Of a stretch of DNA of 47,644 nucleotides, positions 1-47,644 are shown piece after piece; the first letter of the stretch is position 1; each line of letters starts with the position of its first letter. Made by a program: the position numbers and the translations under genes. The DNA is from a bacterium (lineage in GTDB: Bacteria > Actinomycetota > Acidimicrobiia > Spongiisociales > Spongiisociaceae), in contig JAPPGU010000032.1 of NCBI GenBank assembly GCA_028821265.1, positions 1 through 47,644 on the forward strand. Reading direction: 5' to 3'. A model generated the notes under the pieces. It ran no database searches, was not told where the DNA came from, and saw only the letters and a list, made by a program, of their open reading frames with translations.

Positions 1-892
1 TCCACCCTTCGGCAGGATCGAGGCGCTCGAGCACCTCCCGGACCAGGTGGTCGGGAGCCGATGCGCCCGCCGTCAGCCCGACCACTTCCGCAGCATCCAA
101 CCATTCGGTTCGGATCGCATCCGCGGAATCGATCCGGTAGGCGGCGGCGCCGCGCATTCGGGCGGTCCGGACCAGGGCATTGGTGTTCGAAGAGTTGTCG
201 GAACCAACCACCAGGATCAGATCACATTCGGAACTCATCTCGAGCACCGCATCCTGGCGGTTGGTGGTGGCGTAGCAGAGATCGCTCTTGCGAGAGGTCT
301 CCAGGTTCTCGTAGCGCCCCGAGGCCTCGGACCTGATCGCCTCCCACTCGTGCATCCCGAGGGTGGTCTGGGCGAACAGCGCCACCTTGCCGGGATCCCT
401 TGGCCTGAAGCCCGCCAGCCCCGTCTCCGGTTCGACCAGGGTGATGTTCGAAGGCGCCCGGGCCATGGTGCCCACCGCCTCATCGTGCCCTTCGTGGCCC
501 ACGAAGATGATGTCGAACCCCTTCGCCGCCCGCCGCTTGACCTCATGATGGACCTTCGCCACGAGCGGGCAGACGGCGTCGATGACGATCCCCGCCCGCT
601 CCTCCCCGTGATGCACCACGTCGGGGGCGGAGCCATGGGCCGACAGCATCACGGGAGCGCCTTCCGGCACCTGGTCGATCGAGTCGACGAACACCACTCC
701 GGCGCGTTCGAAACACTCCACGACGAACCGGTTATGGACGATCTCGTGGTAGCAGTAGACCGGGGCGTCAAATATCTGGACCATCCAGACGAGCGCCTTG
801 ACGGCCATGTACACCCCGGCGCAGTATCCGTTCGGCTCGGCGAGATACACGCGTCTGGGACGGCTGGTGGTCGGTAGGGCGGTCTCCGGCAT
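1..892 (-). CDS. ispH: 4-hydroxy-3-methylbut-2-enyl diphosphate reductase (IspH), 3' end cut by window edge
   Basis: IspH catalyses the last step of the MEP isoprenoid pathway, converting HMBPP to IPP and DMAPP with a [4Fe-4S] cluster in the cytosol. The three cluster cysteines are visible in their usual contexts: C24 in NGYCAGV, C108 in DAVCPLVAKVH and C206 in SDLCYATTN. The substrate-binding HGS and SSNTNAL stretches are also present. The frame starts at ATG (MPETALPTTS) and stays open for 297 codons to the window edge, so about 15-20 residues are missing if the protein has family length. Its product feeds the prenyl diphosphate and squalene genes a few kilobases away, although the genes are separated by an unrelated ABC ATPase gene. 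The identification is secure from motif order. Confidence 0.94.
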   Translation of the reverse strand, partial: MPETALPTTSRPRRVYLAEPNGYCAGVYMAVKALVWMVQIFDAPVYCYHEIVHNRFVVECFERAGVVFVDSIDQVPEGAPVMLSAHGSAPDVVHHGEERAGIVIDAVCPLVAKVHHEVKRRAAKGFDIIFVGHEGHDEAVGTMARAPSNITLVEPETGLAGFRPRDPGKVALFAQTTLGMHEWEAIRSEASGRYENLETSRKSDLCYATTNRQDAVLEMSSECDLILVVGSDNSSNTNALVRTARMRGAAAYRIDSADAIRTEWLDAAEVVGLTAGASAPDHLVREVLERLDPAEGW

Positions 893-907
893 GCTGGAAT
901 TGTACCC

Positions 908-1121
908 CGGCTAGTTTCTAGTCGATAGTTGCTAGTTACTAGTTGATTAAGTATCTATGTCGATAGTTACTAGCCAATAGTTAGTGTCGTAGCTCTTAGC
1001 AAGGGCTTTAGCTTGTTCCAATGTTGGTAGGCGTCTAGGTTTCGTCGTGCTGAAGCGAAGAGCCTGGTGAGACAGCAGGTTAGAGGGAACCGCGGCGGCC
1101 TAACTGACATCCAACTAACAA
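908..1121. repeat. Intergenic cluster of CTAGTT-type short repeats
   Basis: This gap between ispH and the ABC ATPase gene is much richer in A+T than its surroundings. It is built from irregular copies of a 6-8 base unit of the type CTAGTTR: CTAGTTTCTAGTCGATAGTTG, then GCTAGTTACTAGTTG, then GATAGTTACTAGCCAATAG, at 911-985. Copies in the opposite orientation (AACTAACAACTAATGACTAG) lie at 1113-1132. The last inverted copy supplies the TAG stop of the ABC ATPase gene. A similar tract follows the epimerase gene near 44.27 kb. The two blocks in opposite orientation could pair in RNA. No start codon or SD suggests a small gene here. The function is unknown; a lineage-specific intergenic repeat or an mRNA 3' structure are both possible. 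Confidence 0.5.
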
Positions 1122-2138
1122 CTAATGACTAGCGGAGGCGAAGGCGGCTGCTCCGGGGCCGGCGTAGGACACGGACACCCGGTCGCCGGGCGCGAAGTCG
1201 GGTGCGGCGATCACCCGGGCCACCAGTTTCGTACCGTTGAGAGCCAGTTGATAGGTGGTGTCGTGTCCGTAGAACTCGACCGCGGAGACCACACCCTGGT
1301 CCCCCGGGTCCACCACCAGGTACTCGGGACGTATGACGACTTCGCACGGTCCCCTCACAGTGCCGGCCAGGGGAACCTCCCCGACCGCGGTGGAGACGTG
1401 CCCGTTGGTCGCCACCCCGCCCAGCACGTTGGCTTCGCCGACGAAGGTGGCCACCCAGGCGGAGACGGGGTTCTGGTAGACGGCGGCCGGCCGGCCGACC
1501 TGTTCGATCCGACCCTCGCGCATCACGGCCACCCGGTCCCCCACCACGAACGACTCCTCCTGGTCGTGGGTGACGAAGATGGAGGTCATCCCCATCTCCC
1601 GCATCAGCGCGGCCACATCGGCCCGGATCCTGGTGCGCAGGCCGGCATCGAGGTTCGAGAACGGCTCGTCGAAGAGCAGCACCCGGGGACGGGGCGCCAG
1701 AGCCCTGGCCACGGCCACCCGCTGCGCCTGCCCTCCCGACAACTCGTCGGGGTACCGGTCCGCCAGATGCGACAGGCCGACCAGATCCAGCGTCTCGGAG
1801 ACCCGGCTGCGGTCTCCTCCCTTGCCCAGGCCGAACGCTACGTTCCTGGCCACCGTCATGTGGGGAAACAGCGCCCAGTCCTGGAAGACCATCCCGATAC
1901 GCCTCTGCTCCGGAGCCACGAACCGAGCCGGACCCGTGAGGGTCCTTCCCTCGAGGGTTACGTCGCCCCGGTCGGGAACCTCCAGACCGGCCAGGATGCG
2001 CAGCAGCGTGGTCTTCCCGCATCCGCTGGGACCGAGCAGGGCCAGCGACTCACCCTGTTCGACCGCCAGGTCGACACCGGCCAGCGCGGACGTGCCATTG
2101 AAACGCTTGGCGACATCGTTTGCCTGCAGATATGACAT
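1122..2138 (-). CDS. ABC transporter ATP-binding protein, Fe(III)/spermidine/sulfate-type (FbpC/PotA/CysA group)
   Basis: A cytoplasmic ATPase subunit that would power an importer. A complete nucleotide-binding domain is seen: Walker A GPSGCGKT at 36-43, Q-loop FQDWALFPH near 85-93, signature LSGGQ at 133-137, Walker B VLLFDEP near 153-159 and H-loop VTHD at 187-190. A C-terminal TOBE-like region of about 100 residues follows, typical of the CUT1/Fe/polyamine ATPases. The length of 338 residues is normal. The ATG start has AGGAG five bases upstream. No permease or binding-protein gene accompanies it, so its substrate cannot be named; FbpC-like iron ATPases resemble it most in the signature LSGGQAQRVAVARAL. 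An IdeR-like sequence lies in the promoter region. It is the last gene on this strand before the repeat tract. Confidence 0.9.
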   Translation of the reverse strand: MSYLQANDVAKRFNGTSALAGVDLAVEQGESLALLGPSGCGKTTLLRILAGLEVPDRGDVTLEGRTLTGPARFVAPEQRRIGMVFQDWALFPHMTVARNVAFGLGKGGDRSRVSETLDLVGLSHLADRYPDELSGGQAQRVAVARALAPRPRVLLFDEPFSNLDAGLRTRIRADVAALMREMGMTSIFVTHDQEESFVVGDRVAVMREGRIEQVGRPAAVYQNPVSAWVATFVGEANVLGGVATNGHVSTAVGEVPLAGTVRGPCEVVIRPEYLVVDPGDQGVVSAVEFYGHDTTYQLALNGTKLVARVIAAPDFAPGDRVSVSYAGPGAAAFASASH

Positions 2139-2206
2139 ACGGGCTCCTGAAGGGGCGGTGCTACGGGGGGTTGAGCATCCGGCTAACGGCTACCTTATCC
2201 GTGATG

Positions 2207-2227
2207 TTAGGGCAGCCTGATTAATCA
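2207..2227. promoter_or_regulatory. Possible iron-box-like operator upstream of the ABC ATPase gene
   Basis: The stretch TTAGGGCAGCCTGATTAA agrees with the actinobacterial IdeR/DtxR box TTAGGTTAGGCTAACCTAA at about 11 of 19 positions. It ends in the perfect palindrome TGATTAATCA (2218-2227). It lies about 70-90 bases before the ATG of an Fe(III)-type ABC ATPase gene, where an iron repressor could act. The match is partial, so this is a candidate only. Confidence 0.2.
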
Positions 2228-2274
2228 TACAGCGGCCCGGCGCGATCGCTCCAATCGGAACGGGAAAAACCCGA

Positions 2275-3291
2275 TCAGAAGTCACGATCGACCACGAAAG
2301 CGGCCAGGTCCTCCAACTCTCGGGCTACCTGCTGGTCTATGTCCGCCCCCCTGAGGGCATCAGCCGCCCGCTGCATGCAGTCGCGGGCCGCGGAGACGGT
2401 CGCCTCCCGCCCGCCCGCCTCCTCGACGAGGGCGGCGGCCGTCTCGATCCCGTCGTCATCCAGCCGCTCCCGGGCGTAAAGATCGGCCAGCCTCGTGCCG
2501 GCCGGGGAGCCCGAGGCCAGCGCCACCGCCACCGGGATCGACTTCTTGCGCTCGCGGAGGTCGTTACCGGCCGGCTTGCCGGTCACCGAGGGATCTCCCC
2601 AGATGCCGAGCAGGTCGTCGATGGCCTGGAACCCCCGACCCAGCTCGAGTCCGAAGCTCCGGAGCCGGCGGACCGTCTGCTCGGGCGCGCCGGCCAGGAT
2701 GGCCCCCACCGCCGAGGCATGAGCCAGTAGGGCGCCCGTCTTGAGAGAGACCATCTCCCAGCACAGGTCGACATCCACCGCCTCCGAGCGGTAGAACGAC
2801 ATGTCCATGTGCTGCCCGGCGATCATCGACGCGGTGGCTTCCGCCAGGTCGGCGGCCGCGGCGACCCGTGGGGGCGTGGGCCGGTCCAGTAGCAACTCGA
2901 GACCGAGCAGCATCATGGCATCACCCGCGATGATGGCATCGCCGGCGCCGAAGGTCTTCCATACCGTGGCCCGGTGCCGGCGTTCGGCATCGTTGTCGAT
3001 GATGTCGTCGTGGACGAGCGAGAAATTGTGAACGATCTCCACCGCGAGCGCCCCCGGTAGGGCGACCTCGGCCGCCGCGCCCACGGCTTCCGCCGACAGG
3101 AGCGCAAGCGTGGGCCGGATGCCCTTGCCGTGGCGCGGGTTCGGCACCGGAGCCCCCGCCGAGTCGACCCACCCGAAGTGGTAGCGGACCAGGACAGCCA
3201 GGCTCGAGGACAGCCGTCCCACCGCCTCGATCATGGCGGGTTCGACCATGACTTGGGTCCGCTCCAGCAAGTCCGGTGTGGTGCGCCTCAC
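2275..3291 (-). CDS. Short-chain polyprenyl (farnesyl/geranylgeranyl) diphosphate synthase
   Basis: An all-alpha prenyltransferase that condenses IPP with allylic diphosphates and would supply farnesyl or geranylgeranyl diphosphate to the squalene genes upstream. The first Asp-rich motif is DDIID at 95-99. The second, DDLLGIWGD, lies near residue 230, and the GKGIRP motif binding IPP is at 55-60. A Phe five residues before the first Asp (F90) fits C15-C20 products. The GTG at 3291 is preferred because it overlaps the hpnE stop as GTGA, has GAGGGGG about seven bases upstream, and includes the conserved LLERTQVMVEPA segment. The alternative is ATG at 3249, which would truncate that segment. The protein has 338 residues. 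It is the last gene of the coupled hpnC-D-E operon; 136 bases separate it from the ABC ATPase gene. Confidence 0.92.
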   Translation of the reverse strand: MRRTTPDLLERTQVMVEPAMIEAVGRLSSSLAVLVRYHFGWVDSAGAPVPNPRHGKGIRPTLALLSAEAVGAAAEVALPGALAVEIVHNFSLVHDDIIDNDAERRHRATVWKTFGAGDAIIAGDAMMLLGLELLLDRPTPPRVAAAADLAEATASMIAGQHMDMSFYRSEAVDVDLCWEMVSLKTGALLAHASAVGAILAGAPEQTVRRLRSFGLELGRGFQAIDDLLGIWGDPSVTGKPAGNDLRERKKSIPVAVALASGSPAGTRLADLYARERLDDDGIETAAALVEEAGGREATVSAARDCMQRAADALRGADIDQQVARELEDLAAFVVDRDF

Positions 3292-4676
3292 GTCCTGGCC
3301 CCCTCGCCGGCCGGTGGCACCGTCGCCGGTACCGGGTCCCCGTTCCGAACGGCAAACCCCGCCGCCCGGCACCCGGCTTCGACCCCGCTGCGCACCGCCC
3401 CTTCCATCGTCGCCGGCCATCCCGTAGCGGACCAGGCGCCGGCCAGGAATACCCCGGGAATCTCGCACTCGGCGCCGGCGCGGAGGGGATCGGTGCCCGG
3501 CTCGCCGCGGAAGGTCGCCCTCGGTTCCCTCGTGACCATCGACTCGGTCACCACCGCCCGGGCCGCGGCGGGCAGCAGGCGCTCCATCTCCGCCACGAAG
3601 TGCTCGACCAACTCCGGCACCCTCGCACCGATGTGGGAGTCCGCCGCCGACAGGGAAATCGCCAGGCATTGGCGGCCGTCGTCCAGACCCGCAGCTCCGG
3701 TCCGGTCGAACACGTACTGGATGTCGCTCCCGACCGCAGCGAACATCGGAAGGTCGGTGATGGGACGGTCATAGACCAGATGCACGTTCACGATCGGCGA
3801 GACCCCCAGGCGGTCCAGACGGTCCTGGAATGGTACGGCACCCGATGGGAGCATCGACCCGACCATGTCGTGCGGAACCGCCACCACCACCGAGTCGGCT
3901 TCGATGCTCCCATCGCTGACCGTGACCTCCAGGCGTTCTCCGGAACCGGATCGAATCGACGACACGGCCGCCCGGGTCACCACCTCGGCACCCCGAGCCT
4001 CCAGGGCGCGCCGGCCGGCGTCACCGTGGAGCACCGAGAGCGGTACCGAAGCCCAGCCGATGTCCGCGGACGCGGCGTCGGTCAGGAGCCCGGTGACGAA
4101 CACCTTGGCGGCCAGCTTGAGGGAGGCTTCCCTGGCATGGACGTTCACCGTCGGGAGCACCACCAGGTCCCAGAATCTCTCCACGGCCTCCACTGGTTGG
4201 CCGCGGGCGGCCAACCAGTCGCCGAAGGACACCCTGTCGAGTGTCGGATCCTCGGGGTCGAGCCTTCGCAGGGCTCTTCCGGCCGCCAGTACCTTCAACC
4301 TGGCCCTGAGGCTGATGTGAGGGTAAGCCAGGAGCGACGGCGCCAGATGGAGAGGGGCCGGCCCGAAGGTGCGCCGGATCGTTCCCGCCTTCCCCCCGGG
4401 CCTCAGCACGGGAATGCTCAGCCTCTTCTGGATGGTCACATCGCCGATGGAGCCGATCTTCTCCAGAAAGGCCAGGTAGGCGGTACAGCAACGGAGGAAT
4501 ACGTGCTGGCCGTTGTCGTACGAGATCCCCTTCCGCTCGAAGGACCAGGTCGCGCCGCCCAGGCGGGGACGTCGTTCCAGCAGGGTGACCGACGCTCCCC
4601 GGTCAGCAGCTTCCACACCCGCGGCGAGGCCGGCCAGGCCACCACCCACGACCACTACTCGGGGGCGGCTGTTCAC
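3288..4676 (-). CDS. hpnE: Hydroxysqualene dehydroxylase HpnE
   Basis: A FAD-dependent amine-oxidoreductase/phytoene-desaturase-fold enzyme that reduces hydroxysqualene to squalene, the third step of the HpnC-D-E route. The N-terminus shows the dinucleotide-binding GGGLAGLAAG at residues 11-20, followed by LLERRPRLGG. The C-terminus has the second FAD signature GVFLAGAWSATGWPATMEGA, where HpnE proteins carry this form of the motif. The length is 462 residues. The ATG overlaps the hpnD stop by four bases (ATGA), and its own stop overlaps the prenyltransferase start (GTGA), so translation is probably coupled. CrtI-like desaturases share the fold. The pairing with two separate squalene-synthase-like genes is what makes HpnE the better call. 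Confidence 0.92.
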   Translation of the reverse strand: MNSRPRVVVVGGGLAGLAAGVEAADRGASVTLLERRPRLGGATWSFERKGISYDNGQHVFLRCCTAYLAFLEKIGSIGDVTIQKRLSIPVLRPGGKAGTIRRTFGPAPLHLAPSLLAYPHISLRARLKVLAAGRALRRLDPEDPTLDRVSFGDWLAARGQPVEAVERFWDLVVLPTVNVHAREASLKLAAKVFVTGLLTDAASADIGWASVPLSVLHGDAGRRALEARGAEVVTRAAVSSIRSGSGERLEVTVSDGSIEADSVVVAVPHDMVGSMLPSGAVPFQDRLDRLGVSPIVNVHLVYDRPITDLPMFAAVGSDIQYVFDRTGAAGLDDGRQCLAISLSAADSHIGARVPELVEHFVAEMERLLPAAARAVVTESMVTREPRATFRGEPGTDPLRAGAECEIPGVFLAGAWSATGWPATMEGAVRSGVEAGCRAAGFAVRNGDPVPATVPPAGEGART

Positions 4677-5548
4677 GGCTGCAGACCGGAGATGCTACGA
4701 ACCGCCACCAGGCCCTTCTCCCAGGCCGGTAGGCTGACGCGCTCGGTCAGGGGAAGGGTGGGCTGGGCGCGCATCCGCCGCAGGAGCCGCCGGTATATTC
4801 CCGCCATCGCGGCCGTGCAGGATCGGCTGCGGTGATCGAGGTGCGCCAGCAGCGCGAGGCCGCTGTCGAACCAGACCGAGGCCTGACCCGCCACGTACTC
4901 GACCATGTCACCGACCCGCTCCGGCGGGGTCCACCGTCCCGGCGCGATGCCGAAGCGATCCCGTTCCTGCTCGGGAAGGTAAATACGCCCCATGCGAAGG
5001 TCCTCCACGATGTCCCGGAGCATGTTGGTCAGCTGGAAGGCCACTCCCAGGTCATCGGCCATCCGGTGGGCCTCGCTCTCCCCTACCGGCTCCCGCCTCC
5101 GGCCGGCTCGGGTGCCGAACACGCCGAGCGAGAGGCGTCCCACCGACCCCGCCACCAGCCGGCAGTAACGGACCGTGTCCTCCATCGTGGCGTACTCCGC
5201 GCCCCGCACGTCCATCTCGCAACCCTCGACGATCTCGTGCAGTGCCCCCACCGGGATCGGGTAACGCTCCGCGGCGTCGGCCAGGGCCACCAGTACGGGA
5301 TCGTCGCGGTCCTCCACGTCACCGGCGCGAAGGCTCTCTATCGCCCCGTGGAGTTTCTCCAGTTCCTCGAACTTGCGGTCACTGGGCCAGGTCCCGTCTC
5401 CGACGTCGTCGATACGCCTCGCCATGGCATAGAGAGCGGCCATCGCCCGGCGCTTGGGTGGAGGGAGCAACCGGATGCCGTAGGCGAAGTTGCGGGCCGC
5501 CTCCCAGGTGATCCGCTCGCAGCTCTCGTATGCGCGCTCGGGGGTCAC
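4673..5548 (-). CDS. hpnD: Presqualene diphosphate synthase HpnD
   Basis: A squalene/phytoene synthase family enzyme that joins two farnesyl diphosphates head to head to presqualene diphosphate. The two metal-binding Asp-rich motifs are present: RRIDDVGD with D47, D48 and D51, and LRDIVEDLRMGRIYLP with D179, E182 and D183. The length of 291 residues is normal for HpnD. The start overlaps the hpnC stop (ATGA), so the three hpn genes form one translational relay. A stand-alone CrtB would be the alternative, but the tandem arrangement with a second, more divergent synthase and an HpnE-like oxidoreductase is the accepted signature of the HpnCDE squalene pathway. A hopene cyclase gene is not in this window. 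Confidence 0.93.
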   Translation of the reverse strand: MTPERAYESCERITWEAARNFAYGIRLLPPPKRRAMAALYAMARRIDDVGDGTWPSDRKFEELEKLHGAIESLRAGDVEDRDDPVLVALADAAERYPIPVGALHEIVEGCEMDVRGAEYATMEDTVRYCRLVAGSVGRLSLGVFGTRAGRRREPVGESEAHRMADDLGVAFQLTNMLRDIVEDLRMGRIYLPEQERDRFGIAPGRWTPPERVGDMVEYVAGQASVWFDSGLALLAHLDHRSRSCTAAMAGIYRRLLRRMRAQPTLPLTERVSLPAWEKGLVAVRSISGLQP

Positions 5549-6501
5549 GAACTTGCTCTCGCGCGGTTCTCCCGGCCGTGCCGGCCCAGGTAGACCGGGA
5601 TGAAGCGGCGGAGTAGGCCTGATCGCCCGGCCTGCCGGGTGCCGCCTAACACCTCGAATCCGGCCTTCTCGATGGCGTCCAATCCCGCCAGCCCTCCCGC
5701 CACGAAGCCGGATATGGCCAGGCGGGCGTAACCGGTCAGGGACCGGACCAGCGGAATGCCCTCCTCGACCAACTCACGAGCGAATCCCGACTCGTAGGCG
5801 ACCAGCTCCCGGAGGGCAGTCCCGGCTTCGGGCGCCGAGAGGTCCTCGACCGAGCACCCGAACCTCGCCATGTCCTCGACGGGCAGGTAGACGCGCCCTA
5901 CGTCCGCATCCTCGGCCACGTCCTGGAGGTGCTCCAGAATCTGGAGACCGCTGCACACCGCGTCCGATGCCGCGAGCCGTTCCGGGGTGGACGACTCGAA
6001 GACCGCCAGCACCAGGTGGCCGACCGGGTTGGCCGACAGGGCGCAGTAGTCGAGCAGTTCTTGGCGCGTCTCGTAGCGGGTCTTGTGCTGGTCCAGACGA
6101 TTGGCCGCCAGCAGCTGATCGAAGGGCCGGCGCGGCACGCTGAAACCTTCGACCATGGGCGTCAGCCGGCGAAACACCGGGTGGCAGGGAGAACCCGAGA
6201 AGAGAGCGTCCAGTTCCGAATCGACCCAGTCAAGGGCGGCCGAGCGGTCTCCCGGGAACTCGTCCCCCAGATCGTCCACGAGCCGGGCGTAACCGTAGAT
6301 GGCCTCCAGGTGGCGGCGCGGTTCTCTGGGGAGCAGGCGAAGCGCAACCGGGAAGTTCTCCCCGCCCGCCTTGGCCATCACCGCATCGAGTTCCACATGC
6401 AGCCCGGACACTCCGGACCCGGCCGGGTACGAGCGCGATCCGTCCGACTCAGTCAGCGAAACCCGGTCGGCCGCCCTCTCGACAGACACCGCACCTCCCA
6501 C
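5545..6501 (-). CDS. hpnC: Hydroxysqualene synthase HpnC
   Basis: The second squalene-synthase-fold enzyme, which converts presqualene diphosphate to hydroxysqualene. Its Asp-rich motifs are RLVDDLGDE (D76, D77, D80) and LQDVAEDADVGRVYLP near residue 215. The ALSANPVGHLVLAVF region is typical of this family. The GTG start gives 318 residues. A second in-frame GTG twelve bases downstream follows GGGAGGT, but at only three to four bases spacing, so the start remains uncertain. A poorly conserved leader of about 35 residues precedes the catalytic domain. It is the first gene of the operon. The 178 bases upstream, after the aldehyde dehydrogenase gene, should hold the operon promoter, but no clear -35/-10 pair was recognised. 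Confidence 0.91.
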   Translation of the reverse strand: MGGAVSVERAADRVSLTESDGSRSYPAGSGVSGLHVELDAVMAKAGGENFPVALRLLPREPRRHLEAIYGYARLVDDLGDEFPGDRSAALDWVDSELDALFSGSPCHPVFRRLTPMVEGFSVPRRPFDQLLAANRLDQHKTRYETRQELLDYCALSANPVGHLVLAVFESSTPERLAASDAVCSGLQILEHLQDVAEDADVGRVYLPVEDMARFGCSVEDLSAPEAGTALRELVAYESGFARELVEEGIPLVRSLTGYARLAISGFVAGGLAGLDAIEKAGFEVLGGTRQAGRSGLLRRFIPVYLGRHGRENRARASS

Positions 6502-6646
6502 CCCGGGAACACGACCCCGGTCGGTCGATCCCGGCTATCAGAAAAGATTCGCCCCTGAGAATAGTTACCGAGCCCCATACGGGGACTGATCGACTCGAAC
6601 GCCGGACCTTCACCCGGACGGCGACGGACGACCCCTAGGCGATCTG

Positions 6647-6680
6647 CCCCAACGGGTTGGGGCCATTAGCCAGTGGCCCC
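6647..6680. terminator. Overlapping hairpins after the aldehyde dehydrogenase stop codon
   Basis: Two mutually exclusive inverted repeats sit directly after the stop of the minus-strand aldehyde dehydrogenase gene. GGGGCCA pairs with TGGCCCC around an 8-base loop (6659-6680). CCCCAA pairs with TTGGGG around CGGG (6647-6662). They share the GGGG run. Neither is followed by a T-tract on the minus strand, so this would be a non-canonical terminator or an mRNA 3' end structure. Confidence 0.35.
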
Positions 6681-8125
6681 TACCAAGCCAGGTACTTCAG
6701 CTCCAGGAACTCCTCCATGCCGTGGTGGCTGCCCTCGCGACCCACGCCTGACTCCTTCACGCCGCCGAATGGGGCCGCCTCGTCCGAGATGATGCCCCGG
6801 TTGAGCGCCACCATTCCCGACTCGATCGCCTCACCCACCCGGAACGCCCGGTTCATGTCTCCCGTGTACACGTACGAGATCAGACCGTGGATGGTGTTGT
6901 TGGCGGCCTCGATTGCCTCCTCCTCGGAGTCGAAGGACACCACCGGAGCCACCGGCCCGAAGATCTCATGACCGAGGATCGCGGCGTCGGGAGCGACCTC
7001 CGACAGAACGGTGGGCTGGTAGAAGTAGCCGGGACCATCCGGCGCCGCTCCGCCGGTGCAGACCGTGGCCTGATCGTCGACCGCGCCCGACACCAGGCGT
7101 TCGATCTTCTCGACCGCGGCAGTGTTGATCATCGGACCGACATCGTTGGACCTGTCGATGCCCGGACCCACCCGGAGACCCGCCATCGCCTCGGTCAAGC
7201 GGTCGGTGAACTGTCGCGCCACGCCGGACTGGACGTAGAAGCGGTTGGCGGCCACGCAGGTCTCACCGGCGACGCGCATCTTGGCCACCACGGCGCCTTG
7301 GACGGCGGCCTCTATGTCGGCGTCGTCGAAGACCACGAAGGGGGCATTGCCACCCAACTCCATGCTGGTCCGGAGGATGCGGCGCCCGGCCTTCTCCATC
7401 AGGATCCGACCGACCTCGGTGGAACCCGTGAAGGACAGCTTCCTCACCCTCGGGTCTTCGAGCATGACGTCAACCACTCCGGAGGAACCCTTCGCCATCA
7501 CCACGTTGACGGTCCCAGGAGGGGCGCCTGCTTCCGCCAGTATGTCCGCCACGGCCAGGGCCGAGAGCGGGGTGTCGGAGGCAGGCTTGAGGATGGTGGT
7601 GCATCCGGCTGCCAGAGCGGGCGCGATCTTGCGGGTCGCCATCGCCGAAGGGAAGTTCCACGGGGTGACCATGAGGGAGACGCCGACCGGCTCGGGTAGC
7701 ACGACGATCCGCTTGTCGCCCCGCGGAGCGGTGCGTATCTCGCCCATGATCCGGACCGCCTCCTCCGAGAACCACCGGAAGAACTCGGCCCCGTACCGAA
7801 CCTCCCCGATGGCGTCGGCATAGGACTTACCGTTTTCGAGGATGATCAGTTCGGCCAGCTGTTCCTCCCGCTCGAGCATGAGGTCGTAGGCTCGGCGAAG
7901 GATGTCCGACCGCCGCCGTGGCGCGGTGGCCGCCCATCCGGGCGCTGCCTCGGCGGCTGCGTCCACCGCCAGGCGGGCCTGTTCGACTCCCGCGGTCGAG
8001 ACGGCCGCCAGCACCTGTTCGGTGGCGGGATCGATGACGTCGAGCTCTCCATCCCCTGCCGTCCAGTCGCCCCCGATCCGGAGCTGGGTCCTCGGACCCT
8101 CGAAGAGCTCGGTTACCACCGTCAT
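6680..8125 (-). CDS. NAD(P)-dependent aldehyde dehydrogenase, succinate-semialdehyde dehydrogenase-like
   Basis: Oxidises an aldehyde to the carboxylic acid in the cytosol. The general base E256 lies in MELGGN, the nucleophile C290 in GETCVAANR, and the oxyanion Asn in TPWNFP (N157). The cofactor-binding SFTGSTEVGR motif is at 231-240, and the closing EIFGPV and PFGGVKESG signatures are present. The length of 481 residues and the GETC(V/A)ANR form resemble GabD-type succinate semialdehyde dehydrogenases; the substrate is inferred only. GGAGG with six bases spacing favours the ATG at 8125 over a GTG one codon earlier. The phosphohexomutase gene lies 33 bases upstream on the same strand, so the two may be co-transcribed, with no obvious pathway link. 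Confidence 0.9.
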   Translation of the reverse strand: MTVVTELFEGPRTQLRIGGDWTAGDGELDVIDPATEQVLAAVSTAGVEQARLAVDAAAEAAPGWAATAPRRRSDILRRAYDLMLEREEQLAELIILENGKSYADAIGEVRYGAEFFRWFSEEAVRIMGEIRTAPRGDKRIVVLPEPVGVSLMVTPWNFPSAMATRKIAPALAAGCTTILKPASDTPLSALAVADILAEAGAPPGTVNVVMAKGSSGVVDVMLEDPRVRKLSFTGSTEVGRILMEKAGRRILRTSMELGGNAPFVVFDDADIEAAVQGAVVAKMRVAGETCVAANRFYVQSGVARQFTDRLTEAMAGLRVGPGIDRSNDVGPMINTAAVEKIERLVSGAVDDQATVCTGGAAPDGPGYFYQPTVLSEVAPDAAILGHEIFGPVAPVVSFDSEEEAIEAANNTIHGLISYVYTGDMNRAFRVGEAIESGMVALNRGIISDEAAPFGGVKESGVGREGSHHGMEEFLELKYLAW

Positions 8126-8158
8126 CACGTTCCTCCCAAAAGGTGTTCGGCCTATCTT

Positions 8159-9886
8159 CTACAGGCCGATATGGCCGGCCAGGTCGGATACCACCGCTCC
8201 GGCATGCCCCTCCAGGTCGCGTTCGACTCCGGACGGGTCATCGGATCCGGTAACCGGCCGGGTGGAATCCACGTACATTTTAAGCTTGGGCTCGGTGCCG
8301 CTCGGCCGGACCAGCACCCGGGTACGATCCTGGAGCCGTAGCTCTACCAGGGACGCTGCTCCCAGCCACCGGGGCCTCCGTTCGGCGCCCTCGCGGTAGT
8401 CGGTCATTCCCACCACCGCCACTCCTCCCAAGGCATCCGGGGGGTCTTCCGCCAGCCGTCCCATGGCGCTGCTGATCTCGCCCGCTCCGGCCGCTCCTGA
8501 CCTCCTGATGCTGTGCTGGATCGAGACCCACAGCCCGAAGCGGCGATACAGCGCTTCCAGCCGGTCGAGCACCGTCTCGCCCCGTCTCCGGCACTCGGAT
8601 GCCAGATCGGCCATGAACAGGGCGGCCGACAGGCCATCCTTGTCATACACCAAGCCCCCCACCGCATGGCCCAGGGCCTCCTCGAAACCGAAGGCCAGCG
8701 CGCCCCGTCCCTCGGCCTCGATGTCGAGCGCCGCGTTCATGATCCATTTGAAACCGGTGAGGGTGGTCTCGAAGCGGGCTCCCCGGGCAGCCGCCACCAG
8801 TCCGGCCATGGGCGAGCTGACGATGGTGCTGACAACGAGAGGTTGCCGGCCGCGAGGGTCCTCGCCGGCCGGCCGTTGCGAGAGGACATAGTCGGTCAGC
8901 AGTACCCCCACCTGGTTGCCGGTGAGGCTGACCCATCCGTTGCGGCCGGGCACCGCCACCCCCAACCGATCGGCGTCAGGATCGTTGGCCAGCACCATGT
9001 CGGCACCGACCTTTCCCGCCAGGGCCAGCGCCAGGTCCATGGCGCCCGGCTCCTCGGGATTGGGAAACGGCAGGGTCGGAAAGCGCCCGTCCGGTTCGGC
9101 CTGCTCGTCAACCGGATGAACATCCCGGTAACCGGCTCCGGCCAGCAGCTCGCGCATGTACCGCCCGCCCACCCCATGCATCGGGGTGTAGACGATCCGC
9201 AGGCGGGGATCGACTGTCGCGGTCGACCGCAGCCGGGCGAGCTCGTCCCGGTACCCGTCCCAGACATCGGGAGAGAGGGGACCTGTCTCCCCGCCTCCCT
9301 GGAGTGGCGCATCCACCACGGGTACATCGACCGCCGCACCCACCCGGTCGATGGCTGCAGAGATGCCGGCGTCCACGGGGGGAATTATCTGGGCGCCGTT
9401 GGCGTCATAGACCTTGTAGCCGTTGTCCCGGGGCGGGTTGTGGCTGGCGGTGATCATCACGCCTGCACAGGCACCCAGGACCCGGACCGCGTATGCCACC
9501 AGAGGAGTCGGAACCTCCTCCTCCCAGAACCTGACCCGGAGACCGGCGGCGCTCAGTACCCCGACCGTGTCGCGCATGAAGTCCGAGCTGGACGGCCGGG
9601 CATCACGGCCCACCACCACCGGAGCGTCCGGCGCTCCCCCGTGGCGGGCCAGCAGGAAGTCGGCCAGCCCGCGGGTGGCCCGTGTGACTGTGGCGCGGTT
9701 CATCCGGTTGGAACCGGCTTCCACGATCCCGCGCAGTCCGGCGGTGCCGAAGGCGAGCGTCCCGTCCATGCGATCCGCCAGCTCGGTCAGGTTTCCGGAG
9801 TCGAGCAGGGCGCTCAACTCGGCTCTGGTGCGGGGATCGGGATCGCCCAGGATCCAGGCCCTGGCCCGCTCCACCACGTCGCTCAT
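8159..9886 (-). CDS. Phospho-sugar mutase (phosphoglucomutase/phosphomannomutase family)
   Basis: An alpha-D-phosphohexomutase that moves phosphate between C1 and C6 (or C5 in pentose relatives). All four domain signatures appear in order: the phosphoserine loop TASHNPP (Ser near residue 148), the metal loop DPDADR near 305, the sugar-binding FGFEEALGH near 395, and the phosphate-binding RPSGTEPK near 540. A length of about 575 residues, with the N-terminal FGTAGLRG motif, fits the long subgroup that includes PGM2-type phosphopentomutases. The exact sugar cannot be told. ATG at 9886 (MSDVVERARAW) is chosen over an upstream in-frame GTG at 9898; neither has a good SD. The gene is last before the restriction island on this strand. 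Confidence 0.91.
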   Translation of the reverse strand: MSDVVERARAWILGDPDPRTRAELSALLDSGNLTELADRMDGTLAFGTAGLRGIVEAGSNRMNRATVTRATRGLADFLLARHGGAPDAPVVVGRDARPSSSDFMRDTVGVLSAAGLRVRFWEEEVPTPLVAYAVRVLGACAGVMITASHNPPRDNGYKVYDANGAQIIPPVDAGISAAIDRVGAAVDVPVVDAPLQGGGETGPLSPDVWDGYRDELARLRSTATVDPRLRIVYTPMHGVGGRYMRELLAGAGYRDVHPVDEQAEPDGRFPTLPFPNPEEPGAMDLALALAGKVGADMVLANDPDADRLGVAVPGRNGWVSLTGNQVGVLLTDYVLSQRPAGEDPRGRQPLVVSTIVSSPMAGLVAAARGARFETTLTGFKWIMNAALDIEAEGRGALAFGFEEALGHAVGGLVYDKDGLSAALFMADLASECRRRGETVLDRLEALYRRFGLWVSIQHSIRRSGAAGAGEISSAMGRLAEDPPDALGGVAVVGMTDYREGAERRPRWLGAASLVELRLQDRTRVLVRPSGTEPKLKMYVDSTRPVTGSDDPSGVERDLEGHAGAVVSDLAGHIGL

Positions 9887-9912
9887 AGAAGCCGACACCA
9901 GTAACCGGCCCC

Positions 9913-9930
9913 AGCGGGATAGAACCCGCT
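9913..9930 (-). terminator. Weak hairpin between hsdR and the mutase gene
   Basis: AGCGGG pairs with CCCGCT around ATAGAA. It lies 110 bases past the hsdR stop and just before the mutase start. There is no T-tract. It could end the defence operon transcript, but it could also be chance in high-GC DNA. Confidence 0.25.
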
Positions 9931-10039
9931 GCGTCCCTTTCCCACCAGCCGAATCCGCCCTCTCCCATATGCCGGGGAATCCAACTGAGACCTACTCGCC
10001 ACCGTCATCCTGACTGAAATCCGGTGGGCCGCTTAAGCG

Positions 10040-13000
10040 TCATTGACCCCTACTTCTGGGGGTGCTAGCCGGTAGGGGACTGAACTGCGGTAGGTAGGTG
10101 ACGTCGAAGATTGTCCTCGAGAGCCAGTCGCGGAAGGACTCGTTGTCGCTGAACTGCTTGAACAACTCGGTGTGGACTGCCACCAGTTCCGTCATGGCCT
10201 GTGCCAAGGCATTGTCGTGCTCGATCCGGGCGTTCTGCTTGTCGGAGTTGGCCATCGCGTTCCGATACGCCCTGTTCCCGCCAACTTTCTCCGGTAGTTC
10301 CTCGGTGATCACCTTCTCGACCCTGTCTCGATCCTGCCAGTCGATGCCTCCGAAGAGGTCGTTGAACTCATCGAGGATGTTGGAGAGCAGGTCCATCTCC
10401 GGTTCGGGCTTCTGGCCACCCCCTTCGGTCGGCACCGGCCCGATCTCCGCGTCCTCGTCGGGGAGCTGTATCTCCTGCACCGCCTGCTTCTCCACGCGGT
10501 AGCTGTCCATGTCGATAGCTTCGAGGATCCCCTTCGACAGGTCGTCCTCTACGGGGGCGGGCAACTTGGGAACGAGGAAAGTCAGGAAGATCGACAGCTT
10601 TTCCCACGCGCCGTTGGTGTAGGGCAGGATGGCCGCTAGGAACCCGTAGGACCGGAGGAAGGCCTTCGCCGTGCTCTTGAAGTCCACCTGGCCGTCCTCG
10701 TCCAGTTCCTCCACGTAGATCGAGACGCATCCGTCCAGAATCGGATCGAGCCGGTCGCGGTCTTCGCCGGAGAGGTACCGCTCGACCAACTCCTCCATAT
10801 CCAGCCAGCTGTAGACCTGATACCCATCAAGGGTCGCCTTGAGGTCATGGAGCCTGTCGGGATCGGTTTCCTCCGACAGAATCGTTGTCCGGTAGTAGGG
10901 AGCGAAGGCGAACCTGATCGTGTCGGCGGCGTTCGTGAAGTCGAGCACGAAGGCGTCGTGCTTCTTGGGGTGCGCCCGGTTGAGACGCGACAGCGTCTGA
11001 ACAGCCCTAACGCCCGACAGCGGCTTGTCCACGTACATGGTGTGCAGCAGAGGCTCGTCATAGCCGGTCTGGAACTTGTCGGCGCACACGAGGAAGCGAT
11101 ACGGGTCTTGCTGGATATTGTCGCGGATCAGGTTTGACGAGAAGCCGTTGAGGGACGCCTCTGTGACCGTCTCGCCACCGTACTCGTGCTTGCCAGAGAA
11201 GGCGACGATGGCTTTGTAAGGGCTCTTGGTCTCCGTCAGACACTTCTGGATGGAGTAGAAGTAGTTGACGGCTCGCCTAACGCTGCTCGTCACCACCATG
11301 GCGCGTGCCTGGCCACCGAGCTTCTGCAAGCCAGCTACCTGCTCGCGAAAGTGATCCACCATGATCTCCGCCTTCATCCCGATCGCGTGATCGTGATCCT
11401 CGACATAACGGCGCAGCTTCGCGCGGGCCCGCTTGGAGTCGAACTCGGGATCTCCCTCCACCGTCTTGACCAGCCGGTAGTAGCTGTTCACCGGCGTGTA
11501 GCTCTTCAGCACGTCGATGATGAACCCTTCCTGGATGGCCTGCTTCATGGTGTAGGAATGGAAGGGCGTGTATCTGGTCTTGTCACCTTCGGGAACGGGC
11601 GTTCCGAAGATTTCCAGCGTCTTGTTCTTGGGAGTGGCGGTAAAAGCGAAGTAGCTGGCGTTCTCCAGCATCTTCTTGGACTCCATGATCCGGTTGATCT
11701 TGTCCTCGGTGGTCTCCTCCTCTTCCTCCGCCCCGGCCTCGCCCAGCGCCATCGACACGGCCGCCGATGCCTTCCCTCCCTGGCTCGAATGGGCTTCGTC
11801 GATGATGATGGCAAACGTGCGTCCCCGGTGCTCGTTCCCGATGGCGTCGAGGATGTACGGGAACTTCTGGACCGTGGTGATCACGATCCGCTTGCCCTCC
11901 CGCAGCAGCTTACGGAGGTGTTTGGAGTCCTCGGCATGACCCACGACCGAACCGACCTGGGCAAACTGCCTGATGGTGTCCCGGATCTGGCGGTCCAGTA
12001 CCAGCCGGTCCGTGACGACGATCACGGAGTCGAACAGCGTTCCGCCGCCGCGCTCAAGCCCGATCATCTGGTGAGCCAGCCAAGCGATGGAGTTGGACTT
12101 GCCGCTTCCCGCCGAGTGCTGGATCAGATAACGGTGACCGACTCCTCTAGCGGATGCATCGGCCAACAGTTTTCGCACCACATCCAACTGGTGATGGCGG
12201 GGCCATATCTGCTCCCGCTTCTTTCGCCCGGTTTTGTCATCCCTCGTCTCCACAGTCTGGGCGAAGTTCTCGATGATGTCGGTCAGGCCGTCCGGGGTCA
12301 GGACCTTCTTCCACAGGTAGTCGGTCTTGAGACCATACGGATTCGGCGGATTGCCCGCGCCGTCGTTCCACCCTTGGTTGAAGGGCAGGAACCACGATGC
12401 CTTACCCCGGAGGTGGGTGCAGTAATGCACCTGATGGTCGTCAACAGCGAAGTGGGCGAGACAGCGACCAAACTCGAAGAGCCTCTCCCTGGGGTTGCGA
12501 TCCCGCCTGTACTGCTCGACCGCGTCATCCACCGTTTGCTTGGTCAGGCTGTTCTTCAACTCGAAGGTTGCGATGGGCAGGCCGTTGACGAACAGGCACA
12601 GGTCCAAGGCAAGTTGGGCGTTGTCGTTGCTGTACCGGAGTTGCCTCGTCACGCTGAAGCGGTTCTCCACGTAAAGCGCCTTGGCATTCACGTTCCCGGG
12701 CGACGGCGTTCCGTACATCAGGTCGATGCGGTGCGGCCCGTGATTTACACCCGTTCGCAGCACGTCGATCGTGCCGCGCCTCGTGACCTGTCCCCGCAAC
12801 CTCGCCAGGAACTTGCGACGGGTCGGGTTGTCGTGGCCGAGATTCAGCGCATCAGCAGCTTCGGGCTGGGTGGCTTGGAGGAAGGCGGAAAGATGGGCCA
12901 AGTCGACGCAGTACTCCCGGTCATAGTCCTGCGACCTTCCGCAAATCCATCCCGTTCCATCGCTGGACGGGTGTTCATGCTCGTCTAGATGGGACGCATA

Positions 13001-13069
13001 ACACGGACTGCTTGTCAGCGTCTTGTAGATGAGGCGCTCAAGCCCGGTCTCGCTGATGTCGGTGGTCAT
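10040..13069 (-). CDS. hsdR: Type I restriction enzyme, R subunit (HsdR)
   Basis: The motor and nuclease subunit of a type I restriction complex, which translocates and cuts unmethylated foreign DNA. The N-terminal nuclease shows D156 and E170-x-K172, the same spacing as in classical HsdR enzymes, within a LFVNGLPIATFELKN segment. The SF2 motor follows: Walker A-type AGSGKS at 321-326, DEAH at 425-428, TATPKN near 490 and later helicase motifs (TSSVRRAVNYF, DKFQTGYDEP, LSRLNR). The helical C-terminus reaches residue 1009, a normal length. The ATG overlaps the stop of the small HicB-like gene by four bases (ATGA), so expression depends on that upstream frame. The nuclease and motor residues are intact, so loss of function would come from the broken HsdS alone. 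Confidence 0.95.
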   Translation of the reverse strand: MTTDISETGLERLIYKTLTSSPCYASHLDEHEHPSSDGTGWICGRSQDYDREYCVDLAHLSAFLQATQPEAADALNLGHDNPTRRKFLARLRGQVTRRGTIDVLRTGVNHGPHRIDLMYGTPSPGNVNAKALYVENRFSVTRQLRYSNDNAQLALDLCLFVNGLPIATFELKNSLTKQTVDDAVEQYRRDRNPRERLFEFGRCLAHFAVDDHQVHYCTHLRGKASWFLPFNQGWNDGAGNPPNPYGLKTDYLWKKVLTPDGLTDIIENFAQTVETRDDKTGRKKREQIWPRHHQLDVVRKLLADASARGVGHRYLIQHSAGSGKSNSIAWLAHQMIGLERGGGTLFDSVIVVTDRLVLDRQIRDTIRQFAQVGSVVGHAEDSKHLRKLLREGKRIVITTVQKFPYILDAIGNEHRGRTFAIIIDEAHSSQGGKASAAVSMALGEAGAEEEEETTEDKINRIMESKKMLENASYFAFTATPKNKTLEIFGTPVPEGDKTRYTPFHSYTMKQAIQEGFIIDVLKSYTPVNSYYRLVKTVEGDPEFDSKRARAKLRRYVEDHDHAIGMKAEIMVDHFREQVAGLQKLGGQARAMVVTSSVRRAVNYFYSIQKCLTETKSPYKAIVAFSGKHEYGGETVTEASLNGFSSNLIRDNIQQDPYRFLVCADKFQTGYDEPLLHTMYVDKPLSGVRAVQTLSRLNRAHPKKHDAFVLDFTNAADTIRFAFAPYYRTTILSEETDPDRLHDLKATLDGYQVYSWLDMEELVERYLSGEDRDRLDPILDGCVSIYVEELDEDGQVDFKSTAKAFLRSYGFLAAILPYTNGAWEKLSIFLTFLVPKLPAPVEDDLSKGILEAIDMDSYRVEKQAVQEIQLPDEDAEIGPVPTEGGGQKPEPEMDLLSNILDEFNDLFGGIDWQDRDRVEKVITEELPEKVGGNRAYRNAMANSDKQNARIEHDNALAQAMTELVAVHTELFKQFSDNESFRDWLSRTIFDVTYLPQFSPLPASTPRSRGQ

Positions 13070-13233
13070 GCGTCCCCATCACCGAAGTGGCAAAGAACGG
13101 CATCCTCGACCATAGCCCTGAGATCGGCCCAGTCTTCACCCTGCGTGAAGATGCTGTAGCCCAACGCCCGAGCATCGAAGCCACCCTCCGGGGCCTCGGC
13201 GACCTCGAATAAAATCTCTGCTGGCGCTTCCAT
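13066..13233 (-). CDS. Small HicB-like (DUF1902-type) protein inside the restriction operon
   Basis: A 55-residue protein reading EILFEVAEAPEGGFDARALG, then YSIFTQGEDWADLRAMVEDAV. This is the partial-RNase-H-like HicB antitoxin fold, of the kind often annotated as '2-oxoisovalerate dehydrogenase' fragments. In most genomes such proteins run about ten residues longer and sit beside a HicA mRNA-interferase gene. Here no HicA frame is present, and the protein ends at CHFGDGDA. ATG with GGAGGA four bases upstream is chosen over an in-frame GTG at 13251. The last four bases overlap the hsdR start. The position between hsdS and hsdR suggests either a passenger relic or a leader frame that tunes HsdR translation. 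The family call is by eye. Confidence 0.65.
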   Translation of the reverse strand: MEAPAEILFEVAEAPEGGFDARALGYSIFTQGEDWADLRAMVEDAVLCHFGDGDA

Positions 13234-13282
13234 AGGGTCCTCCACGTTCACAGGCCGCGGTTCTACGTACGCTCCTCCAACC

Positions 13283-14599
13283 TCACGGCAACTGGGCCGC
13301 CGCCTCGCGCACGTCCAGTTTGCCCGTTACCACGTCGGCTACCAAACGGGTGCAGTACTCTTGGACTAGTTCGATCTGACGGTGAGCGCGATTGATGGCG
13401 TCCGCGACTCTTGCAAATTCCCTGCTAACATATGAGAGTAGTTGTTGTTGTTCATCTATGGGTGGCAGCACGACTTTGAAGCGCTTGATATCCTCGCAAG
13501 TGAGCGCGGCCTTTGTGCTGCCCGAAGCACTGCTGATGGCACGAAGTTCGCTATAGGCAGCGGTCAGGTACATATGGAGGTACCGCGACGACACGCGTTG
13601 CGGCTTCGGTGTGATCGAAGCCATATGCTGATTGATCGTCGCTTCTATAGAGAGCACAGCTGACATTCCCCGAGTCTTGCCCTGCCCTGTAATCCCGACC
13701 AATACGCTGCCCGGACGTAAGCGTGGCAAGTGGCACTCACGTAAGGCCAAGTCAGTAACGAATTGCTCCGCATACGTAATAGTACCTTGGTTGACACTGG
13801 AACTATTCAACCAGGCGTGTGTCCCTTCAGTCCAGTAAGATAAGTTGCTTCGTGACGGTGTGGAACCATTGGTTACTCTAGCGAAGTGTCCTACGCGAAT
13901 GATCTCCCAGTGCTCCGGGATGTCGCCTATCCACTTGACGCCGGAGGACTTGAGGCGGACGTTGGGATTGAGGCCGAGTATGACGGCCTAATTGACGACA
14001 GCCCGCTTCTCCTCCTCCAACAGGGCGATGAGTTTTCGCTTCGCGCTGACGTACCGTTGTGCCTGCCAGTCAACGTGGCTGAGGTAACGCACGATGGTCC
14101 GCTGCTCGGAGGGGGGTGGAAGAGGAAGGTAGGAGCGACTCAACGCTGTATAGTCAATGTTCTTTCCTTGCCGAATCCCTGTTACATGTAGAGTCAGGTT
14201 CTCGATATACGGTTTTGACTTGAATAATAACGCGAGATACGCATGTACAGACGCATCCAAAGGATAGAGGACTGTATAGGTGGGGCTTATTATACCTTGT
14301 TCTCGCGCATACTCAATCCCACCCTGGAAAGAGCGGAGACTGATAACAAAATCACCAGTTCGCACTAGTTTCAGAAGATGCAGATTCTTTAGAGCGAGTA
14401 CTGTTCGTTGCTCGTACTGTTCTTTATGAACAACGCCCTTTGTTTGTGTCACAGCAAGCAAGGGTTCATCAGGGTGTCCTTTCTCGCTTCGTTTCTTTAG
14501 GATCGTCTTTACTCGCCGTAGTGCCCAATGCTTTGGCACTTTGTCGAGCCATTCTAAGCCGGACGGCTTATAGTCAGTATAAGTGGAAGGCGTGGTCAT
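13283..14599 (-). pseudogene. hsdS: Type I specificity subunit HsdS, split by one in-frame amber codon
   Basis: HsdS carries two target-recognition domains (TRDs) separated by helical spacers and sets which split DNA site is methylated and cut. The first TRD and spacer (203 residues) end at KRAVVN followed by TAG at 13988-13990. The same frame continues without any shift: AVILGLNPNVRLKSSGVKW, then GDIPEHWEIIRVGHF, the second TRD, and the closing helix ending TRLVADVVTGKLDVREAA. In relatives the junction reads KRAVINQAVTRGLDPNV, so TAG sits where CAG (Gln) is expected, a single C-to-T change. No ATG or well-placed SD follows the stop, so the second half would need readthrough or reinitiation. 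The start ATG has GGAAGGT five bases upstream. The DNA is visibly poorer in G+C than its neighbours. The first half alone is a half-HsdS that could dimerise. Confidence 0.9.
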
Positions 14600-14685
14600 A
14601 GCGACCTTCCAGTTTGACTAGGCGCAGGTTTAAAGGAATCCCTAATCTTTACTGCATAACCAATAAGTCCTCGCACGTATATTTG

Positions 14686-14695
14686 TGTGATCACA
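14686..14695. promoter_or_regulatory. Palindrome TGTGATCACA in the hsdM-hsdS gap
   Basis: A perfect 10-base palindrome within the 147-base A+T-rich gap that separates hsdM from hsdS on the minus strand. Normal hsdM-hsdS pairs overlap or nearly touch, so this gap may hold an hsdS promoter, and the palindrome could be an operator. It resembles CRP half-sites but lacks their six-base spacer. No gene fits in the gap. Confidence 0.2.
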
Positions 14696-14746
14696 ATGCC
14701 CAGCCCAAGGGGTCAGGACAACCGCTGCGGGTCTCAACCGAAAGTG

Positions 14747-16747
14747 CTAGTCCCATCCTACAATCTCTGCCAGCAACCCCTTCGTCCCCCGGTCCAACGC
14801 GAGGATGTCCGCCCGTATCTCCTCAAGAGGCCGCAAGGGCTCGGGCTTGAAGAAGTGGCGGATGAAGCTAATCTCGTATCCGACCCTGATGTTCTTCGTC
14901 GCGTACCAGGCGTCGGGTGCGTGCGGGAGCACCTCCCGGCGCAGAAAGCCCTCGATCCGGCCCTCTTCCAACAGAGGCACCCGTTCGGTGTCCCTTAGGT
15001 CGGGGTCCGGCTCGTACTCGACGATGACCGGTTCGCTGTTGATTGTCACCGCGAACAGGCCGCGCAGGGGGTCTGCTCCCACGCTCCGCTTGTGTATCCT
15101 TCTGATGACCGGCGGCGCGGTGTCGGTGCGTTCGTGTGTTCCCTTCAGGTCCCTTATCTCTCTGATAGTGTAGCGTCGTTCGGGATCCACACCCTCAAGT
15201 CTCAGGGGGCGTTCAACGGTAACCTTGTGGTAACCGAAGGTCTCGTTGCAATATATCTTAGACTGTTCCGTCTCTTCGAAGGCCAGGAATGCATCGCAGA
15301 TACGCTCTATATCCTTCTTCGATAGTTCACAGTTCTTCTTACCCAAGTTCTTGCGCAGCGGTCCGTACCACTGAGTGGCGTCGATGAGTTGTACATAGCC
15401 GCGGCGGTGGGCTGGCTTGCGGTTGCTGAGTATCCAAATGTAGGTGGCAATGCCGGTGTTGTAGAACATGTTGAGCGGTAGCGCGACGATGGCCTCAAGC
15501 CAGTCGTTCTCGATGATCCAGCGGCGGATGTTGCTCTCTCCCTGCCCGGCGTCGCCGGTGAATAGGGAGCTTCCGTTGTGGACCTCGGCGATCCGGCTAC
15601 CGATCTCCGTGTCCTGTTTCATCTTGCTCAGCATGTTGGCCAGGAACATCATCTGGCCATCGCTGGAGCGGGTGATGAGCGAATAGTCGGGTATGTCGCC
15701 GTGCTCTACGACAAAGCGCTGGTCCCTGATGCCCGACTTGCCGCCCATGCGTTGCAGGTCGGTTTTCCAACTCTTGCCGTAGGGCGGATTGGAGAGCATG
15801 AAGTCGAACTCGCGGGCTGGAAAGCCGTCGGAGGCCAGGGTGGAGCCGTACCTCAGGTTGTCGGCCCCGGCGCCCTCACCCTTCAGGATTAGATCCGCCT
15901 TACTGATGGCGTATGTCTCCGGGTTCACTTCTTGGCCGTATAGGTGGACGGATACCTCCTTGTCCCTCTCCCTGGCCAGCTGGGTCAGCGTCTCTTCCGC
16001 GACGGTGAGCATCCCGCCCGTTCCGCAGGCACCGTCGTAAACAAGGTAGGTCCCGGACTCGACCTCATCTGCGACCGGCAGGAAGACTAGCCGCGCCATG
16101 AGCTGCACAACATCTCTGGGGGTGAAGTGCTCGCCTGCCTCCTCGTTGTTCTCCTCATTGAAGCGGCGGATGAGCTCTTCGAAGACGGTGCCCATGCTGT
16201 GATTGTCCAAGCCGTCGAGGCGCACGGAGCCGTCGGCGTTGAAGACGGGGCGCGGGCTGAGGTTCACCGACCCGTCCAGGAACTTCTCCAGCAGGAACCC
16301 CAGCGCGTCAGCTTCGACCAGGGTGGGGATCTGGTTGCGGAACTTGAACTTCTCCAAGACTTCCTGGACATTGGGCGAGAAGCCATCGAGGTAAGCCTCG
16401 AAGTCTGCCCGCAGTTGCTGCTGCCGTGCCCGGGAGGTCAGGTCGCGGAGCCTGAATGGAGACGTGTTGTAGAACGACTCGGCCGCCGCCTGGCGCAACG
16501 CCGCGTCCTGGTTCGCTACACCCGCGGCGTCCAGCTGGGCTTTCATGCGGAGCACAGCGTCTTTCGTTGGCTCGAGCACAGCATCCAGTCGGCGGATGAC
16601 CGTCATAGGCAGGATGACGTCGCGGTACTTCCCGCGCACGTAGATATCGCGCAGCACGTCGTCCGCGATACCCCATATGAAGCTGCTGATGTTCAAAGCG
16701 CTCAACTGCTCTACCTCGTTAGCGGTCGGTTGGGTTCGTACGATCAC
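14747..16747 (-). CDS. hsdM: Type I N6-adenine DNA methyltransferase, M subunit (HsdM)
   Basis: Methylates adenine in the host copies of the site chosen by HsdS. The N-terminal helical domain (LSALNISSFIWGIADDVLRD, then YRDVILPMTVIRRLD) is followed by the SAM-binding motif I YDGACGTGGML near residue 240. The catalytic motif IV is SNPPY with N320-P-P-Y323. A further 340 residues contain the NTGIATYIW segment common to HsdM, then an extended C-terminus. At 666 residues it is of the longer HsdM type. The start is GTG (MIVRTQPTAN) without a strong SD. The vsr gene lies 123 bases upstream on the same strand, and hsdS follows after 147 bases. The catalytic residues are intact. Confidence 0.94.
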   Translation of the reverse strand: MIVRTQPTANEVEQLSALNISSFIWGIADDVLRDIYVRGKYRDVILPMTVIRRLDAVLEPTKDAVLRMKAQLDAAGVANQDAALRQAAAESFYNTSPFRLRDLTSRARQQQLRADFEAYLDGFSPNVQEVLEKFKFRNQIPTLVEADALGFLLEKFLDGSVNLSPRPVFNADGSVRLDGLDNHSMGTVFEELIRRFNEENNEEAGEHFTPRDVVQLMARLVFLPVADEVESGTYLVYDGACGTGGMLTVAEETLTQLARERDKEVSVHLYGQEVNPETYAISKADLILKGEGAGADNLRYGSTLASDGFPAREFDFMLSNPPYGKSWKTDLQRMGGKSGIRDQRFVVEHGDIPDYSLITRSSDGQMMFLANMLSKMKQDTEIGSRIAEVHNGSSLFTGDAGQGESNIRRWIIENDWLEAIVALPLNMFYNTGIATYIWILSNRKPAHRRGYVQLIDATQWYGPLRKNLGKKNCELSKKDIERICDAFLAFEETEQSKIYCNETFGYHKVTVERPLRLEGVDPERRYTIREIRDLKGTHERTDTAPPVIRRIHKRSVGADPLRGLFAVTINSEPVIVEYEPDPDLRDTERVPLLEEGRIEGFLRREVLPHAPDAWYATKNIRVGYEISFIRHFFKPEPLRPLEEIRADILALDRGTKGLLAEIVGWD

Positions 16748-16870
16748 CGAGCATCCCAGAGCAACGGTCGAATTGGAACCAAGCTACAGCCATGAGGAAG
16801 GGGGATGCAATCGGAGGGACGCTTCATCCGCCCCTACAGCAACGATGTCGGCAGCCGGCGAGGGGCGTGG

Positions 16871-17323
16871 TCAGCCCGCCGGTGAATGGTCGGTTGATGA
16901 CCGTGGGCCGTACCGGGCACGGACGACTTTCTCCACGCGATCGGCCGCAGTGGCCGGATCCTCGTGTTCCCAGATTCGGATCACCACCCAGCCGGCCCGT
17001 GCGAGAGCATCGTCGGCAGCACGGTCTCGCCTGACATTCGCGTCGAGCTTCTCCCGCCACCACTCGGAGTTGGTCTTCGGGAAAGTCTCGTGGTCGGGAC
17101 AGCGGTGCCAGAAACAACCATCGACAAACACGGCAACTCGAATCCGAGTGAACACGATGTCGGGTCTGGTTCGTCCGACTTGGGGAAGCGGTAGATCTAT
17201 GCGGTACCGGAGTCCCCGGCGGTGAAGTTCGCGGCGAACCGCCAACTCCGGGCCGGTGTGGCGGCGACGAACCCTGCTCATCCGAGCAGACTCGGCGGGC
17301 GAAGGGCGAACCGGTTCCGACAC
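16871..17323 (-). CDS. vsr: Very short patch repair endonuclease (Vsr)
   Basis: Nicks DNA beside T:G mismatches that arise when 5-methylcytosine deaminates, protecting cytosine-methylated sites from mutation. The Vsr signature is clear: SRVRRRHTGPELAVRREL at the N-terminus, RPDIVF with the metal-binding D55, and FVDGCFWHRCPDH with H73. FPKTNSEWWREKLDANVRRD follows. The length of 150 residues is normal. The upstream ATG (MSEPVRP) is chosen because family members begin before the RMSRVRRRHTGPE segment. The partner methylase is the cytosine methyltransferase encoded divergently about 300 bases away, while on its own strand it precedes hsdM. It could be transcribed with either promoter context, but only the cytosine methylase makes biochemical sense as a partner. 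Confidence 0.95.
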   Translation of the reverse strand: MSEPVRPSPAESARMSRVRRRHTGPELAVRRELHRRGLRYRIDLPLPQVGRTRPDIVFTRIRVAVFVDGCFWHRCPDHETFPKTNSEWWREKLDANVRRDRAADDALARAGWVVIRIWEHEDPATAADRVEKVVRARYGPRSSTDHSPAG

Positions 17324-17617
17324 GCGCCGACGGTACCGGAAGTGTCATAGGCAAGCGATACTCTCGATCCCGAGGCCGCCCGCAGACTTTCACGAGGTGT
17401 GCCAACGGTTCGGGTTGTTGACCAGGTGCTTGAGCAGTCTCCTCATGCCATGGACCGGCACAAGCGGCAACGCGGCCCAGCGCCTCAGTGAACACTTCAT
17501 TCGACCGGCATCCACGATCAACACGAACGAGCGGAGGAACATCCCACTGTGGTAGGAGTCATCAGCATAGGGCGCAACCCGCGATCGGAAGCCGAGAGCT
17601 CGACTAGTGTTCGAGAG
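17324..17617. other. Divergent intergenic region between vsr and the cytosine methylase gene
   Basis: About 290 bases that must contain the promoters for the leftward vsr-hsd genes and the rightward methylase-ATPase pair. No convincing -35/-10 pair or controller-protein box was recognised. A GGAGG at 17533 lies 11 bases before an in-frame GTG (17549), an alternative start that would lengthen the methylase by 23 residues. Confidence 0.4.
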
Positions 17618-18673
17618 ATGGTGGCGGCCACCGAACTCTCCCGCCCGGCAACCGTCGATCTCTTCTGTGGCGCAGGGGGGCTCTCCTACGGGATGAAAAG
17701 GGCAGGCATGAACATCGTCGCCGGTATCGACGTCGACCCGGCTTGCCGTCATCCCTTCGAGATAAACGTAGAGGCCCCCTTCCACGAACGAGACCTAACT
17801 GAAGTATCGGCGAGTTTCGTGGCGTCGCTATTCCCGGAGACCGGATCCCGGGTTCTCGCCGGTTGTGCTCCGTGTCAACCATTCTCAACCTATACCCAAG
17901 GTCAAGACACCGAGAAAGAGCAATGGTCTCTACTCGACAAGTTCGGTGAACTCACTGCCGAGCTGCAACCGGACATAGTCACCATGGAGAATGTACCGCG
18001 CCTTACGGCTCGCCCGGTGTTCGAGACATTCTTATCCGCTCTCCGGGAGTCGGGCTACCGATACACACACCGCATCGTCCGATGCGCGTCTTACGGTGTG
18101 CCCCAGACGAGGTCGCGGCTGGTACTCCTGGCCTCTCGACTGGGCGACATCAATCTCGTCGCGCCGACCCACTCAGATGGCAGTGTTGCGACGGTTCGGG
18201 ACACGATTGGACATTTGGAGTCGATACCGGCCGGCGGTACCGGTGGGTCCGATCCTCTCCACAAGGCAAGCGGGCTCTCCGAGAAGAACCTCAAGCGAAT
18301 CCGCGCGGCGAAGGCCGGGGGAACCTGGCGCGACTGGGAAGAGTCCCTACGGGCTCCTTGCCACAACAGGCCTAGCGGACGCAGTTATCCGGGAGTTTAT
18401 GGGCGAATGGAGTGGGATCGTCCAGGTCCCACCATCACCACCCAGTTCCATGGCTTCGGAAACGGACGATTCGGCCATCCCGATCAAGACCGCGCCATCT
18501 CACTGCGCGAGGGCGCCCTACTGCAGACATTCCCGGCGAGCTACTCGTTCGTTCCCGACGACGGGACCGTGCACATAGCGCCCGTCGCCCGGCTTATCGG
18601 CAACGCCGTCCCGGTCAAACTAGGCGAGGCGATCGGTAGGTCGATCGTTGACCACCTGGAGGAGATGGCGTGA
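17618..18673 (+). CDS. dcm: DNA (cytosine-5-)-methyltransferase
   Basis: Transfers methyl from SAM to cytosine C5 at a specific site. The conserved motifs run in order: motif I DLFCGAGGLSYG (residues 14-25), motif IV GCAPCQPFS with the nucleophile C86, motif VI MENVPR, motif VIII QTRSRLVLLA, and motif X RLIGNAVPVKL. The target-recognition region between VIII and X is short (about 110 residues), consistent with a single site. ATG at 17618 puts motif I about 14 residues in, as usual; an upstream GTG is possible. The gene ends in a GTGA overlap with the GHKL ATPase gene, so the two are translationally coupled. With divergent vsr this forms a methylation-plus-repair set. The recognition sequence cannot be read from the protein. 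Confidence 0.95.
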   Translation: MVAATELSRPATVDLFCGAGGLSYGMKRAGMNIVAGIDVDPACRHPFEINVEAPFHERDLTEVSASFVASLFPETGSRVLAGCAPCQPFSTYTQGQDTEKEQWSLLDKFGELTAELQPDIVTMENVPRLTARPVFETFLSALRESGYRYTHRIVRCASYGVPQTRSRLVLLASRLGDINLVAPTHSDGSVATVRDTIGHLESIPAGGTGGSDPLHKASGLSEKNLKRIRAAKAGGTWRDWEESLRAPCHNRPSGRSYPGVYGRMEWDRPGPTITTQFHGFGNGRFGHPDQDRAISLREGALLQTFPASYSFVPDDGTVHIAPVARLIGNAVPVKLGEAIGRSIVDHLEEMA

Positions 18674-20670
18674 CCACCACCAATCCCAAGTATGAGATGA
18701 CCGTGAGCCTGAATGTGCTCCGGCACCTGGGGCTAGGTCTCTACTCGAACGTGGCTGCCGTACTGTCCGAGGTGGTTGCCAATTCATGGGATGCGGACGC
18801 TCAACATGTGAGCATTTGCATTGACCAGACCGAGGGCCGAGTGGTAATCGAAGACGATGGCCATGGCATGACAGTAGACGACGCCAATCGGAAGTACTTG
18901 TATGTTGGATACGAGCGGCGCAAGACCGAACCATGGACTCCGAAGTTCGGCCGGCCGGTGATGGGGCGCAAAGGGATCGGAAAGCTATCCCTCTTTTCGA
19001 TTGCACAGACTGTCCAGGTCCAGAGCGTCGCTCAAGGCCAAAAGCACGGATTCGTCATGGACTCGGCTGAGATCGAGAAAAAGATCGGAGACGGCGGTGA
19101 AGGGAAATACGAACCAATTCCGGTGCCAGATTTAGAGATAGACCTTGACCGTGGCACCCGTATCATCCTTACGAACATGAAACGCAAGCTTCAATGGACC
19201 GGCAGGCCATTGAGAAGGCGCCTCGCCCGTCGTTTCAGCATCATCGGGCCAGAGCATCGCTTCGAGATCACGCTAGATGGCAAACCTATAAGAGCGACCG
19301 ACCGAGATTATCAGGACAAGGTCCAGTACATCTGGACGTTCGGTGATATGGGTTCCTATGTTGCCACCACGGCCAACAATCTCGAGAACCGGGAAGACCG
19401 ACCCGGTGACTCGGGTGGCCATCCGGTCTGGGTCATTGATGGTTGGATCGGAACAGCCTCGATGGCAGGCCAACTCAAGGATACGGAAACATCCGAGAGT
19501 ATCAACAAGTTGGTAGTTATCGTTCGTGGCAAGCTGGCTCAGGAAGACATCTTGGAAGAATTCGGCGAGGGCGGCCTTTATACCAAGTACATACTCGGTG
19601 AGATTCACGCCGACTTCTTGGACATGGATGATGAAGACGATATCGCAACCACAAGCCGACAGAAGTTGATTGAGGAAGATCCTCGTTACCAAGCCCTCAG
19701 AACCAAGCTCCAGAGTGAGTTAAAGCACATTCAGAGTCGATGGACCGACCTAAGGAGGGAGCAGGGAACCAAGCAGGCCCTTGAGTATCCGGAGATCCGG
19801 GAATGGTTCAAGGAACTGAACACCGACCAGCGAAGGGCAGCGCAGCGTCTATTCGGCCGCATCAACGAACTACCGCTCGAGAATGAAGATGACAAGAGGC
19901 GACTCATGGTCAGCGGTGTTCTCGCCTTCGAGGGTCTGAAGCTCAGAGACATCCTCTACAGACTTGATGAGATATCGACGGAGAATCTGGACGTGCTTCA
20001 GCAGGTGTTTGTCCAACTAGATGATCTTGAAGCTAGCGCCTACTACCAGATCGCCAAGGAGCGTCTACAGGTCATCACGAAGCTCATGAGACTACAAGAT
20101 GAGAATGCCAAAGAGCGGGCGATGCAAGAGCATCTCTACAAGCATCTCTGGCTAATGGATCCTTCCTGGGAGAGAGCAACCCACACCGAGTACATGGAGA
20201 GGAGAATGGAGACGGCTCTCGAAGAGATTTGCGACACGCTGACTCCGGAAGAGAAACGGGCTCGGGTAGACGTCAAATACAGCACGACTGGAAACAAGCA
20301 CGTGATTATCGAGCTCAAACGAGCGCAGAAGCGGGTTACTACCAATGCCCTGAGTGACCAAGTATCAAAGTACTATACCGCCGCCGAGAAAATACTCTCC
20401 GCAGTCGGTCGGGATCACGAACCAGTAGAGATAATCTGCGTCGTAGGCAGGCGGCTGCGTGACTGGGATGATTCGCCTACGGGTCAGGAGCGGTCTCGAA
20501 AGGTCCTCGGAGCCTCTCATGCAAGGGTCGTAATGTACGACCAACTGATTGAGAACGCCTTGCAATCCTACCAAGACTACGTAGACAGCACCGAAGAGGC
20601 AGGGAGGGTATACCGGCTGATCCATCGCATATCAGATCCTGACGCCAAAGCACTAAGCCCGCCTGCCTGA
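18670..20670 (+). CDS. GHKL (HSP90/MutL/MORC-like) ATPase with C-terminal D-ExK nuclease-like region
   Basis: Probably the restriction or effector half of the cytosine-methylase system. The Bergerat ATP-binding fold is intact: N-box EVVANSWDAD (E34, N38, D41), G1 box EDDGHGM (D63, G64, G66), G2 box GRKGIGK (G99-K105). A transducer-like middle domain follows to about residue 330. A helical region then runs to about 520. Near the C-terminus VDVKYSTTG and HVIIELKR give D534, E548 and K550, the pattern of PD-(D/E)xK nucleases. Bacterial MORC-related ATPases linked to restriction genes, and HgiDII/BbrUII-type annotations, have been described with such methylases; assignment to those groups is from memory. 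The GTG start overlaps the methylase stop (GTGA). The gene is visibly poorer in G+C than flanking housekeeping genes, which suggests transfer. Confidence 0.85.
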   Translation: MTTTNPKYEMTVSLNVLRHLGLGLYSNVAAVLSEVVANSWDADAQHVSICIDQTEGRVVIEDDGHGMTVDDANRKYLYVGYERRKTEPWTPKFGRPVMGRKGIGKLSLFSIAQTVQVQSVAQGQKHGFVMDSAEIEKKIGDGGEGKYEPIPVPDLEIDLDRGTRIILTNMKRKLQWTGRPLRRRLARRFSIIGPEHRFEITLDGKPIRATDRDYQDKVQYIWTFGDMGSYVATTANNLENREDRPGDSGGHPVWVIDGWIGTASMAGQLKDTETSESINKLVVIVRGKLAQEDILEEFGEGGLYTKYILGEIHADFLDMDDEDDIATTSRQKLIEEDPRYQALRTKLQSELKHIQSRWTDLRREQGTKQALEYPEIREWFKELNTDQRRAAQRLFGRINELPLENEDDKRRLMVSGVLAFEGLKLRDILYRLDEISTENLDVLQQVFVQLDDLEASAYYQIAKERLQVITKLMRLQDENAKERAMQEHLYKHLWLMDPSWERATHTEYMERRMETALEEICDTLTPEEKRARVDVKYSTTGNKHVIIELKRAQKRVTTNALSDQVSKYYTAAEKILSAVGRDHEPVEIICVVGRRLRDWDDSPTGQERSRKVLGASHARVVMYDQLIENALQSYQDYVDSTEEAGRVYRLIHRISDPDAKALSPPA

Positions 20671-20688
20671 CATATGACAGGCTAAGGC

Positions 20689-20906
20689 GGCTCATCGCGT
20701 TTCAGTGGGGAGTGACCGCGGCGAGGGGGTTCCAGTTGGGTTTGCCGCCGTATTGGAGTGCTCGGACTCGGTAGTTGGAGAAGGTGCGGAACCCGAACGC
20801 TGCTCGTTTGACGCGTTTGATGGGGTTGTCGAGCTTGCCACGTTCGTGGGCTTTGTGAATCTGGTCCATCAGTCGGGCACCGCGAACCCGACCGAGGGCC
20901 GGCCCA
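20689..20906 (-). pseudogene. ISL3-family transposase, C-terminal remnant with one IS end
   Basis: On the minus strand a frame reads LMDQIHKAHERGKLDN, IKRVKRAAFGFRTFSNYRVR and ALQYGGKPNWNPLAAVTPH before a TGA at 20702-20704. The KRVKR-x-AFGFR-x-FSNYR block is the C-terminal signature of ISL3 transposases. Just past the stop, GGCTCATCGCGTTT at 20689 resembles an ISL3 terminal inverted repeat (GGCTCTTC type). Only about 65 codons survive. The fragment ends abruptly at the stop codon of the HEPN gene, and no second end or upstream transposase part is present. This marks a deletion or recombination junction inside the island. Confidence 0.8.
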
Positions 20907-22118
20907 TCATTCCGTGGGCGCGCTGACTCGCAGCCGCCTGATCTCTTCGGCCACTTCGCGTACGTGGTCGAGGGCTTCTCCGTAGACGGCGCTCGCAGCT
21001 TGCACTTCGGTCGTCGTCAGATGCTGATTTGATCCGGCGGCAATTAGGTGAGCGAGAGCAGTCTGCCAGTGCGTCAGCGCCTTCACCGCTGCGTCATGGA
21101 GTTGCTGGCGTGACGGGGGGACGACGAGCCGACTGAGCGAGGAGAGTGCTTCGTTGACTGCGAGTTGCTGTGCGGTTAGGGCGTCGATAGCGATCTGGCG
21201 ACGCTGTGTCTCGGGCATCGAGCCCGCCGGTGGCGGATCGGCTGAGTCGAATCCGGCTCGCATGCCGTCAACGATCTGTGCCGCCTGCTCTTCCCACCGA
21301 TCGACGAGGAAGTCTTCGATCAGGTACGGATGGGCTCCCCCGATCGGTGTCAAGCAGATTCGAGCGATGGCGCGGCAGTCTCTCAATTCGTCGGAGCTGA
21401 TCTCGCGGTGGTGGGCCACCTTACGACGCACCGTGTTGAGCGCTTCTAGCGATACCTTGAGTGCGTCCGGGTCCGGGAGACAACCATCGTCGAACCAGTC
21501 GCGGTGATCAACGATCGCATCGCGTAACTGTGGCAGAAATACGTAGTCAAGGAGTGTCCGGGCATCGTGGCTGTAGCGTCCTTCGTCGTCGGCCCTACTC
21601 TTGATTCTTGAAAGTTCGGACAGCGACCAGAGCTGATTGGGATAGGCATCTCCGATTCGCTGAAGACCGTGATGGTCAAGCAGTTCCCGGAGACCGGTTT
21701 CGACCTGACCGATAGTGCGGTCGGCTTGAGATCGTCGATAGGCCGGCGTGTTGTCTTGGAAGAGGCTGTTCGCTAGCCACTCAACCGCGCGGCCGTCGCC
21801 AGCGAATCCCGCTGTTTCGATCGACGATACGACCCACAGCAGTTCCTCGCCCGCGTCGTCATACGCCCGGACGCCGAAGGACTCGGTGTGGAGCACCGGA
21901 AAGAGTTCGGGGATTCCAAGTCCCGAAAGCGCGCCCATGACCCCACAAATCTCTCCTCGGACTGTGATCGGATCGATCGAGCGAGCAGTGATTTCAACGA
22001 CCAGCGTTCGATCGCTCATGCGCGCCTGCCTGACATCGATCGGGTCTGCGCCCAAGCGCTCGACGAGACCGAGACACTCGACGATGAGTCGGAGCGCAAC
22101 ATCACAATCGAAAGTCAC
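20907..22118 (-). CDS. Predicted HEPN (Swt1-like) domain protein
   Basis: A 403-residue protein of unassigned role. Residues 1-125 form a mixed alpha/beta domain that I do not recognise. Residues 135-260 look like a Swt1-type HEPN domain: VETGLRELLDHHGLQRI, then LLDYVFLPQLRDAIVDHRDWF, ending in ALNTVRRKVAHHREIS. The R231/R232-x3-5-H236/H237 spacing fits the HEPN R-x4-6-H ribonuclease motif. The remaining 140 residues are helical. HEPN RNases act as toxins or phage-triggered effectors, and the position beside a methylase-ATPase pair fits defence, but target and trigger are unknown. The GTG start is preceded by AGGAT about nine bases upstream. The stop codon lies right at the ISL3 stump, so the C-terminus may have been altered by that junction. 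Confidence 0.6.
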   Translation of the reverse strand: MTFDCDVALRLIVECLGLVERLGADPIDVRQARMSDRTLVVEITARSIDPITVRGEICGVMGALSGLGIPELFPVLHTESFGVRAYDDAGEELLWVVSSIETAGFAGDGRAVEWLANSLFQDNTPAYRRSQADRTIGQVETGLRELLDHHGLQRIGDAYPNQLWSLSELSRIKSRADDEGRYSHDARTLLDYVFLPQLRDAIVDHRDWFDDGCLPDPDALKVSLEALNTVRRKVAHHREISSDELRDCRAIARICLTPIGGAHPYLIEDFLVDRWEEQAAQIVDGMRAGFDSADPPPAGSMPETQRRQIAIDALTAQQLAVNEALSSLSRLVVPPSRQQLHDAAVKALTHWQTALAHLIAAGSNQHLTTTEVQAASAVYGEALDHVREVAEEIRRLRVSAPTE

Positions 22119-22621
22119 CGACCCATCCTGCCAGATATAGGCTCTTCGGGGCGGACACCGGCCATCGGCTGCGAAGACAGTTCCGCCGGCTCCGCAAGGC
22201 CCGCCTCCTAGGAGCCGCTGTTTTGGTGAGTTGGGGGCAGCGGAGCTGTGACACTGCCGTATTCGCTCGGACTCTTCGGCTCCCTAGCCAGCTACGACCA
22301 CAGGAAGCCGCGCTAGCCCATGCTAGGAACTGAGCGGCCAAACGAGGGCTAGGTAGTTCCGACCGCTACCGGGCCCGGGCGAGAATGGCCAACGAGCACC
22401 GCATATCGGTGTTCCACCGCCTGTCACGGCTCAAGCGGCTCCGGCCTTCCAAGGCTCTGGATCGTTGTTTCTGGCTCGGTGCCCCGGATTAACCGACCCA
22501 CCCCCACTCCCCACTCATTTCCGAAGAGCTAAGGCGGGGCTATCGAGAAGCAGGGCCCGGATGGAACCCCAGGCTGGCCTCCGAGTCTCTTCACCCGTGA
22601 ACCAGTACATGCGCACATGGG
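22119..22621. other. Intergenic stretch at the right edge of island 1, no gene recognised
   Basis: About 500 bases between the HEPN gene start and the stop of the next minus-strand gene. No frame with a plausible start and codon usage was found, and no tRNA or clear terminator. GCTAAGGCGG at 22528-22537 also occurs at 20681-20690 beside the ISL3 end, and GAAGAGC at 22523-22529 resembles an ISL3 tip. It may therefore be decayed mobile-element DNA, but this is weak. Confidence 0.4.
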
Positions 22622-23893
22622 CTAGCCGGGGCGGCTCCGGATGGCGAAGACCTTGTAGGAGAAGGCGGCGTCCTGGCTCCGTGTTCCGAGGCTGGTCCAG
22701 CCAGACGTACCGGACTCCTGGCACTCGGCGCTCCACACCACTGTCAGAGCCACCGGATACCCGCTTTGGTAGCCCGCCCGCACCGAGGACCTCAGGTACA
22801 CCGCCTCGGCGCCTCCGAGCCGGACCTGGACCGCGCTCTTCAGCGAGTCGGCGCCCAGGTAGTCGGGCGCCCGGCGGTGGAAGGTCCTCTTGCCGAGTTC
22901 CGTCCCGTCCGGCCGCCCGAGACCGGTCATCTCCCAGGACATCCGGCTCACCCAGACCCGGATGGACACCCGCTCGCCTTCGATCAGTTCGGAATAGGTC
23001 CGGGATGGATCCCCCTGGTACCGGGCGTGAACAGGCACCCTCACGTAGCCGTTCCGGACCGGCTGGAAGCCAAGCGACGGGGTGGCCATGGCGTCGATGG
23101 TGTCATGGAAAGAGTTGACGGCGCCGGCAATCGTGCAGGCAGGCGGCGGAGGAGGGGGTCCTTGCGTCGTGGGCGTCGTGGGCGTGGCCGGCCTAGTGGT
23201 CGCGGTCGTCCCCCGCGTTGTGGTGGTTCGCCTCCTGGTGGTGGTCGTCGCCGGCCTGGTGGTCGCGGTGGCCCCCCGCGTCGTATCGGTAACGGAAGGA
23301 GTGGTCTCCCGATTGCCTGTCGTGGTCGGGCAGTCGGGCGGATGAGCGCTCGGATCATCCGCACAGTGGGCATGGTTCACGTTCACCCACGTCCCGCAGT
23401 TGCCGGGGCTGGTGTTAGCCGGCAGGTTCCTGTTCCCCGCGCAGACGTAGTACCTGGGTCCGAGCCGGTCCTCGTGCCTGTTCAGGTACCGGTACTTGAC
23501 CGTGACACCGTCCCCGTGCGGCGCGTGCCCGCCCCGTCCGATGCCACAGCTGTTGATCCTGCCGGGCTGCGGCGGGCTGATCCTGGGGCCGCAGGCCCTC
23601 CACAGGTTGCCGACGGACTTCCACTTCGCGCAGGTGATCTCGCCCGTGCCCGTCTCCAGGTTGGTCTCAATGCACTCCAGCTTCTTCCAGTAGTTCCAGT
23701 GCTGCTCCCAGTCCCATGTCGCCACCGTCCGGCCCGGCCGCCACGATGTCTCGGTGGGATGGGCCCCACCCGGCTCGGAAGCCCACAGGGCAGCCGCGAC
23801 GAGCAATCCCACCAGCACCAGCCAACCCACCGCAGCAGGCGCCTGTGCGGCAGGTATCGGGAGATCCCGCACGTACCTACGCATCCGAGCCAT
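22622..23893 (-). CDS. Membrane-anchored extracytoplasmic protein with Thr/Arg-rich linker, function unknown
   Basis: No family recognised. The 423-residue protein has an N-terminal cytoplasmic stub, one hydrophobic segment (about residues 20-40, VGWLVLVGLLVAAALWA) and then an exported region. The first exported domain (45-185) is rich in Trp, Asn and Cys (about eight Cys), suggesting disulfides. A linker at about 190-245 consists of TTTRRRTTTTRG-type repeats and a Pro tract. The C-terminal domain (about 250-415) contains alternating beta-type segments such as YVRVPVHARY and RVSIRVWVSRM and two Cys. The start ATG overlaps the stop of the upstream gene by one base (TGATG), so the two are a coupled pair, probably cell-surface partners. 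They adjoin the defence island but show housekeeping-like base composition. Confidence 0.7.
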   Translation of the reverse strand: MARMRRYVRDLPIPAAQAPAAVGWLVLVGLLVAAALWASEPGGAHPTETSWRPGRTVATWDWEQHWNYWKKLECIETNLETGTGEITCAKWKSVGNLWRACGPRISPPQPGRINSCGIGRGGHAPHGDGVTVKYRYLNRHEDRLGPRYYVCAGNRNLPANTSPGNCGTWVNVNHAHCADDPSAHPPDCPTTTGNRETTPSVTDTTRGATATTRPATTTTRRRTTTTRGTTATTRPATPTTPTTQGPPPPPPACTIAGAVNSFHDTIDAMATPSLGFQPVRNGYVRVPVHARYQGDPSRTYSELIEGERVSIRVWVSRMSWEMTGLGRPDGTELGKRTFHRRAPDYLGADSLKSAVQVRLGGAEAVYLRSSVRAGYQSGYPVALTVVWSAECQESGTSGWTSLGTRSQDAAFSYKVFAIRSRPG

Positions 23894-24819
23894 CAGTACC
23901 TACCCGTGGAACCGGGCGCCTCGTCCTCGTTGACCTCGGGGTTCGGGTCACGGGGACAGCGGACATCGCTTCCTATGTGCTCCATGATCACCAGCACCTT
24001 CACGCAGTAGGACCTCCTGTACGAGACCTTCCACTCCCCGTCCACCTGGACGAGGGTGTCCAGGACCAGATCGGTGGGCGGGTAGTCGGGATGGTCGAGC
24101 CGGTAGCGGACCGCTATCACCCCCCGGTCGGCGTCCGGGCCGCCCCGCCACACGATCTCCTCGAATATCACGCTGGACCGGCCGCGCCGCTCCGGGTGGT
24201 GCAGAGCGGCATCGTGGGTCCGGCCGAAGTCGTCCAGCGCGGCGAACACCTCATCAAGCAAACGGCCGTTCCTGATAGCCGAGCGGCGCTGCTCGTCCGT
24301 GCCGGTGTATGCCAGGTACGTGGCCCGTTGGACCTCGGCCAGCGTGCAGGGATCCTCGACCGGACGGCCGTCCGCTACCCACAGTTCTCCGATCGGAGGG
24401 CACTGCCCCGGCTCCATCGCCCGGAACTCCCCGGCCGGATCCGAGGCTGCGACTGCGTCCGTCGGAGTGGTAGTGCCCTGGGCGGGCGCCGGCCCGGCCT
24501 CCTCCCCCGTGTCGGGCGGGTAGCGGACGGTGGTGCCCGTCAGCCAGGCTGACGGATCGGTGTCGTGGCTGTGGTCATGGGCCGTGGCGACGGTTGGATC
24601 ACCGCCTTCCACATCTACATCCGTAGCGACCGATTCCGGAGGCGTCGCCCATTCGGGCTTGGCCAGGCCGGTCTCCTGCCCCCCTCCGGGAGGAGGCGCG
24701 GCCGTAGACGAGGGGGCTGGTCGCTGCGATGTCCGGACCGGTCCGGTGATCATGAGCACCGCTGCCAGCACCCCAGCCACGAATACGATGAATAGCATCT
24801 TCTCCACTAGGTGATTCAT
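23893..24819 (-). CDS. Single-pass membrane protein with Pro/Thr-rich linker and NTF2-like domain, function unknown
   Basis: A 308-residue protein with a clear N-terminal membrane anchor (LFIVFVAGVLAAVLMIT, residues 9-25). A disordered linker rich in Pro, Ala, Thr and Asp follows to about residue 130, and then a compact C-terminal domain. The latter (AEVQRATYLAYTGTDEQRR, then LVLDTLVQVDGEWKVSYRR) resembles the cone-shaped NTF2/SnoaL fold common in actinobacterial surface proteins. That call rests on the terminal strand pattern V-DGEWKVS. It is the first gene of the pair with the Cys-rich surface protein and is coupled to it by a one-base overlap. The SD is weak (GGAG about 11 bases upstream). 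No function is proposed. Confidence 0.7.
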   Translation of the reverse strand: MNHLVEKMLFIVFVAGVLAAVLMITGPVRTSQRPAPSSTAAPPPGGGQETGLAKPEWATPPESVATDVDVEGGDPTVATAHDHSHDTDPSAWLTGTTVRYPPDTGEEAGPAPAQGTTTPTDAVAASDPAGEFRAMEPGQCPPIGELWVADGRPVEDPCTLAEVQRATYLAYTGTDEQRRSAIRNGRLLDEVFAALDDFGRTHDAALHHPERRGRSSVIFEEIVWRGGPDADRGVIAVRYRLDHPDYPPTDLVLDTLVQVDGEWKVSYRRSYCVKVLVIMEHIGSDVRCPRDPNPEVNEDEAPGSTGRY

Positions 24820-25158
24820 GCCTTGATGCGCTCCGATGCGGGATAGATATCGCTACCGGAGGCAGCGTATCGGAGCCGGGATTGCGAAAGAGCTACCAAA
24901 CAGGGGTAGAAATTCTCTGACTCTCTGAAATTTTTCTCACTCTGGGCTGAGACAACTGTTCAGGCTGTGATCGATCATGCCATCGCATAGCACAGCTAGA
25001 CATCCTGTACATCGATAATTCGAACGCGACCGCCACTCAACCACACCTTTCCTGCCTCATTACGGACTTCACCTCGGCGGGCTCGGTTCGGACCTACTGC
25101 CGGGCGCTCCCGGGAGGCCCACTCGGGCGGATAGCCGTGTCTTCGAAGGAAGGCGCGG
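24820..25158. other. Intergenic region upstream of the surface-protein pair
   Basis: About 340 bases between the M50 protease stop and the start of the anchored protein gene, all minus-strand context. It contains an A+T-rich patch with the direct repeat TCTCTGACTCTCTGA and a run AAATTTTTCTC (24910-24940). This lies about 100 bases before the ATG and may hold the promoter. No gene or strong terminator was seen. Confidence 0.35.
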
Positions 25159-25869
25159 TCAGGGTGAGGGCGGGCGCATGATGGGACGCCGGTAGGCCAC
25201 CAGGTCCGCCCCGGCGAATACCACCGCCAGCACGGCGGCCAGCACCAGACCCCGTTGCCAGGCCCAGACCGCCGCCGCGATACCCACGATCATCCCGATG
25301 ATCCGGGAATGGAGATCTCCGCTCGGGCCCAGCATCCTGATCAGCACGGCGCGCAGCATCTTCGACCCGTCCAGCCCGCCGATGGGTAGCCAGTTGACGA
25401 GCCCCCAGACCACGGACACCCAGATGAAGGCCCCCACGAAGAACACTAGGTACTCCCCGTAACGGTCTGCTGCCGCCAGGTGGACGCGCCACGGGCTCTC
25501 GATCGCCAGCTCACCGAACCGGCCCAACCCACCCAGTCGGGCATACAAGTACAGGCCCAGACCGGCGAAGAGGCCCACGGCGGAGCCCGATGCGGCGATG
25601 GCGAACAGCCTCCAGCCCCCGAGGGGGATCTCCCGCTCTCTCCAGTAGGTCGCCCCGCCCAGCGCGTAGATGGTGATGCCCTCGACATGGCCGCCGAGGC
25701 GCCGCACGGTCGCCGCGTGGCCCAGTTCGTGCAGGACTACGGAAACCAGGATGGCCAGCGCCCACAGGGTCGTGGCGACCAGGCCGAGTCCGGTGTCGAA
25801 CAGGAGCACCAGGACGAGCAGGAAGGTGAAGTGGATGTGGACGGGGAACCCGAACAGCCGGAAGCGCAC
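25159..25869 (-). CDS. M50 family (site-2-protease-like) membrane metalloprotease
   Basis: An intramembrane zinc protease of the S2P type; members cut membrane-bound anti-sigma factors or other substrates. The zinc motif HELGH is at residues 47-51 within a hydrophobic helix. The third ligand lies in NWLPIGGLDGSK (N159 to D167), equivalent to the family NPxP-LDG motif. About five or six hydrophobic segments are visible, without a PDZ or CBS domain. At 236 residues it is of the minimal YwhC/SREBP-like group. The start is GTG (MRFRLFGFPVHIHF), the usual opening of this subgroup, with no good SD. The gene follows the kinase gene by about 60 bases on the same strand. The substrate is unknown. Confidence 0.88.
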   Translation of the reverse strand: MRFRLFGFPVHIHFTFLLVLVLLFDTGLGLVATTLWALAILVSVVLHELGHAATVRRLGGHVEGITIYALGGATYWREREIPLGGWRLFAIAASGSAVGLFAGLGLYLYARLGGLGRFGELAIESPWRVHLAAADRYGEYLVFFVGAFIWVSVVWGLVNWLPIGGLDGSKMLRAVLIRMLGPSGDLHSRIIGMIVGIAAAVWAWQRGLVLAAVLAVVFAGADLVAYRRPIMRPPSP

Positions 25870-25930
25870 GTCGGCCAGCGTAGTTGGAATTGGTGCCCAT
25901 CCGGCTGCGGCCGGTGTGAATCGGTCCGCT

Positions 25931-27013
25931 TCACGGAGCCGGGCCGGCGCCCCCTTCCAGAGCCTCGAGGGCGAAGCCTGCCAGCCGCTCCACAGAACCG
26001 GCCAGGGACGGGAGGTCCACCCCCGAGATGTTGTCCATCACGCCATGCCGGTAGCGGGCGTAGACCCCTTCCAGGATGGCGGCCAGGCGCCATGCCTGCA
26101 TCGCCCGGTAGTAGGAGAGCTCCGATACGTCCGCCCCGGTGATGGCCGCGTAGCGGGCCACCATCTCCTCCATGGGCTGGAATCCACCGTCCTGGACCAC
26201 CGATGACCGCCAGAGCTCCGGACCGCCGGGATCGATCCAGTCGTTGGCCAGGTACCCGAGGTCGGTCATAGGGTCGCCCAGGGTGCAGAGCTCCCAGTCG
26301 ACCACGGCCCCGATCTTCCCGTTCTTGACGATCAGGTTGCCGAATCGAAAGTCACCGTGCACGACACCGGTTCGCCGCTGGGTGGGGATCCGGTTCTCCA
26401 GCAGGGTACGGACCCGGTCCATGACCGGGAGGTCCCGCTGCTTGGAGGCCTCCCACTGGCGCGACCACCGGCGGAGCTGGCGGTGCACGTACGCCTCCCG
26501 GCGACCGAGTTCGCCCAACCCGATGTCATCAGGGTCCAAGGAGTGGAGGACGGCCAGCACCGCCACTGCGTCCTCGCCGAGAGACCTCCGGTCGTCCGGC
26601 GTCATGGACGACCCCGCCGTCCGGTCGTGGGGCACCAGGCCGGCGACGAAGCCCATCACGTAGAACGGCGCGCCGTTGACCGCCGGATCACTGCATAGGC
26701 CAAGGGCCGGAGGCACCGGTACGCCCGTCCCGCCCAGGGCTGAGATGATCCGGAACTCGCGGGCCACATCGTGAGCTGTCGCCAGGACATGCCCCAGCGG
26801 GGGCCTTCTGAGCGCATACTCGGCGCCACCCGCTCCCCTCACCCGGTAGGTGAGGTTGGAGTTGCCGCCCGGTATGGGCTCGAACCGGAACGGTGGTACG
26901 GCGCTCTCGATGTTCCTCACCATCCACTCGGTGACCCGCTCCTTGTGGATCCCGGGAACGGCATCCCCAGGCGCCTGGCCGTGAGGCGGCTGCTCACGCC
27001 CGGTGCGGCTCAC
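25931..27013 (-). CDS. Aminoglycoside-phosphotransferase-fold kinase, ACAD10/11 N-domain-like
   Basis: A small-molecule kinase of the APH/choline kinase fold. Residues 47-70 form the nucleotide loop (PIPGGNSNLTYRV). The catalytic loop VVHGDFRFGN carries H219, D221 and N226, and metal-binding Asp residues sit in VVDWELCTLGDPMTDLGYL (D239, D247). The CTLGDP-x-x-DLGYL form is typical of the ACAD10/ACAD11-like group. In animals these act on 4-hydroxyacyl-CoA for fatty acid breakdown; by analogy, not by proof, the substrate may be a hydroxyacyl-CoA rather than an antibiotic. The length is 360 residues. The ATG overlaps the stop of the YczE-type gene by four bases. An acyl-CoA synthetase gene lies 4 kb away. 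Confidence 0.87.
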   Translation of the reverse strand: MSRTGREQPPHGQAPGDAVPGIHKERVTEWMVRNIESAVPPFRFEPIPGGNSNLTYRVRGAGGAEYALRRPPLGHVLATAHDVAREFRIISALGGTGVPVPPALGLCSDPAVNGAPFYVMGFVAGLVPHDRTAGSSMTPDDRRSLGEDAVAVLAVLHSLDPDDIGLGELGRREAYVHRQLRRWSRQWEASKQRDLPVMDRVRTLLENRIPTQRRTGVVHGDFRFGNLIVKNGKIGAVVDWELCTLGDPMTDLGYLANDWIDPGGPELWRSSVVQDGGFQPMEEMVARYAAITGADVSELSYYRAMQAWRLAAILEGVYARYRHGVMDNISGVDLPSLAGSVERLAGFALEALEGGAGPAP

Positions 27014-27618
27014 AGCGGTCCCCTATCGGCCCAGCGGAGGGTGATCTGGAGGAGCGGCCCGATGGTCAGGGTGTAGATGAGGGTTCCGATGCCGACCGCC
27101 CCACCCAGCAACCATCCGGCGATGAGCACGGTTCCCTCGATGAGGGTGCGGGCCAACCGTATGGACATGCCCCGGGCAGCCAGGCCGGTCATGATCCCGT
27201 CCCTGGGGCCGGGACCGAGGCGCGACCCTATGTAGAAACCCGATCCGAACGCCACCAAGCCGATGCCGCCGACCAGGTACAGCACGCGCAACCAGAGCAG
27301 TTCCGTCTCGGGCACCACGAACAGCGTGACGTCGATCATGACCCCCACCAGGGTGGCGTTCAGAAGGGTGCCGGGGCCGGGACGCTGCCGCAGGGGAATC
27401 CACGCCAGCAATACGACGACGCTGACCGCGATGGTCACCAGCCCCACCGAGAGAGGAGTTCGCAACGCGATGCCCTGATGGAAGGCGTCCCACGGGGACA
27501 AGCCGAGGTTGGCTCGGATGTTGAGCCCTATGCCGGCCCCGAACATGGCCAGCCCCAGGACCAGGCCGGGGATCCGGACCAGCACCGCGCGGGTACGGGC
27601 GGTGGCGAACAACGCCAC
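27010..27618 (-). CDS. YczE/YyaS/YitT family integral membrane protein
   Basis: A 202-residue membrane protein with five or six hydrophobic helices. It carries the family segments AGIGLNIRANLGLSPWDAF near residue 27 and GSGFYIGSRLGPGPRDGIM near 130. The repeated LG-x-(S/G)P-(W/R)D pattern is diagnostic of the YczE group, whose transported substrate, if any, is unknown. The start is GTG, with no strong SD. It is the first gene of a short minus-strand unit with the kinase and M50 protease, and is divergent from the ferredoxin gene. The ATGA overlap couples it to the kinase gene. Confidence 0.85.
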   Translation of the reverse strand: MALFATARTRAVLVRIPGLVLGLAMFGAGIGLNIRANLGLSPWDAFHQGIALRTPLSVGLVTIAVSVVVLLAWIPLRQRPGPGTLLNATLVGVMIDVTLFVVPETELLWLRVLYLVGGIGLVAFGSGFYIGSRLGPGPRDGIMTGLAARGMSIRLARTLIEGTVLIAGWLLGGAVGIGTLIYTLTIGPLLQITLRWADRGPL

Positions 27619-27840
27619 TTACGGGCGGGGCAGGCGGAACAGGCCGCCGATCGTCCCGCGTCGTATCGGGTCCGGCTGGACCATGCCACCTCCTGGCGGA
27701 GTCACCGAGCGCGCGGACAGCGTAGACGAGCGTGACCGGATCCATCGATCCTGACGGCATCGCGAACACCGTTCCCGTTCGGCGCCTGCGCTGGTACCCT
27801 TGAGACAAGCGAGCAATGTCGTGTGGTCAGGCGCGTCCGA

Positions 27841-27870
27841 TTGCGGATCGGGCCTGTGAGAGGCCATAAT
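27841..27870 (+). promoter_or_regulatory. Candidate sigma-70-type promoter for the ferredoxin gene
   Basis: TTGCGG and CATAAT are separated by 18 bases, and the -10 lies about 35 bases before the ATG. The spacing and hexamers suit a housekeeping actinobacterial promoter. It is read by eye. Confidence 0.4.
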
Positions 27871-27904
27871 TGAAGCTGCGCGGGAGCCGAAGGAGTCAGA
27901 GGCG

Positions 27905-28222
27905 ATGGCCGACTACAAGATGATGGTGTGGATCGACCAGGATTTATGCACCGGGGACGGCATCTGCGAGGAAATAGCTCCCGACGTGTTCGAGGGTCGT
28001 GACGACGGCCTCTGGGTGGTGAAGGAAGAGGCCAGGCACTTCGGCTCGACCCTGGTCTTCGATGACGAGGCCGGAGACGGTCATGGGCCCGAGGGCGCCC
28101 GCGGGGTGGCGCGGGTCCCTGACAGCCTGATCGAAGACGTGATCGAGTCCGCCGAGGAGTGCCCGGGCGAGTGCATCATGATCGAGCCCTACAACCCCGA
28201 GTTGGTGGCCGAAGGCCGGTAG
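27905..28222 (+). CDS. Ferredoxin with three- or four-Cys iron-sulfur site and acidic insert
   Basis: A small soluble electron carrier, 105 residues. The cluster ligands appear as C15 and C21 in DLCTGDGICEEIAPDVF and C86 in ECPGEC, the pattern of actinobacterial [3Fe-4S] ferredoxins that serve cytochromes P450. A further C90 is available, so [4Fe-4S] binding is not excluded. Usual members have 62-70 residues. Here an acidic insert of about 30 residues (roughly 44-72, with DDEAGDGHGPEG) separates the two halves. The ATG has AAGGAG nine bases upstream. It stands alone, with no P450 or reductase gene nearby. The SLH amidase gene follows 34 bases downstream, possibly in the same transcript. Confidence 0.85.
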   Translation: MADYKMMVWIDQDLCTGDGICEEIAPDVFEGRDDGLWVVKEEARHFGSTLVFDDEAGDGHGPEGARGVARVPDSLIEDVIESAEECPGECIMIEPYNPELVAEGR

Positions 28223-28256
28223 AACGGCGCCTGCCGGTTCCCAAGACCATCCCCGG

Positions 28257-29768
28257 ATGATCACGACCGGCTCTCGCCGCCGGGGACTGGCCATCCTGGC
28301 CGCGACGCTCCTCCTCTCGACCGTAGCCCTGTTACCGGCCGCCGCCCAGTACTACCCCCCTGGCCCTCCCGGCAATGGCGTCGTGATCAGCGACGACGGA
28401 CTGGTGCTTCCGGTGCGGGAGGTCAGGGATGACGGATACGTGGTCACCACCACCTGCTGGAACGAAGGGACGGTGACCGGAGGCACGTACATCTCGCACG
28501 TGGAAGTGGTGATCGACCCCGGCCACGGCGGTTCGGAAACCGGGGCGGTGGGCAGCAACGGCCTGACCGAGAAGGCCCTGAACCTGGACGTCTCGGAGCT
28601 GCTGATCGAGGAGCTGCGCGACCGGGGTTTCAACGCGATGATGACCCGGACCACCGACGTCCGCATCCCGATCGTGGTGCGGGCCGAGATCGCCCGAGCC
28701 CTGAAGCCCGACGTCTTCATATCCCTCCATCACAACGGCGGAGCCACCGCCCGCTCCGAACTTCCCGGTACCGAGATCTACCACCAGATCGAGGGCGACA
28801 ACTCGAAACGGCTGGCCGGCATCCTCTTCGAGGAACTGCAAGGGGCGTTCTCGCAGTACGACGTGGCGTGGCGCAAGACCGTATTCCAGGGAGCCTCCTC
28901 CGTGCTCCGCGTCGAGGTTCAGGACGACCTGTACGGCATCCTCCAGTACACGCCGGGCATCGCGACGGTCATCACGGAAGCCGCCTACCTCTCGACACCG
29001 GCCGAAGCCCGGCTGCTCGCCGACCCGGAGGTGCAGAAGGTCGAAGCGGTGGCCATCGCGGAGGGGATAGAGCGCTACCTCACCACCACCGACCCGGGCT
29101 CCGGATTCAACCCCATGTTCAGCACCTCCCGGAAGCTCTCCGCCGGAGGACCCGGCGGCTGCAGGGATCCCGAACTGGGCGACCTCGGCGTAGACGAGCC
29201 GGGCTTCGAAGACGTTCCGGACGGCAGTCACCGGCCGGGGATCGATGCCCTGCGGGATAAGGGCATCCTCGAAGGCACCGAGTGCGGGCCCGATCTGTTC
29301 TGTCCGCACCAGCCCATCAAGCGGTGGATGATGGCGGTGTGGCTGGTAAGGGCCCTGGACGGCGCCGACCCCGCTCCCGTCACGGAATCCCGGTTCGCCG
29401 ACGCGAGCGCGGACCGCTGGTGGATGCCCTACGTCGAACGCCTAGCCGAACTGGGCGTCACCTCGGGGTGTGCCACAAGTCCGGCCCGCTTCTGCCCCTA
29501 CGGCCTTGTCACCCGGGGCGAGATGGCGTCCTTCCTCGCCCGGGCCTTCGATCTCCCCAGCAGTCTCACGAGCGGCTTCACCGATACAGCCGGCAGCGTC
29601 CACGCGGACGCCATCGACGCCGTTGTGGCGGCCGGCTTGACCCGAGGGTGCTGGGTCCTCCCGCCCCGCTACTGTCCCGGCGCCAATACCACCAAGGGCC
29701 AGATGGCCACCCTGCTAGCACGGGCCCTGGAACTGGTCCCCCGCGACCCTATCTACGGGGACCGTTAG
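28257..29768 (+). CDS. Secreted N-acetylmuramoyl-L-alanine amidase (Amidase_3) with SLH repeats
   Basis: Cleaves the lactyl-amide bond between MurNAc and the stem peptide in peptidoglycan. A signal peptide is visible (RRRGLAILAATLLLSTVALLPAAA-type, with cleavage after about residue 30). The catalytic domain shows DPGHGG with zinc ligand H90, GLTEKALNLD with E105, ISLHHN near 155 and the catalytic Glu in VITEAAYLS near 245. From about residue 310 come three SLH-type repeats (FEDVPDGS, RFADASADRWW and GFTDTAGSV). Each has a paired Cys motif such as CGPDLFCP or CWVLPPRYCP, a form I associate with Acidimicrobiia. The SLH part should anchor the enzyme to cell-wall polymer. The length is 503 residues. 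No clear SD precedes the ATG. Confidence 0.92.
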   Translation: MITTGSRRRGLAILAATLLLSTVALLPAAAQYYPPGPPGNGVVISDDGLVLPVREVRDDGYVVTTTCWNEGTVTGGTYISHVEVVIDPGHGGSETGAVGSNGLTEKALNLDVSELLIEELRDRGFNAMMTRTTDVRIPIVVRAEIARALKPDVFISLHHNGGATARSELPGTEIYHQIEGDNSKRLAGILFEELQGAFSQYDVAWRKTVFQGASSVLRVEVQDDLYGILQYTPGIATVITEAAYLSTPAEARLLADPEVQKVEAVAIAEGIERYLTTTDPGSGFNPMFSTSRKLSAGGPGGCRDPELGDLGVDEPGFEDVPDGSHRPGIDALRDKGILEGTECGPDLFCPHQPIKRWMMAVWLVRALDGADPAPVTESRFADASADRWWMPYVERLAELGVTSGCATSPARFCPYGLVTRGEMASFLARAFDLPSSLTSGFTDTAGSVHADAIDAVVAAGLTRGCWVLPPRYCPGANTTKGQMATLLARALELVPRDPIYGDR

Positions 29769-29810
29769 TACGTAAGCCGGCCGTGATCGACGAAGCCCTG
29801 CGGCAGACCA

Positions 29811-30683
29811 CTAGAAGTCGAACAGTGACAGGGCGGTTCCGCCCCGGATGGCGGCCCGGTCCTCGGGCGAGATGCCGGGCAGGTAGTGGTCCACCAGCGA
29901 CAGCACCTCGGAGTGGCCGGGGTTGTCCTTGATCCAGGGCCAGTCGGATGCGTTGAGCATCCGGCCGGCGCCGAAGGCCGCATAGATCCGGTCCACCACC
30001 TCCTGGAGGTCCGGGTGCGGATAGGGGGTCTGGGTGAAGGCATACTGGCCCGACAGGTGCACGTAGAGATCCTCGGGATGCTTGGCGGCCATCTGCTCGA
30101 TCAGACCCAGGGAGTCCGGGGGGAGTGGGATGTCGAAGCGGGGACGGCGGTCCTCGTCGATGGCTATCTCCATCCAGATGTCGGGGCAGAAGCCCAGGTG
30201 GTTGAGGACCACCTTGAGGCCGGGGAGCAACTGCATCACCCCGTCGAGCAGGTCCACCTGGTCGGGGTCGCCGTAGAACCACACCTTCATGTCCAGGTCG
30301 CGCATCGCCTCCAAGGCCGGGAACACCGCCAGCGACTCGGGCGCCTGGCCCGCCTCGCCGCCGAATCCGTAGAAGCGAAGCCCCTGGATACCCACCTGCT
30401 CCGCTCTCCGGGTTACCTGTCCGGCGCCGTCCTCCGCATCGGGGTCGTAGACACCCACCCCGGCGAATTTGCCGGGGAACTCGACCAGGATCTCCGCCAG
30501 GTAGTGATCGTGGACAGACAGCGGAACGATCACGGCATGGTCCACCCCGGCGCTGTCCATGGCCGCCAGGAACTCCTCCGCCGATTCCTCCCGCTCGACC
30601 GGCGTCATCTCCTCGAAGACGTCCCGCGGGTACTGCTCGCTTGCCGGCTTGAAAAGATGCAGATGGGCGTCTACTACCGCCAT
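29811..30683 (-). CDS. Amidohydrolase family (amidohydrolase_2, TIM-barrel) metal-dependent hydrolase
   Basis: A TIM-barrel hydrolase or decarboxylase of the COG3618/2159 type. The N-terminal metal motif is VVDAHLHLF, with HxH near residue 6. Barrel strands can be followed through GIQGLRFYGFGG and LKVVLNHLG, where the conserved His sits. The final Asp lies in MLNASDWPW, the equivalent of the family's GSDWP. The length is about 290 residues. ATG at 30683 is preferred over an upstream frame extension because GGAGG lies nine bases before it. Substrates in this family range from lactones to dicarboxylates, and the window gives no further clue. It converges with the amidase gene about 42 bases away. 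Confidence 0.85.
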   Translation of the reverse strand: MAVVDAHLHLFKPASEQYPRDVFEEMTPVEREESAEEFLAAMDSAGVDHAVIVPLSVHDHYLAEILVEFPGKFAGVGVYDPDAEDGAGQVTRRAEQVGIQGLRFYGFGGEAGQAPESLAVFPALEAMRDLDMKVWFYGDPDQVDLLDGVMQLLPGLKVVLNHLGFCPDIWMEIAIDEDRRPRFDIPLPPDSLGLIEQMAAKHPEDLYVHLSGQYAFTQTPYPHPDLQEVVDRIYAAFGAGRMLNASDWPWIKDNPGHSEVLSLVDHYLPGISPEDRAAIRGGTALSLFDF

Positions 30684-31008
30684 AGTGTCGAACCTCCGTA
30701 TGCCGCTGTCCTCCGACCGGCCCATACGTTACAACCCGCCCTGAGCCGACTGGGGGTCTCCCCACATGGCGACCCGTGTGCGTATCCACGCCCGCACACG
30801 ATCGCCTTCAAATGCCGGACACAAGACAAGGGGGCGAATGGCAAGCACACCGGACCCGGGCACGCGGCGGTATCCTGACTTCTTGCCAGGCGCCGCCGCT
30901 CCCGATGGTTGCCCGCTCCCAGGACCGTGCGACGCTCGGGTGGATCCATCAGGGCATCCGCCGGCATCACGGTGGCGTAGCCGCGGCTGCTTCGGGAAGG
31001 AGAGGACC
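30684..31008. other. Divergent intergenic region before the acyl-CoA synthetase gene
   Basis: About 325 bases between two divergent genes. At 30838 it holds ATGGCAAGCACACCGGA, which differs by one base from the first 17 bases of the McrB-like gene at 32734. A few similar bases precede both. This could be a duplicated leader or chance. No other gene was recognised. In-frame codons extend the synthetase frame upstream but look non-coding. Confidence 0.35.
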
Positions 31009-32655
31009 GTGAGCGATGCCCGGACGAACATGGCCGACTACGAGGAGGCCCGCCGGACGTTCCGGCTCGGGGTGCCGGCCGAGTTCAACTATGCGAGGGA
31101 CGTGGTCGACGAGCGGGCACGGGTGCGTCCCTTAGACCTGGCCCTGCTGGCGCTGGATCCTCAGGGGGGAAACCCCCGGCGGTTGAGTTTCCGTGACCTG
31201 TCCGAGCGATCGAACCGGGCCGCGAACTTCCTTTCCGCCCGAGGGGTGACGAAGGGGGACAGAATCTTCTTGATGATGCCCCGGATCCCGGAGTGGTACG
31301 ACGTGATGCTCGGCGCCTTCAAGCTCGGGGCCGTCCCGATGCCCGGAACCGTGCAGCTCACGCCCAAGGACATTCGATACCGGATCGAGAGTTCCGAGGC
31401 CACGGTGGCGGTGACCGATCCTGAGGGCGCGGCCAAGGTTGACGAGGTGCAGTCCACCTTCCCGGCGCTGAGGCAACGGATCGTCGCCGACGGGGCATAC
31501 GGTGACTGGATCTCGCTCGAGGACGGAATGGAGCGAGCCAGTACGGCGGAGCCTGACTCGGCGCCGACCGCCGCAGCCGACCCGCTGTTGATCTACTTCA
31601 CATCGGGCACGACAGGCCAACCGAAGATGGTGCTGCACACGCACGCCTCCTACGGGATCGGCCATGAGGTCACCGCGCGGTTCTGGATGGACCTCAGGCC
31701 CAATGATCTGCATTGGACGATCTCAGATCTTGGCTGGGCGAAGGCGGCCTACGGGAAGCTCTTCGGTCAGTGGAGACGTGGGGCGGCTGTTCTCGTATGG
31801 GACGGCAGGGGAAAGCCGGACTTCGACCAGATCCTGCACATCGCTGAGAGTTACGGGGTGACGACGTTCTGCGCTCCCCCCACCATCTATCGACAGTTCG
31901 TCCAGATGGACCTATCGCGATTCGACCTGTCACGGATGAGGCACGCGATGGCGGCGGGCGAGCCGCTGGAATCCGAGACCTTCGAGGTGTGGAAGCAAGC
32001 AACCGGTCTCGAGATCCATGACGGCTACGGACAGACCGAGACATGCATCACGGTCGCCAACTATCCCAGCCTGCCCAAGAAGCCCGGGTCGATGGGCAAG
32101 CCGAGTCCCGGCTACGAGGTTGCGGTCGTCGACGATGGCGGGGTGCCGGTGGAGCCGGGAATCGAGGGGCAGATTGCGATCAGGGTGAAGCCCCAGCGAC
32201 CCGTCGGCCTCTTCTCCGAGTACTGGAAGGACCCGGAGCGCACCGCTGAGGTGTTTCAGGGCGACTGGTACTACAGCGGCGACAGGGCCCACGTCGATGG
32301 GGACGGATACTTCTGGTTCGGTTCGAGAACCGACGATGTCATCATCTCCGCCGGATACCGGATCGGACCTTTCGAAGTCGAGTCGGTGGTGATGGAACAC
32401 CCCTCGGTCGCCGAGACCGCCGTGATCGGAGTGCCGGACCCCGAACGAGGCGAGGTCGTCAAGGCGTTCGTCGTCCTCGCGCCCGGCCGGGTGGCATCGC
32501 CGGACCTGGCGAGCGAGATCCAGCAGCACTGCAAGAAGTCGACGGCTCCCTACAAGTATCCCCGTCAAGTCGAGTTCGTGGAGGAGTTGCCGAAGACGAT
32601 CTCCGGCAAGATCCGCAGGGTCGAACTCAGACGACGAGAGGCTTCGACCGAGTGA
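31009..32655 (+). CDS. Medium-chain-type acyl-CoA synthetase (AMP-binding, ACSM-like)
   Basis: Activates a carboxylic acid to its acyl-CoA through an acyl-adenylate. The adenylate-forming signatures are present: the P-loop YFTSGTTGQPKM near residue 195, the A5 motif GYGQTE near 345, the A7 region YYSGDRAHVDGDGYFWFGSRTDD near 425-447, SAGYRIGPFEVE (A8), and the catalytic Lys in PKTISGKIRR near 535. The NFLSARGVTKGDRIFLMMPRIPEW-like N-terminus resembles the ACSM/benzoate-type group. GTG at 31009 is chosen because AGGAG stands about six bases upstream; an ATG nine codons later (MADYEEARR) is the alternative. The length is 548 residues. It may supply CoA esters for the ACAD10-like kinase's pathway, but no such operon exists here. 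Confidence 0.92.
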   Translation: MSDARTNMADYEEARRTFRLGVPAEFNYARDVVDERARVRPLDLALLALDPQGGNPRRLSFRDLSERSNRAANFLSARGVTKGDRIFLMMPRIPEWYDVMLGAFKLGAVPMPGTVQLTPKDIRYRIESSEATVAVTDPEGAAKVDEVQSTFPALRQRIVADGAYGDWISLEDGMERASTAEPDSAPTAAADPLLIYFTSGTTGQPKMVLHTHASYGIGHEVTARFWMDLRPNDLHWTISDLGWAKAAYGKLFGQWRRGAAVLVWDGRGKPDFDQILHIAESYGVTTFCAPPTIYRQFVQMDLSRFDLSRMRHAMAAGEPLESETFEVWKQATGLEIHDGYGQTETCITVANYPSLPKKPGSMGKPSPGYEVAVVDDGGVPVEPGIEGQIAIRVKPQRPVGLFSEYWKDPERTAEVFQGDWYYSGDRAHVDGDGYFWFGSRTDDVIISAGYRIGPFEVESVVMEHPSVAETAVIGVPDPERGEVVKAFVVLAPGRVASPDLASEIQQHCKKSTAPYKYPRQVEFVEELPKTISGKIRRVELRRREASTE

Positions 32656-32733
32656 CCACGCCGGTGGGCGTGTCACAACTCCTACATACAATCTCCTTCG
32701 TTCGATGAACAGAGGTCAACGCAAGGAGGACGG

Positions 32734-35508
32734 ATGGCAAGCGCACCGGATGCCGAGCCGCGGGAGATCGAGTTCCGCAGACGCTGGTACGAAGCCCACG
32801 CCCGCCGGGCCCAAGCGGACATCGATGGAGGCCACTTCAAGGATTGGCTTCCAGACCTCTGGGCCGCCGGGTCCGAGGCCCTTGAGATCCGCGATCGACT
32901 CGCCTCTTCCGGTGACTTAGACCGGTTCAAAGCCGAGCAGGACGCTTGGGCCCGCGTGAACGATGTCGGGTTCAAGGGTCAAATCGGCGCCATGTTCATC
33001 AACTCCCTCGTCAAGAACACCGACGATCGCGCCTCCTTGATCCGCCTGCTCATCAGCGGCTTGACCGCGCCTACGGATCGTGACTCAGCAGCCCAGAAAC
33101 TGGACGCACTGGTCGACCACGTCAACCGCATCAAGGTAGGTGCGCATCCCGCCCCGTTGTCCGCGGCCTTCACGCTTTCTTACTTCTGGGCACTGCAGCA
33201 GCGGAGACGGTGGCCGATCTTCTGGCCCAACGACCGGAGATTCCTGGCGGCTACCACAGGCACTAAGTTCTCCGGTTCTCCAACGGAGCAGTACATGGAA
33301 TTCGTTGACCTCGTAGCTGGGTTCGACGAAGACTGCGAACGCTTTGCCAGGGTGAGTAGTTGGTGGATAGAACAACAGCCGGTGTTTCTCGATCCCGTTC
33401 TCGTAGATCGCTGCGACTACGGCGCCAAGAACCGCAACGAGGAGTCGATCGGGGGCCTGAAGAGTAATGCCGACGTGATGGTGGCTATCGCCAAGTATCT
33501 CGGTCAGGCAATGGTCGAAGACCTGTCTGAGGCGGCCAGCTACACGCTCAAAGCGGGGAGGCCGCCTGTCCTATGGACAACGAACGGATGGGGCAGACCT
33601 GACCTGTGGGTCGATTGGAAGGTTGAGGAAACACGGGAGTGGGAGATCTCATTACGCCTATGGATCAACCATAAGGGCGCTGCCCTCGGCGTGATGTCGG
33701 GATGGGGAAAGAACTGGAAGCCCAAAGCGCAAGAGGCGATCGAGTCGACGCCGGTCGATGGGTTTCGCATCATGGAGCGAGGCGATGAGGACGACATGGG
33801 GTTCTACGGGAGAGCCGGTACTTTCTTGTACGGCCGCTCGTATGAGACGGACGAGCTTGCCGATCTGGACCTGCGAGCGGAGGCAATAAGGGTGGCCAAT
33901 GCTGCCCGCCCCGTTCTCGATGCCCTGGTCAGTCGGGCCCAAGACGACGATCCCCCCGAGCCGCCGCCAGCGTCTGATCCGCTCGCCGACGCAGTTGCTC
34001 AGTTTCGCCAAGACAGCAATTACCCGATTGAACATGACGAGAGGCAGAAGGCCCGCCAGCCCCGGCTACGAGAGATACTCCGACCCGACAGGCTGGCTAC
34101 CACCGACCGTGCCGAGCTACGCAGGGTTTGGACGGGCGCGTACGGCGGCGCCGGTCCCCAGCCATATCTCGGCCGAACTGTGAGAGATGCCGATGAGGTC
34201 GAGTACGAGCGGATCCTGAGAACCCTGGAGTACTTATGCTGGGGTGAGGGAAACGACGCTGACCGCATCGACAAGGTGCTCACCGATCCTGAGTACAAGG
34301 TGACCGGCCTGGGTGAGACGGTCATCTTCAAGCTGCTGGCCATCTGCTACCCGGATCGATACCTCTGTGTCTATCCCTACTCGGGAGAACACGGCAAGCT
34401 CCGGATGCTGCGCGCCCTCCGCCTTCCGGAACCACCGACTAGGGCCACCCGAGGCCAGAAGCACGTCGAGTCGAACGACCGGTTATGGGAGCGGCTGGTG
34501 CCTCATTTCCCGGGAGATCCGTGGGGCATGATGTGTTTCCTCTACTGGTATGTCGACTATCTCGACCGCGGGGGAACATCGGAAGGTGAAACCGATCCAC
34601 TCGGCGCGGCCGCCACGGACCTGCTGGTAGAACGTAGCTTCCTCGATGAAATCGAGGAGTTGCTCCGTGACAAGGGGCAGGTGATCCTCTACGGACCGCC
34701 CGGTACCGGCAAGACGTATCTTGCGCAAAGACTGGCCGCTGCTTTGGCTCCCGATCCTGCTGACCGGGCACTCGTGCAGTTCCATCCGTCTAGCTCGTAC
34801 GAGGACTTCTTCGAGGGCTATAGGCCGGACGTCGGACCGGATGGGCAAATCGTCTACGAGTTGACCCCTGGGCCACTGGCGCTCATAGCCGAGCGAGCGG
34901 CGCAGCATCCTCAGCGTCGCCAGGTGATGGTGATCGATGAGATCAACCGGGCCAACCTGCCCAAGGTGTTGGGCGAGTTGCTGTTCCTGTTCGAGTACCG
35001 GGACAAGTCGATCTCCACCTTGTACCGGCCCGAAGGGGAGTTCGAGCTGCCGGAGTCCTTGTGGTTCATCGGCACCATGAACACCGCTGACCGGTCGATC
35101 GCCCTGGTCGATGCCGCGCTACGCCGCCGCTTCCACTTCGTGCCGTTCTTCCCCGACCGCGATGCCATCGGAGGATTGCTCGACCGCTGGTTGGAACGTG
35201 AGGACCAGCCGCCGTGGGTGGGAGAGTTGGTGGCCATGGTCAACGACGAGTTGACCGAATCCTTGCGCGCGGACCTCCAACTGGGCGCCAGCCACTTCAT
35301 GAAGAAGGGCTACGGGGACGAGCCGGGCGAGAACGACACGACCCTGAGGAGGGTATGGCGATTCAATATCGAGCCCTTCATCGAGGACCAATTCTTCGGC
35401 AACGAGGCTCAGATCAACAAGTTCCGGCTCGGGCAGGTAGTCCAGCGTTACCGCTCCCAGTCGGGCCGCGATGACCCCACGGGGCCCGAGGTTGGCCGCA
35501 GCGGCTAG
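32734..35508 (+). CDS. mcrB: McrB-like AAA+ GTPase of a type IV restriction system, with large N-terminal domain
   Basis: Forms the motor ring of a modification-dependent restriction enzyme. The C-terminal third is a McrB AAA+ module: Walker A GPPGTGKT at 654-661, Walker B MVIDEINRANLPKVLGEL near 731-748, and the GTP-specificity motif MNTADRS near 782 followed by ALRRRFHF. Residues 1-430 are an N-terminal region that I do not recognise; it should read the modified base. Residues 440-640 contain a helical domain (YERILRTLEYLCWGEG, then FKLLAICYPDRYLCVYPYSG). The length is 924 residues, about twice E. coli McrB. The ATG has AAGGAGG about five bases upstream, and TACAAT at 32687 could be the -10. 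McrC follows 19 bases later. The DNA has the general composition of its neighbours. Confidence 0.93.
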   Translation: MASAPDAEPREIEFRRRWYEAHARRAQADIDGGHFKDWLPDLWAAGSEALEIRDRLASSGDLDRFKAEQDAWARVNDVGFKGQIGAMFINSLVKNTDDRASLIRLLISGLTAPTDRDSAAQKLDALVDHVNRIKVGAHPAPLSAAFTLSYFWALQQRRRWPIFWPNDRRFLAATTGTKFSGSPTEQYMEFVDLVAGFDEDCERFARVSSWWIEQQPVFLDPVLVDRCDYGAKNRNEESIGGLKSNADVMVAIAKYLGQAMVEDLSEAASYTLKAGRPPVLWTTNGWGRPDLWVDWKVEETREWEISLRLWINHKGAALGVMSGWGKNWKPKAQEAIESTPVDGFRIMERGDEDDMGFYGRAGTFLYGRSYETDELADLDLRAEAIRVANAARPVLDALVSRAQDDDPPEPPPASDPLADAVAQFRQDSNYPIEHDERQKARQPRLREILRPDRLATTDRAELRRVWTGAYGGAGPQPYLGRTVRDADEVEYERILRTLEYLCWGEGNDADRIDKVLTDPEYKVTGLGETVIFKLLAICYPDRYLCVYPYSGEHGKLRMLRALRLPEPPTRATRGQKHVESNDRLWERLVPHFPGDPWGMMCFLYWYVDYLDRGGTSEGETDPLGAAATDLLVERSFLDEIEELLRDKGQVILYGPPGTGKTYLAQRLAAALAPDPADRALVQFHPSSSYEDFFEGYRPDVGPDGQIVYELTPGPLALIAERAAQHPQRRQVMVIDEINRANLPKVLGELLFLFEYRDKSISTLYRPEGEFELPESLWFIGTMNTADRSIALVDAALRRRFHFVPFFPDRDAIGGLLDRWLEREDQPPWVGELVAMVNDELTESLRADLQLGASHFMKKGYGDEPGENDTTLRRVWRFNIEPFIEDQFFGNEAQINKFRLGQVVQRYRSQSGRDDPTGPEVGRSG

Positions 35509-35527
35509 CACGGACCCCAGTAGCACA

Positions 35528-36793
35528 ATGATCGACCTGCCGCCGCTCTTCGAGTACGACACCGTTGATGTTGCCTTCTCGGAGCGTCGGGCGCGGCGGC
35601 TCGACTCGGAGGCCGGCCGTTACTTGTCGGTAAGTCCCCATCCCGATCGGGGGATCTGGTCCGTGACAGCCCGCGAGCACGTGGGCACGCTCGTGGTGGA
35701 CGACATGCGGATCCTGATCCGTCCGAAAATCCGGCTTGAGAACCTGTTCCTGATGCTCGAAGTCGGACTACCTAAGCGGGCGTGGCGCAAGGAAGACTAC
35801 GACTATGCGACCAACCCCGACCTGCTCCAGTCGCTGGTGTCCTTCTATGCCCGGACCCTGGAGACGACCCTCGCCCGAGGGCTCTACCGGTCTTACGAGA
35901 ACCGGAACGAGGACCTGAAGGCGATCCGGGGCCGCATCGACTTCGGCAGGCAACTGTCACGAGCCCGGTTGCCCATGCCTGTCGCCTGCCGGTACGGGGA
36001 GTTCACCTCCGATGTCATCGAGAACCGGGGGTTGAGAGCAGCGATCCGCCGCTCGCTTCGGGTCACGGGGGTCCAGGCAACGGATCGGCGGCGACTGATG
36101 CGCGAACTGGTGGCGATGGAAGAAGTCTCAGACACGCCGGTCTCAGGAGACGACCTCCAAGGCGTTCATTACACCCGTTTGAACGATCACTACCGGCCTG
36201 CCCTCGGTCTGGCCCGGTTGCTACTCGACCACCTGACCCTGGTCGACCGGAGAGGCGGCACCACGGCAGCCTCCTTCATGGTGAATATGAACGACCTGTT
36301 CGAGAGGTTCGTGACCGAGCGCCTGCGCCGGGCTCTACAGGGTCGCCTGTTGGTGGAAGACCAGACGCGTGACTATCTGGACATCGAGAAGAAGGTGCGG
36401 ATCAGACCCGACCTGAGGTTCCGAGACCCCCGCTCCGGTTCGGTCACCTACGTAGGCGACATCAAGTACAAACTGACCGAAGATGCAGTCGCCCGGAGCG
36501 CCGACTACTACCAACTCCTTGCCTACACCACCGCCCTCGACCTCCCCGAGGGTGTTCTGATCTATTGCCAGGCCGATGGCGGCAGACCGGCCCGGGAAGT
36601 CACAGTACGCCACGCGGGTAAGCGGCTACACGTCCGCTCCCTCAACCTGAGGGGATCACCCTCCGAGGTTGCGAGCGAGATCGAAAACCTGGCCGGTTGG
36701 ATCGTCAAACGATCAGAACAGATCCGGCCGCAAGGTCCTCGCCGCGTGGCGAACCCCGCCGGATCCGTCGCTCGGCAACTCTCGAGCGTCTAG
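35528..36793 (+). CDS. mcrC: McrC-like nuclease subunit of the type IV restriction system
   Basis: Stimulates McrB GTP hydrolysis and cuts modified DNA. The N-terminal beta-rich part (residues 1-100) contains VGTLVVDDMRILIRPKI, the McrC insertion region that contacts the McrB ring. The central helical part shows SFMVNMNDLFERFV, conserved in McrC. The PD-(D/E)xK nuclease follows, with D295 in RIRPDLRFRD, D311-x-K313 in VGDIKYK, and YYQLLAYTTAL. The length is 421 residues. ATG at 35528, 19 bases after the mcrB stop, is preferred over an ATG at 35471 that would overlap mcrB by 38 bases. Neither has a strong SD, so coupling is likely. Its stop shares two bases with the stop of the converging hydrolase gene. 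Confidence 0.93.
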   Translation: MIDLPPLFEYDTVDVAFSERRARRLDSEAGRYLSVSPHPDRGIWSVTAREHVGTLVVDDMRILIRPKIRLENLFLMLEVGLPKRAWRKEDYDYATNPDLLQSLVSFYARTLETTLARGLYRSYENRNEDLKAIRGRIDFGRQLSRARLPMPVACRYGEFTSDVIENRGLRAAIRRSLRVTGVQATDRRRLMRELVAMEEVSDTPVSGDDLQGVHYTRLNDHYRPALGLARLLLDHLTLVDRRGGTTAASFMVNMNDLFERFVTERLRRALQGRLLVEDQTRDYLDIEKKVRIRPDLRFRDPRSGSVTYVGDIKYKLTEDAVARSADYYQLLAYTTALDLPEGVLIYCQADGGRPAREVTVRHAGKRLHVRSLNLRGSPSEVASEIENLAGWIVKRSEQIRPQGPRRVANPAGSVARQLSSV

Positions 36794-37488
36794 GCGTCGG
36801 TGCCGGCCTCCGCGGCCAGGCGCTCTTCGCGGGCTTCTGTGATCTGGTCGGTGTGGTCGGCGATCCAGGCTAGGTGGTGGCCGGTCAGGTAGCGGCGGAG
36901 GAAGGTCACCACGTGCTCGAAGAGTTGGGGCTGATCCTCCAGTAGCGGCGGCCCGGCGGCGTCGCTGGCGCCGCTCACCTGGAGCTTGGGGCCTCTCATC
37001 CTCGGGTAGATGAAGTCGACCTGGTGCTCGACTTCATCGTTGAGGGCGCCCTTGACGACCAGGCGCATGGCGGAGCGGGTCGTTCGCCAGTCGATCTCTT
37101 GAGGCGCATCGGGCAGCGGGCTGATCATGACCTGGACGGGAGCGCCCTGGTCCTTGTCGACGAACAGCAGGGCTTCGGTGACCCGACCATAGGCGACCAG
37201 CGCCACGGGGCCGAACGAAGCGGCCGTCTCCCCCAGCAGGGCCGGGAGGTCCTGTCCCAGCAGGCCGGGATCGGCATCGCCGTCCGACAGGCCGTGGCCT
37301 CTCAACTCCACACTGATCACCCGGAATCCGTGGGAAGCCACTCTCGCAGCGATCGGACCCCAGGCATCGAGGTCGTCGCCGTAGTCGTGCAGGAACACGA
37401 CCGCCGGTCCGTCCACCGGCCACTCGTGGCCGCGGAGAACCAGCCCGTCAGGAAGCCGGATGGCGACCGGGACCGGCGCCGCCGGCAT
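36790..37488 (-). CDS. Alpha/beta-hydrolase-fold protein lacking the serine nucleophile
   Basis: A 232-residue protein with the N-terminal half of an alpha/beta hydrolase: VVFLHDYGDDLDAWGPIA (oxyanion region), then FRVISVELRGHGLSDG. The nucleophile elbow, expected as G-x-S-x-G, reads LVAYGRVTEA, with G101 in the Ser position. The C-terminal half lacks a clear acid and His set. It should therefore not act as an ordinary esterase and may be a binding or regulatory pseudoenzyme. It is the last gene of the peptide-transporter operon, and its ATG overlaps the ATPase stop by one base (TGATG), in the place where an oppF gene is often found. Upstream in-frame sequence overlaps the ATPase gene and is not coding. 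Confidence 0.8.
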   Translation of the reverse strand: MPAAPVPVAIRLPDGLVLRGHEWPVDGPAVVFLHDYGDDLDAWGPIAARVASHGFRVISVELRGHGLSDGDADPGLLGQDLPALLGETAASFGPVALVAYGRVTEALLFVDKDQGAPVQVMISPLPDAPQEIDWRTTRSAMRLVVKGALNDEVEHQVDFIYPRMRGPKLQVSGASDAAGPPLLEDQPQLFEHVVTFLRRYLTGHHLAWIADHTDQITEAREERLAAEAGTDA

Positions 37489-38519
37489 CAACCGGCGAAC
37501 GGTTGCGGGTTGAAGCACCGGAAAACCCGGCCGTCCGGGTCGGTGGCCAACTCCGGCTGTTCGTTCCAGCAACGATCCAGGGCATGGGGACAGCGCGGGG
37601 CGAAGGCGCACCCGGGCGGCATCATCTGGAGGGACGGCACCAGGCCCGGGATCGGGTCCAGGCGCCGGCGCGTCGCGCTCACCTTCGGCAGAGCACGGAG
37701 CAGGCCCTGGGTGTAGGGGTGGCGCGGGTCCTCGAACAGCTCGTCCACGGGGGCTTGCTCCACGATCTCTCCTGCGTACATGACCGCCACCCGGTCGGCC
37801 ACCGCGGCCACCACCGCCAGGTCGTGGGTGATTAGGAGCATGGCCATGTTGCGCTCCCGCTGCTCCGTCACGAGCTGGTCGAGGATCTGGGCCTGGACGG
37901 TCACATCGAGCGCGGTGGTCGGCTCGTCGGCGATCAGGATGTCGGGGTCCAGCACGAGGGCCATGGCGATCATCACCCGCTGCCGCATGCCTCCCGAGAG
38001 CTGGTGCGGGTACGAGCCGAGCCGGGAGATCGGATCGGGCAGGCCCACCTTGGCCAGAGCGTCACCGGCCAGCCGGCGGGCTTCGTCCTTGCTCACGTCC
38101 CGATGGGCCCTGATCACCTCCACGATCACGTCTCCCACCGTGAACACCGGGTCGAGGGAGGTGAGCGGATCCTGGAAGATCATCGAGATCGAATCGGCCC
38201 GGATGCTGCGCATCCGCTTGCCGCTCAACCTCAGCAGATCCTCGCCGCGAAACCGGATCTTCCCTTCCCGGACCCGCACCGGCGGGTTGGGGAGAAGGCG
38301 CATGATGGACAGGGCGGTGATGCTCTTACCGCAGCCGCTCTCGCCCACCAGGCACAGCACCTCGTTGGGGTAGATGTCGAGCGACAGGCCGCGCACCACG
38401 TCGAAGGAATCCCTCCGGGAACTGACCATGGTGCGGAGCCCTTCGATCGAGAGCAACGGGGCGCTTACCGGCTGGTCGCCACCGGATGGCCAGCCACCTT
38501 GATCGGTCATGGTTGCCAT
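37488..38519 (-). CDS. oppD: Peptide/nickel ABC transporter ATPase (OppD/DppD-like)
   Basis: A cytoplasmic ATPase of an oligopeptide-type importer. Walker A GESGCGKS is at 59-66, the Q-loop in IFQDPLTSLDP, the signature LSGGMRQRV, Walker B ILIADEPTTALDV, and the H-loop ITHDLAVV. The C-terminal oligopeptide-binding extension ends in a Cys cluster (PPGCAFAPRCP, then RCW) typical of OppD/DppD, where it may bind an Fe-S cluster. ATG at 38519 lies one base after the oppB2 stop, with GGAGAGG about five bases upstream, and gives 343 residues. It is the only ATPase of the operon, so either it forms a homodimer or OppF is encoded elsewhere. Confidence 0.93.
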   Translation of the reverse strand: MATMTDQGGWPSGGDQPVSAPLLSIEGLRTMVSSRRDSFDVVRGLSLDIYPNEVLCLVGESGCGKSITALSIMRLLPNPPVRVREGKIRFRGEDLLRLSGKRMRSIRADSISMIFQDPLTSLDPVFTVGDVIVEVIRAHRDVSKDEARRLAGDALAKVGLPDPISRLGSYPHQLSGGMRQRVMIAMALVLDPDILIADEPTTALDVTVQAQILDQLVTEQRERNMAMLLITHDLAVVAAVADRVAVMYAGEIVEQAPVDELFEDPRHPYTQGLLRALPKVSATRRRLDPIPGLVPSLQMMPPGCAFAPRCPHALDRCWNEQPELATDPDGRVFRCFNPQPFAG

Positions 38520-38520
38520 C

Positions 38521-39438
38521 TCAGCCTCTCCGCAGGCGGGGGTTGACGACCGTGTACCCGACATCGGCCAGCCAGTTGGACAGAAGGACGACGGTGATCA
38601 GCACCAGCGAGAAAAACTGCGCCACCGGATAGTCGCGCCTCAGCACCGCGTTGACCAGCACCTGCCCCAGGCCGGGCCAGCCGAAAATGGTCTCGACCAC
38701 CAGCGCATAGCCCACGATCTGCCCGATCCGGAGGCCCGCCAGCGACACGATCGGCACCAGCGCGTTGCGGAAGACGTGGCGACCGATGACCTTCGACTCC
38801 GAGAGGCCGCCCGACCGGAGGGTCCGGACGAAGTCCTGGTTGAGGTTCTCCAGCATGGCCGAACGGGTCATCCGGACGGTCAGCGCCATGCCTTCCATCG
38901 CCAGCACCACCGCAGGCAGCACCAGTTGCTTGGGACCGCAGCAGCCGGCGGAGGGGAGCCACCCCAGCACGGACGCGAACAACCACACCGCCAGCAGGGC
39001 CAGCCAGAAGTTGGGCACGGCCATCCCGGCCACCGAGAAGGTCATGATCCCGCCGTCCCACCACGAGTTCCTGCGCAGCGAGGCCAGCATGCCAAGGGGG
39101 ATGCCCACACCGAACACGAGCACGAAGGCGGCCACTCCCAGGATGAGGCTGTTCTTGCCGTGCTCGGTGATCAGCTTTCCGATCTCGGCGTTGTTGGTGA
39201 GGGAGTTGCCCAGATCGCCGGTGAACAGCCTGCCCATGTAGTCGAAGTACTGCTCGTGGAACGGGTCGTTGAGGCCGAGCTGCTCGCGGACCGCCTCCCG
39301 TTCCTCCGCCGAGGCCGAAGCCGGGACCCGGGCCGCCACCGCGTCGCCGCCCGACAGACGGATGGCGTAGAACACGGCGATCGAGGACAGCACCAGGACG
39401 ATTACCATGTAGACGGTGCGGGCCAGGACCCGTTTCAT
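38521..39438 (-). CDS. oppB: Peptide ABC transporter permease, OppB/DppB-like (second copy)
   Basis: An inner-membrane subunit with six predicted helices. The EAA loop, which docks the ATPase, is read as FVRTLRSGGLSESKVIGRHV followed by the FRNALVP segment. The N-terminus (YMVIVLVLSSIAVFYAIRLS) is the usual OppB signal-anchor. At 305 residues it is a near duplicate of the other OppB-like gene in this operon: by eye three quarters or more of residues match, and a C-terminal stretch of about 65 residues (from NALVP to FFSLVL) is almost identical. The start ATG overlaps the oppC stop by four bases (ATGA). Having two B-type permeases around one C-type permease is unusual, since one B and one C form the channel. 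Confidence 0.92.
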   Translation of the reverse strand: MKRVLARTVYMVIVLVLSSIAVFYAIRLSGGDAVAARVPASASAEEREAVREQLGLNDPFHEQYFDYMGRLFTGDLGNSLTNNAEIGKLITEHGKNSLILGVAAFVLVFGVGIPLGMLASLRRNSWWDGGIMTFSVAGMAVPNFWLALLAVWLFASVLGWLPSAGCCGPKQLVLPAVVLAMEGMALTVRMTRSAMLENLNQDFVRTLRSGGLSESKVIGRHVFRNALVPIVSLAGLRIGQIVGYALVVETIFGWPGLGQVLVNAVLRRDYPVAQFFSLVLITVVLLSNWLADVGYTVVNPRLRRG

Positions 39439-40397
39439 TCCTCGTCGACCCCCTTGGCCTCGTGCCTGAGCCGGGGGTCGAACACGTCCCGCAAACCGTC
39501 GCCGATCAGCGACACGGCCAGCACCAGCAGCAAGATGGTGATCCCGGGAATGGTGGCGCCCCAATGACCGACCTGTCCGAGCTCGGGCACGTTGTGCTGT
39601 AGGTAGTTGCGGCCGTCGGAAACCATGCCCCCGAGACTGGGGGTGGGAGGCTGGGCCCCCAGCCCGATGAAGGAAAGGGCCGCCTCGGCGATGATCGCCA
39701 CCGCTACGTAGTAGGAGGCCAGCACCAGAGCCGGGGCCAGGATGTTGGGGAATAGGTGACGCCACATGATGCGGGAGGTCGAAAGCCCGCCCGCCCGGGC
39801 CGCCTCCACGAACTCTCGCTCGCTGAGAGCCAGCACCTCGCCGCGGACCACCCGGGCAATGGCGGCGGTGTTGACCAGGCCAACCGCCAGGATCACCGGA
39901 AAGAGGCCTTCTCCCAGACCACCGGCGAAGAGCACCGCCACCAGGATCAGGGGGAAACCCCACACGAAGTCGACCGTTCCCCTGATCATTCGATCTTTCC
40001 AGCCGCCGAGGAACCCGCCGAACATACCAAGCACCAAGCCCAGCGCCAGGGAGAGCACAGTCACCCCCGCCGCCACCATCAGGCTGACCCGGATGCCGAT
40101 GAACACCCGCACCGCCAGGTCACGGCCCAGGTGATCAGTCCCGAGTAGATGGCCCTCGCTGCCCGGGGGTAGCAGAGTGGCGGAAAAGCTCTGGTAGGTG
40201 GGGTCAGCGCCCGAGATGATCGGACCGAACAGCCCGGTGCCGAGGACGGCCAGCCCGAGCACCGATCCCAGCAGGAGGAGCTTGTTTCGCCGCATGCGAC
40301 CGAGGGCGGCGCGCACCGGTCCTACCCGCTGATTCTCCTCAAACTCGGCGAGCTGCAGGTTCCAAGTTTCCAGATGGGTCCGGGTCCCGTCAGCCAT
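39435..40397 (-). CDS. oppC: Peptide ABC transporter permease, OppC/DppC-like
   Basis: The C-type permease half. A cytoplasmic N-terminal segment of about 40 residues precedes the first helix (KLLLLGSVLGLAVLGTGLFG). The exported loop has HLLGTDHLGRDL, diagnostic of OppC/DppC. The EAA loop is REFVEAARAGGLSTSRIMWRH, followed by LFPNILAP. The last helix is followed by DGLRDVFDPRLR, another family signature. The length is 320 residues. GAGGA lies about eight bases before the ATG. It lies between the two OppB copies and is coupled to the downstream one. It could pair with either B subunit, giving alternative heterodimers. Confidence 0.93.
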   Translation of the reverse strand: MADGTRTHLETWNLQLAEFEENQRVGPVRAALGRMRRNKLLLLGSVLGLAVLGTGLFGPIISGADPTYQSFSATLLPPGSEGHLLGTDHLGRDLAVRVFIGIRVSLMVAAGVTVLSLALGLVLGMFGGFLGGWKDRMIRGTVDFVWGFPLILVAVLFAGGLGEGLFPVILAVGLVNTAAIARVVRGEVLALSEREFVEAARAGGLSTSRIMWRHLFPNILAPALVLASYYVAVAIIAEAALSFIGLGAQPPTPSLGGMVSDGRNYLQHNVPELGQVGHWGATIPGITILLLVLAVSLIGDGLRDVFDPRLRHEAKGVDEE

Positions 40398-40427
40398 CGT
40401 CCATTCCTCGGTGTCCCATCATACGTT

Positions 40428-41354
40428 TCAAGATCGGGCCGTCCGCAGGCGCGGGTTGGCGAACTGGTAGCCCAGATCCGCCGCCCAGTTGCCCAGGATC
40501 ACCAGGGTCACCAGCACCAGCGAGAAGAACTGCGCCACCGGGTAGTCCCTCCTCAGCACGGCGTTGACCAGCACCTGCCCCAGGCCGGGCCAACCGAATA
40601 TGGTCTCGACAACCAGGGCATAGCCCACGATCTGCCCGATCCGCAGACCGGCCAGCGAAACCAGGGGGACCAGGGCGTTTCGCAGCACGTGCCGCCCGAT
40701 CACCCGTATCTCGGACAGCCCGCCCGAGCGGAGGGTCCGGACGAAGTCGCGGTCCAGATTCTCCAGCATGGCCGAGCGGGTCATCCGGACGGTCAGCGCC
40801 AGTCCCTCTGCGGCCAGCACGAACGCGGGCATCACCAGCTGTTTGGGACTGCAGCAGCCGGCGGAGGGGAGCCAGTGGAGGGTGGAGGCGAACAGCCAGA
40901 CGGCCAGCAGCGCCAGCCAGAAGTTGGGGATCGCCATGCCACCCACCGAGAAGGTCATGATCGACGCGTCCACCACGCCGTTGCGGCGCAGCGAGGCCAG
41001 GATCCCCAGCGGGATGCCGAGGCCGAAGACGATCAGCAGGGCGGCCGCCCCGAGAATCAGGCTGTGCCGACCGTGGATTATCAGCATGTCCGAAATGGGC
41101 GAGCTGTTGGTCAGGGAGTTGCCCAGATCCCCTCGGAGCAACCGGCCCATGTAGTCGAAGTACTGCTCGTGGATGGGAAGGTTCAGTCCCCACAGCTCCC
41201 GGAGCTGCTCGCGCGCCTCCAGCGAGGCCGAGCCGGGCTGGATGACGGCGGCCACGGCGTCGCCTCCCGAGAGACGGATGGCGTAAAAGACCGCCACCGA
41301 CGAGACCGCCACGATCACGACCATGTATGCGGAACGGGCTAACAGCCGCCTCAA
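40428..41354 (-). CDS. oppB: Peptide ABC transporter permease, OppB/DppB-like (first copy)
   Basis: The B-type permease nearest the binding-protein gene, 308 residues with six helices. The EAA loop is FVRTLRSGGLSEIRVIGRHV. The LPSAGCCSPKQLV exported loop is shared with the second copy (GCCGPKQLV there). The start is TTG (MRRLLARS), supported by AGGAGGG about seven bases upstream. A perfect 13-base-pair hairpin lies between it and the upstream binding-protein gene. The two copies differ most in the first periplasmic loop (residues 38-95) and in helix-flanking residues, which may reflect different substrate contacts. The duplication is likely old enough for drift at many positions, but the C-terminal block stays nearly identical. 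Confidence 0.92.
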   Translation of the reverse strand: MRRLLARSAYMVVIVAVSSVAVFYAIRLSGGDAVAAVIQPGSASLEAREQLRELWGLNLPIHEQYFDYMGRLLRGDLGNSLTNSSPISDMLIIHGRHSLILGAAALLIVFGLGIPLGILASLRRNGVVDASIMTFSVGGMAIPNFWLALLAVWLFASTLHWLPSAGCCSPKQLVMPAFVLAAEGLALTVRMTRSAMLENLDRDFVRTLRSGGLSEIRVIGRHVLRNALVPLVSLAGLRIGQIVGYALVVETIFGWPGLGQVLVNAVLRRDYPVAQFFSLVLVTLVILGNWAADLGYQFANPRLRTARS

Positions 41355-41372
41355 GGCCGGACCCTCCTAATG

Positions 41373-41402
41373 GAGAGGGCCGCGCCGGAGCGCGGCCCTC
41401 TC
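41373..41402 (-). terminator. Perfect 13-bp intercistronic hairpin after the binding-protein gene
   Basis: GAGAGGGCCGCGC pairs perfectly with GCGCGGCCCTCTC around a CGGA loop. It sits 34 bases after the substrate-binding-protein stop and 18 bases before the oppB TTG. No T-tract follows, so it probably stabilises the upstream mRNA or only partly terminates. This is a common way to make binding protein in excess over permease. Confidence 0.75.
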
Positions 41403-41436
41403 TCGATCCGAATACCGGCAAGGTTCGTCCAGAACC

Positions 41437-43200
41437 TTAGGCCTCGATCCAGGTGTCGTTGTAGTACGGGTACAGGTTCCACACGAAGGGCTGCCATCCG
41501 TGCACCTTGTTGTTGTGAACGAACGTGGCGTTCTGGTTCATCAGCGGGATGTACGGAAGCTCCTCCGCCCAGGCGAGCTGGAACTGGGAAGCCGCCGCCT
41601 GCGCCTGCGACTCCGTGGCAGAGTTCTGCCAGCTGGCGATGGCATCGTCGACCCGCGGCTCCACGGCGTGCGAGAAGTTCGGCACGGGGATGAACTGCGA
41701 TCCACCGAAGAGGATCAGCACGTCCAGCGGGATCGGCCAGAGCCAGAAGAAGAGCGACATCTCGACCGAATCCCGACCCGGGCCGCTCTGCTGCTCGAAC
41801 GCGAGCGCTCGGTCGACCACATCGAGGTTGGCCTGGACGCCGACGTTGGCGAACTGGGCCTGTACGGCCTCGGCCACCGACTTCTGCACCGTCTCGTCCT
41901 CGACGAGATAGCGGAACTCGAACCGGACGCCCTCGCGCTCCCGGACACCGTCGCTGCCCATCGTCCATCCGGCCCTATCCAGCTTCTGGTTGGCCAGATC
42001 GAGATCGAACTGGTTGAACTGCTCGACCGCCGACTCGTAGTTCCGGTCGGTGGTCGGGAACGGGCCGTAGGTTGCGGCGCCGTTGCCGAACAGGATGGCC
42101 TGGACCATGCCCTCCCGGTCCAACGCGTGGGACAGGCCCTGGCGGGTCAGCCGGTCACCGAAGTACTCCGGATAGTCACGGTTCATCGCCAGGTGGTAGC
42201 CCGACCACTCGGGGTGCCGGATCACCGTCAGGTCCGAGTTGGACTCAAGGCGCCCGATGTCCTGGTGGGCCGGGTTGATCAGCGTGTCGATGTCGCCGTT
42301 CTCGAGCTGGGTGGCCCGCTGGCCGGCTTCGGTGATGACCGTCCACCGGATGGCGTCCAGGTGGGCCGGACCCTTGTTCTCGAAGAACGGGGTCTGGGAA
42401 CCGGGATAGTCATCCCAGCGCCGTACCAGCACATGGCTACCCGGCACCCACTCCTCGTGGGTGAAGGGACCGGTGCCGTCAGCCAACTCGGTGCCATAGG
42501 TCGAGGCGGCGTCGAGCTCGCCATCGGCCGTGAGCGAGTGCTCCTTCCAGGTGTTGATGTTGACGATCCGCCAGTACCCGGTCTTGTGCGGGCCTAGGGC
42601 CCCCACCCACGGGTTCTTCATCTTCATGACGACATCGTTGCCGTCCGCCTCGTAGGTGTCGACCGGCGCCGCCAGGCCGGCGATGAAGCTGAAGGCCTGG
42701 ATCGACCGGTAGAACTCGGCCACCATCTCGGCGTTGATCGTCCCGCCGGAGTGCGACAGCTTGCCCTCCGGAATCGTGAACCGGTACTCGAGGCCATCAT
42801 CCGCGGCGGAGAATCCCGATGCGAACTGGGGAACGGTGGCGCCGCTCGGATCGTTCGACAGGATCGCCTCGTAGATGGCGAAGAAGGCCGGGTCGTACCA
42901 GTTGGTGGTGGCCGGATCGTGCTTGGAGACGTCCCGGTTGTAACCCTCCCGCAACGTCCCGCCTGCAACCGGGCCCGTCATCACCGCTTCTGTCGTGGTC
43001 GGGGCGGCGGTGGTGGGGGCGGCGGTGGTTGCGACAGGTTCGGGCTCGTCCTCACCACATGCGGCCAGGATCGATGCCGCGGCCGCTACGCCCACGCCGG
43101 CAACACCCATACGCTTCATGAACTGGCGCCGCCCGATCTTGCGGGCCATGTACTGCTCGGTAAGTTCGGCCACCTCTGGCCCCATCCAAGAATTACCCAT
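41437..43200 (-). CDS. oppA: Peptide ABC transporter substrate-binding lipoprotein (SBP_bac_5), Tat-type signal
   Basis: An extracytoplasmic binding protein anchored to the membrane by lipid. The signal shows GRRQFMKRMGVAGVGVAAAA, with the twin arginines at 24-25, suggesting Tat export, and a lipobox LAAC with Cys48. A Thr/Ala/Pro-rich linker follows. The family 5 binding fold then includes LREGYNRDVSKHDP and GLEYRFTIPEGKLSHSG, then AMNRDYPEYFGDRLTRQGLS and SHALDREGMVQAI. The length of 587 residues is normal. ATG at 43200 has GGAGGA about eight bases upstream; longer in-frame sequence upstream is not needed. It is the first gene of the transporter operon. The ligand is unknown. Confidence 0.93.
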   Translation of the reverse strand: MGNSWMGPEVAELTEQYMARKIGRRQFMKRMGVAGVGVAAAASILAACGEDEPEPVATTAAPTTAAPTTTEAVMTGPVAGGTLREGYNRDVSKHDPATTNWYDPAFFAIYEAILSNDPSGATVPQFASGFSAADDGLEYRFTIPEGKLSHSGGTINAEMVAEFYRSIQAFSFIAGLAAPVDTYEADGNDVVMKMKNPWVGALGPHKTGYWRIVNINTWKEHSLTADGELDAASTYGTELADGTGPFTHEEWVPGSHVLVRRWDDYPGSQTPFFENKGPAHLDAIRWTVITEAGQRATQLENGDIDTLINPAHQDIGRLESNSDLTVIRHPEWSGYHLAMNRDYPEYFGDRLTRQGLSHALDREGMVQAILFGNGAATYGPFPTTDRNYESAVEQFNQFDLDLANQKLDRAGWTMGSDGVREREGVRFEFRYLVEDETVQKSVAEAVQAQFANVGVQANLDVVDRALAFEQQSGPGRDSVEMSLFFWLWPIPLDVLILFGGSQFIPVPNFSHAVEPRVDDAIASWQNSATESQAQAAASQFQLAWAEELPYIPLMNQNATFVHNNKVHGWQPFVWNLYPYYNDTWIEA

Positions 43201-43309
43201 AAGCAATATCCTCCTTCGCTCGCGCCACTGACGCTTAGCCGGATATCTTATCCTGTTGCTCGCTACGGCGTACAACCAAGTTCGCATCGGATTGAAAAAG
43301 GCGGGAAAT

Positions 43310-44266
43310 ATGGAACGGTTCCTGGTGACGGGATCAGCCGGATGCCTCGGCGCATGGGCTGTTCACGAGCTGGTCAGGGAAGGAACTCCGGTAGTCACTT
43401 TCGACATAAGCGACACGCCCCATCGCCTGCGCCTCCTGCTGGACGAGGACGAGCTTTCCACCGTCCGCTTCCGCCAGGGGGACATTCGCGACAGCGAGGC
43501 GGTCGAGGGGGTGATCACGGACAACCGGATTACCCATGTGGTCCACCTCGCCGCCCTCCAGGTCCCGTTCTGCGCGGCCGACCCGGTGAACGGCTCACGG
43601 GTCAACGTCACCGGGACCCTCAACGTCCTGGAGGCGGCCCGCCGGTCCGACGGCCGGGTCCGGGGCGTCACGTATGCAAGCTCGATCGGCGTGTTCGGCC
43701 CCGCCGAGATGTACGAAGGAGGGAGGGTCGACGATGACTCCCCCGCCGCCCCGACCACGCTCTACGGGGCCTACAAGCAGGCCAACGAGTGGACCGCCCG
43801 GATCTACAGCGCGGACTGGGGAATCGGCTCCGTTGGCCTCCGACCCTCCGTCATCTACGGACTGGGACGAGACCAGGGTCTCACGTCGGCGGCCACGGTG
43901 GCGATGCTGTCCGCAGCCGCCGGAGTGTCCGCCCACATCACCCACGGTGGCACGGTCACCTACCAGCATGCCCAGGACATGGCCCGCATCTTCATCGCCG
44001 CCGCCCGCCTCGAGGCCGACCGGGCCCTGGTCCACAACGTGGGCGGACCGGTGGCTCACATCTCGGAGGTGGCGGCGGCGATCGACGCCACCACTCCCGG
44101 AATCGAGACCACCTATGACGATGCGCCCTTCCCGCTTCCCTCGATTATCGACGGCGCCGGCCTCGAGCGGGCCATCGACACTTCCCAGCGCTCGCTGGCG
44201 GAGGGGATCGCCGGAACGGTTGACGATTTCCGCCGGCTGCTCGCCGAGGGCCGGGTCAGTCTTTAG
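43310..44266 (+). CDS. NAD-dependent epimerase/dehydratase (extended SDR)
   Basis: A Rossmann-fold oxidoreductase acting on a nucleotide sugar or related alcohol. The cofactor motif is GSAGCLG (G8-x2-G11-x2-G14), with D in TFDIS near residue 31 favouring NAD. The catalytic Y152-x3-K156 lies in LYGAYKQANEW, with the Ser in TYASSIGVFG. Conserved VHLAALQVPFC and LRPSVIYGLGRDQG segments follow. The length is 318 residues. ATG at 43310 follows GGCGGG about six bases away. It is divergent from the transporter operon, with which it may share a regulatory region of about 110 bases. The C-terminus is followed at once by the CTAGTT repeat tract. The substrate is unknown. Confidence 0.88.
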   Translation: MERFLVTGSAGCLGAWAVHELVREGTPVVTFDISDTPHRLRLLLDEDELSTVRFRQGDIRDSEAVEGVITDNRITHVVHLAALQVPFCAADPVNGSRVNVTGTLNVLEAARRSDGRVRGVTYASSIGVFGPAEMYEGGRVDDDSPAAPTTLYGAYKQANEWTARIYSADWGIGSVGLRPSVIYGLGRDQGLTSAATVAMLSAAAGVSAHITHGGTVTYQHAQDMARIFIAAARLEADRALVHNVGGPVAHISEVAAAIDATTPGIETTYDDAPFPLPSIIDGAGLERAIDTSQRSLAEGIAGTVDDFRRLLAEGRVSL

Positions 44267-44300
44267 TCGCTAGTTGCTAGTTATTAGTAATTGGTTAGAT
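44264..44300. repeat. Second CTAGTT-type repeat tract
   Basis: The sequence TTAGTCGCTAGTTGCTAG, then TTATTAGTAATTGGTTAG begins at the stop codon of the epimerase gene. It repeats the unit seen after ispH near 0.91-0.99 kb. The remaining 150 bases to the YgjP gene show no gene and only a good SD (AAAGGAG) before its ATG. Confidence 0.5.
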
Positions 44301-44450
44301 TGCTCTTATGGACAGCTAGCAGCGGTCAAGGGTCTGGAAAAGGGCACCACTTCGCGGTAACTGCAAGGGAGGGATCGGAGCATCCGACCCCGACGATCAG
44401 TTTCAGGCCGGCCTCCGGGAACGGAGACCGGGAAGCGAAAGGAGATCCGG

Positions 44451-45188
44451 ATGGCGCGCGAATACTGCTCCATCACCCACGGAGACGACACCATCGAGTT
44501 CGAGGTACGCCGGAGCGACCGCCGGACGAGGACGGTCGAGGTGGCCGTGACACCCACCGGCGTGCGGGTGTACGCCCCGAGAGCCGCACCGGTGTCCGAA
44601 CTCGAGCGGTTCGTCCAGACCAAGGCGCCCTGGATTCTCGGCCACCTCGCTGACCTGGAACGGACCTGCCGGCCCGGCCTGCGAGAGGGCCAGATCATGC
44701 CCTACCTGGGCCGAGCCGTGCCGCTCTCCTACGAGACCGTGGACCTGCCGGGACCGGTGGTGGACTTCGACGGGAGCCGGTTCACCGTGACCGTGCCACC
44801 CGGGCCGGACGAGGATTCCCGGCTCCTGAGCGTCGGTCATACCTTCGTGGCCTGGTACAACGCCCGGGCCTGGGAGCGGATCCCGGCCACGGTCGACGCT
44901 TGGTGGCCGCTCCTCGGCCATGGCCCGAGGTCGAGGGTCCTGATCCGCGACCAGAAGAGCCGCTGGGCCAGCTGCGCCCGTGACGGCACCCTCCGGTTCA
45001 ACTGGCGGATCATCATGCTGGAGCCGAGGCTCATCGACTACGTGGTGGTGCACGAGCTAGCCCATCTCCAGGTCAAGGGCCACCCGCCCGAGTTCTGGAA
45101 CCGGGTGGCCGGCGCCCTGCCCGACGTGGAGGAGCGCCGGAGGGGACTGAAGGAGGCCGTCTCCAACCTGCCGCTATGGAGCCTGTGA
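44451..45188 (+). CDS. YgjP-like zinc metalloprotease (M48-type, DUF45)
   Basis: A cytosolic protease-like protein of the YgjP/WLM group. The zinc motif HELAH is at residues 201-205, with a third ligand His in VKGHPPEFWN near 211. The preceding QKSRWASCARDGTLRFNWR segment is the most conserved signature of DUF45. The N-terminal half (residues 1-110) forms the usual beta-rich domain, with RRSDRRTRTVEVAVTP and GVRVYAPRAAP. The length of 245 residues is normal. ATG has AAAGGAG seven bases upstream. Its 3' end overlaps the converging Ntn-hydrolase gene by 15 bases. The physiological role of this family is poorly known; links to type I restriction loci occur in other genomes, but here it lies 28 kb from hsd. 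Confidence 0.9.
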   Translation: MAREYCSITHGDDTIEFEVRRSDRRTRTVEVAVTPTGVRVYAPRAAPVSELERFVQTKAPWILGHLADLERTCRPGLREGQIMPYLGRAVPLSYETVDLPGPVVDFDGSRFTVTVPPGPDEDSRLLSVGHTFVAWYNARAWERIPATVDAWWPLLGHGPRSRVLIRDQKSRWASCARDGTLRFNWRIIMLEPRLIDYVVVHELAHLQVKGHPPEFWNRVAGALPDVEERRRGLKEAVSNLPLWSL

Positions 45189-45992
45189 GGCGACCGGGAC
45201 CCGATCGGAGGGGTAGGCGGCCAGGAAGTCATCTAGGGAGTCAGGCGACCAGGCCGGGCCGAATGGAAGCTCCAGTTCCAGGGGCGGGGACGCCTCGCAA
45301 GGCCTGCCCCGGCTGACCATCAGCGTGGTGGTCCCGGCCCGGTGGCGGAGGATGTAGCTGTAGACGGTGCTGTAGCCCAGATGGTTGCAGACGCCCGTGT
45401 CGCCCTGGTCGTGGCTCCGGAGCAGTTCCAGGATCTCGTTTAGGGAGGCGGCCCGGTCGAGGCGGCCCTGCGCGGAGGCGATCCGGTCGAGCGTGGTCAA
45501 CCGGTCATCGTTCTCGGGGTGGACCCCGAGTTCGGTGTGGTGGTTGGACCGGGCGGTGGGCCTGTCCGGCCGGAGCACGGCTGTCCGCCGGCTCCGCACC
45601 TCGACAGCAGCCTGGCCGTGACGGTCGATCAGCACCAGGTTGGCCCACAGGTAGGGGCGGGCCGCCACCGCCCGCTCCACCGCGGCCACGCCCGACGGGA
45701 CATCCGTGCCCTCGCGCAGGGCGATCTCGACCAGGTCGTCGTAGTTGGCGTGGTCATCGAGGGTGCGGACGTTGGAGTCGCACACCAACAGGCCGGAGGA
45801 GTTGGCGCCGATCGAGAAGCCCGAGAACCGGTCCAGGTCGGGATCGGTTCCCGCCCAGGTGGTGACACCCTCCACGCCGAACACGTCCGGTTCGAGCACC
45901 AGGCGGTCGTCGAAACTCTCCCTGCCGAAGTCCTTGTTCTTGAACAGCAGGTAGTCGTCAGGTCCGAGCCTGAAGAACCCGGTGGTGCACAC
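45174..45992 (-). CDS. Ntn-hydrolase-fold protein with N-terminal Cys nucleophile (C45/TANGO2-like)
   Basis: A 272-residue protein starting MCTTGFFRLGPDDYLLFKNKDF. Cys2 would become the N-terminal nucleophile after Met removal, as in acyltransferase, penicillin acylase and choloylglycine hydrolase relatives. The NKDF segment supplies the usual Asn/Asp pair, and FSIGANSSGLLVCDSNV matches the second conserved block of these enzymes. ARSNHHTEL near residue 150 may hold the catalytic Asn/Arg. The GTG start with GGGAGGG about nine bases upstream is chosen because Cys must be residue 2. Substrate is unknown: amide-bond hydrolysis or acyl transfer is expected from the fold. Its 3' end overlaps the YgjP gene, and it is divergent from the M20 peptidase gene, with under 80 bases between them. 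Confidence 0.78.
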   Translation of the reverse strand: MCTTGFFRLGPDDYLLFKNKDFGRESFDDRLVLEPDVFGVEGVTTWAGTDPDLDRFSGFSIGANSSGLLVCDSNVRTLDDHANYDDLVEIALREGTDVPSGVAAVERAVAARPYLWANLVLIDRHGQAAVEVRSRRTAVLRPDRPTARSNHHTELGVHPENDDRLTTLDRIASAQGRLDRAASLNEILELLRSHDQGDTGVCNHLGYSTVYSYILRHRAGTTTLMVSRGRPCEASPPLELELPFGPAWSPDSLDDFLAAYPSDRVPVASQAP

Positions 45993-46070
45993 TTGGCGGC
46001 CCTCCCGTCGCGGCCGGAAACTGTTGCCGGGATTGTAGGTGGAGGTGCCCGATTCGGTATCGTTGCTCCC

Positions 46071-47234
46071 GTGCCGTCAGAGTTCCAAGGCCAGGCCGAC
46101 CGCGCCAGGGTCGAGCGATTGCTGGTCCGCTACGTAGGCGTCCACTCCGTCAACCCCGCCATCGACGGGGGCGCCGGCGAGGCCGACCTGGCGAGCCTGC
46201 TCTTCTCCGACCTCAGGGACTGGGGCTTCGATCCCGTGCGCGAACCGGTCCACCCGGGAGGGCGCGACAACGTCGTCGCCACCCTGCCGGGACGGGAGGG
46301 CTCTCCGGTCGTCATGTTCCACGCCCACCTCGACACCGTGGGCCTCTCCGGCAAGGCCACCGCCGATGCCATGTCCACCGGCGGCAACGTGTTCGGGCGG
46401 GGCGCCTGCGACACCAAGGGGTCGCTGGTGGCGATGGTCGAAGCCCTCCGGTTGCTGGGGTCGGTAGACCCGGCCGAGCGGGCCACCGTCATGCTGGTAG
46501 GGGGCATCGACGAGGAGGTCGGCGGAACGGGGGCGGAGGAGCTGGCGGCCGCCCATCCGGAGGTCGACATGGCGGTGCTCGGCGAACCCACCAGCCTGGA
46601 GATCGCCACCGCCCACAAGGGAGTGCTCCGCCTCGAGATCGCCACCACCGGCATCCCGTCACACTCCTCCAAACCCCACCTGGGACGCAACGCCATCTAC
46701 GCGATGGGACGGGTTCTGGACGCCCTCCAGACCGACTATCTGACCTCCCTCGACCCGGTGGGACACCCGCTGGCGGGGCCGCCCACGTTGGCCGTCACCA
46801 TCATCCGGGGCGGTTCCGGCTTCAACGTGGTCCCGGCCGAGTGCGTCATCGGCCTCGACCGGCGGGTGATCCCCGGCGAGATCCACGAGGAACTTCTCGA
46901 GGAGTTCGACGAGTTGCTGGCCGGTGTGGATGTCCCGCTGGAGCGCCGGGATCCCCTCCTGATGACCGCTCCCCTCGACACACCCGTGACCGACCCGGTG
47001 GTCCAGGCCTTGAAGGGGGCCCGGGAGGCGGCCACGGGCCGGGAGGCCGATCCGATCGGCGTCACCTTCGGCACGGACGCCTCCGCGCTTGCCCCGGCCG
47101 GGATCAGCTGCGTGGTGTTCGGACCCGGCAGCATCGACCAGGCCCACTCCGACGAGGAGTGGGTGGGCATCGAGGAAACGGCTGTGGCGGCCGAGATCCT
47201 GGCCCAGACCGCCCTGAACCTCGCCACCGACTGA
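46071..47234 (+). CDS. M20 family metallopeptidase/deacylase (ArgE/DapE/acetyl-lysine deacetylase-like)
   Basis: A two-zinc hydrolase that removes acyl groups from amino acids or cleaves dipeptides in the cytosol. Metal ligands are seen as H86 and D88 in MFHAHLDTVG, D114 in GRGACDTKGS and E148-E149 in GGIDEEVGG. The next Asp/Glu falls in LGEPTSLEI, and the last His in DQAHSDEEW. The dimerisation lid contains TTGIPSHSSKPHLG and GGSGFNVVPAEC. The length of 387 residues is normal. The GTG start (MPSEFQGQAD) fits family length, but it has no nearby SD, so initiation may be weak. The general form resembles ArgE/DapE and the LysK-type deacetylases; the exact substrate is not decided by the sequence. 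Confidence 0.9.
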   Translation: MPSEFQGQADRARVERLLVRYVGVHSVNPAIDGGAGEADLASLLFSDLRDWGFDPVREPVHPGGRDNVVATLPGREGSPVVMFHAHLDTVGLSGKATADAMSTGGNVFGRGACDTKGSLVAMVEALRLLGSVDPAERATVMLVGGIDEEVGGTGAEELAAAHPEVDMAVLGEPTSLEIATAHKGVLRLEIATTGIPSHSSKPHLGRNAIYAMGRVLDALQTDYLTSLDPVGHPLAGPPTLAVTIIRGGSGFNVVPAECVIGLDRRVIPGEIHEELLEEFDELLAGVDVPLERRDPLLMTAPLDTPVTDPVVQALKGAREAATGREADPIGVTFGTDASALAPAGISCVVFGPGSIDQAHSDEEWVGIEETAVAAEILAQTALNLATD

Positions 47235-47281
47235 TCCGGCAGCCCGGCCAGATCCCCATCAGAGGTCTGGTGGTGTCAACG

Positions 47282-47509
47282 TCATCTACCGAAGCCGCTA
47301 CCCGCCAGCAGTTCGTCCACCCGGTCGGCGAGGGTGGGATCCCCCCATCCATCGAACAAAGGCAACTTCGGGATCGGAGGGTCGCGAGAGTCGAGCGCCA
47401 CCTGGACAGCCTCACGCACGATGGAGGCCTCGCTGCGGGACTCTCGTTGTGCCACCTCTTCCAAACGCTGCTTCAGTTCATCAGGCAAATAGAAGGTCGT
47501 TCGCTTCAT
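47282..47509 (-). CDS. Ribbon-helix-helix (CopG/Arc-type) protein
   Basis: A 75-residue DNA-binding protein of antitoxin type. The N-terminal beta strand and two helices read MKRTTFYLPDELKQRLEEVA, then RSEASIVREAVQVALD, the standard RHH pattern in which the strand residues T4, F6 and L8 would touch DNA. The C-terminal 30 residues (PIPKLPLFDGWGDPTLADRV) form a tail that in VapB-like proteins binds a toxin. No PIN toxin gene follows on the minus strand inside the window. Upstream, one base away (TGACATG), is the end of an aspartyl-protease-like gene, so the two are probably coupled. It may be an orphan regulator or an antitoxin-like partner of that gene. Confidence 0.85.
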   Translation of the reverse strand: MKRTTFYLPDELKQRLEEVAQRESRSEASIVREAVQVALDSRDPPIPKLPLFDGWGDPTLADRVDELLAGSGFGR

Positions 47510-47510
47510 G

Positions 47511-47644
47511 TCAGAGCCGGAAGCGGCGGCGGCTTTTCCTCAGGGACTCGGTCCGCGGGTCGACCTCGACCCCTGCGGCTCGCAGGGCAATGGTTCCCAG
47601 GAGCGGCTCGGTTCCGTCCTCCCCGAACGCGATGAGGCTAGGAA
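47511..47644 (-). CDS. Clan AA aspartic protease-like protein, C-terminal part only
   Basis: An open frame enters from the window edge and ends at TGA one base before the ATG of the ribbon-helix-helix gene. It reads PSLIAFGEDGTEPLLGTIAL, then RAAGVEVDPRTESLRK. The phrase FGEDGTEPLLG-x-x-AL-x-x-x-G-x-VDP is the C-terminal hallmark of small retropepsin-like proteases (about 120-130 residues) common in bacteria and archaea. The catalytic Asp lies outside the window. Its close spacing with the regulator suggests one operon. The call rests on about 44 residues. Confidence 0.6.
   Translation of the reverse strand, partial: PSLIAFGEDGTEPLLGTIALRAAGVEVDPRTESLRKSRRRFRL

Follow-up and report, generated by a model that had tools for sequence, protein, structure and literature searches.

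An in-frame amber codon between the two halves of a type I HsdS gene: a disabled system or a half-size specificity subunit?

Introduction

What becomes of a type I restriction-modification system when a single nonsense codon separates the two halves of its specificity gene, while the rest of the gene remains in frame? This question is raised by the hsdS gene of a type I operon, hsdM-hsdS-hsdR, that is encoded on the minus strand of the window, that is, the whole stretch of 47,644 nucleotides analyzed here, which comes from a fragmented genome assembly (2.6 Mb in 87 contigs, 84.6% complete). An earlier note on this DNA, made from the sequence alone, placed the stop codon exactly at the border between the domains and proposed that the product could be a half-HsdS that dimerizes and reads a symmetric target, that the system could be switched off, or that the codon could be read through. 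Here we examine the codon, its place in the predicted protein structure and the HsdS genes of relatives, and weigh these possibilities against each other.

The interrupted gene and its operon

The three genes of the operon are adjacent and belong to the right families according to Pfam, NCBIfam and PADLOC, with NCBIfam scores that are below the model cut-offs. Both genes that flank hsdS match their families and look intact, as the earlier note had stated: hsdM (14747-16747, minus strand), encoding the N6-adenine methyltransferase, is an open frame of 666 aa that ends with TAG and contains the motifs DGACGTGG and NPPYG, and hsdR (10040-13069, minus strand), encoding the restriction/translocase subunit, is an open frame of 1009 aa with the motifs ELK and DEAH. 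Searches with typed patterns for the nucleotide-binding motif of HsdR gave no match, although HSAGSGKS is legible by eye. Between hsdS and hsdR there is a 55-codon ORF (13066-13233, minus strand) that overlaps the start of hsdR by ATGA, an arrangement that suggests translational coupling; scanned as part of a longer frame (13069-13326), it matched no family of Pfam, NCBIfam or PADLOC.

The hsdS gene itself (13283-14599, minus strand, 438 codons, with TGA as its natural stop) contains a single in-frame stop, TAG at 13988-13990, which is codon 204; 203 codons precede it and 234 follow in the same frame, with no indel, so that this part of the earlier description is confirmed. Encoded in the first half (13991-14599, minus strand) are TRD1, the conserved element at the N terminus and the greater part of the central spacer helix; the linker, TRD2 and the C-terminal helix belong to the second half (13283-13987, minus strand). 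Each half matches the Pfam Methylase_S family, with 22.8 bits for the first and 58.3 bits for the second against a cut-off of 22, and the joined, read-through frame aligns to the PADLOC Specificity_I profile over residues 6-435 (E 1.5e-101). Thus, both TRDs lie in one frame with the TAG between them, and a complete HsdS, with its pair of TRDs and pair of conserved helices, is not encoded as one uninterrupted product. Two compensating indels in the frame were considered and set aside, substitutions being the simpler explanation. A homopolymer tract of the kind that underlies phase variation in NgoAV is absent from the break: no base occurs more than 3 times in a row within the 49 bases around the TAG.

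The third-position G+C of the two hsdS halves, 0.52 and 0.63, respectively, is low next to that of hsdM (0.80) and hsdR (0.82), in keeping with a possible import of the TRDs. Beyond the operon, the window contains a second restriction-modification cluster (16871-20670) with a Vsr endonuclease, a C5 cytosine methyltransferase and a restriction enzyme of the BbrUII/HgiDII family (NCBIfam), as well as an isoprenoid cluster (2275-6501, minus strand) that encodes a polyprenyl synthetase, an amine oxidase-like FAD enzyme and two squalene/phytoene synthases.

The stop codon in the predicted structure

In the AlphaFold2 model of the read-through HsdS (mean pLDDT 91.4), the central spacer helix spans residues 163-208 (13976-14113, minus strand) and the second helix residues 381-424. 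The stop codon does not fall exactly at the domain border, as had been claimed, but within the last turns of the central helix, so that, judging from the model, the truncated product would retain approximately 41 of the 46 helix residues and lose the last five together with the cap that trails the helix. The helix-cap motif, VTxG in comparison with relatives, occupies residues 206-209 (13973-13984, minus strand), just past the TAG, and reads V-I-L-G in the window.

The first half modeled alone (pLDDT 86.5) shows one TRD and a helix at residues 163-202, that is, the composition expected of a half-HsdS. The complete central conserved region that is present in the N-terminal construct of EcoR124I and in the CC398 half-S is missing, the helix being cut at residue 203 and the VTxG motif gone. 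The fold of this model matches HsdS structures, with 1yf2_A as the best hit (E 1.5e-6, TM 0.62 by query length, rmsd 6.7), and the matches include the half-size Esub1 chains 8vsr and 8vsq. As far as the models can tell, dimerization of the 203-residue half is possible, though the engineered forms that are known to work are longer. Structures (PDB 8vsq, 8vsr) exist of Esub1, an HsdS-like protein of half size (about 200 residues), both by itself and together with a protein named Prx; our literature search gave no paper that describes it.

The junction in the HsdS family

For comparison, we used 131 of 170 fetched loci in which the HsdS match spans the profile from position 30 or earlier to position 405 or later. 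The residue replaced by the stop is not a conserved glutamine, contrary to what had been proposed: the column is mixed, with H in 37 relatives, R in 30, Q in 27, E in 24, K in 5, N in 4, and A, S, D and T in one each. A change from CAG to TAG, that is, a C-to-T origin, is plausible, the original codon itself being only inferred, and CAG is found at this column in 10 of the 131 relatives. Nor do the flanking residues match the family as had been thought. At position 207, the window gene has Ile where 126 of 131 relatives have Thr, and at position 208, where 119 of 131 have Lys or Arg, it has Leu, a residue shared with one other relative. In the family, the VTxG motif trails both helices, with Val-Thr at 206-207 in 122 of 131 relatives and Thr-Gly at 425-426 in 129 of 131 (in L028 and L031, the aligned stretch stops short of 425-426).

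Overall, the window gene departs from 1 of 23 conserved positions in the first half and from 3 of 38 in the second, compared with means of 1.16 and 1.59 among the relatives, 19% of which show at least three departures in the second half. Because the second half is nearly clean, the mutation appears to be recent; judging from these counts, thus, either the mutation in hsdS is recent or the copy may still be under constraint. Of the three departures in the second half, two, those at 207 and 208, sit directly past the TAG, 3 and 4 codons on, which would fit a linker that is no longer read, with numbers too small for a firm claim.

The earlier note had also reasoned that the placement of the codon makes a random null mutation less attractive. 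This argument does not stand: the truncation costs the product its helix end and cap, and of the 35 positions in the window hsdS that are one transition away from a stop (codon 204 included), 4 are located in codons 196-250, so a chance stop in this region is not rare. The nonsense codon in hsdS is real and of a known kind, and its placement is less exact than claimed.

Close relatives and the origin of the halves

Among the systems that are closest by HsdM and have an adjoining hsdS (G068, G083 and G121, 72-76% identical), HsdS is unbroken in all three. A further genome, G271 (HsdM 76-77% identical), was left out of this comparison; there, HsdM is split between two frames on a contig of 4.7 kb that carries no hsdS, and an unbroken HsdS is encoded on another contig. 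In nine genomes of the same genus, the system was not seen, the best HsdM matches being at most 48% identical and three of the genomes having none at the threshold. The two halves of the window gene have different nearest relatives: among the best 25 of 106 matches, the first half shares 65-67% identity with its counterparts in L003, L009 and L010, and the second half is closer to those in L004, L007 and L008 (57-62%). Hence hsdS appears to be a TRD mosaic of the usual kind.

The same genome contains a second type I system (locus L124 on contig C83, 6244-9566 and 13064 onward) with an unbroken HsdS of 426 aa, which is followed, in our reading of the sequence, by a short ORF resembling a helix-turn-helix regulator. 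Among the other loci, L163 encodes a natural single-TRD HsdS of 221 aa, followed by hsdR, in which the end LLTGRKRV past the helix is retained.

Breaks in other HsdS genes

The possibility that the stop is conserved among relatives was rejected after inspection of the genome contigs, the phylum of the organism, the viral collection and three further phyla. The 33 loci from genome contigs included one other HsdS with a stop near the junction, L031 from Desulfobacteraceae (25% identical), with TGA at profile position 198; a TAG in L040 that seemed to break hsdS was rejected because it is the end of the L040 hsdM. Within the phylum of the organism (396 genomes, 31 with a match), stops were found only in the window and in G445, and the TAG of the latter is the natural gene end. 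In the viral collection (the best 80 of 99 relatives), the only stops inside matches were two natural ends, and one locus, L204, is without the N-terminal part. The phylum of Flavobacterium rivuli (centered on G450; 395 genomes, 71 with a match) yielded a TAA at 406 in G725, a frameshift at about 213 in G762 and a stop at 304, at a contig end, in G600, the flagged stops of G786 and G752 being natural ends. In the phylum of L007 (centered on G449; 369 genomes, 56 with a match), the one flagged stop, in G1151, is outside the gene, and the phylum of L026 (centered on G451; 368 genomes, 49 with a match) yielded a TAA at 179 in G1541. In the last three phyla, the rescans covered the fetched rows.

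Beyond the window, twelve broken relatives were collected, with breaks scattered over the profile. Within positions 170-235 are those of L031 (TGA, 198), L286 (TAA, 179) and L281 (frameshift, about 213); on the N-terminal side are L289 (before about 81), L309 (about 81) and L204 (before about 80); L287/L310 is broken before 248, behind a transposase-like ORF; on the C-terminal side are L294 (after 274), L290 (after 250), L279 (304) and L269 (406); and L282 is broken on both sides. Breaks near the middle of HsdS do recur. A hot spot at the junction does not emerge from this partly hand-picked sample: 3 of 12 breaks are in profile positions 170-235, which make up 15% of the length, where about 2 would be expected. 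The sample is non-random, since it draws on a set of 22 loci and a further set that were picked for odd-looking rows and several of which are unbroken (for example, L285, L292, L293, L297-L300 and L308), and stops in the poorly aligned TRDs are harder to detect than those in the conserved junction. Cases at contig edges (L195, L237, L248, L288, L295, L162 and L291) were set aside.

Several of these loci merit a separate remark. In L031 (6001-7287), which also stops early close to the contig end, the second half has an ATG (MKDSG) about 50 bases past the TGA, so both halves might be made separately. The frameshift of L281 (G762) is located just past the junction motif, with AVTRGLD in the first piece, which brings this gene nearer to a clean half-HsdS than the window gene. 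The HsdS of L145 (G288, reverse strand) reads as breaking off in TRD2, at profile position 353, and continuing in frame into HsdR-like sequence, a reading compatible with an HsdS-HsdR fusion or a deletion product. In L310 (G1361, reverse strand), the C-terminal half of HsdS comes, in our reading, right after the transposase-like ORF, with no N-terminal half in the 9.7 kb fetched, so this is probably an insertion in hsdS.

The fate of the system

The explanation that we favor, and consider a little better than an even bet, is that a recent nonsense mutation has inactivated the system. Under this scenario, the two-domain HsdS gene of a type I operon gained one nonsense codon; the ribosome would now yield a 203-residue N-terminal fragment comprising TRD1 and some 41 of the 46 helix residues, and the second half would stay untranslated; and the fragment, deprived of the helix end and the VTxG cap, would probably not support assembly of the M2S core. 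As M and R both depend on S, the system would then be off, and harmlessly so. We favor this reading because the helix cap is nearly invariant, the three closest systems with an adjoining hsdS are unbroken, the breaks in other HsdS genes are scattered, a comparable half from Staphylococcus xylosus was inactive in E. coli, and no usual start closely follows the TAG: there is no ATG, GTG or TTG in the first 59 codons past it, and the first such codon is the TTG at 13808-13810 (codon 60), which is located inside TRD2, so that the second half is unlikely to be made separately. The S. xylosus construct, as described in PMC10030836, resembles the window half in that it consists of TRD1 and the central conserved region of hsdS_long, and differs in that it also needs the partner protein hsdS_short, without which it gave no modification in E. 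coli.

Premature stops are reported for 7 of 87 pneumococcal TRD sequences (PMC7557576), and 43 of 92 gonococcal NgoAV loci are predicted to be inactive (PMC9577141). The window gene is like such ordinary broken alleles in that the break is expected to inactivate the system, and the latter differ in that they were not chosen for nearness to the domain border. Against the disabling of the system, one can hold that the first half retains 22 of 23 conserved positions and that the M and R genes are open (which is also expected for a recent mutation), that natural and engineered half-HsdS proteins are active elsewhere, and that the predicted half folds alone.

The latter points argue for the main alternative, a functional half-HsdS, which we consider a serious but minority prospect. 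According to this explanation, two 203-residue halves would dimerize via their helices, each would bind HsdM, and the half-site of TRD1 would be read twice, in inverted orientation. Precedents for such a symmetric dimer, among them the two that the earlier note invoked (EcoR124I and EcoDXXI), are real. The N-terminal part of EcoR124I (residues 1-215) is reported to dimerize and to read GAAN7TTC (PMC2877798); the CC398 half-S, cut right before TRD2 at D220, methylates ACCN5GGT (PMC6158711); EcoDXXI deltaC reads TCAN8TGA (PMC3874165); and NgoAV of Neisseria gonorrhoeae FA1090, whose natural truncation to 208 aa results from a poly-G frameshift, has GCAN8TGC as its target (PMC9577141). The NgoAV locus resembles the one described here in having an HsdS broken near the middle, an N-terminal half accompanied by hsdM and hsdR, and a remnant of the second half downstream (PMC9577141, PMC6789123). 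It differs in having, according to the same sources, a phase-variable poly-G tract and a described symmetric specificity, whereas in the window there is a nonsense codon and no tract; the lengths differ as well, 208 of 410 aa against 203 of 438. In the window, too, the model of the half is confident, with the helix at 163-202 and an HsdS-like fold, and M, R and the first half appear intact.

Against this proposal stands the loss of the helix end and of the cap. The EcoR124I construct shares with the window half the N-terminal TRD, the central region and the expectation of dimerization, but, as described in PMC2877798, it keeps the whole central conserved region, whereas the stop in the window precedes the helix end; in our own mapping, residue 215 of EcoR124I corresponds to approximately residue 245 of the window HsdS, some 40 residues past the TAG. 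Likewise, the CC398 half-S is an N-terminal half with one TRD whose central region is complete (PMC6158711), and the natural single-TRD protein of L163 retains its LLTGRKRV end. The inactivity of the S. xylosus half in E. coli also counts against the proposal of a working symmetric dimer, and we see no sign of selection for the short form. That one mutation has given an asymmetric enzyme a symmetric target, via a self-dimerizing half-HsdS able to dispense with both the helix end and the VTxG cap, strikes us as somewhat more doubtful still; it would be a natural case of specificity switched by a nonsense codon. Among the titles and abstracts of the matches listed in our literature search, there was no nonsense-made half-HsdS in an uncultured bacterium.

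It is improbable that the codon is an assembly error or a minority variant, with most cells carrying a sense codon at 13988-13990. The fragmented and incomplete assembly leaves room for such an error, as does the intact appearance of the rest of the second half, but the two departures from near-invariant residues at 207 and 208 would not be produced by an error in one base and so speak against it.

Read-through, whereby amber suppression would provide enough full-length HsdS, seems very unlikely, although the frame past the stop is open and mostly conserved. A recoded TAG is contradicted by its use as the stop of hsdM and of two other long ORFs (6680-8128 and 8159-9898), and the residues past the stop depart from the family. 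A search for an amber suppressor found no CUA anticodon among the 34 tRNA genes above the Rfam cut-off (loci L060-L089 and L125-L128, anticodons by ARAGORN), and tRNAs for Gln with CTG and TTG are present; this set is incomplete, with no Tyr, Ser or Ile tRNA, which means that either the assembly or the search lacks several tRNA genes. A suppressor could be one of those missing, and this is also a point against a disabled system. Of the options that the earlier note had listed, read-through is thus disfavored, and of the half-size subunit and the null, the null is the likelier. Finally, service of M and R by another S protein in the cell is hardly to be expected: the second type I system does carry an unbroken HsdS, but its HsdM is only 45% identical to that of the window, which makes cross-use unlikely.

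Implications

If the system is disabled, as we favor, the locus would add to the known cases of type I systems inactivated through their S gene, a harmless event since restriction and modification stop together. If, conversely, the half works, a single base change would suffice to create a new, symmetric target, a simple route to a change of specificity. A functional half would, furthermore, test which parts of HsdS are needed for dimerization and would show that the helix cap is dispensable.
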